From contig CM037874.1 in assembly GCA_021292105.1 (NCBI GenBank), positions 27,721,083-27,785,082 on the forward strand: a stretch of DNA of 64,000 bases, read 5' to 3'. The stretch's first letter is position 1; every line of letters begins with the position of its first letter. A model generated the notes under the pieces. The model was not told where the DNA came from and did not search any database. It saw nothing but the letters and a program-made list of their open reading frames with translations. The DNA is from Anadara kagoshimensis. Its lineage: Eukaryota > Mollusca > Bivalvia > Arcoida > Arcidae. Below are positions 1 through 64,000 of the stretch, piece by piece. The position numbers and the translations under genes were made by a program.

Positions 1-308
1 AATGACTTCTTTTCATGAACCTAAAGATCTATAGACATCATTGTGTAGACTTATACAAATTTTGTGAATAGATTTGATCTTGACTTGCATGTCATTTGTG
101 CAAAAAAAAAAGGCTAAGAATGACTTTTTGTCATGACCCATAAGGAATATAGTCATCAAACTTCTTACATAAAGTCATTGTGGTGAGTTCTAAAAGGTTA
201 CAAATAGATTTGTCCTTGGTCTTTATACATGGTGATAGTGGCAGAAAATTGCTTTGATTTTGGCTAATGCACACCAAGTGAGAGATACAGGCCCTTTTGG
301 GCCTCTTG
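1..308 (+). mobile_element. 3' end of a tandem-repeat (HINE/pearl-like) element
   Basis: The stretch matches the 3' part of the element at 6653-8779: the same monomer remnants, the same unique tail with an A-run, and the same terminal hairpin (AGGCCC, TTTT loop, GGGCCT) followed by CTTG. The 5' part lies outside the window. It also contains the intact sequence (about 207-235) into which a SINE has inserted in the other copy, so it serves as an unoccupied paralogous site. The class (non-autonomous Helentron-like) is inferred from hairpin end and insertion pattern; the repeat relationship is seen directly. Confidence 0.8.
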
Positions 309-372
309 TTAAAATTAGAATCGTGACGTCATGGAAAAACCGGTTCAAGTACATTACGACATATGACGATGC

Positions 373-1369
373 TTAAAGCTGCATTAAGGTTTTCTATGCA
401 AAAATATGAAATGGCATAATTTTTTTTTACTATGCATCCAATGAAAACATTAAACTTAACTTTTATCAAAAACGCTCTCTCAAGCCCACAAACCAAAGGT
501 TTTCAGCTAGGGCTTTTCCCGAGCGAATTCTATTTAAAACATCGATCACGTGATCACGTGACGTCAACTAATAATTAGACCGGGCCTGTAGATGCGAGAC
601 GGTGCATGGAACATGAAAATACATTGAATAAAACACACAAATTGATTAAATATATCATTTTGACTGCATAAAAAGATTAGCAACAATATTATAAACAACT
701 CCAGTTATTTTTGATGGACGTAATTCGGAAATATCTCATATATTTTGTTGATTGAATCGATGCCCTCAGGATTCTTTAGTGGTTTTAATACATGTACATG
801 TATATGTATATGTCCTGAACATCATTCTGATGTATACAACAAGTCCATTTAATATTATGGCATTGTACTAAGTATTGCATGAGAAGGCGTGATTGTATAT
901 ATATGACAAGATGTCAACATTACCTGTATGCACTGTTTAGACTTGTTCGTGTTTATAAACACTTGTGACATCAGATTGGGAACGACCTATACATAGTATA
1001 GTTGTTTCATTTGTACCCATTTATCCATTTGAACCAGACCGATTTGAATCCTTGGGTTCAGTTAGCCCTTTTTCTTTTATTTGAAGAATCTGATACGTTC
1101 TCATGCAAAAACGTTATCTTTCTACCGACAGCAATTGTTTATTGACACATGAATTTTCACGCACGCTTGAAGCTGACTCTAAAGGTCATAGAGGTCAGTG
1201 AACTGTTACCCCACCGATTTGGGATTCCCATTAAAATATATATGATAGGGGCGAAATTTTAGAAAATGACTTTCACAGATCGTGATTAGAAGGTATCTAT
1301 ATATGAAAAAAAATATTGTTAGAAAAACCAAAAAAATTCAGAAAATTGGAAAACTTAATGCAGCTTTAA
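373..1369. mobile_element. TIR element flanked by TTAA
   Basis: About 1 kb of non-coding DNA bounded by near-perfect inverted repeats (AGCTGCATTAAGGTTTTC at 377, inverse complement ending at 1365), each flanked by TTAA (373-376 and 1366-1369). A related sequence at 21255-21380 runs through the same flanks with a single TTAA at 21312-21315, so it is a paralogous empty site. No transposase is visible; the element would be non-autonomous and moved by a TTAA-specific transposase such as piggyBac type (inference). A second copy of the 3' half follows to 1713. Confidence 0.7.
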
Positions 1370-1713
1370 ATTGGTATAAAAGCACAGAAGTCCATTAAAA
1401 TTTATCATTTGTGACTATGTAAGAGATAAAGAACATCATTATGAATACATCTGGATAATTATTAAAGACGGACAATACCATACAATAACAGCATCGCATT
1501 CGAAGCTCAGTGTATCATTGCGCATGCCTTAAACTAAAAATAATCATCGTCGAACTAGTGCCCCACTGGTAAGAGGATTCCGTTTATTTACAGTAGATAG
1601 AAGGAAAATTTCAGAAAATGAATCGCACGATAGTGATTAGAAGTTATCTATTTAAAAAAAAATATTTAGAAAATCAAAAATTCAGAAAATTGGAAAACTT
1701 GATGCAGCTTTAA
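1370..1713. repeat. Flank repeat plus second 3' end of the TTAA element
   Basis: Positions about 1380-1560 match 21330-21495 (dispersed host repeat). Positions about 1600-1713 duplicate the 3' end of the preceding element, again ending in the inverted terminal sequence and TTAA (1710-1713). No coding sequence is seen. Confidence 0.6.
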
Positions 1714-2740
1714 CATATGTAACAGGTTTTATAGAAATAATTTTTATTGGGTTGCTATTAGCGAAATATTCAAATATTAAGCTAATTCTTTGAAAATCTT
1801 CTACTCAAAAACTACTGGAGCTATTTGAACCTACTTTGGTGTGTAAGGTCCCTAGGTAATGCAGATTAAAGTTTGCACAAATCAACTTCATGGTCACCGT
1901 TACTATAAATAGCAAAAAGTGTTAAATGGCTGATACACAATTATTTATTAACCGATTTAGTTAAAATGTGGCATATTGAAAGTAAAGGCATAGCCATTTA
2001 ACATGTGTAACAGGTTTTTCAGAAACGATTTTTATTGGGTCACTATTGGCGAAATATTCAAATAAGGTGTTTACCCAATTCTTTGAAAATCTTCTACTCA
2101 GAAACTACTGGAGCTATTTGAACCTAATTTGGTGTGAAAGGTTCCTAGGTGATGCAGACACAAGTTTGCACAAAACAACTTTCTGCGGCATCCAAGATGG
2201 CCACCATTACTATAAATAGTAAAAAGTGATAAATGGCTGATACACGATTATTTATTAACCGATTTAGTTCAAATTTGGTATATAGAAAGTAGATGCATAG
2301 CCATTTAGCATATATAACAGGTTTTTTAAAAACAATTTTTATTGGGTCGCTATTAGTGGAATATTCAAATAAGGTGCTATATTTAGCCAATTTCTTGAAC
2401 ATCTTCTCCTCAGAAACTACTGGACCCGTTTGAACCTACTTTGGTGTGTAAGATCCGTAGGTAATGCAGAATAAAGTTTGCTCAAATCAACTTCCTGCAG
2501 CATTCAAGATGGCCGCCATTACTATAAATAGCAAAAAGTGATAAATGGCTGATACACATTTATTTATCATCTGATTTAGTTCAAATTTGGTATATAGAAA
2601 GTAGATGTATAGCCATTTCACTTGTATATCATTTTTTCCGAAACATTTTTAGCTCAACTGGCAATAGCAGCATGGCTGTGTGAAATTTACATGCAAATAA
2701 AGTTACCAGTTGAGCAATACAGGCCCTTTTGGGCCTCTTG
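1714..2740 (+). mobile_element. Tandem-repeat element with 92 bp terminal unit
   Basis: About three copies of a roughly 300 bp unit (marks: GTAACAGGTTTTT, CTACTGGAGCTATTTGAACC, ATAAATAGCAAAAAGTG) are followed by a 92 bp piece (2649-2740) holding both ends of the family: start TTAGCTCAACTGG, inverted match CCAGTTGAGC, then hairpin AGGCCC-TTTT-GGGCCT and CTTG. The short open frame on the - strand here is repeat sequence, not a gene. Confidence 0.7.
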
Positions 2741-3304
2741 AGATTTTTAGCTATTTTTAGGAAAATTAATTATTTTTGTGCTTTATTCCTTTTTCTCTTT
2801 GAATCACATTTGTCAATTTTCTCCATAAAAAATCAAAATTTTGACAGCCACATACTGAGGTTTTTTGCTTTCAGTAATCAAAATCACATGGAGCATGTGG
2901 ACCCAAAAGGCAGTTATCATAAATGATTTTGACTAAGTATTTCCGGTTGCATTGCATATTACTACAAAGATGACTTTTCCCAGAAATAACCTCACTAAGT
3001 GACGATATAAAATTATGACAAAAATTAATTTGCCTGACCCCACAAGGAAAGCATGCAGACAACTTGTCTGACGAGAAGATTGTCTTGCACAGAACAACCA
3101 ATCATTTATGTTGAGCCCTGTGAATACATTTAAAAAAAAAAAGGTCAAGGTCAAAACTAAGTCACTGTTTTGTTTTTGTTTTTTTTTTTTTTTTTTGCAT
3201 AATTGATAATTTTACCATGGTCTGATTGAAATAAAGTTGCTAAATTATATCCATTAGGGTATACTATCAATGCACATTTTAAAATAAAATTTTCTTAATT
3301 TTAG
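2741..3304. other. Intronic or upstream sequence, no firm gene
   Basis: Low-complexity AT-rich DNA. A plausible splice acceptor occurs near 2875 (TTTTTGCTTTCAG) but no reading frame leads from it to a donor without a stop, so no exon is called. A T-run occurs near 3180-3196. Confidence 0.4.
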
Positions 3305-3425
3305 TATAGGTGGTGCCATTCCAGAGCATGAAATGCTTATAAAAGGAAAAAAGATAGTGTCAATCCCAGATTTGTTAGTGATGAAAGGGGATCCTCAGTT
3401 GATGCAATTGGTTGCTGTTTGTGAG
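3305..3425 (+). CDS. Exon of PD-(D/E)XK nuclease-like gene (first visible)
   Basis: An open segment is bounded by acceptor TTTTAG (ending 3304) and donor GTAAAA (from 3426). It encodes about 40 residues containing GGAIPEHEMLIKGKK, then IVSIPDLLV and ending LVAVCE. The next exon starts VKRDF, so splicing rebuilds PD-x(n)-CEVK, the spacing expected of the PD-(D/E)XK nuclease core (Asp in PDLLV, then E-x-K). Phase is consistent: the exon ends on a codon boundary and the downstream exon is 67 whole codons. An alternative acceptor ending at 3309 is possible. Earlier exons are not recognised. The product is a host or domesticated-element protein of unknown role; nuclease activity is inference only. 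Confidence 0.65.
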
Positions 3426-3500
3426 GTAAAAAAAAATGTAATAGAAAATTTATGTTAATATAGTACTTTTTGAAGTATTTTTTTCACAAAGCTTTTTTAG

Positions 3501-4430
3501 TTTTTTTTTTGTAATGTAAATTTTTATTGACATAGAACAATCACAATCGATACATGTACTGTTATTTACACAAAATACAAAAAACAATAGATAAATCAAC
3601 ATACCCAATAATGTTGAAATAAATTATACAAATATCAAATATAAATAATATTATACAGTTACTTTTTGTAATAAATGTAGTATAATTGTCATGTGCTACT
3701 TTTGATCTTATAGAGCAATGCATTCAAAGGTAGCTTATTTAGATATATTATTTTATAAAGATTCAAAAAAGCACCTGACATGATTGATGCTGTCAGAGGA
3801 AAGGGGTGATAGAGAGAAAAAAATTCAACCTAGAACAGCTCTCCAAAAGGTCTCCAAAATTTTTCAAACTCTTCAATTGCATTTGTTTTTAATTGCTATA
3901 TGGTTCTGGGTGATAAAATGAGCTTGATAGTATGAAATAAATTCTTGAATATTGAGTGTTTTTCCTTTAACTTTCGTTCTAAAAATAAAATTTCTAACTA
4001 AAATATATAAAACATTTATAGGTTTTGTTTCAAAATTCCAAATATCGCTTCTTTTTCATTGATGTATAAGTCTATTTGACATTTTGCTTTTATTAATTTT
4101 GTTATTTTCATCCAAAAATCATTTACAATTTGGCATTCCCAGAATAAATGAGTAGTTGTTTCACAAAATATTTTACAGAAGGTACATTTGTCATCTAATC
4201 TTATTTGTAACTTTTACAAATAATTGTTTGTGGCAAGTAATTTATCGTTTATTCTGTATTGAAACCATTGTAAATATGAGTTTTGTGTTGTATAAAAAGG
4301 GAGACAATTAGTATTATTCCATTCTTTTTCGCCAAATAAAAATTCACTTGTCCACTTTAATTCTTATGTTTTACATCTTTTGGATTTGAGAAATAAACTA
4401 TACATATCTTTGCTACCTTTTTCTGATTTT
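3501..4430 (-). pseudogene. LINE ORF2 C-terminus and 3' end
   Basis: The reverse complement encodes a broken C-terminal ORF2 region including LQWFQYRINDKLLATN and a Cys/His cluster CTFCK...THLFWEC, typical of the zinc-knuckle-like tail of L1/Tx1 ORF2 proteins. It ends in an A-tail at 3501-3510. Stops interrupt the frame. The short - strand frame near 4700 belongs to the neighbouring repeat, not to this protein. Confidence 0.8.
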
Positions 4431-5318
4431 TTAGCTCAACTGGCTATAGCCACTGAGCTTATGCCATGGTGAAGCGTGTGTCTGTGCGTGCATCCGTGTG
4501 TAAACTTTAATCTTCTCTGAAACCACTGGGCCAATTGGAACCAAATTTGGTGTGGAAAGTCCCTAGGTGGAGTAGATTAAAGTGTGGACAAATCAACTTC
4601 CTGCGGCATCCAAGATGGCCGGCTTTGCAAAAACCTATAAATAGGCGTTATATTTTTTTTTTGGACAGATTTAGTTCAAAATTGAGATTTAGGAAGTAGA
4701 TGTCTAGCCATTTAATATATGTAACGGGTTTTTCTGTAAATTTCTGTAAATGTTTGCTCATAATTAGCAGAATATGCAAATTAGATGCTAAATTTAGACA
4801 ATCCTTTGAAAATCTTCTCTGAAACTGCAAAGCCAAATGAAGCCAAATTGGGGGTGAAATGTCCCTAGGTGGAGTAGATTAAAGTTTGTACAAATCAACT
4901 TCCTGCGGCATTCAAGATGGCCACCATTGCTGTAAATAGCAAAAACCTATAAATGTTCATTACATGTTTATTGATGGACCGATTTAGTTCAATCTTGAGA
5001 TTTAGAAAGTAGATGTCTTGACATTTAATATATGTAATAGGTTTTTATGTAACTTTTTCTATATGCTCATAATTAGCAGAATATGCAAATTAGATGCTTA
5101 ATTTAGACAATTCTTTGAAAATCTTCTTCTTTGAAACCACATTAAACCTATTAATGGTCATTACACAAATATTTATCAACAAATGTAGTTCAAATTTGAG
5201 ATTTAGAAAGTAGATGTCTAGCCATTTAATATCTGTAATGGTTTTGTTACTCAGTTTTCACAATATGAGATGCAACTTGTCTGCCAGTTGAGCAATACAG
5301 GCCCTATTGGGCCTCTTG
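4431..5318 (+). mobile_element. Tandem-repeat (HINE/pearl-like) element in LINE
   Basis: Starts TTAGCTCAACTGGCTATAGCC and ends CCAGTTGAGC-AATACAGGCCCTATTGGGCCTCTTG. Internal repeat units carry CCTAGGTGGAGTAGATTAAAG and CAAGATGGCC. Subterminal GCTCAACTGG pairs with CCAGTTGAGC. LINE coding sequence lies on both sides. No ORF of its own. Confidence 0.8.
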
Positions 5319-5452
5319 TTTAATAATTTCAAAATATGGAAAATATGGACATGTTAGTTTATTATTTTGCTTTTGAAATTTTCTTGAATTTGATTTTACT
5401 TCATTTATTACTCCTAAATATTCTAAAAAATTTGATTTTAACTGATGCGTTT
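5319..5452 (-). pseudogene. LINE ORF2 fragment
   Basis: The reverse complement reads THQLKSNFLEYLGVINE and onwards, part of ORF2 downstream of the RT. Joined to the fragment at 6372 it continues DELQ-KTHQLK in frame, which fixes the intervening element's borders. Confidence 0.75.
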
Positions 5453-6371
5453 TTAGCTCAACTGGCTATAGCCAGCTGAGCTTATGCCATGGTGAAGCAT
5501 GTGTCCGTGCGTCCGTAAACTTTAATCTTCTCCTCTGAAACCACTGGGCCAATTGGAACCAAATTTGGTGTGGAAAGTCCCTAGGTGGAGTAGATTAAAG
5601 TTTGTACAAATCAACTTCCTGCGGTATCCAAGATGGCCACCATTGCTATAAATAGCAAAAACCTATAAATGGTCATTACATGTTTATTGTTGGACCGATC
5701 TAGTTCAAATTTGAGATTTAGAAAGTAGATGTCTAGCCATTTAATATATGTAACGGGTTTTTCTGTAACTTTTTCTGTTTGCTCGTAATTAGCGTAATAT
5801 GCAAATTAGATGCTAAATTTAGTCGATTCTTTGAAAATCTTCTTCTCTGAAACCACATACCCAAATGATGCCAAATTTGGTGTGGAAAGTCCCTAGGTGG
5901 AGTAGATTAAAGTTTGTACAAGTCAACTTCCTGCAAGTCAACTTCCTGCGGCATCCAAGATGGCCGCCATTTCTATAAATAGCAAAAACCTATAAATGGT
6001 CATTACATGTTTATTTTTGGACCGATTTAGTTCAAATTTGAGATTTAGAAAGTAGATGTCTAGCCATTTGATATATGCAACAGGTTTTTCTGTAACTTTT
6101 TCTGTTTGCTCATAATTAGTAGAATATGCAAATTAGATGCTTCTCTGAAACCACATAGCCTAATGAAGCCAAATTTGGGGTAAAAAGTCCCTAGGTGAAG
6201 TAGATTAAAGTTTGTACAAATCAACTTCCTGCGGCATACAAGATGGCCACTATTACTATAAATAGATGTCTAGCTATAAAATATATGTAATAGTTTCGTT
6301 GACTCAGTTTTCACAATATGAGATGGAACTTGTCTGCCAGTTGAGCAATACAGGCCCTATTGGGCCTCTTG
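5453..6371 (+). mobile_element. Tandem-repeat (HINE/pearl-like) element in LINE
   Basis: Same family as 4431-5318 (start TTAGCTCAACTGGC, end CCAGTTGAGC, hairpin AGGCCC/GGGCCT, CTTG). Flank joining restores the LINE reading frame with no duplicated bases and places the insertion between two T residues. Confidence 0.85.
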
Positions 6372-6652
6372 TTTGTAATTCATCAAAAGAATAAAACTCA
6401 TCATTATTGTTCATGAGATCGCTTATAAATATAGCCCCTTGTTGTATCCAATGTTTTGAAGATACTATTTTCTTGTCAATTGTTAACTCAGAATTATTCC
6501 AAATACTAGATTAAAGATATTGAAACCATGTTTTACAACAGTTTATCTCATTTAGCTCATTAAACATTTACAAAACTTGTTGCCAAAAAATGTTGATTTC
6601 TTTACTGGGTATTGTATTTGTTATTAGACTATTCGTTGTGATCCCCACGTTT
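6372..6652 (-). pseudogene. LINE ORF2 fragment
   Basis: The reverse complement encodes VGITTNSLITNTIPSKEINI and, further on, a segment ending FYSFDELQ. This is typical ORF2 C-terminal sequence with several stops. Confidence 0.75.
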
Positions 6653-8779
6653 TTAGCTCACCTGGCTAAAACCAGCGTGAGCTTATGGTATGATGCGGCA
6701 TGTGTATGTGTGTGCGTGCGTCCGTCCGTCCGTAAACTTTACTTAAACAACTTCTTCTCCTGAACCGAAAGAGCTAGGATCCCCAAACTAAATATACTTA
6801 ATCAGCATGTTAAGTTTTACAAAGTTTGTGAATAGATTTGACTTTGACCTTAGTTCAAGGTCACAGTGACCTAGTATGTAAAATGCCAAAAATGACTTCT
6901 TCTCATGAACCAAAAGGCCTATAGACATCAAACTTCATATATAGAATCAGTATGTAGACTTCTACAAAGTTTGCGAATAGATTTGACCTTGGCCTCAGTT
7001 CAAGGTCACATTGACCTTTTATGTAAAAATGCTAAAAACGACTTCTTCTCGTGAACCAAAAGGCCTATAGACATCAAACTTCATATATAGAATCAGTATG
7101 TAGACTTCTACAAAGTTTGCGAATAGATTTGACCTTGGCCTTAGTTCAAGGTCACATTGACCTTTTATGTAAAAATGCTAAAAACGACTTCTTCTCGTGA
7201 ACCAAAAGGCCTATAGAAATCAAACTTCATACATATAATCAGTGTGTAGACTTCTACAAAGTTTGCGAATAGATTTGACCTTGGCCTTAGTTCAAGGTCA
7301 CATTGACCTTTTATGTAAAAATGCTAAAAACGACTTCTTCTCGTGAACTAAAAGGCCTATAGACATCAAACTTCATATATAGAATCAGTATGTAGACTTC
7401 TACAAAGTTTGCGAATAGATTTGACCTTGGCCGTAGTTCAAGGTCACATTGACCTTTTATGTAAAAATGCTAAAAACGACTTCTTCTCGTGAACCAAAAG
7501 GCCTATAGAAATCAAACTTCATATATAGAATCAGTGTGTTGACCCCTACAAAGTTTGCGAATAGATTTGACCTTGGCCTTAGTTCAAGGTCACATTGACC
7601 TTTTATGTAAAAATGCTAAAAATGACATCTTTTTGTGAACCAAAAGGCCTATAAACATCCAACTTCATATATAGAATCAGTGTGTTGACTCCTACAAAGT
7701 TTGCGAATAGATTTGACCTTGGCCTTAGTTCAAGGTCACATTGACCTTTTATGTAAAAATGCTAAAAATGACTTCTTTTCGTGAATCAAAAGGCCTATAG
7801 ACATCAAACTTCATATATAGAATCAGTGTGTTGACTCCTACAAAGTTTGCGGATAGATTTGACCTGGACCTTAGTTCAAGGTCACATTGACCTTGTATGT
7901 AAAAATGCTAAAAATGACTTCTTTTCATGAACCAAAAGGCCTATAAACATCAAACTTCATATATAGAATCAGCATGCTGCAAAGTTTGTGAATTGATTTG
8001 ATCTTGACCTTAGATCAAGGTTACAGTGGTTAAAAATGATAAAAATGACATCTTTTCATGAACCTAAAGTTCTATAGACATCAAACTTCAAATATAGAAT
8101 CAGTGTGTAGACTTCTACAAATTTTGTGAATAGATTTGATCTTGACTCGCATGTCATTTGTGCAAAAAAAAAATGCTAAGAATGACTTTTTGTCATGACC
8201 CATAAGGAATATAGTCATCAAACTTCATACATAAAGTCATTGTGGTGAGTTCTGAAAAGTTACAAATAGATTTGTCCTTGGTCTTTATACAGTGGTAGAG
8301 CGTCCGCCTCGAGAGCGGGAGGTCGTGGGTTCGAACCCCGGCCGGGTCATACATAAGACTTAAAAATTTGAGATACTGCTTCCTCACCTGGCACTCGGTA
8401 TTAAGAGGACAGAGTATCGACTGGTTAACCTGGTGCCAGGATAATGTGACTGGGGGAGTGGTATGCTTGTCTGTGGCATACTGACTCGGTGAGCTAGCAC
8501 CTTAACAAAAAGTCGCCCTGAGTGCGCGCTAGTGCAAGGCAGACCATATAACACACTCGCACATCTCACGCATACACAAACTTGTTCTTAGATTAATCCT
8601 TAGAGATTAATAAACTTGTTCTCGTCACGAATAGCTGAAAAATTGCTGATGTGACGTTAAACAACATTACAACCAACCAACCAACCTTGGTCTTTATACA
8701 TGGTCATAGTGGCAGAAAATTGCTTTGATTTTGGCTAATGCACACCAGGTGAGCGATACAGGCCCTTTTGGGCCTCTTG
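6653..8779 (+). mobile_element. Large tandem-repeat element with 146 bp monomers
   Basis: Starts TTAGCTCACCTGGCTAAAACC and ends CCAGGTGAGC-GATACAGGCCCTTTTGGGCCTCTTG. The core is a head-to-tail array of monomers whose CAAGGTCACATTGACC motif recurs at 7001, 7147, 7293, 7439, 7585, 7731 and 7877, that is every 146 bp. A SINE is inserted near the 3' end. LINE coding flanks on both sides join in frame. No protein of its own. Confidence 0.9.
8292..8684 (+). mobile_element. tRNA-derived SINE (5' truncated), 16 bp TSD
   Basis: The 5' head is tRNA-like (GTGGTAGAGCG and a B box GGTTCGAACCCC). The body is shared with 21579-21986, and the 3' region GCTGAAAAATTGCTGATG-TGACGTTAAAC is followed by a CCAA-type tail. 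The target duplication CCTTGGTCTTTATACA lies at 8276-8291 and 8685-8700. The empty form of this site is present at about 213-228. Compared with the other copy the first tRNA bases are missing. It is not a functional tRNA gene. Confidence 0.9.
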
Positions 8780-9011
8780 TTGATTAATTAAATTAATTTA
8801 GACTTTAGTCATATTATTCTGTGAATCCCGGTTAACTTTATTGCGTTTATGAAACTTTCAAGGTCAATCATTTTCAGTCAGTTTTGAATAATTACTGAAC
8901 GTTTAATTTTTCTGGCTTTGAGTTCCATACAAAATTGAAAAATGAGTTGTGGAGATACTTTATGGTCTTTTCAGGAGGATTAGGGAGAGACAAAAATAAA
9001 TAATTAAGTTT
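8780..9011 (-). pseudogene. LINE ORF2 fragment
   Basis: The reverse complement reads KLNYLFLSLPNPPEKTIKYL followed by HNSFFNFVWNSKPEKLN, a conserved ORF2 region after the RT core. It continues from the fragment at 9419 across the SINE. Confidence 0.8.
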
Positions 9012-9024
9012 AGATATTACAAGT

Positions 9025-9405
9025 TGTTGTAATTGTTGTAATGGTGCTTAACGTCGCATCAGCAATTTTTCAGCTATTCGCGACGAAATCTATTTTTTAT
9101 TAATCTCAAGGATTAATCTATACACAAGTTCATGAGGTGCGTGAGTTGTGCAGTATTTGTGATCTGCTTTGTACTAGAGTGCACTGATGGCGACCTTTAG
9201 AGTGCTAGCACACTGGTAAACAATGTCGCAGATTAACATTGCACACCACTCGGTCACATTATACTGACACCGAGCCAACCAGTAAGGGCCAACGGCAAGG
9301 AAAATTCACTTTCTCACATGTGGCCCGACCGGGGATCGAACCCACAGCGGTGAGAGACCTTGGATTTGAAGGCCAACACCTTAACCACTCGGCCACCGCG
9401 GCCCC
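9025..9405 (-). mobile_element. tRNA-derived SINE with a different tRNA head
   Basis: Read on the - strand, a class II tRNA-like head (GGCCGAGTGGTTAAGG A box, GGGTTCGATCCCC B box) precedes the same 3' region as the other two SINEs (GATTAATCCTTGAGATTAAT and GCTGAAAAATTGCTGATGCG). The 13 bp target duplication AGATATTACAAGT at 9012-9024 and 9406-9418 is exact. It splits LINE ORF2 coding sequence. Confidence 0.9.
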
Positions 9406-9418
9406 AGATATTACAAGT

Positions 9419-10236
9419 GTTTTTATAATCGTTATTCTTCCAAGTGGTGTAAGATTCATAGAAGACCAAAGTTTCAGTATTAATTTTATTTCCTTAATTC
9501 TTTTGTCATAATTCAAATCTATTATTTTGAATAAATTTATTGAAAAATTTATACCTAACAAAGAAAAATATTTTGCATTACATTCAAATTTATACCTATG
9601 ATTAAAAGTTTCTCCACAAAACTTTTTACAACCTATCCAAACAGATTTACATTTAGATTCATTGATATTTAGACCAGATATTTTTGCAAAATAGTCAAAA
9701 AACTTTTAAAGTTTCTTATAAAGAAGAATTTGATCCGTCTAAAATAAAAATGGTACATCATCTGCAAATTGAGATATTTTGTGTTCTTCGGTACTGATTG
9801 TGATTCCCTTAATACTCTTATTATTTTCGACTAGGATATATAATATTTCTGCACATAGTAAAAGGATATAGCTTGAAATTGGATCTCCTTGTCTAACCCC
9901 TCGTGATATTGAAAAAAAAATCAGATAAATAATTATTCTGTGTTACTGCTGCAGTGATATTTGTGTAGAAAACTTTAATCCGTTTTTTATACTTTCTCCA
10001 AAATTAAAGAAATTTAAAACTTCAAATAAAAACGGCCAGGCTACACTATCATATGCTTTTTGAAAATCGATCAGAAACAACATTCCAGGGAGATTTTTCC
10101 GTTTTGTAAATTCCATGATATTGTATATTAATATTTTCTCCAATATATCGCCCGCTTATAAATCTGGTTTGGTTTTCTGAAATTACGTTACTTAGGACCA
10201 GTTTTAATCTATTAGCTATACAGCCAGATGCTATTT
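9419..10236 (-). pseudogene. LINE reverse transcriptase, C-terminal half
   Basis: The reverse complement holds in order KIASGCIANRLKLVLSNVIS, the FIDFQKAYDSV motif, GVRQGDPIS, the catalytic FADD box (9758-9769), then LLGINFS and NLTPLGRITIIKTL. These are standard RT motifs of L1/Tx1-type elements, spread over different frames because of frameshifts and stops. Confidence 0.85.
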
Positions 10237-10940
10237 TTAGCTCACCTGAGCACAAAGTGCTCAAGTGAGCTATTGTGATCAGTCTTTGTCGTCCGTCGTG
10301 CGTCAACTTTTGCTTGTTAACACTCTAGTGGCCACAATTTTTATCCAATCTACCTCAAACTTGCCCTAAGGCATCTTCTTGACAAAAGCCAGCTCAAGTT
10401 CGTATATGGGTCATGTCGGGTCAATAAGTAGGTCACAAGGTCAAATCATAGGAAAGCATTGTTAACACTCTTGAAGCCCCAATTTTAGTCCAATCTTCAT
10501 CAAACTTGCTCAGAATGATCCTCTTGACAAAAGCTAGCTGTAGTTCGTATATTTGCCATGTTGGGTCAATAAGTAGGTCAGGAGGTCAAATCTTAGAAAA
10601 ACCTTGTTAACACTATGGAAGCCCCAATTTTAGTCCAGTCTTCATCAAACTTGCTCAGAATGACCCTCTTGACAAAAGCTAGGTCAAGTTCATATATCGG
10701 CCATGTTGGGTCAATAAGTAGGTCACGAGGTCAAATCTTAGAAAAACCTTGTTAACACTATGGAAGCCCCAATTTTAGTCCAGTCTTCATCAAACTTGCT
10801 CAGAATGATCCTCTTGACAAGAGCTAGCTCCATTTCGTATATGGGCCATATTGGATCAATAAGTAGATCACTTAGTCATCATACCAGACCTCCTTACAAA
10901 TTATTCTCAGGTGAGCGCCAGGGCCTTCATGGCCCTCTTG
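10237..10940 (+). mobile_element. Tandem-repeat element with 145 bp monomers in the RT
   Basis: Starts TTAGCTCACCTGAGC and ends CTCAGGTGAGC-GCCAGGGCCTTCATGGCCCTCTTG. GCTCACCTGAG and CTCAGGTGAGC are perfect inverses. CTCTTGACAA recurs at 10521, 10666 and 10811 (145 bp). Removing exactly 10237-10940 restores the RT sequence NVEYKIASG in frame with a T|T junction and no duplication. Confidence 0.92.
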
Positions 10941-11466
10941 TATATTCCACGTTTAAGAGAGATATGGGCCTCCAGTTATTTAAAAATTGTCTATCTTTAT
11001 CCCCCTTTGGTATACATGTTATAATCCCTGCTCTTTGAGTTATAGATAAATGACCCAATGAATACCCGTAATTTATTGAACGTATAATAAAGTCCCCTAA
11101 ATCTTTCCAAAATACTTCAAAAAATTCAGTTGTAAACCCATCAGACCCTGAACATTTATAATTTTTCATATGTTTTAACGTCTTCAGAGCCTCACTATAA
11201 GTAATTTCTCCTTCTATATACTTTGCCTCCTTGTCTGATACTTTAGGTTTGTTAAAACTTTTAAAATGTTCTTCAAGATTTATTGGTTCTACTGGTTTTT
11301 CAGAATATAAACTTTTATAAAACAATTTTACTTCTTCAAGGATTTCTTTTTGATCATTTAGTTCCGTGCCATCTGTCTTTTTTATTTTAGTTATTGTTTT
11401 TGATATATAATTTTTATTTTCAAGATTACAAAAAAGTGAGACGGTTTTTCTCCCTCTAAAATCCAT
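10941..11466 (-). pseudogene. LINE reverse transcriptase, N-terminal half
   Basis: An open segment contains KCSGSDGFTTEFFEVFWKDL and NNWRPISLLNVEY, the RT fingers and first catalytic-domain motifs of L1/Tx1-type LINEs. It is cut by the element at 10237-10940. Confidence 0.85.
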
Positions 11467-12560
11467 TGTGCTCTTGACCTTACTAGATGACCTTTAAGTT
11501 TTTCTTTCCTTATGTTTTCTAAGTCAGATTTCTTTTTTTTTCGATAATGTTGTAGTTTTTTTTAATGTTATCAATATCTGTCTCAAATTTATTTATGTTG
11601 TCTAATAATTGTTTTTCCTTTTTATCTATTTGTTTTTTTTCTATAACCACTGTAAGAAATTGTTTGCCCCCTAATTTCCATAAGTAAGGTTTCTAAAAAT
11701 AGTTGATCTGAAATTGTAAATTGAATTGATTTATTATCAATGGCATCTATGTTTTTCAAGTTATAAATTGGCACGCTATATTGGAGTTTAACTGTTGAAA
11801 TGGTATTTTTAATTTTTTCTAAATATTTTTTATCTTCAAGTAAATGTTATTAATTTCCATAAGCCTCTGCCTACAGAAAACTCGTTTAATTTCATTGATA
11901 ATATTACCATTGATTGAATGGTCTGATCTATAACTAGGGTCAATGTCTATTTTTGAAATTCTGTTGATTAGGGAGCTGCTTATTTAAAAGAAGTCTAATC
12001 TAGCTTGTTTAAAAGGGTTTTTTCTGCGCCATGTATATCTCCGTAAATTTGGGTACAAGTATCTGAACGGTCTACTATACTAGTCTCATCTATTATTTCT
12101 AATAATTTATCTCTTGCTTTTGGGTTATTTATGTTTTTATAGTTATTAGTGTCCAATTCTGGTTTAAAAAACAAGATTAAAATCACCGCATATTATAATA
12201 TTTTTGTTATCAAACTTATTACATACAATTTCTTTAGGTTTGCTATAAAAAGAAGGGCTATTAGTATTTGGGCCATATATTGTTTTTAACGTAAATGAGT
12301 GTTTTTCTACTGTTATATTTAGAGTTAGAAAGTTGACATCCTCTTGTTTACATTGTGAATTTATTTTGTACTCAAAATTATCTTTAAATAGTATACATAC
12401 TCCTCTAGCAGCAGTATTATATGAACATGATACTACTTTACCACCCCTTTGGGCTGAAATAAAATTTTCATCATTTGGACCAAAATGTACGTCTTGTAAA
12501 CAGTAAATATTAGTATCTTTAGCATTAAGAGAATTAAAAAGATCTCTTCCATATGTCCAT
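11467..12560 (-). pseudogene. LINE endonuclease domain and linker
   Basis: Endonuclease motifs NIYCLQDVHF, ARGVCILF, IYGPN and GDFNLVF appear, then, after frameshifts, ELDTNNYKN and RYTW/RSDH-type sequence. This is the exonuclease-endonuclease-phosphatase fold of LINE ORF2. Its first segment, which should carry the catalytic Asn, appears to be missing; the frame runs directly from the IMPACT-like domain. Confidence 0.75.
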
Positions 12561-12900
12561 ATTTTGAATCTTTTAAAACCGAGTTTCTCTCCTTTAGGAT
12601 TCCACCGTGACACGATTACAAGGAAATTTCCTATTTCTTTATCCAGTAGCATGTTTAGAATTTTCTTACCAGCTCCATATTCGCTGTCATCGTCAATTGA
12701 ATCTTTTAAATACCCATGTCTATCCAGAAAGGTGCATGCTAATACATTGTGGTTGGCTTCAATGATATGGGGTTCCTTAATAATCTGGAGTGCGGCTTCT
12801 CTAGCTTCCGCTATGCTTTTTACTCTTACTGCATGTGATTGGAACCTATTTTCTCCTACTGTTGTAACATAACTGTGTTTAATATTATATTTTAGGTATC
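12561..12900 (-). pseudogene. IMPACT-N/UPF0029-like domain of the LINE
   Basis: Roughly residues 25-130 of a 262-residue open frame (12164-12952, - strand) carry the signature of the IMPACT N-terminal domain: GENRFQSHAVRV, a middle EANHNVLACTF, the acidic IDDDSEYGAGKKIL and NFLVIVSRW...LGFKRF. Family proteins (IMPACT, YigZ) show the same order: F-x-x-H, A-x-H-x-x-x-A, DDGE-x-x-G, VVVSRW-GG-x-x-LG-x-RF. The LG-x-RF end runs directly into endonuclease sequence. Upstream, in another frame, is ORF1 RNA-binding sequence. It probably formed the C-terminus of ORF1 and was fused to ORF2 by deletion (inference). Confidence 0.7.
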
Positions 12901-13062
12901 GATTAGTTCTCCTTGTGCACGTCTCGGTCCGGAAATATAAGTTTGTCACCACTTACTTTAGTATTAACCCCACCTTCTCTATACTGATCCCTGAGGTAAA
13001 AAGCTCTTTTGTGTTTTTTGCGTTGGGCTTCTGGGTAGTGACTGTAAACCCTTATACCGTTT
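12900..13062 (-). pseudogene. LINE ORF1 RNA-binding region, second part
   Basis: The reverse complement encodes KNGIRVYSHYPEAQRKKHKR and, further on, KVSGDKLIFPDRDVHKEN then a stop. The pattern matches the RRM/C-terminal domain of L1-type ORF1 proteins. The segment continues in frame across the 13063-15605 insertion to 15606. Confidence 0.75.
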
Positions 13063-13116
13063 TTAGCTCCCCTGGCCTAAAGGCCATGTGAGCTTTTGCC
13101 ATCACTCAGCGTCCAT

Positions 13117-13147
<31 letters not shown>

Positions 13148-15605
13148 CAGTCAGTCAGTCAGTCTGTCCGTCTGTAAACTTTTCACATTTTGGCTATCTC
13201 CTCTGAAACCCCTGAACCAATTTTAACCAAACTTTACAGGAATGTTGTATAGAAGGTCCTTTACATAGATTGCCAAAATTTTTCTGATCTGCCAAAAAAC
13301 ATGGCTGCCAGCGCAGAAGATAGTTTAACATTGGACCCTATGGGAAAAACGAATTTTTGGCTATCTTCTCAGAAATGACTGAAGCGAATATAACCAAACT
13401 TTACAGAAATGATGTATAGAAGGTCCTTTTCTTTGATTGCCAAAATTTTTTTGATCCGCCAAAAAACATGGCTGCCAGCGCAGAAGATAGTTTAACATTG
13501 GACCCTATGGGAAAAGCATATATATGCTATCTCCTCTGAAGCTAGTGAAGCATATTGAACCAAACTTTACAGGAATGATGTATAGAAGGTCCTTTACATA
13601 GATTGCCAAAATTTTTCTGATTGGCCAAAAAACATAACTGCCAGCGCAGAAGATAGTTTAACATTGGACCCTATGGGAAAAATGAATTTTTGGCTATCTT
13701 CTCAGAAATGACTAAAGAGAATTTAACCAAACTTTACAGAAATGATGTATAGAAGGTCCTTTACTTTGATTGCCGAAATTTTTCTGATCTGCCAAAAAAC
13801 ATGGCCGCCAGGGCAGAAGATAGTTTAACATTGGATCCTATGGGAAAAGCATATATATGCTATCTCCTCTGAAGCTAGTGAAGCAAATTGAACCAAACTT
13901 TACAGGAATGATGTATAGAACGTTCTTTACTTTGATTGCCAAAATTTTTCTGATCTGCCTAAAAACATGGCTGCCAGCGCAGAAGATAGTTTAACATTGG
14001 ACCCTATGGGAAAAACGAATTTTTGGCTATCTTCTCAGAAATGACTGAAGCGAATTTAACCAAACTTTACAGAAATGATGTATAGAAGGTCCTTTACTTT
14101 GATTGCCGAAATTTTTCTGATCTACCAAAAAACATGGCTGCCAGCGCAGAAGATAGTTTAACATTGGACCCTATGGGAAAGGCATATATATGCTATCTCC
14201 TCTGAAGCTAGTGAAGCAAATTGAACCAAACTTTACAGGAATGATGTATAGAAGGTCCTTTACATAGATTGCCAAAATTTTTCTGATTGGCCAAAAAACA
14301 TGGCTGCCAGCACAGAAGATAGTTTAACATTGGACCCTATGGGAAAAATGAATTTTTGGCTATCTTCTCAGAAATGACTGAAGCGAATTTAACCAAACTT
14401 ACAGAAATGATGTATAGAAGGTCCTTAACTTTGATTGCCGAAATTTTTCTGATCTGCCAAAAAACATGGCCGCCAGGGCAGAAGATAGTTTAACATTGGA
14501 CCCTATGGGAAAAGCATATATATGCTACCTCCTCTGAAGTGAGTGAAGCAAATTGAACCAAACTTTACAAAAATGATGAATGAAATAAATTCAACAAGAT
14601 TGCCTCCTTACCTCCACTAAACACATGACCACCAACATAGATAAAAAAACACATTTCAACCATCTCTTGAAACTACTGAAGCAATTCATCCATTCTATAC
14701 AATAATTATATATATAAAACCCTTTACTACAATACAGCCAAAGATGTACCATTGTGGTTAATGAAATGTGTATATCCTTCCTCTTGTTTAATCTATCAAA
14801 AAGCTTTCTTTTGCATTTAAAATGATGCATTTTGCAAGTTTAAACACAAAATAAAACTTGTCAGTAGCACTACCAGAGAAAAAGCTACATTCCATTTGAT
14901 ATGTCGATCACAGTGATTTTTCTTGGAAAGTCTAGCTGAACTAACATTGACCAAATTTTTTTATCAACAAAAAATATAACTTCCAGTGGGGTACATAGTC
15001 AGTCAAAAGCTGATCATAGTCGATCGATCAAAAGCTCATCAGAACTTTGTTTTAATTTATCTATGTAAATGGCCTCTAAATAAAACTTATTTATTTATTT
15101 ATAGTTGAACATGGGACCAAATGCAAAAAAAACCCCAAAAAACTGCAATCTGATTAAAATAAGATCTCTCACTTGCTGCCCTTTTCTGATATAGTTGCTT
15201 CATGAGAGAGTTAAGGGTCATATGTGAATGACCTTATGGTAATTAACTAAAACTGACCATTCAAATTGCACGTTTCATTTACAAAAAAGGCATAACACTT
15301 TCAAAATCTTGGAAACTGAAATTTCATTGGACAATAAATGTTGCAACAATAGGTCATTCACATATGCCCCTAAACGGTGTTTCCTTAGATCTCCAACCAC
15401 GCCTATATCAAAAATGGGGGAGCAAGTGAGAGATGTGATTTCAATCAGATTGAAAAAACTGATTAGTACATATAGTTCTACAGTGATTTCCTTAGCCATT
15501 CTGTATAATATGAAAAGTGCATTTGTTCATCACTGGAATACAAATTTGCTTTAAAAGCATTTCAGTCAGGTGAGCGATACAGGCTCAGCTGCACTGAGCC
15601 TCTGG
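13063..15605 (+). mobile_element. Tandem-repeat element, about 167 bp monomers in pairs
   Basis: Starts TTAGCTCCCCTGGCC and ends CAGGTGAGC-GATACAGGCTCAG-CTGCA-CTGAGCCTCTGG. A run of TCAG repeats lies at about 13122-13162. AGAAGGTCCT recurs at 13251, 13419, 13584 and 13751, giving monomers of 165-168 bp that alternate in sequence to make roughly 333 bp dimers. The last kilobase (about 14580-15550) is non-tandem and may be captured DNA. The hairpin has changed on both arms relative to relatives, and the end is CTGG rather than CTTG. Confidence 0.85.
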
Positions 15606-15939
15606 TTTAGTTTTTTGGCATTATCTAACACTAACACTTTTTGTGAATAATTGGTACAACGGCCCACTATAGATCTTGGGTAAGTGTCGTTTGTGCTCGT
15701 TTTACTTCTGATACGATGGATTCTGTCAAACTTGACACAAAGTTGCTTAATTAGGACTGGTTACTTCTTAAAAAAAAATTTCTCCAAAAAAAGTGGGTGA
15801 TTTTGGCTGTTAGGATTGTGAACCTAGCCTTTGAATGTAAAGAGATTGCTGAAAAAGTCATACCTACATGTAAGATAGGTTATATCCATAAATATACATG
15901 CACATTAAGGTAGACTACTAAACTTATGGCAACATATTT
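15606..15939 (-). pseudogene. LINE ORF1 RNA-binding region, first part
   Basis: The reverse complement encodes FDRIHRIRSKTSTNDTYP, then RSIVGRCTNYSQKVLVLDNA and KKLK, which joins NGIRVYSHYP at 13062 in frame after removing the inserted element. R-x-I-V-x-R and LDNAKKLK are RRM features of L1-type ORF1. Upstream of about 15770 the frame is lost. Confidence 0.75.
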
Positions 15940-16705
15940 TTAGCTCACCTGTGCACAAAATACTCAAATAAGCTATTGTTGTGGGTCTTTGTCCATCCAG
16001 CGTGCATCAACGATTGATTGTTAACATTCTAGAAGCCACAATCTTTCATCAAATCTACCTAATACTTGCTAAATGTTATCCTCTTGACTAGCTAGCTTTG
16101 TAGTTTGTATATGAGTCATGTTGGATCAAAAAGTACATCACATGCTCAAATTATAAAAAAATCAAGCTAACACTCTTGAGACCCCAATGGAAGTCCAGTC
16201 TTCACCAAACTTGCCCAGAATGGTCTTTTGCCAAAAAACCGGGTCAAGTTTGTATATGGGTCATGTTGGGTCATTGTGTAGGTCATTAGGACAAATTATT
16301 GGAAAACCTTGTTTACACTATTGAGACCCAAGTTTTAGTCCAATCTATATCAAACTTCCTGAGAATGACCGTCTTGACAAAAACTAGCTCAGGTTCGTAT
16401 ATGGTTCATTTTGGGTTAATCAGTAGGTCAGTAGTTCAACTATAGGAAAACCTTGTTTACATCCTGGAGGTGTCAATTATAGAACTTTATCAGAATGATC
16501 ATTTAGAAAAAGCTGGCCTAAGTTCACATACAAGCCATGTTGGGTCAGTAAGTAGGTCACTAGGTCAAATGATAGGAAAACCTTTTAACACGCTTGAAGC
16601 TTCAATTTAGTCTAATCTTCGAAGTTGATCAGAATAATTCTCTTGACAAATGCTAGTTTAAGTTGAAATATTGGTCATGTTGGGTTAATAAGAAACCCTA
16701 TCATC
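15940..16705 (+). mobile_element. Degenerate tandem-repeat element
   Basis: Starts TTAGCTCACCTGTGCACAAAA and resembles 10237-10940 (units with TTGACAAAAAC.AGCTC and TCATGTTGGGTC). No terminal hairpin is recognisable, so the 3' end is unclear. Confidence 0.6.
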
Positions 16706-17180
16706 AAACTTGTCAGGTATTACAATATATTTTCCTCATTGCAGCTCATTGACTTCATGTGGCAGGTCTCTCTCTGGTCAATTCTTTTAGCTGAAAATGG
16801 GCCCAATTCACAATTGAAAGTCATATGGTTTTTCACAGTCACTAAATCCATTTTCATAATTTCAATCTTTATGTCAAATATCATTCTAGATTGCTGTCAT
16901 ATAAATGGACAGAATTGATGTTATTAGAATTTGATTTAAGCATGTAATCATCTATATAAAAGAGTATTGAAATAGTGTAATAGTATTTTTCATTTTCACA
17001 ATTCATCTATTATGACATTTAATAACTTATAAAAAAGAGAATCAACACCCTTGAGTGCGGTTGGTGGTGGAGTCTGCTGGTGGATCCTAATGGATTCAAT
17101 AGAGTTCTGAAGAATTAAATAATAATTAAATAAATAACAGAAGACTCAACACTTCACAGACTGCTATGGTATTTATTCTG
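16706..17180. other. AT-rich intronic sequence
   Basis: No gene, tandem array or clear element end was seen in 16706-17040. The part from 17040 to the ribozyme motif may belong to a Penelope-like element on the - strand, but no RT sequence was recognised there. Confidence 0.4.
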
Positions 17181-17189
17181 GTACTGTTG

Positions 17190-17233
17190 ATTCGACATGT
17201 TTCGCCATGCTAGGATGGCGTCATCAGGAATGC
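17190..17233 (-). ncRNA. Hammerhead ribozyme motif (type I, minimal stem III)
   Basis: On the - strand the order is ATTC, CTGATGA, CGCCAT-loop-ATGGC, GAAAC, ATGTC, then GAAT. ATTC and GAAT can form stem I, GCCAT/ATGGC stem II, and C-AT-G a two-base minimal stem III. Predicted cleavage is after the C of GTC (complement of 17194). All core residues CUGAUGA and GAAA are present. Such short-stem-III hammerheads are known from Penelope-like elements and metazoan retrozymes. Whether it folds actively cannot be decided here. Confidence 0.7.
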
Positions 17234-17399
17234 CCTGTTACAATTTTATCGAGCTAACGTATAAAATGCGGTTGTTATTTATCACGTGATTCTTATTGTT
17301 GCGGTTTATAATTTATGAATATTGTAAACATACAGTAATGAAACAGATTGTTCTTGTGATTCTATGTGTAACTTTTTGAAATTAATAAACTTACTGGAA

Positions 17400-17821
17400 T
17401 AAAATGGGTAACCACATTGAGATTCTAAATGTAGGCGATTTTTTGAAAATCTTCTCCAAAACTAAAAAGCCAAATGAAATCAAATTAGGCATGGAAAGTC
17501 CCTAGGCAAGTAGATTAAAGTTCGTACATATCATCTTTCTGCGGCATCCAAGATGGCAGCCATTACTATAAATAACAAAAACCTATAAATGGTCATTACA
17601 CACTTATTTATTGATTTGGTTCAATTTTAAGATCTCGAAATATATATATATATATATATAGCATAATTTGCAAATGAGATGCTAAATTTAGGCGATTCTT
17701 TCAAAATCTTCTTCTCCAATCACCATATGTAACAGATTTTTCTGTTTTGTTTACCCAATTTCACAAAATTAGATGCAACTTGTCTGCCAGTTGAGCAATA
17801 TAGGCCCTATTAGCCCTCTTG
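17400..17821 (+). mobile_element. 3' part of tandem-repeat element
   Basis: Unit sequence as in 4431-6371 (CATCCAAGATGGCAGCC, AAAACCTATAAATGGTC) ending CCAGTTGAGC-AATATAGGCCCTATTAGCCCTCTTG. A short TA run lies at about 17640-17660. The start is not visible. Confidence 0.7.
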
Positions 17822-17844
17822 TTTGGAGTAAAATACATGGTAGC

Positions 17845-18705
17845 AGGTCAACTTGACCCAAGATAAAATTGCCCCTGTCAAATTCGTCCCCACTTTTCTC
17901 AAATTGCCACCATTCAAAAATCCCCCCACTTTTTGCAATATTCCCCCTATGTCAAAATGACCCTCAACTTTGGTAAAATCCTTCCTTTTAGGAATTGTGA
18001 AAAATTATGATTTAGATTCAAAGAACCCTTTTATTATTTTTTCTTGTGATGGCTTTGATATATCGCAAATATCAATTTTTGTATTGTAATGTAATTAATG
18101 GATTAATAAAGATGTCTCGCACCTGACAAAAAATAGGTATAATTTATGTAATCAGTTTATTTGTAATAAGAAAAACTAAAAGTTTTTGTAAAAATACCAT
18201 ATACTTATAACAGTGGGTACAGTACAAAGAGAATATTAAATGTTTAGAAAAATAATACTATCTACTATCTTTTTAAACTCTCTGAAATCATTCTTTTTTG
18301 TTTTTGGCACATTCAACGCATTATCTACTTGATGGCTTCCACTACATCAGTATTTATTGTACTTGAAAATAATTTTGTCAGAAATAATATTGGCCGGTGT
18401 TTTAAAAATTAACAATTGCAAAAATAATGTGTAAATAAAATCATTGGTTCAAAATCAAATTGTATGCACAGCAATTCCCTTTAACCACTAATGGCTGACA
18501 GATCAACACAAAATATGTTCTCAGCCTTCTGAAATCTCAATACGGTCATTCATAACGGCAATTTTACAAAATTTGAAGGCAATTTTGAAATAGGGGGCAA
18601 TATTGCGGAAAGTTGGGGGGGGGGATTGAATGGGGGTGATTTTGTATAAAGTGAGGGCCAATTTGACATGGACAATTTAACCATGGGGTGATTTGATAGC
18701 ATTCA
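17845..18705. mobile_element. Fold-back element with long inverted ends
   Basis: About 130 bp at 17850-17985 (marks: AAATTGCC, TCCCCACTTT, AATCCCCCCACT, AATATTCCCCCTAT) matches imperfectly, in inverse, 18555-18700 (AATAGGGGGCAATATTGCGG, GGGGATTGAATGGGGGTGA). The interior of about 570 bp shows no ORF. This is a fold-back/MITE-like structure of unknown family. Confidence 0.65.
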
Positions 18706-19345
18706 AATATATATTAATTTTCATGTGAAAAAATACAGGTTTTGAGAAAATGTGAAAATTTGTGTTAAATTTGAAAAAAATTAATATAATTATAACCTAT
18801 TTTTGAAATAGAATTTGGTTGTGAAGTTAAATCTTGTGTATTATTACATACTGAATTAGACCTGTAAGTAATTTTTTTATATTTATGGAAAAAATGCTTT
18901 TTTGTTCAACAAAATCTAGATTTTGAGAAAATGCTTTTATGACTTTGTTATTTAGAATAATAGTTTGAAATTTGGTATACAGCATCAGTCAATGTAGTTC
19001 ATAAATATAGGTAACAAATCTTAATATTAAATTTACAATTGACTGATTTTTGGGTAAAAATTGCAAATTTTGAGAAAATATATTTATGACTTTGGTTTGT
19101 AAGATAATTGTTTGAAATTTAGTATAAAACAGGAAAAATCAGTTATTCAATATGTGTTATAGCTTTTTACCATACAATCAGTGGTTGACTAATTTTGGAT
19201 TTCAAAATGCAAATTAAAAAAAAATTATTAGTTTAATTTTTGTTAATTTAATTTTTTTCAAATTTTGTGTACAACATAATATAGTTAATATAGTTCTTAA
19301 ATACATTGTGTATGCAGCAAATTTTACTATGCATTTTAATTTGAC
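18706..19345. repeat. Diverged AT-rich tandem repeat
   Basis: Units with TTTGAGAAAAT, ATGACTTTG and AGTTTGAAATTTGGTATAC recur at about 120-150 bp. Related sequence resumes at 20340-20560, so the array is split by 19350-20335. Confidence 0.5.
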
Positions 19346-20335
19346 AAATTAAGACCCCCATCGTGATCACCTTGTCTGTCCATCCATCCGTCCGTCTGTC
19401 AGTCTGTCTGTCCATTTCCCTTCCCGCACAATATCTTGAGAAGGAATGGTGGAATTTTTATGAAACTTGTTTATGATAATTGGTACATAAGTTCCTCGCT
19501 CAAGTTCGATGTTCGACAAATTCAGTGGATATTTAATGAGGCTGCTGCAGTCTGATTGGCTGAATGTTTTCCGCTTGATATCTTCTGAAGGAATGATGGG
19601 ATTTCGATGAAACTTGCTTGTGACACTAAGTAAGTCCTTCGCTCAAGTTCAATGTTTGACATATTCCGTACATATTTAATTAGGCTGCTGCAAACTGATT
19701 GGCTGAATGTTTTCCGCAATATATCCTCTAAAGGAATATTAATGATGGGATTTTGATGAAACTTGTTTGTGATACTCAGTATATAAGTCTTTCGCTCAAT
19801 TACGATGTTTGACAAGTTACATGCATATTTAATGAGACTGCTGCAATCTGATTGGCTGAATGTTTTCCGCATGATATCTTTAGTAGGAATGGTGGGATTT
19901 TAATGAAACTTGCTTGTGATTCTTGATACGTAAGTCCATCGCTCAAGTTTGATGTTCAACAAATTCCATGCATATTTAATGAGCCTGCATACTATGCGAT
20001 TTGCTGAATGTTTTGAGCATGGTATCTTCTGAAGGAATGGTGGGATTTTGATGAAACTTGCTTGTGATAGTCCTTACCTTACGGTTCTCACTCAGTATCT
20101 GTAGTAATCCCTTGTCTGTCTGTCCATCGATACATTTGTTCGTCCTTTTGTCCATTTTGTTTTTCAAGTTATCTTCTAAATGATTGATCGGATGTTGATG
20201 AAAGTTGCTTGTAATACGCGTACCTGTCCATATGTGTGTCTGCCCGTCTGATTCGCTGCTCGCTCAAGTTTATTGTTCCACAAATTCATGCAAATTTTAT
20301 GAAGGTATTATGTGGAGCCCTTCCTCAACATTGGT
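19346..20335 (+). mobile_element. Tandem-repeat element (GTCTGTC class)
   Basis: A CCATCCATCCGTCCGTCTGTC-type leader precedes repeats marked by TTGGCTGAATGTTTTCCGC at 19556, 19699 and 19852 (143-153 bp). It ends near TGTGGAGCCCTTCC. It interrupts the surrounding AT-rich repeat. The small - strand frames are repeat translations. Confidence 0.6.
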
Positions 20336-21100
20336 CTAGTTTTGTTTTAAAAATGAAAATACATATTTATGATATTCCTATGAAATTGGTATACAACATC
20401 AGTTAACATACATATGTAGTAAACATATGTTATAGGTAATGCTATATTGTTTATGGTTGACTGATTTTGTGTGAAAATTTTCTAATTCTGGTAAAGCTCA
20501 TTTACAATTTTGTTATAAAGAATATTGGTTTGATTGGAGAACATACCTGAGCTTCATTAACAAATTTGTTTGTAAAAATTAGAATTTTGCATATAAACCA
20601 TTGTTGTTAGAATTTAAATCCAGAAATTAGGATATGCAATAAACTGTTCTTCTTTACAGCTAGAAGCAAATTTTTTCATATTGTTTGTTTATAAAGAAAC
20701 ATTTCAATTTAAATAATCTTTTTTGTATTTTCACTAAGCAACACATTTAAAGCTAACAGCTTTGATGCCCTGCAATAAAAATGTCATCAACATAATGTAA
20801 ACCAAAATAAGAGGTTGACAGGTCTAGTTTTAATTTATCATGACTGTAATGAATTTATATTTTTAATCACATGTACTTATGTCTCACAATAACTACCGGT
20901 AACCAAATTGGAAAAAATTATCAACATGACAAGACCTAACATATTGGTTAATTTCATAACTACCTTATATTATAGGAGTTGTTGTCTTTGAAATGTCAAT
21001 TTTTTGCAAATTTTGCCGTTTTTGATTACTTGATTCCTATCTTGAAAGGTGATGTACGCAGATGGAAAAAACTTTAAGAAGCAAAAATGATCACTAAATT
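20336..21100. other. AT-rich intronic sequence
   Basis: After the repeat resumption up to about 20560, nothing is recognised: no ORF, RNA gene or element end. Confidence 0.4.
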
Positions 21101-21101
21101 T

Positions 21102-21495
21102 TTAAAGCTGCATTAAGTTTTCCTATGAAAAAATTAATACGGTGCCGATTTACTTATTTATGTTCCTAATGAACAATGTAACATTTTATTTGACCAGATG
21201 GACCCGCTTAATAGTAATAAATTAGATTTATAAATGTAGGTGTGATTTTAAATTTAGAATCGTGACGTCATGGAAAAACCGGGTCAAGTATATTGCGACA
21301 TATGACAATGCTTAAACACGGAATTTCATTCAAATTTATCATTTGTGACTTTGTAAGGGATAAAGAACATCATTAAGATTACATCGTGATTTTAAAGACG
21401 GGCAATACCATACAATAACAACATCGCATTCTAAGCTCAGTGTATCAGTGCGCATGCCTTAAACTAAAAATAAACATCGTGAATTATGAACTAGC
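21102..21495. repeat. TTAA-element 5' end and dispersed host repeat with empty site
   Basis: 21102-21130 carries the TTAA and terminal AGCTGCATTAAG of the element at 373. 21255-21495 matches the flanks of that element (GAATCGTGACGTCATGG and AAATTTATCATTTGTGACT), but with a single TTAA at 21312-21315 between them. Confidence 0.65.
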
Positions 21496-21578
21496 TGGAC
21501 AAGTAATAATTGGTGATTTAATATAATCGAGAACACTTAAATTAAGATCTTTACTTTTCAAAGGTCTTAATTACAGAG

Positions 21579-21986
21579 GACTGCCTCGGTGGCTCAGTGG
21601 TAGAGCGTTCGCCTTGAGAGTGGAAGGTCGTGGGTTCGAACCCTGGCCGGGTCATACATAAGACTTAAAAATTTGAGATACTGCTTCCTCACCTGGCTTG
21701 GTATAAAGAGGATAGAGTATCGACTGGTTCACCTGGTGCCAGGATAATGTGACTGGGGGAGTGGTATGCTTGTCTGTGGCATATTGACTCGGTGTACTAG
21801 CACCTTACCAAAAAGACGCCCTGAGTGTGGGCTAGTACAAGGCAGACCATAAACACACTCGCGCACCTCACGCATACATGAACTTGTTCTTTGATTAATC
21901 CTTAGAGATTAATAAACTTGCTCTTGTCGATAATAGCTGAAAAATTGCTGATGCCACGTTAAACAACATTCCAATCCAATCAATCC
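21579..21986 (+). mobile_element. Full-length tRNA-derived SINE
   Basis: Complete tRNA-like head (GGCTCAGTGGTAGAGCG and GGTTCGAACCCTGG), shared body and 3' GCTGAAAAATTGCTGATG region with an AATCC-type tail. Flanked by TAATTACAGAG (21568-21578) and TAAATACAGAG (21987-21997), one mismatch. It sits inside Penelope-like coding sequence. Confidence 0.9.
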
Positions 21987-22962
21987 TAAATACAGAGAAG
22001 CTCAACCTTTAAATTTACTTGGGGACAAAACTTCAGAATTATCATGAATTACAAAATGTGGAGTTTGACACCTTATCCGACTGGATAAAGGTTGTGAGAT
22101 CTTTCATTAAAACGATGATTGCCAAAATTAAAGGGTCTATGAGTACTAAATCTTCTTCAGTACTCTGGTATCCAGAAATTTCAGCAATTCTCTAATGACA
22201 TACACAACACATATGTTGTTGTCCCAGCTGACAAGGCTTCTAACATTATTCTCATTTGTAAGAGATTCTACATTAAATGTCTTATGAAGGAGCTTGGTTA
22301 AGATAGTATATCAAATAACCCTACATATAATAGAACTAATTTTACCAAATATGAGGTTCTTTCAAACCATAGGGGTTTCCTGAGTCTTTTGGTATTAATC
22401 TTAAAGAGGAAGAACTTGACCTTCCTTACTTGTATTGGATTCCTAAACTCCACAAAAATCCATACAAGGAAAGATATTTAGCAGATTCAGCGAAATGTAC
22501 TACTAAATCATTGTCAGTAACTCTTGCACAAATTTTAACAGCCGACAAAGATGGTCTTCAGGCTTATATAGATCAAATCTTCTCTACATCTGGCATCAAC
22601 CAAATGTGGATTCTTAAAAATTCTAAAGAATTACTTGGACATCTTTAATTTTCACGCTAAACAGATGACCGCGAAATAAGCGAAAATTAATACATAGCGA
22701 AAATTAATACGTTTACAGTATATGAAAGGTAATGGCAACAAAACGTTGGAGTTTTTGATAGATAACATATTTATTGTGTTTCATAATATATAATATTCCA
22801 ACAAACAATTGGTATACCAATGGGTGCAAACTGCATTATTGCTTGCCAATTTGTTTCTTTATTCTTAGGCTACATTAGAAAATTTATGACAACCGTGATG
22901 ACTTCAATTTTTTTATTGTCAGCTTTCCTTTTCTATGCAGCAATGTACCTGCTTCCCCTAAA

Positions 22963-23552
22963 CAAAGTCGGGTATAATGGAATCACCCTGTCTGATTGTC
23001 TGTCCGTCTGGTTGTCCATCCCAATATCGTGTCCACTCCATATCTTCCATGTCTATTGATGGATTTTGATCAAACTTGGAACAAATATAAACCAACATGA
23101 GACAATGTATTGTGTACCAAATTTATGTGCTTAGGTCAAAGGTCAAGGTCAGGAGATCACATCTTAGTTTTCCCATCACAATATCATGTTCGCTCCATAT
23201 CTTCCATGTTTATGGATAGATTTGAATCAAACTTGGCACAAAATGTTAACCAACATAAGATGAAGTGTCACGTACCACATTTATTTGCATTGGTCAAAGG
23301 TCAAGGTCAGGAGGTCAAATCTTGGTAGTTTATTCATCACGTATCGTGTCTTCTCCATATTTCCTATGTCTATTGATGGATTTTGATCAAACTTGGCACA
23401 GATGTAGACCAACATGAGGCGCTGTATTGTGTACCACATTTATGTGCATAGGTAAAAGGTCAAGTTCAGGAGGTAAAATCTTATTTTGGATATTACCAAC
23501 CTGGCGAAGTTGGGGGTGGGGTATTTGTCTTTCAAGAGACAGTTCTAGTTTT
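22963..23552 (+). mobile_element. Tandem-repeat element (GTCTGTC class) in the Penelope copy
   Basis: Leader GGGTATAATGGAATCACCCTGTCTG, then about three units of roughly 165-180 bp marked TTTTGATCAAACTTGG and AGGTCAAAGGTCAAGGTCAGG. It ends near GAGACAGTTCTAGTTTTG. The open frames here are repeat translations. Confidence 0.65.
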
Positions 23553-23760
23553 GATTGCACAAGTGGCGGATGTAGCTAGCTAAATATTAGGTACTTGCCC
23601 TTCTGGAGCACCTGGCCTCACTTCACTGGTCCACAGTTTAACCTAATTTGTCAGTGTCAAAGTTTTTACTTTGCTTTTGGACTGTGATTTGGACATAGTA
23701 TGTTTGTTTTTGATTAATACATGTTTGTATTTAGAGAATTGTTGCAATTCAAAAATTTAT

Positions 23761-24444
23761 ATCATTATCATTTTTATATCATTATTGCTATCAATCATTA
23801 AAAACTTTTCATTGGTAAACAACTATCTTTTCTGACACAAGGACCAACTTTAGTGCAGCAATATCTATCAAATAAGTAAGGGAAGCAACTCCATCAAAGA
23901 ATCTCCATGTTGCATTACTCATAAAATCATCTAAAAAAATCAATGGGCCAGGAAAACACAAACACATAGCCCATATGAAGTTGTACTTACAAACCAAAGT
24001 TCATCAAAATTATCCTATAAAACTTTATAATATCAAGGAAAATTATTGAACCAAAAAATCTAGGTCACAAGGAACTTTTCTGTTTTGCTACATGTAGAGC
24101 ATATAAAGTCTCATGTATAAACCAAATTTGATCAATATTGGTAGTATCATCACACCTATCAAATTGTTTTTGTAAAATGCTGTTTACGAAAGTTCATTCA
24201 AATATTCTTAAAGTATCTAAGAAAATCAATGGACCATGAAAAAATATCACAATGGACAACTTTGTGATGCAACATGTAGAGCATCTAAAATTGTATAGAT
24301 CTTTAAACAAGTTTCATTGAGATTGATCAATTAGTTTCTTTTTTAGTGTTCAAAACAAGTTTTTTTTCAGGGATTGTGTGGTATTGGTTATGTGTTGTAC
24401 ATTTTCAACAACTGAAACTCTAGTTATTATAATTTTATTTCAAG
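23761..24444. repeat. Diverged tandem units near exon
   Basis: Two or more diverged copies of a unit with CAATGGGCCAGG/CAATGGACCATG and CATGTAGAGCAT lie at 23800-24320. The end is intronic polypyrimidine leading to the acceptor TTTCAAG. Confidence 0.45.
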
Positions 24445-24645
24445 GTAAAAAGAGATTTTACATCTGACTTATTTTGTGCCCCAACACCTCCAAAAAGAAG
24501 AAAGGAAACTGACAAAGCAATCAGATGCAGGATTAATCATTTAAGTGACAAGATCATTGGTCAGTGTGGTGGTGAATTGTTACTTCATTTCCCTTCATCA
24601 GCATCAGAACATGGTATTCTAGGAATCATTATTCAACAGACAAAT
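24445..24645 (+). CDS. Middle exon of PD-(D/E)XK nuclease-like gene
   Basis: Acceptor TTTATTTCAAG ends at 24444 and donor GTAAGT starts at 24646. The 201 bp give exactly 67 codons: VKRDFTSDLFCAPTPPKRRK, then a stretch with INHLSDKIIGQCGGELLLHF and GILGIIIQQTN. The first two residues complete the CEVK motif started in the previous exon. The Gln and basic residues of the helix region (RINHLSDKIIGQ) suit the helix after the catalytic strand in this fold. Codon-level phase matches both neighbours (0/0). Family membership is inferred from motif order only. Confidence 0.7.
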
Positions 24646-24937
24646 GTAAGTATAATCTACTTGTTTATACTTATTATTCCTTATCATATGTTCATTAATA
24701 ATAAAACCACTTTGTATATGTGATAAATCTAAATTTTACACAAGCCAGAGTGATATCAAACCTCTAAAAAGTGAATCATATCACTCCCCTAAAATGTGAT
24801 ATCGGATATCACACCCCTTGATCGATAATGGCGAATTTCAATTCTTCACTTCAGCTTATTTCTTTTTGTTTATACTATAAATAAACAATTTAATATGGAC
24901 ATTAAGTTAATGATGCTTCCTCCTCTTTTTTGCATAT

Positions 24938-25255
24938 TTGAGTTACACTACCCTCTGTGGTCCTTTTGGAAAAAACTACAAAAATTTCACACATGGTATA
25001 CAAACAGTAGATGGTTTGACTGATCAGCAGCAACCATATGCAACAAATGTTGTTATGAAACATTATTATGATAAAAGTTTAAATACAGTTGAATCTCTTT
25101 ATTTAGAACAAGGATATCTAGAACTTCCGGATAAGTCAATCTTTTTTAAAAGTCCAGACAGAGTTGTTCTTTATTTAACCAAAACAATGCTGTTATCTCA
25201 AACTTGCATATCTCGTATTTTTGAATATGTTGGAACAATTTTTTTGTCCCCTTGA
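24938..25255 (+). CDS. Unrecognised open frame in the second intron
   Basis: An open frame of up to 105 codons contains GIQTVDGLTDQQQPYATNVV, LYLEQGYLELPDKSIFF and MLLSQTCISRIFEYVGTIF. Composition looks protein-like rather than repeat-like. A possible acceptor (TTTTTTGCATATTTGAG) precedes it, but the phase does not fit the upstream exon, and no donor is obvious before the stop. It may be a remnant of another gene or mobile element. I do not recognise it. Confidence 0.3.
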   Translation: MSYTTLCGPFGKNYKNFTHGIQTVDGLTDQQQPYATNVVMKHYYDKSLNTVESLYLEQGYLELPDKSIFFKSPDRVVLYLTKTMLLSQTCISRIFEYVGTIFLSP

Positions 25256-27040
25256 TTGAAAATCGAATCGAACAAAAAATTTTTTGGACAATTACTTTCA
25301 TTAACTCGAAAAGATTTTTATGCGCTGTCGAAGAGGATACTTATTATGGGATTATCCTTGGCGGATGGGCGGACATACTGGCGACGGGTTTGTTCGGTTC
25401 ATAACTCGACTTGAATTTGGTATGCTAACTTATCATGATGATTTGAAGTGCAGTGCACAGGAACTGTAACTCCAGTTTCCTTAACTTTTTAGTTATTCCC
25501 CTTTGAATACTGCCAGCATATTTGTCCGGATCATAACTTTAACACCTATGGAACCGTAACTACAGCTTCCTTAATTTTTAAAGCATCAGCCATGCTGAAT
25601 GCTTTATAGCGATCGTTGGATTTTTTCTTATTTAGCGCCGCTCTCATTTCACCTTGACAGCCAATCAAATCTTTTGTTTCGACTGAAATTACGGGAATTT
25701 CCATATACGGTATCCCAGGTATGTATAAACTCTAATCTGAGTGATTGGGTCTCCCGGAAAGTTACGAAAGCAATGTTTTCATCATGTACACATGTGCCGA
25801 TCTGAAATGTATTCGTACGCGTATTAGTCCGTAATTGTTTTTGCTGAATATATATTTTAATTCTTCACTTTTGTATGATAATTTTAAGATAAAAACCTTA
25901 AAAATTCATTAAGTATACGCCCCTCGGAAAACCCAACAAAAATGACGATCTTGTCAGTTCGCGCTGACGTTCTTCTTTTTGACCTACAGTGCTGTACATG
26001 TGGTTGTTTTACAGTCGCCGCCATATTGAATTTTTTTAATTTACGCAAAGTGACATCGATAAATAAACACAAAGTATGCTCATTAAACAGTTTTTAAGTT
26101 AAATAACTTTAAACATGGATCACATTTGATGATAAATTATATATATTTTTTTAGAATTGATTGTCAATAATATTTCGTGTTTTGGCTATCCCGACCTGGT
26201 TCATTAATATTCATCATAACGTCACGAGGATTTTCCCGCTTTCATTGGGTATGTCAGTTTGCCGGTAGCGAAATTATGCATAACAAAAAAGTAGAAATCA
26301 AAGATTATTCCCAAAAATGTGATACGAAACTGAAAGAAGAAGTTTATTTACAAGTTATTGGCTATGTTGATAAACCGTTTGTGACTCGTGAAGTTGTGTA
26401 GGATATCGATACCGTAGTTCGTATGCAAATTAGCCATGTGTTTGGGGGCATGCCTGCATTTGACACCCGATGCCCCTGCTCAAATGTATTCACATAGCGT
26501 AGTGACTGACCTTTTTAGTCCAGTACACCCTTGACCCTTTTAAAATGATCATGACACCCTGTCCTTTTCAGTTATCAGTTTAATATAAAAACGACATGCT
26601 TTATTCTCGAATCTCTGCTATACATACTTCCGATCTTCGCACACACTCCACTTCTCACCATATGTCTCCGAAGACAGACAATTTCATCATAAATGTTCAT
26701 TTAAATACCTTTTCCAATTGTTTATTTGGAATCAACAAAAGAACAACTTGAAATCAAAATCTAAACAAAACTGAAAAAAAAACGATGTTTTAAAATTTTC
26801 AGATAAAATTTATTTACCTTGTTACAAGTCCTTATTAGATCGTTTTTACAGTGGATATCCGATTAAAGTTGTTGTCAGTAGTTTAATCCATGGTTTTTAC
26901 AACCTTTAATTTCTTTTCACGAAGCCATATTACTTTATTTCACATAAAATGTGCCCACTGGACACAAAACAGTTAGTGTGCTTTCTTAAGTTCTTCCGAT
27001 TTCTAGAGCACCGTTGGTGAAGTAGAACAGAAACTAAGGA
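25256..27040. other. Intronic sequence without recognised features
   Basis: No supported gene. Two short open frames (25599-25805 and 26177-26401) lack splice or homology support. The base composition at 25300-26550 is less AT-rich than the surroundings. Confidence 0.35.
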
Positions 27041-27630
27041 CGGGGAAAATATGGTACCAATCTTGTGAACTCAACTCCTCTTATAGTTTTTAACCAAAAA
27101 CCTTGAAACTTCACAGTATGTTTCTATATATATTGAGGATGTGCACCTGACTTTATGGAAATATTTCCAGATTTTTTCCCCATTTTTCCAGACTTTAAAA
27201 CTTAGTCATTTTTAGCAAGTATTTGAATGGGGGTACCTACTTTGTGAACTCAACTCCTCTTACAGTTTCCAACCAAAAGCCTTGGAACTTCACAGAATAT
27301 TTATATATATTGAATATGTGCACCTGACTTTATGGAAATATTTCAAGATTTTTTTCCCATTTTTCCAGACTTTAAAACTTAGTCACTTTTTAGCAAGTAT
27401 TTGAATGGGGGTACCTACTTTGTGAACTCACCTCCTCTTACAGTTTTCAACCAAAAGCATTGAAACTTCACAGAATGTTTATATATATATTGAAGATGTG
27501 CGCCTGACTTTATGGAAATATTTCAAGATTTTTTCTCCATTTTTCCAGACTTTAAAACTTAGTCACTTTTTAGCAAGTATTAGAATGGGGGTACCTACTT
27601 TGTGAACTCACCTCCTCTTACAGTTTCTCT
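27041..27630. repeat. Tandem repeat, unit about 178-180 bp
   Basis: GGGGGTACCTACTTTGTGAACTCA recurs at 27229, 27407 and 27587, with each unit also containing CACCTGACTTTATGGAAATA and TTTTTCCAGACTTTAAAAC. About three full units and a partial first and last one. Confidence 0.85.
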
Positions 27631-28054
27631 TAAATTCAAAGTAATTTTATTGTAACATTTTAGTTGTCTAAATAATAATCAATTAATTTTCAATTAATCG
27701 TATTCAGAAATATTTCCCCCTTTTGTACACAATTCTTGTCAACAAACTTTTTTTGAAAGAGACAGTTGCCTGGACAACTTCTGTAATTGGGAGGTACAGA
27801 TTATTAGTTTATTGTGTCAGGATGGTTAATACCAATTCAGGCTTTTGAAGCTCACTTGGACAATTTATATATATTCAACAATAATTTTAAATACATTTAA
27901 ATTATTTCTAAAACAAAGGTTTTATTTTTATAATTATTTTTTTCAAATTAATTGTGAATTCAATGAATAAAATTAATGACTTCAACAATAGTTAATTGAC
28001 TTTAATCTGTCAATTGCAAGTCACAGGAAATAGCTGGTCATGGTGAAAGTTTTT

Positions 28055-28955
28055 TTGTGATGATGACACTATGTCGATGATGATGTGGCATGATGATCTA
28101 GTGAAGATGATGACAATAATAATGATGATGATGACATTCAGTTCTGCTGCTGCCGATGATGATGATGATGTCACCATGATGATGATGATATGACATGAGG
28201 AGATATAATGATGATGATGATGTGACATGAGGAGATATGATGATGATGTCACCATGATGATGATGTAACACGAGGAGATATGATAATGATGTTGATGATG
28301 GTGATGACATGATTTCTGTTGATGCCGATTATGATAATGATTATTGTGATGAAGAAGATGATAGTGATGGTGGTGATGAAAATAAGCTCTGCTGCTATGA
28401 ATGATGATGGTGATGATTACGATGTGACTTGACGAACTATGATGATGATTATGATGGTGACATGAGTTCTGTTGCTACCGATGGTGATGATGGTGGCAAT
28501 GATGACATTCAGTACTGCTGAGCACTGCCGATAGTATGATGATGATGATGATGAAGATGGTGATGGTGGTGATGACATTCAGTTCTGCTGCTGTCGATGA
28601 TGATAATAATTCACGATGATGATGATGATGATAACAAAGCCAATGTCTTCATGCTGATGATGTGACATGATGATGATGATGACGATGATGATGACATTCA
28701 GTACTGCTGCTGCTGATAATGATGATGATTATGTGACACGAAGAGCTATGATGATGATGTGACCATATTAATGATGTAACATGAGGATTTCTGAAAATGA
28801 TTAATATAATGGTGGTGGTGATTGTCATGGCATGGGTTCTACTGCTGCTGCTAATGACGACGATGATGATGATGATGATATCTTCATGTTGATGATCAAA
28901 ATGTGATATGAGGAGTGATATTGATGATGGTGGTGGTGATTATAGATCCAGTTTG
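28055..28955. repeat. Imperfect TGA/ATG trinucleotide repeat tract
   Basis: About 900 bp dominated by (TGA)n interrupted by recurring phrases such as GACATTCAGTTCTGCTGCTG and TGTGACATGAGGAGATATG. Higher-order repetition of those phrases indicates growth by duplication of longer blocks. Apparent Ser/His/Ile-rich frames are not genes. Confidence 0.9.
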
Positions 28956-30014
28956 GGTTTTCTTCCAGTCAACTGCGTTTAGTGGAGTTTTGCCCCTTTC
29001 ACTTTGTGAATTTTATCAAAATGATGGTTTCTCTGGACTTATTTCAGTTACCCTTGAGATATTTCACTCAGATTTGGGGTCGGGTCTTTAGTAGCCTCTC
29101 TTGGTTTTTGAAAAATTGAAAATTTATATTTATACGAATTACTTAGTTTACTCAATTGATAAACATTCCATGGCATGTCCATTTTGACCATTGTAACATA
29201 TTTATATGTTAGAACCTAACAACTTGCATAAAAAGCAGACTTGTTGTTAAAAGCTTCCCGATCACAGTATCTATTATTTGCATGATTTTCATTTGTTACT
29301 GATTCATTAGACAAATCTCAGTTTCAAGTGCACATTTTTTTTATCAAATTGCTCAGTTTAGCTGATGCTTCAGTACCTTCAGTACTTTGATTAGTTATCT
29401 TGGAGCAATTAAATTACACAAAACAAAACAGATAGAGACCAAATGGACTTCACTGTTTGTCGGTAAAATACAATAGTTCATTAGGTTATTGAGTGTCGTA
29501 CATTTATTTTGATCTATGTAACAAGATATCTCCCGATTTCTTTTATGTATGTACCGGTATATGTTGGAATATATAAATGACATATGATGAAACGGTAATA
29601 CAGGTTGACAAGATATAACCAGAAGAGACCCTCGGTAGGCATGTATTATTTCTCTTTCGTTCCCATCCGTTTTTAACATTGTTTATCTCTAACTCCAGAT
29701 ATGTCAAACTTTTTGGATTTCCCCATGGAGTTCAGAATGACGAGATTCAACTGTATGACCATTTTGATATCTCACCCCTAATCAGTTAGAAAAGTTCTTA
29801 TATTCAAATGGTACAGATCTCCACCACTAAATCATATACTCATTTTAAGTTTATTAAGTTTATTAAGTTTATTTCATTGATGATATATACATTATTGGTA
29901 TTTAAATGGCTTTCCAGTGTTTCAATTTCCTGATGTGATTTCCTTTTGTATACATCCATCATGACAACTTTAATACTAGTTGATAAATGGTTTTTTATGA
30001 ATTTATTCTTTTAG
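28956..30014. other. Intronic sequence
   Basis: No gene recognised. A direct repeat of AAGTTTATT lies at 29846-29872. The end is a polypyrimidine-poor but usable acceptor TTCTTTTAG. Confidence 0.4.
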
Positions 30015-30212
30015 ATTACATTTACACACCTTACTAGCATTAATAAAGACGATCTTGATAGCATAGCAAATGGTGAGTTGCTTGATACTGGCGTTGGCAT
30101 CAAATTTAGTAGACCATATAATTTTTTGGATCCAGATGATCGTGAGGAGTTGATTGAACCTTTATTAATTTTAGGCTTTATTCAAGCACAAAAACGACAA
30201 CAAATTACATAA
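30015..30212 (+). CDS. Last exon of PD-(D/E)XK nuclease-like gene
   Basis: Acceptor TTCTTTTAG ends at 30014. The frame continues in phase 0 from the middle exon and ends at TAA (30210-30212), giving 65 residues beginning ITFTHLTSINKDDLDSIANG and ending LLILGFIQAQKRQQIT. AATAAA follows at 30267-30272, which supports a genuine 3' end. The exon is acidic in its centre (DPDDREELIEPL). Together the three visible exons give about 172 C-terminal residues; the N-terminus is upstream or outside the window. Confidence 0.7.
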   Translation: MTFTHLTSINKDDLDSIANGELLDTGVGIKFSRPYNFLDPDDREELIEPLLILGFIQAQKRQQIT

Positions 30213-30266
30213 ATATTTTTGTTATAATTTTTAATTAATTAGGAGTATGTTGTATACATGTATATA

Positions 30267-30272
30267 AATAAA
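30267..30272 (+). terminator. Candidate polyadenylation signal
   Basis: AATAAA 55 bp after the stop codon of the nuclease-like gene. Confidence 0.55.
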
Positions 30273-30554
30273 TAATTATGTGAAACTTTCAAGGATACAT
30301 ATGTTGAACAAAAGAAAGAAAAATAAAAAAGAAGTTTTAGATTTTTATAAAATTGCACATACATACCCTAGAGTTAGATATGTCAAACTTTTTAAATAGT
30401 TGACTCAAATTTTCAGATCTAGTTAATAAGAATATAACAAAATAATGTTGAACTAATTTTAGCTCACATGACCATAGTTCTTTTGATGTACATGTGTGTT
30501 TCATGTATATATATATATAAGCAAGTATATTGATAATTTGTACCCAGTATGTTT

Positions 30555-32217
30555 TTAGCTCACCTGGCTATAGCCAGCGTGAGCTTATGGTATGATGCGG
30601 CGTGTGTATGTGCGTGCGTGCGTGCGTCCGTAAACTTTACTTAAACAACTTCTTCTCCTGAACCAAAAGATCTAGGATCCCCAAACTAAATATACTTAAT
30701 CAGCATGTTAAGTTCTACAAAGTTTGCGAATAGATTTGACTTTGACCTTTGTTCAAGGTCACAGTGACCTAGTATGTAAAATGCTAAAAATGACTTCTTG
30801 TCATGAACCAAAAGGCCTATAGACATCAAACTTCATATATAGAATCAGTGTGTAGACTTCTACAAAGTTTGCGAATAGATTTGACCTTGGCCTTAGTTCA
30901 AGGTCACATTGACCTTTTATGTAAAAATGCTAAAAATGACTTCTTCTCATGAACCAAAAGGCCTATAGACATCAAACTACATATATAAAATCAGTGTGTA
31001 GACTTCTACATAGTTTGCGAATAAATTTGACCTTGGCCTTAGTTCAAGGTCACTTTTTGTATAGGCATGTATATTAGAATGTTGTAGGTATTGATACAAC
31101 GATCATTTTGATGTATAGAAAAAGGTCATGGGTTCAAAGATCAAGGTCACAGATGCGAAACAATACCCAAATGGTTAATTATCTCGAAAACTATAAACAT
31201 TTTGTTAGAATGTTGTAGGTATTGATACAACGATCATTTTGATGTATAGAAAAAGGTCATGGGTTCAAAGGTCAAGGTCACAGATGCGAAACAATACAGA
31301 AATGGTTAATTATCTCGAAAACTATCAACATTTTGTATAGGCATGTATATTAGAATGTTGTAGGTATTGATACAACGATCATTTTGATGTATAGAAAAAG
31401 GTCATGGGTTCAAAGGTCAAGGTCACAGATGCGAAACAATACCGAAATGGTTAATTATCTCGAAAACTATCAACATTTTGTATAGGCATGTATATTAGAA
31501 TGTTGTAGGTATTGATACAACGATCATTTTGATGATGTATAGAAAAAGGTCATGTGTTCAAAGGTCAAGGTCACAGATGGGAAACAATACCGAAATGGTT
31601 AATTATCTCGAAAACTAGAAACATTTAGTATAGGCATGTATATTAGAATGTTGTAGGTATTGATACAACGATCATTTTGATGTATAGAAAAAGGTCATGG
31701 GTTCAAAGGTCAAGGTCACAGATGTGAAACAATACCCAAATGGTTAATTATCTCGAAAACTATAAACATTTTTTATAGGCATGTATATTAGAATGTTGTA
31801 GGTATTGATACAACGGTCATTTTGATGTATAGAAAAAGGTCATGGGTTCAAAGGTCAAGGTCACAGATGCGAAACAATACCGAAATGGTTAATTATCTCG
31901 AAAACTATCAACATTTTGTATAGGCAAGTATATTAGAATGTTGTAGGTATCGATACAATGATCATTTTGATGTATAGAAAAAGGTCATAGGTTCAAAGGT
32001 CAAGGTCACGGATGTGAAACAATACTGAAATGGTTAATTATCTTGAAAACTATTAACTTTTTGTATAGGCATGTATACTAGAATGTTGTAGGTAATGATA
32101 CAACGGTTATCATGATGTAAAGAAAAAAGTCATTGGGGTTTAGTATTTATGTTTTCTTTAAATCTATCAGCTAGCCATTAGTTATCAGGTGAGCGTATCA
32201 GGCCCATGGGCCTCTTG
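30555..32217 (+). mobile_element. Composite tandem-repeat element, two monomer types
   Basis: Starts TTAGCTCACCTGGCTATAGCC and ends CAGGTGAGC-GTATCAGGCCCATGGGCCTCTTG. The first part (30650-31050) uses the 146 bp monomer of 6653-8779; the second (31050-32140) uses a 145 bp monomer with GGTTCAAAGGTCAAGGTCACAG that is the inverse of the array at 46-50 kb. One junction (about 31205) lacks 14 bp of the unit. Confidence 0.9.
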
Positions 32218-32464
32218 TTTTTTTTTTTTTTTGAATTTTCAAGTTTTAATTCAATGGTCTTATATTAATTCATTTTATCAACTAAAATCAATGTATTTTC
32301 TTGGGGATTTTCACTCATTCACATACTATGAATTCATTCAATATGGCCATTATAATTCAAGGGGAATTATATCTCCCCAATTCAATAATACATTGATACA
32401 ATTTTATGTAATTATGTTATGTTTTAAGTTTACATGTAGTTCATTTTATTTTGTTCAATTATTT

Positions 32465-32850
32465 CAAGCTCCGCTGGGATCTCCCCGGAGTTTCTTGTTC
32501 TGCAGGGTTCACCCCAGAACTTTTCATCTATTAACATTTTTCAATAGACACTCCGCCGGGATCTCCCCGGGGTGTTTGAGTTCTGCCGGTTTCACCTCAG
32601 AGCTAATCTTTATATGTGTACTCTGCCGGGATCTCCCCAGAGTTATTCTTCTATTAATTTTAGGCAACAGACACTCTGCCGGGATCTCCCCGGAGTGTTT
32701 AGTCTGCCGGGTTTCACACTCTGCCGGGATCTCCCCAGAGTTATTATTCTATTAAATTCAGGCGATAAACACTCTGCCGGGATCTCCCCGGAGTGTTTAG
32801 TTCTGCCAGGTTTCACACTCTGCCGGGATCTCCCCAGAGTTTTTCTTCAA
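32465..32850. repeat. Array of GC-rich palindromes
   Basis: About seven copies of a 22-24 bp palindrome (CTCTGCCGGGATCTCCCCAGAG and the variant ending CCCCGGAGT) occur in an AT-rich setting. Spacers repeat TTATTCTTCTATTAA-like and TTCTGCCGGGTTTCAC-like phrases. Frames reading SAGISPE or CRDLPRV repeats are translations of this array. Confidence 0.85.
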
Positions 32851-32859
32851 AAAATTAGA

Positions 32860-33280
32860 TATAACATTGCTTTTTGTTAAACATTTTTTGATGATATTTT
32901 ATATGTGAATGAGTAGCCCCAAGAAAGCCAAAACATTTTGTATTTGTTTAAATGTACTGATTATATTTTGTATGTAAATATATATAAATATATATAAAAC
33001 ATTGGTGTGTAATCATTTTAATTATAGTTGTAGCAAATAAAAAAAAAATAATAATAATAATATGTGGTGTATGAATAAATTTTATATATATAGATATCAT
33101 TATGTACTTGTTTGTGTTGTGTATAAAATTGTGCTAATAGATAGTGTGATTTAGGCAAGACAGTATCTTTCACATTACTATAAACACCTGGTTCCAAGTA
33201 TAACTATTATTTATCCTTATATATCAACTTTATATAGCCCATAAATTACATAATGCACATGTCTGTTTTATTATTCAAGT
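32860..33280. other. AT-rich spacer
   Basis: No gene. Contains an ATA/ATT-rich simple stretch near 33040-33062. Confidence 0.4.
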
Positions 33281-33389
33281 GAAAGGTCAAACGGCCAGGT
33301 CAAACCTTATGCACTCACTCTATACTGGATCTACTGGTCGATTATAAAACAAAACAAAATATATAATATTGCGAGTGTGGTTTAAAAAC

Positions 33390-33800
33390 AAACATACTAA
33401 TACATGTCCAAATCACAATCCCAAAGAAAATTATATAAACCTACGAAACTAAAACAGCTTCGGATGACGAGTTGCAACGCGTGTAACCATGCAAATAGTT
33501 AAGGCACTTCGGATTCCAAAATCTCCAAATAAAGATTTTAAACGGTTACAGGTTGTGATAAACCTCCAACACACCAATCCATGTTCAAGTCACAATTCTA
33601 TCTAGATAGCTACACGTATGATATCAAAGGAACGGGGGCTTTGTGGCATTCACTATATCCAAGACGATTTTGAATATAGAGACATCATATTTACCAACAG
33701 TATTGTAATGGCGTCCTTAATACTTTTTGAGAGCCTTGATAACCTTAAGCTTGCAGCATCTCTCAGTCAATAATTTATTAAGCAGCATGCTTCGTCGTGT
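33390..33800 (-). mobile_element. 3' fragment of Penelope-like element
   Basis: The reverse complement of 33640-33800 resembles the RT C-terminus (LLT-x-GCCKL..IKALKKY..RHHY-type sequence as at 59500-59580). 33390-33630 carries 3' UTR phrases shared with the other copies (CAAACATACTAATACATGTCC, GCTACACG). Stops are frequent. Confidence 0.5.
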
Positions 33801-34462
33801 GCAATTTCATAATGTCATACTTTGAACACGCTCTAGCATAGCATATTAACTGTGAAACAAATACACCATTTAATATGCAATTAGAAAAAGCAGATATTTT
33901 GTTGCATGGTAAAGGGAAGATAAAAATAGAAACAAATTGAAATCATCATGTTTGCCATACAGCTTTGTGCCTATTGGTATACCGATTGTTTAATTGGAAA
34001 ATTATATTACCAAATGCACTAAATATGTTGTCAATAAAAACTTTTTTTTTATACTATCAAACAAATTCTTAATAATTTAAGTTTTTCACACTTAATTGAG
34101 AAAAATGAACCAATTAAACATATGTTGAGAATGAGAATATTTAAAAAAATCTACTATTTCAACACCAATATTTCAAAGTGCAAAACACTCCAATTAAATG
34201 AATTATATACTATAGTACTATTAATATTGCCAGTTTTCAAAGTTATTACTTTCCATGGGGATTGTGATTTGGACAAATTGACATGGATTAGTATGTTTGT
34301 CTTTGGATATTTTCACTAAAACTATTTAGATATTTTGACAGATCATATTTGCAGAACTCATACTTAGTGCACATGAATTAGAAAAAGAAAGTGGAAGCTA
34401 TAACATAACTGAATATTAATAGAACACAAATTTATTCTAGAGTGATGTTTAAATATGATTAA

Positions 34463-35005
34463 AGCACTACCGATGAGAGATTGTATTCCGAAACGACCGT
34501 TTAGTGCTATCAAATTAAAACTGGCATAATATGTAATGCAACTTATGGTCCAAACACTACTGATGAGGAATTGTATTCCTAAACGATCGTCTAGTGCTAT
34601 GATATTAAAACTGACATAATATGCAATGCTACTTATGGTCCAAACACTACTGATGAGCGATCAACAGTCTATTGCTGTAAAATTAAAACTTGTATCAAAT
34701 GTATTTAAACCACTGAACCTGTATCTCTGCTGGTGGATGTTTTCTCTGGTATATCACAAACTTAGTAGGCAATAATTGTGTATTGTTGTCAGAAATATAC
34801 TATTGTCTAAATTTCCTGCCTGTTTTTGCCATTCAATAAAAAAAGATATACTCCCTCATGCAAAATATTTCATTAGCTAAATTTGATAAAATATATTTTG
34901 GTACTTTGGGCATCTTTTCAACATCTTGTAAAAAATTTGGTTTCACAATTTTGTTCCAAGCACTACTGATGAGGAATTGTATTCCCAAAACCGTCGTCTA
35001 GTGCT
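34463..35005 (+). ncRNA. Degenerate hammerhead-like repeat units
   Basis: Four units at 34463-34508, 34553-34598, 34643-34677 and 34959-35005. Each has AGCACTA or a near form, then CTGATGA (CCGATGA in the first), a GGAAT-TGT-ATTCC hairpin (stem II), an AAAC, a short self-complementary CGATCG-like piece, GTC and TAGTGCT. AGCACTA/TAGTGCT forms a 7 bp stem I. Core substitutions (T or C for the first G of GAAA in units 2 and 4, C for T in unit 1, loss of stem II in unit 3) make activity doubtful. The first three units are spaced about 90 bp. Confidence 0.6.
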
Positions 35006-35299
35006 GCAAAATTAAAACTGACACCCTAAGTGATATTGGAAATGAAACACATTTTATATTGAATTGACCTTTGTATCAGTTTACGGTTGTACATAGGATA
35101 TGACGTGAATTCTTCCTACTCTCTATATCTTCTTTAACTGTATACTGGTTATATTGCACTATGTTATGACCAAAGGACGATGTTACAAGCCTCAAACATA
35201 GGGGTTGAATTTATATGTCCCTGATCTCTCTTCTTCTCAATGTCCTACAATATATTTCTGTGTGGTTTTGTTTTTCACCCATAATTTCGTATTTTCTTA

Positions 35300-35400
35300 A
35301 TTTCTTTAACGTCATAATCACCAAAAACAAACATACCTATTCATGTCCAAATCACAACCCCAAAGGAAAGTGTCGCCAAGATGGCTTGTGGAAATTACTA
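35300..35400 (-). mobile_element. Penelope-like 3' UTR fragment
   Basis: ACAAACATACCTATTCATGTCC and CACAACCCCAAAG match the inverse of the 3' UTR at 59760-59840. Confidence 0.45.
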
Positions 35401-35480
35401 GTACTTTGAATGATCAAAATGCGTAATGACAATATATACAAATTTATTTACAAATCTACATATTTACAGCCATATACATA

Positions 35481-37195
35481 CACTACTGTCCACTAATGTA
35501 TACACTACTGTCCACTAATGTATACACTGCTACTGTCCACTACTGTATACACAACTGTTCCCTTATGTATACGCTACTGCCACTACTGTATACACAACTG
35601 TCCACTACTGTATACACAACTGTCCACTACTGTATACACTACTGTCCACTACTGTATACACTACTGCCACTACTGTATACACAACTGTCCACTACTGTAT
35701 ACACTACTGTTCCCTTATGTATACGCTACTGCCACTACTGTATACACAACTGTCCACTACTGTATACACAACTGTCCACTACTGCATACACTACTGTCCA
35801 CTACTGTATACACTACTGCCACTACTGTATACACGACTGTCCACTACTGTATACACGACTGTCCACTACTGTATACACAACTGTCCACTACTGTATACAA
35901 AACTGTCCACTACTGTATACACAACTGTCCACTACTGTATACACTACTGTCCACTACTGTATACACTACTGTCCACTACTGTATACATTACTGTCCACTA
36001 CTGTATACACTACTGTCACTACTGTATACACTACTGTCCACTACTGTATACACTACTGTCCACTACTGTATATACTACTGTCCACTACTGTATACATTAC
36101 TGTCACTACTGTATACACTACTGTCCACTACTGTATACACTACTGTCCACTACTGTATATACTACTGTCCACTACTGTATACACTACTGTCCACTACTGT
36201 ATACACTACTGTCCACTACTGTATACACAACTGTCCAATGCCCACTACTGTAAATACTGATCTCCACTACTGTATATACTGATCTCCACTACTGTTTACA
36301 CAACTGTCCACTACTGTATACACTACTGTCCACTACTGTATACACAACTGTCCAATGCCCACTACTGTAAATACTGATCTCCACTACTGTATATACTGAT
36401 CTCCACTACTGTTTACACAACTGTCCACTACTGTATACACAACTGTCCACTACTGTATACACTACTGTCCACTACTGTATACACTACCGTTCCCTTATGT
36501 ATACGCTACTGTCACTACTGTATACACAACTGTCCACTACTGTATACACGACTGTCCACTACTGTATACACAACTGTCCAATGCCCACTACTGTAAATAC
36601 TGATCTCCACTACTGTATATACTGATCTCCACTACTGTTTACACAACTGTCCACTACTGTATATACTACTGTCCACTACTGTATACACTACTGTCCACTA
36701 CTGTATACACAACTGCCCACTACTGTATATTCTAATCTCCACTACTTTATACACTACTGTCCACTACTGTATACACAACTGTCCACTACTGTATATACTA
36801 ATCTCCACTACTGTATATACTGATCTCCACTACTGTATATACTGATCTCCACTACTGTATATACTAATCTCCACTACTTTATACACTACTGTCCACTATT
36901 GTATACACTATTGTCCACTACTGTATACACTACTGTCCACTACTGTATACACTACTGTCCACAACTGTATAAACCAATCTCCACAACTGTATACACTATT
37001 GTCCACAACTGTATACACTACTGTATATACTACTGTCCACTAATGTCCACTACTGTATACACTACTGTCCACAACTGTATAAACCATTCTCCACAACTGT
37101 ATACACTATTGTCCACAACTGTATACACTACTGTATATACTACTGTCCACTAATGTCCACTACTGTATACACTACTGTCCACTACTTTATACATA
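35481..37195. repeat. Minisatellite, 22 bp unit
   Basis: About 1.7 kb of ACTACTGTCCACTACTGTATAC-like units (first 20 bases ACTACTGTCCACTACTGTAT). Variant units (TGTTCCCTTATGTATACG, TGATCTCCACTACTG) recur in blocks, so larger blocks were duplicated. All three + frames stay open and read YTLLSTTVYTTVHYCIH-like repeats; this reflects the repeat length, not coding. Confidence 0.95.
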
Positions 37196-37369
37196 ACTGT
37201 TCCAAAACAGTTTCCACCGTAAAAGTCCAAACACTTTTCTATATGGTATTGAAAGGAAATACAAAGATATAACCTCCAAAACTTGAAGTTTTTAAAGGAA
37301 ATTTGTTCTAATTCACATATATAATTATATGAAATATCTTGATGAAATATCTTGTGTCCAAACAGAAGT

Positions 37370-37860
37370 AATAATGTCTGAGAGAAGAATGCATCCTATA
37401 CATAGGTAGTAGTAGGATTCGCAGTTTTTAATGTGTACACAAGATAAGTGATTAGTGTTCTCATTATGTATACAAAATAACCCCATGTGATTCCTATATA
37501 TAAATGTAGTCTCCCATAATAAGTATTTAAATTAAAGGTCAAACGGACAGGTCAAAATTTTACCTATAGCTGACCACAACACTACCTATCTACAAACAAA
37601 TCAATCCTATACAACAGCTATATATAGGCAAACAACATTGACCTGTCCGTTTGACCTTTCATTAGGAATATTGATATAGGAGGGTCCACCCAATACATAG
37701 GTAGTGTTAGGATTCGCAGTTAATAATTAACACATTGTCCATGATTAGTGTTCACATCAGGTATACGATATATACACTCATGATCATTACTTAAATTTAC
37801 TCGTCCATAATGAATATTTAAATCAAAGGTGAAGCGAACAGGTCAATGTTGTTTACCTAT
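37370..37860. repeat. Roughly 300 bp direct duplication
   Basis: CATAGGTAGT-x-GTAGGATTCGCAGTT occurs at about 37400 and 37695, each followed by GATTAGTGTTC and GTATAC. The copies are separated by an inverted AAGGTCAAACGG / CCGTTTGACCTT pair. Confidence 0.6.
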
Positions 37861-37871
37861 ACACTTTATCT

Positions 37872-37875
<4 letters not shown>

Positions 37876-37940
<65 letters not shown>
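37876..37940. repeat. (TA)n microsatellite
   Basis: About 65 bp of uninterrupted TA dinucleotides. Confidence 0.98.
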
Positions 37941-37942
<2 letters not shown>

Positions 37943-37979
37943 AAATTTATCATATAACGAAACTGTAAATATTTAATTA

Positions 37980-38110
37980 AATGTGACAGAAAGTAATAAG
38001 TTTAACACGTGGACCATCAACCGAGAAGGGAGACCGGGTTCTTAGAAAGGTAAGCATGTTATGTTTAGCTAGCTACAACCACCACATGTGAAATCGAAAT
38101 TGTGAATGAA
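37980..38110 (-). mobile_element. Penelope-like 3' UTR fragment
   Basis: GTTTAGCTAGCTACAACC and ACACGTGGACC match the inverse of 3' UTRs at 59690-59740. Confidence 0.45.
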
Positions 38111-38291
38111 AAGAGCATGGAACTATGTAAGTCTAATATATCCAGTGTACTTTTGGATACAGAGACACAGGATGTGAATACATATGTCTTTCCTCTTTTC
38201 AATGTTCAGAAACATATTTCTCCTTGTGTTGGTGTTTTTCGTTTAAATCTGTAATTTCTTAATATTTCAAATGGCATAATTATACTGAGCA

Positions 38292-38352
38292 ATGATGATG
38301 ATGATGATGATGATGATAATTATACTGAGCAAAGATGATGATGATGATGATA

Positions 38353-38396
<44 letters not shown>
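38292..38396. repeat. (ATG)n microsatellite
   Basis: Two runs of GATGAT separated by a repeated AATTATACTGAGCAA. Short Ser- or Asp-rich frames across it are not genes. Confidence 0.95.
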
Positions 38397-38398
<2 letters not shown>

Positions 38399-39002
38399 AA
38401 CATATATCCAAGGATATATCCACAAAATACAAGAAACAACATATATCTCGATGTTACATAATGCCAACATTTTAGCTAAAATCAATTATAGATTATAAAA
38501 TGCTGTACATATGCAACCAAACACTCATCATGTTATTTAAGTATTTGCGGACCACTGGTGCAACAGTAATATTCTATCGTCATAATGACCTTTTTATTCG
38601 TGTAACTTAATTAGCGAGTATACTGACGGAACCTGTTCCTAGTTGACATGGTTTTTACTCCTTGACTCAGCAGACACTTTTCACAGTGGTTTTAATCATC
38701 GTTGTTTTAGTAATTGTTATCTTTGCCATTCTCAGATGAATTAGTGAACATTCTTAACTGCCAATGGTTCCACAGATAATATCCAATGGTGTATAGATTA
38801 AATGGGCTAGTATTTTGTAGTTTTTAGCATCATGTCTTCAGAAAAGTAAACACACTGCTCTAGCTAATTTTCCAATTATATATTTTTATTTTGAAACAAA
38901 TGATTTAGTTTTTATACATTCTTGAATTGACATTTATCGCGATAACATAGAGAGAAATAAAATAGTACTATGTTTTCAGTTTTCGCATATTTTCACCGAG
39001 AA

Positions 39003-40946
39003 CTAAACGGTCGATATTTTCTGAATACTTTCAGATTTTGAATATTCATTCAACAATTTCTGACTGGTGAACTTAATTTTCATCCACATTATTATAAAGA
39101 ACGTAACCACAAGGATACAAACTAGATTTCCTGTCATTAAAGCAAGACAGGGATTGAAGGTACAGTAAAAGTTGTTTAGTAAATTATAACTCGCCGCTGG
39201 CAAAGCGCAAATTGCGAGGAAGATCCATTCTCCAAAATTAGCTATGCCTAGAAAAGTGCTAATACTCTTGATAGACGAACATAAATCAACTGTTTCTTTA
39301 CGCAAAACTATCTCAGATTCTATAATGAAAACAACTTGCAAAAGAATCCATAGAATTAGGAATAAAGCATCTACAGCTGATTCAATAATCTTAAGCGCGA
39401 CATCGATGTACATTAAACTATGTTTATGGTGTAATTGCATAATATCGATGGTGTAATGCATACAATGAAAATATGCCAACGCCAAAAACATAATGATGAA
39501 GACATAACTTTCGCGACACCTATGTATTCTTACAAAGTTAAAATCTCGCTCCATTCCTATGGATAACAAAAGATAAAATACCATCATAAAACATCTGTAA
39601 TAAAGGGTGTAAGTTATAATTATCTTTGCATCCTCAGATGGTAATAATATCAAAGAAAAAATAAAACGCGCTAAAAACCACAAAACACCCCAAAACCATT
39701 CCACCCAATTTACGTGACCCTCACCTCCTACAGTTTCTGACGAAGGGTCATCCGTGTTTGATGTTTCTGTGGTATCTCCTTGTTTGTCTTTCTCGACCGT
39801 GCCTGTACAAGATTCGTCCGTGCTTGATGCGTCTATGACATCTATCTCCTTGTCTTTTTTGGCCGTTCCTGCACAAGATTCGTCCGTGTTTGATGCGTCT
39901 ATGACATTTATCTCCTTGTCTTTCTCGACCGTTCCTGTACAAGATTCGTCCGTGTTTGATGCGTCTATGACATATATCTCCTTGTCTTTCTCGACCGTTC
40001 TTGTAGATGTTTCAAATGTATTGAATATTTCTATCATTAATGTACAAGGGTTACCCCAGTTTCCATCTTGGTTTGTTTTCTCATTTTGGAACAGATTTGC
40101 AATTAAATAGATACCAATTAGAGGAAAACTAGTCAATGCTGGATGTAACAAATCCTGCAAATATTGAATCAGTATGTATGTTTGATTTACGCGTTGTAAC
40201 GTAATAATTAAAAGTAAATACATCCAAATGCTAATCATTGCTACGGTAAGAATGGAAAGGATACATTTTTTGCTTATTGTTAAAGCCTTTAACCGAAAGT
40301 TAAAAAAAACAATTTGTAAGTAAAGGATTAACACAATGAAACAAAAAAGGTAAATGAATTCTGCGTCCACCACACTTCTTTCAAAATCGGCTGTCTCGAA
40401 GCAAATATCAAATATTGAATCAACAGACTTTATTAAACATATAAACCCGAATATCCAAATGAATGTCACTTTAATACAGTATTTGTCATTTGGGTCCTCC
40501 CATACCAAGTTCATAAAGCACGGGTGTGTTTGGGTGTCAATTGGGGTCCCTGTGTAAATCTGAAAATTATTAGACCGTTTTCTGTTTGAACAAACCAACC
40601 AAGCTACATAAAGCACAGCTATGATTTGAGTGAGGGATAGAGTAAACAAGACCGATGTTTTTAAGGAGTTATTTCCGTCATGGTTTACACCGTGATTTCC
40701 GTATGTGATAACACCAAAAATAATTGTGAAACCCAAAATTAGCATGATTAGAACACGTTTCGTTATGACATTTGTATCATGGTCACGCAATCCAGTAATT
40801 AACGCATCTTTTATGAATCTTGGCAAAGCGATATTGGGTGCGAGTCTATACATATCATGTTCCTCAGTGATGGCGTCTTTTTCAACGCTATTTTGAATAT
40901 TCATCTCATGCGATCCAGACATACCTTGTAAAATGGGTTTCTCCAT
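39003..40946 (-). CDS. Otopetrin-like 12-TM protein (intact copy)
   Basis: 647 residues from ATG (40944-40946) to TAG. Twelve hydrophobic segments are seen in two sets of six, separated by an acidic linker (roughly residues 310-430). Family-like positions include LYLQIVFFNF in TM4, SIWMYLLL in TM5, LHPALTSFPLIGIYLI in TM6, ILWILLQVVFII in TM10 and STFLGIANFGEWIF in TM11. Otopetrins are proton-selective channels built as two six-helix halves; the match is to layout and scattered motifs, so the call is a divergent member. The coding part has no intron. TTTGCATTTCAG ends 16 bp before the ATG and is conserved in the second copy, so a 5' UTR intron acceptor is likely. The linker holds an in-frame 22-residue repeat. 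Confidence 0.72.
   Translation of the reverse strand: MEKPILQGMSGSHEMNIQNSVEKDAITEEHDMYRLAPNIALPRFIKDALITGLRDHDTNVITKRVLIMLILGFTIIFGVITYGNHGVNHDGNNSLKTSVLFTLSLTQIIAVLYVAWLVCSNRKRSNNFQIYTGTPIDTQTHPCFMNLVWEDPNDKYCIKVTFIWIFGFICLIKSVDSIFDICFETADFERSVVDAEFIYLFCFIVLILYLQIVFFNFRLKALTISKKCILSILTVAMISIWMYLLLIITLQRVNQTYILIQYLQDLLHPALTSFPLIGIYLIANLFQNEKTNQDGNWGNPCTLMIEIFNTFETSTRTVEKDKEIYVIDASNTDESCTGTVEKDKEINVIDASNTDESCAGTAKKDKEIDVIDASSTDESCTGTVEKDKQGDTTETSNTDDPSSETVGGEGHVNWVEWFWGVLWFLARFIFSLILLPSEDAKIIITYTLYYRCFMMVFYLLLSIGMERDFNFVRIHRCRESYVFIIMFLALAYFHCMHYTIDIMQLHHKHSLMYIDVALKIIESAVDALFLILWILLQVVFIIESEIVLRKETVDLCSSIKSISTFLGIANFGEWIFLAICALPAASYNLLNNFYCTFNPCLALMTGNLVCILVVTFFIIMWMKIKFTSQKLLNEYSKSESIQKISTV
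39745..40010 (-). repeat. 66 bp coding minisatellite in otopetrin-like linker
   Basis: About four in-frame units of 22 residues, consensus IDASNTDESCTGTVEKDKEI with two variable residues. Base changes between units are few. The second locus keeps only diverged relics (IKASNTGESCTRTIEK), so the array expanded in this copy. Confidence 0.85.
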
Positions 40947-40962
40947 TATAAGCAACACATTT

Positions 40963-40975
40963 CTGAAATGCAAAT
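40963..40975 (-). promoter_or_regulatory. Likely splice acceptor of 5' UTR intron
   Basis: On the - strand TTTGCATTTCAG lies just upstream of the start codon. The related locus has TTTTTATTTCAG at the same place (57165-57180). Confidence 0.5.
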
Positions 40976-40979
40976 ACAA

Positions 40980-41725
40980 AAAGGGCTTGATATAGTATTA
41001 GTCAAAAGAGCCATGTTCATCTTAAAGAGTACCTGTAACGAATTTTTTTAAATTTTATATTTGTGTTACATACAATTTGAATATCACAATATCGAAAACC
41101 GCATCAAAATTGATGATCAAATAGCAAAGCTATAGCAGTTTAAACTTACGAATTAAGCATCTCGTAATCTCTAACAGTGAAACAATCCGTTTTGAGAGTT
41201 ACCTATGTGTGACGTCACTTAAGTAACCGTAGTAGTATTTAACATGACAGACAGCAGTAATAATGCTGATGTAAAACAATATATCACATAACCCTCCTGT
41301 TTATTGATGGAATAAAACGGTGTAATATTTTTCGTATTACACAGGTGCCCATGTAATATCACTTGATTGTGACGTTATCAGTTATCACGCTTCTTATTTA
41401 CGTAGTGGTCGTGCCTGATGACGTCATATGAAAACTGTGTCAGTCTGTTGTTTATTTTAGGACTTTTGAAGACTTTCGATTCTTTGAAAAATAATTTTTT
41501 TTGTGCATTTGGAAAAATATTATGATTTAAAACTTACATACTGATTACGTCTTTTTTTTTCTAGGTGATTAATTTACTTTTACTATAACCAAAAAGAACT
41601 ATATATTTTTACTTGCGCAGTATTAATTTGGAGGTGATTTGTCTGACCTAGATAGAAATCGTCTGTTTCTATATGGCATCACAATAATATGTACATGTCA
41701 TTATGCTTCGGTATTTTGAGTTATG
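40980..41725. other. Upstream region of the otopetrin-like gene
   Basis: No gene recognised. Contains several GTGACGT(CA)/TGACGTCA-like sites (about 41208, 41371, 41418), possible CREB/ATF elements, unverified. Confidence 0.3.
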
Positions 41726-41727
41726 TG

Positions 41728-41880
41728 ATATATAGAATCTTAGACTCGTGAGGGTTTAATATGAAAGTTATCAAACTCGTTCAATAATTGAATATGCAAC
41801 TCGCCAAGCTCGTGGCATATTTAATTACTAAAACTCGTTTAATAAATTTCATATTAAACCCCCACTCGTCTAAGATCCTC
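41728..41880. mobile_element. Palindromic MITE-like repeat
   Basis: GAATCTTAGACTCGTGAGGG and TTTAATATGAAA at the left match in inverse TTTCATATTAAACCC and CACTCGTCTAAGATCC at the right, with further internal complementarity (GAATATGCAACTCG / CGTGGCATATTTAAT). About 150 bp, no coding. Confidence 0.7.
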
Positions 41881-42609
41881 TATGTATGATATGATGAATG
41901 GACAAAAAATTAACGACTCTGACGTGTACCTGTTTATGTCATATGATTTGGTCCAGAGAAACAGACGAATCCGATGAACAAACTGAGTGGAGGCCAAGAA
42001 TTTCTGAATATTAGCCTAAACATAGCCAAGTATATGCGAGGAGTATATTTATCAAATATACTGAAAAAAAATAAATAATACTGAACCGGTTACAGACAAC
42101 ACATCTTGAAAAAGTTTCAACCAAACATCGAAACGTGGCATCGGCTTCAAATACAACACAGGCATTTGAAGCAAATGAATTTGTTTTATTAAGTTAACTA
42201 ATTGAAAATGTTAACATCTATTGCTGATAAATAAATAAATAAATAAACAAACAAAAAAGATTCCAAATTCTGCATTTTCCCGATCATGAGGAAAATTTAT
42301 AAATTCATCTTATTTGGATTAAATATGTGACCAAGAAAAACAGTGAGAACTAGAAACGTGATAAAGTAAATGCATACACTTAAAAAATTGAAAAACGTTG
42401 CATTATTATTCTATCAAACATCAATACTTATGATAAGTATTACAAAAAAGTTAAATCAATAGTTTCAACAGGTTAACTTCCACCATGGAAGTGAGGCTGT
42501 GTGCTTCAAAAGGGTACAGTCAATTTACTAATACACTAAAATCGATATCACCAGTTCAGGATGTCAGCTTAAACAACTTAAAAATAGTTTAAATGTTTTC
42601 TAAAACATA
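41881..42609. other. Spacer
   Basis: AT-rich, with an AAAT/AAAC short tandem run near 42229-42250. Nothing else recognised. Confidence 0.4.
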
Positions 42610-43753
42610 CGAGGGGAGGTCAAAAAGTTCATAGAACGGGGTATATATTGCCGCAACAAACCATACATTTTATCATTATTTTCAATATAGTCCCCATTTA
42701 CCCCAATGCACTTAGCCCTTTTTCTTTCAGACTGTCTATACCTCTCAAATAGAAGTCTTCGGTTTGGTCATGAAACCATGCCTCTGTTGCAGCCTTAAGT
42801 CCATTATCATCAGAAATCTGATTCCCGTATATGGAATCACAGGATCATTGTCGTGAAGAAGCAATACCCCTCGACTCAAATTCCCCTCCTTTTTAATTTA
42901 ATAGCAGCTTTCAGCTGCTACATTAGATCAGCATAGTATGCCCCAGTGATAGAGATTCCAGCAGGTTTATAATTGATTAACAGAGCACTCTTAGAATCCA
43001 AAACACAGTGGCCATTACTTTGCCAGCTGATGGTTGGGTTTTGAATTTCATTGGTGGGAGTGATCCAGGGAGCTTCTATTACATGGACTCTTTTTTGTTT
43101 CTGGGCCCCAATGATAAATCCATGTTTTATCACCAGTTACGGAACGTAAATGGAAGTTCTCCGGGTTATCATTATAAATGCCAAGAAGCTCCCGACTTGA
43201 CTGGAGACTTTGGAAGCGATTCTGCACATTTAGGCTTCTGGGGACCCATCTTGCGGATACTTTTGACATACCAAGATGCTCGTGGATAACCGTGTATACA
43301 CTTCCATGTGAAATGTCACACTCCCTCGCTATGTCATCAATCCTAATTCGACAGACGTGACAATTTCCTTTGTGATGGCATCAGCTGACCGTCCGTGGGT
43401 CATCCTTCAGTGAGCTGCGCTCATGTTTAAATTCAACTGACCATTTTGCCACTGTTGAATAGACAGGACCACTGTCACCGTACACCTCGGCCTTTCGCCG
43501 GTAAAATTTCTTTGGCATTTGATCCCTCTACTATGAGGAACTTTATTACTGCCTTAAACTCAATATTTTGATTTTCCATCATTGCTTGATGGTCACCAAC
43601 TTTGAATGTTTTTGAGATTAACACAAATATGTTGTGACAAATAAACTTGATATGTTTAAAATGGCAGAATGTTGTGTTGTCTAAATAATTAAAGAAAATG
43701 TGTGTTACGCTTGGCCGAATACGCTGTTCTATGAACTTTCAGACTTTCCCTCG
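42610..43753 (-). mobile_element. Mariner element remnant
   Basis: About 1.14 kb flanked by TA (42608-42609, 43754-43755) with imperfect inverted ends of about 27 bp (CGAGGGGAGGTCAAAAAGTT at left; CGAGGGAAAGTCTGAAAGTT in inverse at right, both followed by CATAGAAC). The - strand carries transposase sequence. Confidence 0.85.
42740..43560 (-). pseudogene. Mariner transposase, frameshifted
   Basis: Reverse-strand frames give HGSVYTVIHEHLGMSKVSARWVPRSLN-type sequence (helix-turn-helix to linker; MSKVSARWVPRSLN at about 43230-43269), then VTGDKTWIYHWGPETKK (first catalytic Asp region), AGK/ATVFWDSK-like and GAYYADL. These follow the order of mariner DD34D transposases. Two or more frameshifts and stops break it, so it is inactive. 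Confidence 0.85.
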
Positions 43754-44131
43754 TAACTGAATTTATTTGTAAAACCTGTTTTACGGTTGTGTACAGTTCT
43801 TGTTACATATAAATGAATGGTATAAAATAATATTAAATGGCTTTTACACACATAAATATTGTTATGACATACATACTTAACATTAGGTAATCCCTAATTC
43901 CTGGGTAATAGTATTATGTTAATCCCTAATAGTTTTAAAGGTGTATAGAGACAAAACAGGATTTGTTGTAAATAGTTGTAATTAGGCTTGATATGTATGA
44001 TTATCTATGAATGATTACATTAATAGGAAGACAAATAAAACAAAAAACAAGAAAGTTAAACATCAGGTGTTTAAGAATAAAAGTAATTAATGCTGTCCTA
44101 TCTGTTATTCTGTTATATATATATATGAACA

Positions 44132-44215
44132 GTGAAACCTGTCTAAACCGGACACTTCCATAAACTGGACAAAATCTCTGCTCTGGAGCTTATAAAGACA
44201 GGTTTCACTGTTTAT
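44132..44215. mobile_element. Short inverted-repeat MITE (Tc/mariner-type ends)
   Basis: ACAGTGAAACCTGTCTAAAC at left and AAAGACAGGTTTCACTGT at right are inverse; the middle contains CCGGACACTTCC. A diverged relative with TGTCCGGTTTAGAGAGG / TGTCCGGAATAGAGAG lies at 51075-51140. Confidence 0.65.
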
Positions 44216-44849
44216 AAAGAGAGTTTTTGTAACTTTTAACAATGATTATCTCCCCTTAACTAAATAAACCTAGAAAGAACCGGATATGTCTTTTCTTTCC
44301 GTATAAAAAGTACTATTTAACATTATCTGATGTATAAAACAAAACAATGTATGTGCTAATTAACTAATTAATCTGATAAACTATATATCCTTAAGTAAAG
44401 GCACTGTTTGATTTTAAATCACTTTCATTAATCGCTGACAGGACAACAATAGTGTTGACACTTTACTGGTCTCTTTGATTCATAAAGTGGTAGTGGATTA
44501 TTAACAAAACAAGAGGCCCAATAGGGCCTGTACCGCTCACCTGGGCCGTAAACAGCACAAAAACACAATAAATACTACATTTAAGGAGCAATAACTCTGA
44601 CGTGGATATTTAGATATTTATGAAACTTGCTACTCGCATCTGTGACCTTGACCTTCGAACCAATGACCATAATCAATATATAAACATAGCACTGTCGTGC
44701 TGTTGTACAGCGTAGTTGGGAAAATTGTGTTGTGGCAAGACAGAATATAACCGAAAATTCGGGGGGGGGGGGGGGGTCGATCTATGCATAGTCCGACGGA
44801 TGTTTTTTTTTTTTTTTGGGGGGGGGGGGGGAAGAAACAATGTACCAAA

Positions 44850-46060
44850 CCATGTATTGCTGAATTAGATGGTAGAAAATAATAATTTCATAAATATATG
44901 AAAAAGACAATCGGTTATAAAAATTTAAAAAAGTTGTTGTACCCGATCGTTTTGTCATTTCGGATAGAGAGAAAGTAGAGTTTAGCCGCAGATCCTACCG
45001 TCGCTATGAGGGGGTACATTCTAGCGATTGTATGTAACTGGATCAATTGCTGTTAATCTGGGTTTTAATTAACTGCTGATTATCACCACAATATTCCCGT
45101 TTCATGTTAATGGTGAAGTACAGTTGTTTTACCAGTTCCGAATTTTTACTACCGAATAATCTAAAATTTCAATCCCGTTCAATTAAAGGAATCGCAAAAT
45201 AACTTTCTAAATTTGCTTCTACTTGAATGTGTGGGCATTAATTGTTTAAATAATATAAACTTCAACCGCTTCCTAAATGTATGTGCAGGACAGGTCGACA
45301 GATTGTTGGTGACCTAGTTTAACGATGTAAACAAATCGTGATCACGGAAATGCTTTTTTCAAGAAAACATACTACCACATGTTTTTGAGGACAGGTGTCG
45401 ATATTTTGGAATAAGTAAACATTTGTATTATTACACCACATAAATTTTATTTCCTCTGCTTGTGGATGACGTCTGCAGCAGCGCTTATATGAAACCCTGT
45501 TCGGAACTGTATTTAAAATTTGCACACAACGCTGTACGAATTATCTCCCTTTCACGAAAGTAAAATCTAATCGATAAACATTTTAAAATATGTCACAATT
45601 GCCTCAACATCAAAATACGTTATCATAACCTTCAAAATAAATTTAAATTTCCGTAGATTTCAAGAAGAATTAATTAAACAACCTGCCGTTGCTGTTCATT
45701 TCATAAAAAGTTATGATTTTACATCGTAGGAAGCAAACTTCTCGAACTACTTTTTATTGTAAACATGAGATCAGTTCGCCAAATTGCAGAAATTATTAGA
45801 TGCATCCCGTCGCAATATTTTACTAGATTCCGAAATGTATTCCGAAAATTTATTCCAAATCTGCATATTTAACCAAATGCATTACCCGTCTCAGAATACA
45901 TATCTCACGATAAAACAGATATACTTCTTTCACGCTCATTTACCAGGCGCACTATTTCCAGGTGTACTCATATCTTATAATTTCATAGCAAAGAAGCTCG
46001 ATATCTTGGAAGAAAGCGATACCAATGTACGCGTTCACTTTGTTCACGCTGTACAAAAAT
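44850..46060. other. Non-repeat DNA inside the 6.4 kb element
   Basis: Contains one open frame on + (45784-46062, 92 codons, MQKLLDASRRNILLDSEMYS...) and one on - (45319-45525), neither recognised. It may be captured host sequence or an older insertion. Confidence 0.35.
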
Positions 46061-46079
46061 GATGATTACATCAATACAA

Positions 46080-49000
46080 ACAATATTCTAATATACATGC
46101 CTATACAAAAATAATAGTTAATAGTTTTCGAGATAATGAATCTTTTTGGTCTTGTTTTGCAACTGTGACCTTGACCTTGGGACCCATGACCTTTTTCTAT
46201 ACATCAAAAAAATTCTTGTATTAATACCTACAATATTCTAAGATACATGCCTATATAAAAAGTTTATAGTTTTCAAGATAATTAACAATTTTGGTATTGT
46301 TTTGCTACTGTGACCTTGACCTTTGGACCCATGACCTTTTTCTATACATCAAAATGATTGTTGTATCAATACCTACAACATTCTTATATACATGCCTATA
46401 CAAAAAGTTAATAGTTTTCAAGATAATGAACTATTTCAGTATTCTTACGCATCTGTGACCTTGACCTTTGAACCAATGACCTTAATCTATATATCAAAAT
46501 GATCGTTATATCAAAACCAACAACATTCCAATATACATGCCTATACAAAAAGTTTATAGTTTTCAAGATAATTAACAATTTTGGTATTGTTTTGCTACTG
46601 TGACCTTGACCTTTGGACCCATGACCTTTTTCTATACATCAAAATGATCGTTGTATCAATACCTACAACATTCTAATATACATGTCTATACAAAAAGTTA
46701 ATAGTTTTTAAGATAATGAACCATTTCAGTTTTCTTTTGCATCTGTGACCTTGAACTTTAAACCAATGACCTAAATCTATATATCAAAATGATCGTTACA
46801 TCAAAACCAACAACATTCCAATATACATGCCTATACAAAAAGTTTATAGTTTTCAAGATAATTAACAATTTTGGTATTGTTTTGCTACTGTGACCTTGAC
46901 CTTTGGACCCATGACCTTTTTCTATACATCAAAATGATCGTTGTATCAATACCTACAACATTCTAATATACATGCCTATACAAAAAGTTCATAGTTTTCA
47001 AGATAATGAACCATTTCAGTTTTCTTTCGCATCTGTGACCTTGAACTTTAAACCAATGACCTAAATCTATATATCAAAATGATCGTTACATCAAAAGCAA
47101 CAACATTCCAATATACATGCCTATACAAAAAGTTTATAGTTTTCAAGATAATTAACAATTTTGGTATTGTTTTGCTACTGTGACCTTGACCTTTGGACCC
47201 ATGACCTTTTTCTATACATCAAAATGATCGTTGTATCAATACCTACAACATTCTAATATACATGTCTATACAAAAAGTTAATAGTTTTCAAGATAATGAA
47301 CCATTTCAGTTTTCTTTCGCATCTGTGACCTTGACCTTTAAACCAATGACCTAAATCTATATATCAAAATGATCGTTACATCAAAACCAACAACATTCCA
47401 ATATACATGCCGATACAAAAAGTTTATAGTTTTCAAGATAATTAACAATTTTGGTATTGTTTTGCTACTGTGACCTTGACCTTTGGACCCATGACCTTTT
47501 CTATACATCAAAATGATCGTTGTATCAATACCTACAACATTCTAATATACATGTCTATACAAAAAGTTCATAGTTTTCAAGATAATGAACCATTTCAGTT
47601 TTCTTTCGCATCTGTAACCTTGACCTTTAAACCAATGACCTAAATCTATATATCAAAATGATCGTTACATTAAAACCAACAACATTCCAATATACATGCC
47701 TATACAAAAAGTTTATAGTTTCCAAGATAATTAACGATTTTGGTATTGTTTTGCTACTGTGACCTTGACCTTTGGACCCATGACCTTTTTCTATACATCA
47801 AAATGATTGTTGTATCAATACCTAAAACATTCTAATATACATGCCTATACAAAAAGTTAATAGTTTTCAAGATAATGAACCATTTCAGTATTCTTACGCA
47901 TCTGTGACCTTGACCTTTGAACCAATGACCTTAATCTATATATCAAAATGATCGTTACATCAAAACCAACAACATTCTAATATACATGCCTATACTAAAA
48001 GTTTATAGTTTTCAAGATAATTAACAATTTTGGTATTGTTTTGCTACTGTGACCTTGACCTTTGGACCCATGACCTTTTTCTATACATCAAAATGATCGT
48101 TGTATCAATACCTACAACATTCTAATATACATGCCTATACAAAAGTTAATAGTTTTCAAGATAATGAACCATTTCAGTATTCTTACGCATCTGTGACCTT
48201 GACCTTTGAACAAATGACCTTAATCTATATATCAAAATGATCGTTACATCAAAACCAACAACATTCCAATATACATGCCTATACAAAAATTTTATAGTTT
48301 TCAAGATAATTAACAATTTTGGTATTGTTTTGCTACTGTGACCTTGACCTTTGGACCCATGACCTTTTTCTATACATCAAAATGATCGTTGTATCAATAC
48401 CTACAACATTCTAATATACATGCCTATACAAAAAGTTAATAGTTTTCAAGATAATGAACCATTTCAGTATTCTTACGCATCTGTGACCTTGACCTTTGAA
48501 CCAATGACCTTAATCTATATATCAAAATGATCGTTACATCAAAACCAACAACATTCCAATATACATGCCTATACAAAAATTTTATAGTTTTCAAGATAAT
48601 TAACAATTTTGGTATTGTTTTGCTACTGTGACCTTGACCTTTGGACCCATGACCTTTTTCTATACATCAAAATGATCGTTGTATCAATACCTACAACATT
48701 CTAATATACATGCCTATACAAAAAGTTCATAGTTTTCAAGATAATGAACCATTTCAGTTTTCTTTCGCATCTGTGACCTTGACCTTTAAACCAATGACCT
48801 AAATCTATATATCAAAATGATCGTTACATTAAAAGCAACAACATTCCAATATACATGCCGATACAAAAAGTTTATAGTTTTCAAGATAATTAACAATTTT
48901 GGTATTGTTTTGCTACTGTGACCTTGACCTTTGGACCCATGACCTTTTTCTATACATCAAAATGATCGTTGTATCAATACCTACAACATTCTAATATACA

Positions 49001-50340
49001 TGTCTATACAAAAAGTTAATAGTTTTCAAGATAATGAACCATTTCAGTTTTCTTTCCCATCTGTGACCTTGACCTTTAAACCAATGACCTAAATCTATAT
49101 ATCAAAATGATTGTTACATCAAAACCAACAACATTCCAATATACATGCCTATACAAAAAGTTTATAGTTTTCAAGATAATTAACAATTTTGGTATTGTTT
49201 TGCTACTGTGACCTTGACCTTTGGACCCATGACCTTTTTCTATACATCAAAATGATTGTTGTATCAATACCTAAAACATTCTAATATACATGCCTATACA
49301 AAAAGTTAATAGTTTTCAAGATAATGAACCATTTCAGTTTTCTTTCGCATCTGTAACCTTGACCTTTAAACCAATGACCTAAATCTATATATCAAAATGA
49401 TCGTTACATTAAAACCAACAACATTCCAATATACATGCCTATACAAAAAGTTTATAGTTTTCAAGATAATTAACAATTTTGGTATTGTTTTGCTACTGTG
49501 ACCTTGACCTTTGGACCCATGACCTTTTTCTATACATCAAAATGATTGTTGTATCAATACCTAAAACATTCTAATATACATGCCTATACAAAAAGTTAAT
49601 AGTTTTCAAGATAATGAACCATTTCAGTATTCTTACGCATCTGTGACCTTGACCTTTGAACCAATGACCTTAATCTATATATCAAAATGATCGTTACATC
49701 AAAACCAACAACATTCCAATATACATGCCTATACTAAAAGTTTATAGTTTTCAAGATAATTAACAATTTTGGTATTGTTTTGCTACTGTGACCTTGACCT
49801 TTGGACCCATGACCTTTTTCTATACATCAAAATGATCGTTGTATCAATACCTACAACATTCTAATATACATGCCTATACAAAAAGTTAATAGTTTTCAAG
49901 ATAATGAACCATTTCAGTATTCTTACGCATCTGTGACCTTGACCTTTGAACCAATGACCTTAATCTATATATCAAAATGATCGTTACATCAAAACCAACA
50001 ACATTCCAATATACATGCCTAAAAAATTTTATAGTTTTCAAGATAATTAACAATTTTGGTATTGTTTTGCTACTGTGACCTTGACCTTTGGACCCATGAC
50101 CTTTTTCTATACATCAAAATGATCGTTGTATCAATACCTACAACATTCTAATATACATGCCTATACAAAAAGTTCATAGTTTTCAAGATAATGAACCATT
50201 TCAGTTTTCTTTTGCATCTGTGACCTTGACCTTTGCACCAATGACCTAAATCTATATATCAAAATGATCGTTACATCAAAACCAACAATATTCTAATATA
50301 CATGCCTATATAAAAAGTTTATAGTTTTCGAGATAATAAA
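46080..50340. repeat. Dimeric tandem array, 145 bp monomers
   Basis: TGACCTTGACCTT or TGACCTTGAACTT recurs at 46166, 46311, 46456, 46601, 46746, 46891 and 47036, every 145 bp, for about 29 monomers. Two monomer types alternate: one with TGCTACTGTGACC and GACCCATGACC, the other with CGCATCTGTGACC and ACCAATGACC. The real period is therefore about 290 bp. Confidence 0.95.
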
Positions 50341-50834
50341 TAATATTAGAAAGGTAAAAAATTAGGTCATGACCTTTATAAATGACCTTGACACCATTTT
50401 GAAGGTAATTACAAGAATATGTCAAAACTGAAAACCCCATGTCATTATCTGGTCATATAGTCAAGTTATAACAATTTTAAAATATTTTACGATTTTTGCA
50501 AATTTAAACGCAAAAACGCGTAACCTATTTTTAAACCAAATTTCATGAAATGAACAAACTTAAAGGTTAAGACTATGTAGAATCCAAATATCACATCAGT
50601 TTTTGCCTCCAATGAGTGGTTCAAGAGAAGAAGATTTTTTTAGGTTTTGTCTATTTTTAGTAACAGCAGCCATCTTGGATATTCGATCGTCATGATTTGA
50701 ACAAACTATAGTTAGACTCTGTCAAGGACCTTCCATGGCAAATTTGGTTTCAGTTGGCCCAGTAGTTTCGGAGGAGAAGATTAAAGTTTACTGACGCACG
50801 CACGCACGCACGCACGCACGGACGCACGCACGGA

Positions 50835-50865
<31 letters not shown>

Positions 50866-51141
50866 CTCGCCATGCCATAAGCTCACATGGCCTTTGGCCA
50901 GGTGAGCTAAAAACTGGAGTAATTAAATGAAATACTAAATATTTTAAATAAGAAAAAGTCTACAAAACTTATTATTTTTAAGTGTACATAATTGAACGTT
51001 TTTTATAAATCTATTTAAAACTAATCTATTTAAAAAGGAAAAAAACACAAGTAATTAAAAAAAATAAATCAAAATGTTGTCCGGTTTAGAGAGGCATAAG
51101 CAACTTGGGACCGAAAGTTCGTACGGTGTCCGGAATAGAGA

Positions 51142-51145
<4 letters not shown>

Positions 51146-51228
<83 letters not shown>

Positions 51229-51255
51229 TAAAGTAGAGAGAGAGAGAGAGAGAGA
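51146..51255. repeat. (TA)n and (GA)n microsatellites
   Basis: TA runs at about 51143-51224 followed by a GA run at about 51234-51256. Confidence 0.95.
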
Positions 51256-51379
51256 TAATGTTGCATTGTAGCATTTAGATAGTGACATGATAGAAATAAA
51301 ATACTAATAATAATGTAGACTCAATCGAGTCTCAAGAATCTCAAGTTCACTAGGATAGATAACATTTAATCATCTCAAA

Positions 51380-51880
51380 ATAAAAGAACAGATAATGAAC
51401 TATCCATGCAGTCAATGCAATTACACTCTTGCCTAAATGTTTCTCTTGTTACCCTTCCGAGTTGTATTTAAAACAAGGTTTTGACCCACAAGTCGCCTCT
51501 TTTAACCGCCGAAGTAAATGTGAAGGATTTAAACTCCAATTAAAATCCTATTCCATTTATATAAATCATAATAACTTACCTTTATAACAAAATATATTAA
51601 ATGTTGAAACCATTGAGATGATTATAGCTTGTACAAGGAAATGAGTTGTTTACGTGTATAGTGGTGACGTAGACTTAATTAATGCAGTACATGTAGTTTT
51701 TAAAAATGCACTTCTCTCTTGTCATAAACAACAATTTTACCTGCAAAACGTAATTACATGCATTCATGCACACTAATTATATTGTTTTTATATTCACTAA
51801 CTCTATTAAATACTCGAACGGACTATCCATTGTGTAATTTTAGGGCTATATCTCGCGAGGTGATTCTTTTCTGTCGGAGA
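51380..51880. repeat. Duplicated block with conserved short frame (copy 1)
   Basis: Matches 60650-61150 and partly 61546-61600. In + frame it reads SELYLKQGFDPQVASFNRRS then KCEGFKLQLKSYSIYI, conserved as protein with the other copy (SELYLNQGSDPQVAAFNHRN) but ended by a stop here. It continues with CTCTCTTGTCATAAA and ACAATTTTACCTG, shared too. Not recognised. Confidence 0.55.
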
Positions 51881-52160
51881 TCCCGTCACTGTCTTGCGCA
51901 CCACTGTTAACAGTGTAAAACAGACAAGCGTATTCTGTCTGTGACTAAAATTTTCGAATTATTTCGGAATTTTTTCTAAGAAATATTGAAAAGTAAATAA
52001 GAGTTTCGAAAGCTTTGACCTAGTAAATAATCTGCATTTGACCTATGGCTATGCTGGAATTAAAATAAAATCTTCTGTCATAGAACTCTGTCTGCTGCGC
52101 TTTTTTAACGGTCACACCGTCAGTCATATTATGGATCACTGAAAATTTGCATCCCAAATA
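51881..52160. other. Spacer left of the LTR element
   Basis: Nothing recognised. Confidence 0.35.
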
Positions 52161-52164
52161 ACGT

Positions 52165-52651
52165 TGTACTGAAGTAATAATAACCCCGGAAACACTGGCG
52201 TAATGATAACAAGGAGAAGATCCTGTTCCTTATAGTACTTTAAATTTATTCTTGTTGTAAACTGATGTCCTCTGTAGTTCATGGTGTCTTGTGCTGTGTC
52301 TGTGTGTAGATGTGTGTGTGTGTTCAGGTATGTGTATGTGTGTGTGTGTGTGTCGGACTGAAACCTGCGACGACCTTTTATACTCTTCTGTCAGGTAACA
52401 GAAGGTTAGAGCATGACCTGAACCTTTTACCAAATATCATGATTTGTAAGGTCAATTGGACAAAGGTGCATACATCATGTAATGTCCAGGCTGTACGTTA
52501 TTGAATAATTGCCTAGAGGTAAAGGCTTGCCTGACCATTGACCTGAGGATGACCAGAGTAATTAACCTTATATAAAATATAGCCGAAAGTACAATTTTGA
52601 AAACCAGAAAATATTTGGGTTTATTTTTATATAATTTCTTATATCATTACA
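52165..52651. repeat. Left LTR
   Basis: 487 bp, TG...CA ends. It includes a TG-rich microsatellite (52303-52352) and a TATATAAAATATAG box-like site near 52570. Confidence 0.85.
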
Positions 52652-52930
52652 TACGTTCTATGCCCTACTCAAAAAATAAAATTATTAGATAATTTGATTT
52701 TTTGGAGAGAATAGAAAGTATTTGGTTTATTTTTTTATATATAAAAGACGCCAAAAATGGGAAAATGGTGTCGCAAGCATGTTGTGTGTAACCATTTAGA
52801 CATCTCTTTGACATATATTTTAAATAATTAAAGTACAAATGAAGTGAAATAGATAAGACAAGAAAAGTAAGAAGAGAAATTGTCGAGATTTAATGTCTGT
52901 AATTTTTTTGAAGTAACATGCATTATATAT

Positions 52931-53120
52931 GGTGGCATCGCGCACAATTCAAGTCCATGTTAAACGTTGGCCACAGTTAATGGTGGCATCGCGCACAAAC
53001 GGAAAACATAGTCCACATTAAATGGTAGTCATGGCTGATGGTGTCGTCCACAAAAATATATGAAAATAAATAAAACTCCACATAATATAGTGGTCATAGC
53101 TGGTGGCATCGCGCACAAAT
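52931..53120. repeat. Repeated GGTGGCATCGCGCAC motif
   Basis: Copies at 52931, 52982 and 53102, with variants at 52767 (TGGTGTCGCAAGC) and 53039 (GGTGTCGTCCAC). GC-rich motif in AT-rich interior of the LTR element. Function unknown. Confidence 0.7.
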
Positions 53121-54509
53121 ATATTAAAATATTTTAAAAAAATTAAGTGGAGATGCCAACAAAATATAATAATGTTGTAAAACGTCCAAGATCCATTTTG
53201 GCATTACGCTTGCCTTTAAAAAATGGATAAATCTTCCAGCTTATGTATGGCTATATCTCGGAATAAAACTTGAAAAAAAAATATGTCTGGATGCTGGTGT
53301 TGTTGTTGTCGTTGGTGGTGGTGTTCTGGAGTGTTGTTTCTGTTCTTGTCGTCTTTGTTGTGGTTCTTGTTGTCATTGTTTCAGTTGATTTTGTCGTCCT
53401 GGTTGTTTGTTGATGTTGTTGTAAGTTTTTTGTTGTCGTTGGAAATCTATTTTGGCAATTGTAGATACAGTGTCACTTAACTTATCACTTATTATATAAC
53501 TTTTTAAAAAAAAAATTGATATTACATTTTTAACAAATAATCTTAAGAAAATTTACCCAAAAAATGGGAAAAATTCGTATAACTTAATTTTGTCAACTGA
53601 AAGTGGCATTTAGAAAAGATTTCTTTAAAAAATAAACAAAAATCTACATTAGCATGTTAAAGTCTAATTAAACTTAAGAAAAAAATTCTATGAGTAATAT
53701 GTATAAAAATTATAATTGTATAAAACAAAATCTAAATTAGAGAAAACGAATGGGCGATGGAAGTTTACACAAATAAAACAGAGTATTTTATATATGAACT
53801 CTGCAAATTATAACAATTCATGATATATGAAGTATTGTATTAATGATAAAGATGAGTAATGATATGAATATAATAATATTAATAATAATGTGTAAATATT
53901 TGTGTATTTATACCATGTCTGATCAAATAATGAATCAGAAACTTTTGGATACTTATATTTCCACATGGTATATAATTGTGTGAATGGGTTGTATCATGAC
54001 TGATCAACTCTTGGATCAGATAATTCTGGAAAATTTACTTCAACATGATACGTGTATATGTAATATAATATTTATCTATGGAATATGAAAAATGATTATT
54101 CATGTAAATTCTAACATCGCCATCATTCTGTTTTCATTTGAAAAATGGAAATAATTCTATATGAATTAAATAAAAAGTTTGAATATTATGGCAAAACTAC
54201 CAAAATTGAAAAAATATATATATTCCTGTTATAATTATAAACATATTGACCTTCTGCATATAAATACATCGTAACCAGAACACTTAAAATTAATAATAAT
54301 AATATTAATACAACATTGCCCATCTTTAAAATATGCAGACATCTGCATGGATACTTAAAAATAAGGACCGTTTTAAAAAAATTCAAATGCCACATTCATT
54401 GTTAAAGGTTAGAGAAAAAAATATCCATAATATTTATCCAAAATGATGGAATTAAGTGATAAATCAAGATAAAAACAACTGTATCTACTCACATTTTTAG
54501 TACCATGTC

Positions 54510-54580
54510 GTCTTAGTGGTATCCAGGTCCGCACGCCGTTCCATGGTTCCCTAGGTCCTCTGGTCATGGGTACCACTAAA
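54510..54580. repeat. Inverted repeat next to right LTR
   Basis: TTAGTGGTATCC and GGGTACCACTAA can form a 10-12 bp stem around a GC-rich loop ending directly at the LTR border. Confidence 0.6.
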
Positions 54581-55061
54581 TGTACTGAAGTAATAATAAC
54601 ACCGGAAACACTGGCGTAATGATAACAAGGAGAAGATCCTGTTCCTTATAGTACTTTAAATTTATTCTTGTTGTAAACTGATGTCCTCTGTAGTTGATGG
54701 TGTCTTGTGCTGTGTCTGTGTGTAGATGTGTGTGTGTGTCCAGGTATGTGTATGTATGTGTGTCGGACTGAAACCTGCGACGACCATTTATACTCTTCTG
54801 TCAGGTAACAGAAGGTTAGAGCATGACCTGAACCTTTTACCAAATATCATGATTTGTAAGGTCAACTGGACAAAGGTGCATACATCATGTAATGTCCAGG
54901 CTGTACGTTATTGAATAATTGCCTAGAGGTAAAGGCTTGCCTGACCATTGACCTGAGGATGACCTGAGTAATTAACCTTATATAAAATATAGCCGAAAGT
55001 ACAATTTTGAAAACCAGAAAATATTTGGGTTTATTTTTATATAATTTCTTATATCATTACA
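54581..55061. repeat. Right LTR
   Basis: 481 bp, near-identical to the left LTR. The TG microsatellite is shorter. Confidence 0.85.
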
Positions 55062-55463
55062 ACGTAATTTGCATGGGTACACCGTAATTTGAGTCACCAT
55101 TTTGTATTTTGGAATTATTGGTTCAATAACTCAAAATTTTGGTTGGTAACCGTCATTATGGGTTCAGTATCATAATATTTAGCTAAATAAAGCATGTTAC
55201 CACCTTTTACTAAATGTGCCTCTTCAAGTTACATGTTTTGCATCGGTACATTATTAATTCTAGTCGTCATTTTGTTAACAACCCTGTAGGCCTGTATACA
55301 AGTAAACTTGTCAATATTAGCTTTATGTAATGCAACAGTAGTCCTGATCACCTTTATATCAATAATTGTCGTTATCTTTTGTATTTTTGGATGAATGTGT
55401 GAAACATTTTAACTGATCATGGTACCACAGATGATATATCCAATTGAGTATAGATGGAATGGG

Positions 55464-57152
55464 TTAGTCTTTTGTAAAATTGACCATTAAACCCGGCCAA
55501 GCACCTAAAAAGAACATCCATTCTAAAACATTAACTCTTCCCAGAAAAAAGCTAACATTCTCGATGACCCAACATGGATCAACCGTTTCTTTACGCAAAA
55601 CTATCTCAGCTTTTATAATGAAAACAAATTGCAGATAAATCCATAGAATTAAGAATATAGCGTGTACAGCTGATTCAATAAATGTGATGTTCAGGATAAC
55701 TTGTTTACGATCCAATATAGTTATATCTATGACGTTAAAAATAAAATGGAAAAGTGCAATCGCCAAAAACGGCAAAAAAAGCAAGGAGAGCAAGAAGAAC
55801 AAGATATTATGTTCACGAAACCTATATATTCGTGGAAAATGAAAGTTTCGCGTCATTCCTTTGGGTAACGAAAGATAAGTCACAATCATGTAACATCTGC
55901 AAATTAAGGTAAGTGCTATCGGATTTATTTTTCCCTGATATATTAATACTATCAATGAAAAACTAAAACGCATTAAAAGCCACTTAATACCCCAAAAAGA
56001 AGACACACGTTTCAGTAGATCTTCACCTTCTGCAGTTTCTGCGACACAGTCATCATTGTTTGATGTTTTTAAAGAATCTACCTGTATTAATTTCTCGATC
56101 GTTCTTGTACAAGATTCTCCCGTGTTTGATGCTTTAATGATATCTATCTTCTTGTCATTCTCTGCCGTTTCTGTACAAGATTTACATGTGTTGGGTGTTT
56201 CACACGTGTTGGATATTTTTATCGTTAATGTACAAGGGTTTGATTTGTTTCCATCTTGATTTCTTTTCTCATTTTGGAACAGATTTGAAATGACATAAAT
56301 TCCAATAAAAGGAAAACTAGTCAATGCTGGATGTAACAAATCCTGCAAAAACTGAATCCACAGGTATGTTTTATATAGAAAATCAATGCGTGAAAAAGTC
56401 ATTTGGAAAAGTAAATACATCCAAATGCTGATCATTGCTACGGTAAGAATTGATAGGATAAATTTTCTCCTTATTGTCAAAGTCGTTAACCGAAGGTTAA
56501 GAAAGGCAATTTGTAAGTAAATAATTAACGCAATGAAACAAAAATGGTATATGATATCTGCCATTACAACACATCTTTCATAATCGGCTGTGTGTAAGCA
56601 ACGTACAAGGCCAAATATTGAAACAACAGAATTGATTAAACATATAAACCCAAACATCCAAATGAATACCATTTTAATCCCGTATTTATCATCTTGGTTC
56701 TGGCATAGCAAGTTCATAAAGCACGGATGTGTCCGAGTGTCAGTTGCGATCTGTTAAAATACATGTATGATAATTATTAGATCGTTGTCTGTTTGAACAA
56801 ACCAACCAAGCTACATAAAGCACAGATATGATTTGAATGAGGGATAGAGTAAACAAGACCGATGTTTTTAAGGAGTTATTTCCGTCATGGTTTACACCGT
56901 GATTTCCTAATGTGATCCAAAAATAATTGTGAAAACCAAAATTAGCATGAATAGAACACGTTTCTGTATGGCATATTCCTTATCGTCTGTGTCAAACAAT
57001 CCAGTACATAACGCATTTTTTATGACTCTTGGCAAGGCAATATTGGGTTTCAATGTAGATACCGTGTTTCTCGATGATGACGTCTTTTTCATCGCTATTC
57101 GAATATTTTTCTCATGCGATCCAGAAATGCCTTGTAAAATGGGTTTCTCCAT
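55464..57152 (-). pseudogene. Otopetrin-like copy 2, frameshifted and truncated
   Basis: The start MEKPILQGISGSHEKNI is shared with the first gene. After TM1 a 4 bp loss relative to copy 1 (near 56912-56926) shifts the frame. TM2 (GNNSLKTSVLFTLSLIQII) reads in the next frame, and a second indel near 56755-56770 shifts again into the long frame HPCFMNLLCQNQDDKYG to the end (55464-56717). The last part stops after TM11 (LEWMFFLGAWPGLMVNFTKD), so TM12 is lost. Nucleotide similarity to copy 1 is high over the whole length. Either a pseudogene or, less likely, rescued by unseen introns. Confidence 0.75.
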
Positions 57153-57535
57153 TATAAACAACACATATCTGAAATAAAAACACAAAACGTTTGATATAGT
57201 ATAGTCAAAAGGGTCATGTTATTATTTACAAGTTGGTTAGATATATTTAAATCTTGTGTATTGTTATTCATGTTCAAAATTTAGGTTGATTTAATAACCA
57301 AAAACAAAGATATCAATTCATATCCGAATCACAATACAATTGCAAAAAAATCCCTTTGAAACTAGCAAGTCAGATTAAAACGTTTACTTCCACCAGAGAA
57401 ATGAGGTCGGTGCTCCGGAAGGATAAGCAACTCCCGTTTAGCTAGCTACACCTGCCACTTTTGTAATTCAAATTGAGTTAAAAGAACATGGAATCATGGA
57501 ACTATAGCACGTCAAATATATCCAGGGCAATTCTG
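57153..57535 (-). mobile_element. Upstream region and Penelope-like 3' UTR fragment
   Basis: 57280-57500 in inverse carries GTAGCTAGCTAAAC, CTCCGGAAG-type and GATTCGGATATGAATTG phrases of the Penelope-like 3' UTR. Confidence 0.5.
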
Positions 57536-57680
57536 GACACATCAAACTTATCAAGAATATAGTGATGGCGGCCATGAAACTTTTTGAGGGCATTGATAAG
57601 CCTAGGCTTGCAGTATCCCTCGGTCAACAATTTACTTGTAAGCAGCTTGTGTTGTTGTACAACGTTTACGTAGTTGGAAC
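57536..57680 (-). pseudogene. Penelope-like RT C-terminal fragment
   Basis: The reverse complement reads KLLTEGYCKPRLINALKKF then HGRHH, nearly the same as 59500-59580 on the + strand. Confidence 0.65.
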
Positions 57681-58024
57681 AGTTTTACCATAGCGTATTA
57701 TTTGGGAAACAAAGCAACCCATAAGCAAGAGGAGAAGCAGTTATATTGCTGTATAGAAAAGAAAAGTTGACAATAGAAATATTGAAGTCGTCACGTTTGT
57801 CGAAGAGTTCCAAATGTGGTATTTCATGGGCGTCAATATTCAGGCATAAGTCTAAATATGAAGCAGAACTTGATGAATCAGTCGTATCTTTTGTTTCAAG
57901 AGATAGATGCCATTAATGTAGTCTCAAAATTAAGGATGAAATGTTTTTAATACTTTTTTACACGAGATTAAGCATAAGAAGTCATAACAAATACCATTAA
58001 GATCGCATATATACTCATTTTTAT

Positions 58025-58054
58025 ACCCCGCCACCAGTGGTGATGGGAATATAG

Positions 58055-58115
<61 letters not shown>

Positions 58116-58770
58116 TTGTACTGTGGCCACAGCTGTACCAATTTTGTTAAAATTTTAACATAGAAAATACAAATCTGGGTATTTAAGATATGTTACAGGT
58201 TTTATCGTCAAAAAAATTAGTCTGCGTAAAATTTACGTAATAATAAGCCTTGTAGTTATCCACGATGGCCGTTGTTAATATAATTAATAAAATTCTATAA
58301 ATAGTTTCAGAAAAAGAAATTCGCGTATTTAACAAATGTAATAGTTTTTCCGTAAAATTGTAGTTGGCCTCATGTTTACGCAATATGCAAACCAGGTGTT
58401 TTTCCTAATTCTTTGAAAATATTTTTGTCTGAAAATACATGTCCAAATGAAACAAAATATTGCATGGGAGATTCTTGAGTAGTAAAGATTAACATTGAAT
58501 CTGATATGAGCGCCCTATATCCGAGATAGTCACTGTAACCACAGTAGCAAAATTTGCATTAGAACCTTTTTTATCAACTGATTTTGTTTAAATATTAAAC
58601 ATAGAAAATAGAACTTACTTAACCTGTGTATTTTGCGTTATATTTATGCAATATGTATACAAAGTGTATTTTTATCCCAACATTTTAAAAACTCTTCTTT
58701 TCTGAAAGCTCTTGGTCAATTGAAACAAAATTTAGCTTGGAAGGTCATTGGCTAGTAATGATTAAAGATT
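58025..58770. mobile_element. Tandem-repeat-related sequence with (TC)n run
   Basis: Starts near ATACCCCGCCACCAGTGG, holds (TC)n at 58062-58111, then diverged units resembling 1714-2640 (TTTGAAAAT, GTAATAGTTTTTCCGTAAA). Confidence 0.5.
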
Positions 58771-58779
58771 AAGGCGCAA

Positions 58780-59850
58780 ACAAAACTGTGATAAAATTAA
58801 AATTGAATACAATGATTATTGAATTTCCTATTCTGGACAGGTACTTTAGGAAATGCCTATTGGTGTTGTTTTAGATCAACCATCTCACTAACAGGGATTC
58901 TGGTTATTTTGTCCAGCATCATACGGATTCCAAACAAAAATATACTGAAGATACCATCAACAAAATGTTGGAGTTTCTGATAAATAACATATTTGTTGTG
59001 TTTGGTAATATAGTTTTTCAGCAAACAATCGGTATACCAATGGGTACAAACTGTGTACCATTGCTGATTTGTTTCTCTATTCTTATGAAGCAGAATTTAT
59101 GCAGAACCTTGTTAAATCTGGAGAGAAGACTGTCGCTAAATCATTCAACTCAACATACAGATATATAGATTCACGTTCTGTCTCTTAACAATCCTAAATT
59201 TGGAGACTATGTAAATGTCATATATCCTAGTCCGCTTGAAATAAAAGACACGACTGATTCCTCAAGTTTTGTTTCATATTTAGACATATTACTGAATTAT
59301 GACGCACACGAAAGGCTCCATTTGAAACTTTATGACAAACGTAATGACTACCATTTTTCAATTGCCAACGTTCCTTATTTATGCAGCAATATACCTGCCT
59401 CTCCTGCTTATGGCGTATTTGTTTCCCAATTAATACGCTATGATAGTGCTTGTTCCCACCACGGATACTTTGTACAACGGAGTAGGCTGCTTGCAAATAA
59501 ATTGTTGACTCAGGGATATTGCAAGCCTAGGCTTATCAAGGCCCACAAAAAGTTTTATTGCCGTCATCACAGTATTGTTGTTAAGTTTGATGTCTCTGTG
59601 TCAAGGATTGCCCTGGATATATTTGACGTCTCATAGTTCAATGTTCCTTTTACACAATTTTGATTACACACGTGGCGGGTGTAGCTAGCTAAATAGGAGG
59701 TGCTTACCCTTCCGGAGAACCCGGTCTCACTTCCCTGGTGGAAGTTCACGTATCTAACCTAATATGTCAGTTCCAAAGTGTTTACTTTGCTTCTGGATTG
59801 TGATTCGGACATAGATTAGTATGTTTGTTTTTTATTACTTCACACCCTGT
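58780..59850 (+). mobile_element. Penelope-like element, RT C-terminal half and 3' UTR
   Basis: Frames give MLEFLINNIFVVFG and FQQTIGIPMGTNC (58965 on), then, after a frame change, YLDILLNYDAHERLHLKLYD, CSNIPASPAYGVFVSQLIRY (59322 on) and LLTQGYCKPRLIKAHKKFY to a stop at 59634-59636. The order matches the RT palm to thumb of Penelope-like elements. The catalytic YxDD region is disrupted. The 3' UTR (59637-59840) is shared with 23553-23760. Confidence 0.8.
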
Positions 59851-60650
59851 GGTCCTTATTTTTTTACTCTGTATAGAATTATCTGATGTTCACCATTGCG
59901 AGGAGATAATGTTCTCTGAACACCTTGTGTTATTTTGGAAAACCTATGTTTAGTTGTTGTCAAAATAAAACATCATTTCATGTTCAAACCACAAACGCAA
60001 ACTAAGACAATGGTTTGTTGTATAAAGTTTCCGTATTAACTATGAGTCACATATACCATATTCAAGAGAGGAAGGTATTTTGCTGCATAAAAAAGGAAAG
60101 TTGACAATAAAAAAATATTGAAGTCATCGCCTTTGCCATACAGGTTTTGTTGTTGACATAGTTGATGTATAAGTTTAAATATGAATCAGGACTGGTAGGG
60201 TCGTATCTTTTTTCAAGCTTTCCACTATCAGAGTTGATGAGTTAATGACTGTGGATTACGCTTTATTTTCATGGCAAATCAAATAATAAGCTTAAGGATT
60301 GATATTTTGCACTTACTTGCGCATTTATGATGATCGTAGAATTCAGCGCAGAGTAAAACGCTGGCGCTAAGGGGATTTAACACGTTGAAAAACCAGTAAA
60401 ATGGAGGATCCTATTACGCAAATGACAAAAAACGTCACCAAGTGCAATAACATCCGATGTAAATACGCCATTATCGCCATGTAAAGTCCCCATAGCGCCA
60501 ACATTTTCCTTTCTGCAGAAACATTTTATGAAAATCGCGGATGAAACTTGGCTCAACTGAGTGAACCATATCAACCATTATTTACATTTTTTTAAATTCT
60601 CTATGGAATCAAAGCATAATTCACTGTCACAAACACACTGACTCTCATAG
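59851..60650. other. Spacer
   Basis: No gene recognised. Some Penelope-like 3' phrases (TTGACAATAAAAAAATATTGAAGTCATC at 60099, similar to 57767) recur. Open frame 60377-60574 has no support. Confidence 0.35.
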
Positions 60651-61150
60651 TAGGATAGAGGGCATTCACATAATCTCAAATTTAAGAACAAAAACCCATG
60701 CAGTCAATACTATTACAAGGATACCGATATATGTTTGGTATATCGTCACCTTGATCAAGTGTTCACATTAGGCTTGTTACTTTCCGAGTTGTATTTGAAC
60801 CAAGGTAGTGATCCACAAGTCGCTGCTTTCAACCACCGAAATAAATGTGAAGGATTTAAACTCCAATTTAGATCCTACTCCATTTATATTACACACCGTA
60901 ATAACTTTCTTTATAACAAGTGTGTACTGAATGTAGAAGCCATGAGCATATTTGAATCTTATAAAATTAAAACAGGTATAATATGTAAAACAAGGAAATA
61001 AGTTACATACGTGCCTGACGTGGACGTATTTATTATTATTTTAAATACATTAGTATAGAGACTTTCTCTCTTGTCATAAATTCATAAATAACAATTTTAC
61101 CTGTTAAACTTATTTGCATACAGGATATATATATAAATATATCTTTTATA
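60651..61150 (+). repeat. Duplicated block with conserved short frame (copy 2)
   Basis: + frame 60735-61001 reads SELYLNQGSDPQVAAFNHRN then KCEGFKLQFRSYSIYI and on to CKTRK, 88 codons open. Protein-level match to 51450-51640 shows mostly conservative changes. It could be a short exon, a small gene or an element remnant. Confidence 0.5.
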
Positions 61151-61279
61151 TACATTATATATAAATATATGCAAAACATTGTATTGGCGGATGTGTTTCT
61201 TTAGCAAGAATGTATTTATGGCTGAATAATTATTTCAACTGTAGAACATGTCGTTCCGTGTGTATTCAAGTAAAAACAA

Positions 61280-61470
61280 ACATACTAATCTGTGTCTGAA
61301 TCATCATCCAAAAGCAAAGTAAAAACTTTGAAACTGAGAAATTAGATTAAAGACGTGGCCTTCCACAAGGGAGGTGAGGCCGGGAGGTCCGTAAGGATAA
61401 GCACCTCCTGTTAAACTAGAGCACACATGCCGAGTGTGTAATCGTGTAATATAAATTGAGTAGCCGATAA
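61280..61470 (-). mobile_element. Penelope-like 3' UTR fragment
   Basis: Inverse of the 3' UTR: ACAAACATACTAATCTGTGTC, CACAAGGGAGGTGAGGC, AAGGATAAGCACCTCC. Confidence 0.6.
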
Positions 61471-62120
61471 AAACAAAAAAGGGCATCAACATAAATAATT
61501 ATAGTGCGTCCAGTTTGATCTGGCTGTTTGACCTTTTATTTGAATACTCAAACAGACATGTCCACTGTGTATTTCAGGGGCTATATCAAGTTGATATAGC
61601 AAGATAAATGAAAATGAAGTTAAATTGGGTACCTAGTGGTTTAGGTAATAAAACATGTTGTGTTATCTGAGTCACATAGTCTATTCGCTCAGTCAAAAAG
61701 TCAAATAAAAGGTCAAATGGCCAGGTAAAATTTGATGCACTATATGAGTCTTAGACTCGCACCGTGTTTTAGTTCACGTATTCATAAATACGAGAGACAT
61801 AGAGTCTTTTATTAGTCTCGTGTTTAGCAGTGACTAAAACCTGTCACATTTACTAAAAATTCTAGCAATAGTAAAACACACGCAAGGCTAGATTCTATTA
61901 GCGGTAGTTTGGGTTTGATCGCTGGTTAGAGAACAAGAGATAAGATTCATCTAACATGTCTTTAGAGACACAATAATAAAGTCTCCATACATCCATTTGA
62001 GTCAGAGTTAGTGGACCGTTAATTTTGTTTACCAGTACGAAAAATCACGTGACAATCACGTGACGTATGTTGATCACAACACATAGAGGTAGAAGTTTGG
62101 TAAATTGACATCGAAAGCCT
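61471..62120. other. Spacer downstream of otopetrin-like copy 3
   Basis: Contains two AAGGTCAAACGG-type motifs in opposite orientation (about 61520 and 61705) and an inverted pair AGTCTTAGACTCG...AGTCTTTTATTAGTCTCG (61748-61830). No gene. Confidence 0.4.
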
Positions 62121-62155
<35 letters not shown>

Positions 62156-62165
62156 TAATAATTTT
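62121..62165. repeat. (TAA)n microsatellite
   Basis: About 14 TAA units; a smaller run lies at 62300-62330. Confidence 0.95.
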
Positions 62166-62632
62166 TATTGAAAAAACACAAAAGTAGTTGATATACAATT
62201 CTTCATTTAACACAATGATCAGTATACCACAAAAGTAAGTTCAGATATATACTGTGATACTTTAAAGTAATGTATTGAACTAAATGTATGCGGAATAATA
62301 ATAATAAATATAACAATAATAATAATAATTATAATGGAGGAGAAATGGAACAAAAGCAATAAGGATCTCCCTCTTCGGTTCCCCCCTTCGGTTCCCCCTT
62401 CGGTTGGAGACCTAATAATATTTTAGAATACATTACCAGAGGCACTCATGTGTAAAAGAAAATATATTCATATGTGATACAAATTCGCAAATCATGATCA
62501 ATAATATGAAGTGTAAATACGCAAGCGTCTGTGCATTACTAACATGGGGTTGTTTTGTTTATATACAAGTTCCATTTTAGTACCTGTTGGTAAAATGTCT
62601 TAATTTGAATTGAAAGCCTTGTTTTCCAGCTC

Positions 62633-64000
62633 TTACCGACAAAAATGTTTTGAATATTCGTCCTGAAATCTCCGACTGATGTATCGTAATTCCATCCAAG
62701 CTATCAAGAAGTATAAATACACGAAAGGGTACACTAGGTATTGTATAAAACCAACGTCTGGAATTTGGTATACGTCTTCTTTTACCAGGTACAACTTTAC
62801 CATTGGCAAAGAGTTAATTCCAAAGAAAATCCATTCTCCAAAATTAATTATACCTAGAAAGGTGCTAATATTCTCAATGGGCCAACATGTATCATATGTC
62901 CCATTACGCGAATACACCTCAGCTTTCATGATGAATATGGTTTGTAGATAAATCCATAGAATTAATAACGCTATATCTATGATGGATACAACATCAGTGA
63001 ACTCCAAGAAATTATAACTTGATATTAATGCGAATAATCCTTCTAAGAAAAGCAACCCATGGAAAAACACAACAGCAACAAAACACATTAGGAAGAAACA
63101 ACGACCAGCTCCGTATGAGGTGGTGTTCGTGGTGGTTGGTTTTAAGTGACAATGTCGCTTTAGTTTTACAGATAACGGAAAATATAACACAATCATGTTC
63201 ACTCTGAACAAAAGTTTAAACCCCAACATGCTCTCATAAAAACGCCCGCCTTGTGATAGAATTACCAGCACTGAAAAAATAATAGTCACCGAAAACCAAA
63301 GAATCCCGAAAAACCAAGTCAAGCAATTTCCCTCCTTAAATATTTGACTCGGCTGTGTTCTGGTGCCTTGGGTTGCTGCTCCGTTCACCTCCCTGCTGTC
63401 ATCCTCTGCTGTACGAGGATGATGTCTATCCCCATTTATGTCCGGATCTGTGCCACTATAGAAAAGTTTTGATATCATATAAATTCCAAAGAAAGAAAAA
63501 CCTATCAATGTAGGATGTAACAAATCCTGCACACTCTGCATCCACGTGAATGTTTGATATACATGATGATTACAGTCGGTAATACTGTTGTTTGGATTCA
63601 ATGACGATCCTCCAGTTATATCCGTTGATGAATTAAATTTTAACAATAAATACATCCAAATACTTATCATTCCGACAATCAGAATTGATAAGACATTATG
63701 TCTTCCTGTTGTTAGATTCGCGAATCGAAAGTTAAAAAAGTAGTTTACAAATGTTAGTTGTGAAAAAACAAATATAATGAAGCAAATGTGATAGGTAATA
63801 TCTGCAATTGTCACAACTTTACCAGAACTTCCTACTTCTACACAGTATGCTAGCCCACGTATTGAAATCGCAGAACTAAGAAGAGAGCCGAATCCGAAAA
63901 TCCACATAAAAATAACTTTAATTCCATATTTACCATGTTGGTTATCCCATACCAAGTTTAAAAAGCATGGATGTATTTCTACGCCGGTTGGGGTTTCTGC
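62633..64000 (-). CDS. Otopetrin-like copy 3 (partial, 5' end outside window)
   Basis: Open from the window edge to TAA (62633-62635), about 455 codons. It starts in the region TPTGVEIHPCFLNLVWDNQ, equal to the end of the loop after TM2 in copy 1, and covers TM3-TM12. LYFLIAWMELRYISRRF ends the protein. Shared marks: LLSILIVGMISIWMYLLL-like TM5, DLLHPTLIGFSFFGIYMI (TM6), ILWIYLQTIFIMKAEVYSRN (TM10), STFLGIINFGEWIFF (TM11). The loop after TM5 is longer (SSTDITGGSSLNPNN...) and the central linker is shorter and lacks the 22-residue repeat. No internal stop, so probably functional. Confidence 0.7.
   Translation of the reverse strand, partial: AETPTGVEIHPCFLNLVWDNQHGKYGIKVIFMWIFGFGSLLSSAISIRGLAYCVEVGSSGKVVTIADITYHICFIIFVFSQLTFVNYFFNFRFANLTTGRHNVLSILIVGMISIWMYLLLKFNSSTDITGGSSLNPNNSITDCNHHVYQTFTWMQSVQDLLHPTLIGFSFFGIYMISKLFYSGTDPDINGDRHHPRTAEDDSREVNGAATQGTRTQPSQIFKEGNCLTWFFGILWFSVTIIFSVLVILSQGGRFYESMLGFKLLFRVNMIVLYFPLSVKLKRHCHLKPTTTNTTSYGAGRCFFLMCFVAVVFFHGLLFLEGLFALISSYNFLEFTDVVSIIDIALLILWIYLQTIFIMKAEVYSRNGTYDTCWPIENISTFLGIINFGEWIFFGINSLPMVKLYLVKEDVYQIPDVGFIQYLVYPFVYLYFLIAWMELRYISRRFQDEYSKHFCR

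Follow-up and report, generated by a model that had tools for sequence, protein, structure and literature searches.

An L1-type LINE lineage in the bivalve Anadara kagoshimensis with an IMPACT-type UPF0029 domain at the end of ORF1

Background

The 'type II' ORF1 protein of the L1 clade, as in LINE-1 ORF1p (PDB 2yko), consists of a coiled coil, an RRM and a C-terminal domain (CTD), in that order. What ORF1p does is described as less clear than what ORF2p does, and the five ORF1 types summarised in the accessible text of the same review (PMC4120745) include an 'unclassified' type V and none with a UPF0029 domain. Extra domains have been gained and kept in other LINEs, such as a PHD or an esterase domain in ORF1 of CR1/L2 elements and a helicase in ORF2 of TRAS elements (PMC4120745, PMC5563155), and the evolution of ORF1 in CR1/L2 is reported to be reticulate (PMC4120745). 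L1-Tx1 elements have been reported from 35 mollusc species in a survey (PMC10294476).

IMPACT/Yih1 proteins combine an RWD domain with an 'ancient' (UPF0029) domain, and the latter domain family is also that of the bacterial YigZ-type proteins. In the accessible portions of two papers, Gcn1 binding and Gcn2 inhibition are assigned to the RWD domain (PMC7140605, PMC4503747), which when overexpressed alone impairs growth under starvation, and what the ancient domain does is said to be unknown, even in Yih1 (PMC7140605). Overexpression of Yih1 inhibits Gcn2, and both Yih1 and IMPACT interact with ribosomes; the regions of Yih1 reported as sufficient for binding Gcn1, actin and ribosomes overlap with a segment (residues 68-132) that is not part of the ancient domain (PMC4503747). 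Invariant features common to Yih1 and yigZ are described as loops on one side that may bind conserved molecules, and in pull-downs the Yih1 fragment 133-258, comprising the ancient domain, recovered Cdc28 with an efficiency similar to that of the full-length protein (PMC4503747).

Results and discussion

Structure of the window copy

The window (the whole stretch of 64,000 nucleotides of A. kagoshimensis DNA analysed here) contains a LINE on its minus strand at 3503-15736, as delimited by comparison with a reference element elsewhere in the genome (L034) that has an open ORF1 and a broken ORF2. The window copy is 5' truncated and begins in the RRM. Within it, a 262-aa frame that is open from stop to stop (12164..12952, minus strand) matches the Pfam UPF0029 profile PF01205 at residues 36-130 with an E-value of 5.8e-15 (hmmscan; 55.6 bits, cut-off 27), placing the domain at 12563..12847 on the minus strand (profile positions 4-97 of 107), and a whole-genome search with PF01205 recovered the window domain at E 9.5e-13. 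A single PDB sequence matched the first 134 residues of the frame at E <= 1 (phmmer), namely 'Protein IMPACT homolog' 6bqi (E 9.7e-5); this is yeast Yih1, an identity with which its 258 residues agree. Residues 138-260 of the same frame resemble Exo_endo_phos at a score under the cut-off (hmmscan; E 0.0016, 18.6 bits against 24.5). A preliminary description of this DNA had proposed an ORF1 with an IMPACT-N/UPF0029-like domain, and the profile match of the 262-residue frame confirms it. InterPro's name for the UPF0029 domain is 'Impact, N-terminal'. The preliminary description likewise spoke of the IMPACT N-terminal fold, of which the assignment to UPF0029 stands but not the position, since IMPACT/Yih1 proteins carry this 'ancient' domain at the C-terminus (PMC4503747, PMC7140605). 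Fold prediction from the single window sequence gave an unusably poor model (pLDDT 64), and neither IMPACT nor YigZ appears among the names of its 50 listed Foldseek matches.

Alignment with L034 resolves the window copy into minus-strand pieces. The RRM part of ORF1 lies at 15606..15736 (92% DNA identity with L034 1918-2048) and is separated by an insertion from the 3' part of the same ORF1, comprising the end of the CTD, the linker and UPF0029, at 12561..13065 (86%, L034 2046-2588). The RNA-binding sequence earlier noted ahead of the domain is present insofar as the end of the CTD is attached to it, but little of it lies directly ahead, the RRM piece being beyond a 2.5-kb insertion. At 12549..12561 is a deletion junction where L034 2588 adjoins 4416, so that ~1.8 kb (the end of ORF1, the inter-ORF region and the start of ORF2) is absent relative to L034; this deletion produced the UPF0029-endonuclease fusion that the 262-aa frame encodes across the junction, and bears out the earlier suggestion that a deletion joined ORF1 to ORF2. 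Beyond the junction follow the endonuclease (EN) and the start of the reverse transcriptase (RT) of ORF2, with broken frames, at 10935..12549 (92.4%, L034 4416-6021), the remainder of the RT at 9406..10237 (92.8%, L034 6015-6847), downstream pieces of ORF2 at 8777..9037 (88.4%, L034 6820-7094), 6369..6654 (92.3%, L034 7090-7375) and 5316..5454 (90.8%, L034 7371-7512), and the end of ORF2 with the 3' part of the LINE at 3503..4433 (87.9%, L034 7506-8465). The window copy is, as its sequence reads, a dead and deleted member of its L1-type LINE lineage.

The insertions that split the element include tandem arrays at 6745-8144, 10313-10871 and 13188-14578, built of tandem units of 145-166 bp. For the last of these, which sits inside the insertion that splits ORF1, where the match to L034 is interrupted (13188..14578, no strand assigned), TRF reports 333/166-bp units. 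The outer sequence of one insertion (TTAGCTCACCTGAGC..., near 10237) may resemble bivalve pearl/HINE-type elements.

Three loci (L039, L040 and L041) match the window element over 8.4-9.9 kb, insertions included, at 99.2-99.9% identity, and positions 17000-19000 of the window are found again at ~100% next to the same three copies. Four contigs therefore carry, at 99-100% identity, a block of 12-14 kb or more that contains the dead LINE (window 5331-19000, and from C9:34590535, C10:27130000 and C13:36628150 onwards). Because insertions and flank are shared at this level, the dead LINE most likely multiplied within the block rather than by retrotransposing itself; the fourfold block would represent either a recent segmental duplication or the cargo of a large mobile element.

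The lineage in the genome

The genome examined comprises 1.115 Gb in 36 contigs (G000), and the results below describe this one animal genome and not the spread of the lineage across species. A six-frame search with PF01205 gave at least 150 matches (150 of 275 candidates were scored, and all 150 exceeded the Pfam cut-off), 34 of which, by our own count, belong to frames 340 aa or longer. We fetched 20 loci of ~10 kb each, 17 picked for long frames (L022-L038) and three (L039-L041) because they nearly duplicate the element in the window, and since most were picked for long frames they show the architecture and not its frequency. The 17 contain stop-to-stop frames of 341-483 aa that encode an L1-type ORF1 with UPF0029 at its end, and the other three repeat the broken copy of the window. 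In L029, L030 and L033 the frame is missing the N-terminal region that ORF1 usually has, and L038 has a gap within its UPF0029 domain. Downstream of ORF1, tblastn located an EN in 16 and an RT in 14 of the 17 elements; neither was found in L038, and no RT of their own in L028 and L035. ORF2 is broken in most of the 17, L034 included. In L036, ORF1 is open, as is an ORF2 of 1271 aa with EN, RT and zf-RVT. L035 (C8) and L036 (C14) are 99.77% identical across 3469 bases on different chromosomes, which indicates that some copies are recent.

A profile built from 15 ORF1 N-parts (A1) matched the LINE-1 ORF1p structures 2yko (E 7.9e-7) and 2ldy (E 3.4e-6) over the late coiled coil, the RRM and the CTD, and Pfam's own ORF1p models gave no match in the five ORF1s scanned. 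The ORF2 of L036 contains PF03372, PF00078 and zf-RVT according to Pfam, and its best match among solved structures was the LINE-1 ORF2 protein (E 2e-97, with one match over residues 7-1262 at 4e-97), R2 being matched at 2e-23. An A-rich run was present at all four 3' ends inspected (L022, L023, L027 and L036). Given the matches of A1 to LINE-1 ORF1p and of ORF2 to LINE-1 ORF2p, the elements are L1-type LINEs by sequence, in a sense that spans L1 and Tx1 proper, with an L1-type ORF1p plus one added domain.

The ORF1 architecture is almost certainly a coiled coil, an RRM, a CTD and an IMPACT-type 'ancient' (UPF0029) domain, which keeps the order of type II ORF1p but appends UPF0029 at the C-terminus, behind a linker of ~30 residues. 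The elements resemble the LINEs with PHD, esterase or helicase domains in having gained and kept an extra domain, but the domain is a different one and the element is L1-type. No description of UPF0029 in a LINE was found in the literature searched, which lay outside Repbase and subscription papers and was partly judged from listings.

The genome was also searched from the ORF1 side with a 347-aa piece of the L034 ORF1, a query that includes the first ~67 domain residues and so favours domain-bearing matches. At least 119 matches were obtained (117 of 962 candidates scored), of which 115 cover the ORF1 core; in 95 of these 115 the match extends across 22 or more domain residues, and in 87 across 49 or more. 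Twelve of the 115 stop at query positions 217-288 (the domain starts at ~281), and eight short fragments stop before 200. Among the twelve, nine have a separate adjacent domain match, one (L047) carries the domain in other frames, and the remaining two are at C2:62445695 and C6:59217007. All four matches stopping near the domain start that we fetched (L046-L049) carry the domain in shifted frames. Among the resolved cases in the 115 core-covering matches, which were found with a query holding ~67 domain residues, no ORF1 of this clade without the domain was seen.

The earlier proposal that a LINE lineage had captured the domain agrees with these results, in that the lineage carries it in ORF1 at 17 of the 20 loci and in 95 of the 115 core-covering matches. 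The window copy, a deleted and broken element, might by itself suggest that one copy had landed beside a host IMPACT fragment or picked it up by chance, but its relatives refute this: with 150 genome matches and an architecture shared by 17 of 20 loci and most ORF1-side matches, a chance match or capture by a single copy was rejected, and we give it practically no probability.

Origin of the domain

A profile built from 16 LINE domain copies (A2) aligned with the whole ancient domain of 6bqi at an E-value of 5.5e-21 and with bacterial YigZ-type structures at 1.2e-4 and 1.2e-3. In the tree, the LINE copies and 6bqi are together on one side of a branch with support 97/93 and the three bacterial sequences are on the other. 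Ten columns are invariant across the 16 LINE copies; at eight of the ten 6bqi has the same residue, and at five, namely H, D, E, R and G, all three bacterial sequences have it as well. As judged from sequence, the LINE domain is nearer to eukaryotic IMPACT than to bacterial YigZ-type proteins, which belong to the same domain family but are separated from it by the 97/93 branch and by a two-residue insertion after the DDGE motif that the LINE domain lacks. The LINE copies form one group, and a single capture of the domain is likely, its support being limited by a value of 71/87 for that group and by the one eukaryotic IMPACT fragment that the tree includes.

The full ancient domain and eight of the ten invariant columns are thus shared with IMPACT/Yih1, but the LINE protein differs from it in its fusion to the ORF1 core, in having no detected RWD domain and in the absence of an intron. 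Pfam showed no RWD domain in five ORF1 frames. A genome search for RWD gave ten matches, none near a listed UPF0029 match and none on C19 either, despite the likely host IMPACT exon on that contig; the blank on C19 indicates that this search misses split exons and is weak. The likely host exon is 66% identical to 6bqi across 35 residues and, at locus L052, its AG splice site is located within the domain, with a GT behind the exon. At that AG site the LINE copies read on without an intron, which fits capture from a spliced transcript. The donor would have been a spliced host IMPACT transcript, captured without the RWD portion in a lineage ancestral to these families.

The likely host exon has two equal-scoring matches (G000:C19:28009838 and C19:29488231), and this pair may reflect a gene duplication or an assembly duplicate. 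A host IMPACT gene in the window was rejected because the likely host exons are on C19. In IMG/VR, one weak locus of 22 residues was found (L021); searches of IMG/VR with A1 or A2 gave no relatives, and a search of prokaryote contigs with A1 gave none.

Exchange of ORF1

Five elements on different contigs (L022, L023, L026, L027 and L036, on C16, C15, C9, C6 and C14) are 86-97% identical at the DNA level in ORF2 and the ~100-300 bases preceding it, in blocks of 1.4-4.8 kb, and yet blastn found no ORF1 match of more than 150 bases among them. At the protein level, their ORF1 N-parts are 35-53% identical and their domains 34-59%. In L026 and L027, 257 bases ahead of ORF1 are also alike (88%). 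For L027 and L036 the RT has a dS of 0.20 beside an ORF1 with saturated synonymous sites, a combination that is not explicable by point mutation.

Across 14 elements (L028, L035 and L038 are omitted, having no RT of their own found and, in L038, also a damaged domain), distances of the ORF1 N-part agree with those of UPF0029 (Spearman 0.74, p 0.0005) and distances of EN with those of RT (0.71, p 0.001). In contrast, neither the N-part (0.15, p 0.13) nor UPF0029 (0.04, p 0.38) agrees with RT, and the agreement of EN is weaker with the N-part (0.34, p 0.009) and with UPF0029 (0.22, p 0.06). The ORF1 data reject the five elements as one clade (AU p 0.005), and all five are in one half of the ORF1 tree. 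Since distances of the N-part and UPF0029 agree with each other and neither agrees with RT, the domain travels with ORF1 and ORF1 is exchanged; sequence comparison indicates that it is exchanged as a cassette between related elements. This extends the reticulate evolution of ORF1 reported for CR1/L2 to an L1-type clade.

Selection and function of the domain

Between the domains of L002 and L003, dN is 0.011 and the ratio to dS 0.26. In further same-family pairs, dN is 0.15 (L030/L033), 0.18 (L002/L022), 0.20 (L025/L028), 0.31 (L025/L033) and 0.40 (L024/L029), and as synonymous sites are at or near saturation in these last five of the six pairs, their ratios are only bounds. The window domain and that of L034 differ with dN 0.037 and dS 0.264 (dN/dS 0.14). 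The median uncorrected pN/pS over all 120 A2 pairs is 0.55, a value that says little because of synonymous saturation among distant copies. Taken together, the kept signature and the close pairs indicate that the domain appears to be under purifying selection.

We propose that ORF1 trimers coat the LINE RNA and would thereby present several ancient-domain heads, which may act as a tethered adaptor that binds a conserved partner of cellular IMPACT/YigZ. As a first guess, this partner would be part of the translation machinery, favoured by the ribosome interaction of Yih1 and IMPACT, and the RNP would stay with translating ribosomes (cis preference) or escape ribosome-linked surveillance. This mechanism by itself is a tentative possibility, made less probable by the mapping of ribosome binding in Yih1 to a region overlapping the RWD domain and linker. 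The account as a whole, in which an ORF1-UPF0029 lineage carries an IMPACT-derived domain acting as a tethered adaptor, seems to us somewhat favoured as the best explanation.

A stronger version would have the L1-type lineage use the ancient half of IMPACT as a standard ORF1 module that holds the RNP on ribosomes or hides it from ribosome surveillance, with exchangeable cassettes pairing one ORF2 with strongly diverged domains, in the manner of an arms race against a host partner. Because ribosome binding in Yih1 was mapped outside the ancient domain, we regard this version as unlikely.

The preliminary description noted that IMPACT binds GCN1 and dampens GCN2 signalling, and suggested that the LINE domain might favour translation under stress or bind ribosomes. 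Read in this way, the domain would bind GCN1 and restrain GCN2. Homology to IMPACT/Yih1, which inhibits Gcn2 when overexpressed (PMC4503747), might support such a role, but GCN1 binding is placed on the RWD domain, which when overexpressed by itself impairs growth under starvation (PMC7140605); as only the ancient part is present and five ORF1 frames have no RWD, the link is weak and the idea very unlikely.

The domain stands on a linker behind the RNA-binding core, and some copies are basic (net charge +10 in L022 and +7 in L036), as might be expected if the added domain were a head for RNA binding or RNA chaperoning that tightened the hold of ORF1p on LINE RNA and had nothing to do with translation. 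However, net charge ranges from -2 to +10 among the 16 copies and is not conserved, whereas residues shared with IMPACT are. RNA binding by bulk charge was rejected on this ground, and an RNA head in general appears doubtful. Alternatively, the domain might stabilise or solubilise the ORF1 trimer without any outside partner, which accords with the function of the ancient domain being called unknown even in Yih1 (PMC7140605). Mere filler would need no loop signature, though, and eight of the ten invariant columns equal 6bqi, so that a purely structural role is quite unlikely.

It is also conceivable, by analogy, that the domain binds a CDK1-type kinase and so ties nuclear entry of the RNP to mitosis. 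Nuclear entry of LINE-1 RNPs in mitosis has been reported (PMC12047440), and Cdc28 was recovered in the pull-down with the Yih1 fragment that comprises the ancient domain; the major Cdc28 determinant, however, is described as residues 68-132, outside the ancient domain (PMC4503747), and we consider this role highly unlikely. Independently of it, the pull-down by that fragment is a lead for the partner of the domain (PMC4503747).

The ancient domain of IMPACT/YigZ occurs from bacteria to animals and is described as having no known function (PMC7140605), and the naturally varied LINE copies could help to identify its partner. The retention of the domain without RWD and its diversification under selection suggest that the ancient domain by itself does something from which an RNP benefits.

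Other observations

The best PF01205 match in the genome (L001) is on the contig G000:C22 (728,465 bp) and is a YigZ-like, bacterial-looking gene in very AT-rich surroundings. Judging from motif and composition, this contig may be a Mollicutes-like bacterium within the animal assembly. Downstream of the LINE copy at L037, a 517-aa frame (7958-9508, plus strand) matches the Mutator-like transposase profile PF20700 at E 1.1e-10.

Two further open frames are present on the minus strand of the window, at 39003-40997 (664 aa) and 55464-56753 (429 aa). Neither has a Pfam match at E 0.01; by eye, they are related and hydrophobic, perhaps multi-pass membrane proteins. Between them, at ~46056-50347, lies a satellite array with a repeat of ~580 bases, as estimated from match spacing, which has matches on many further contigs.
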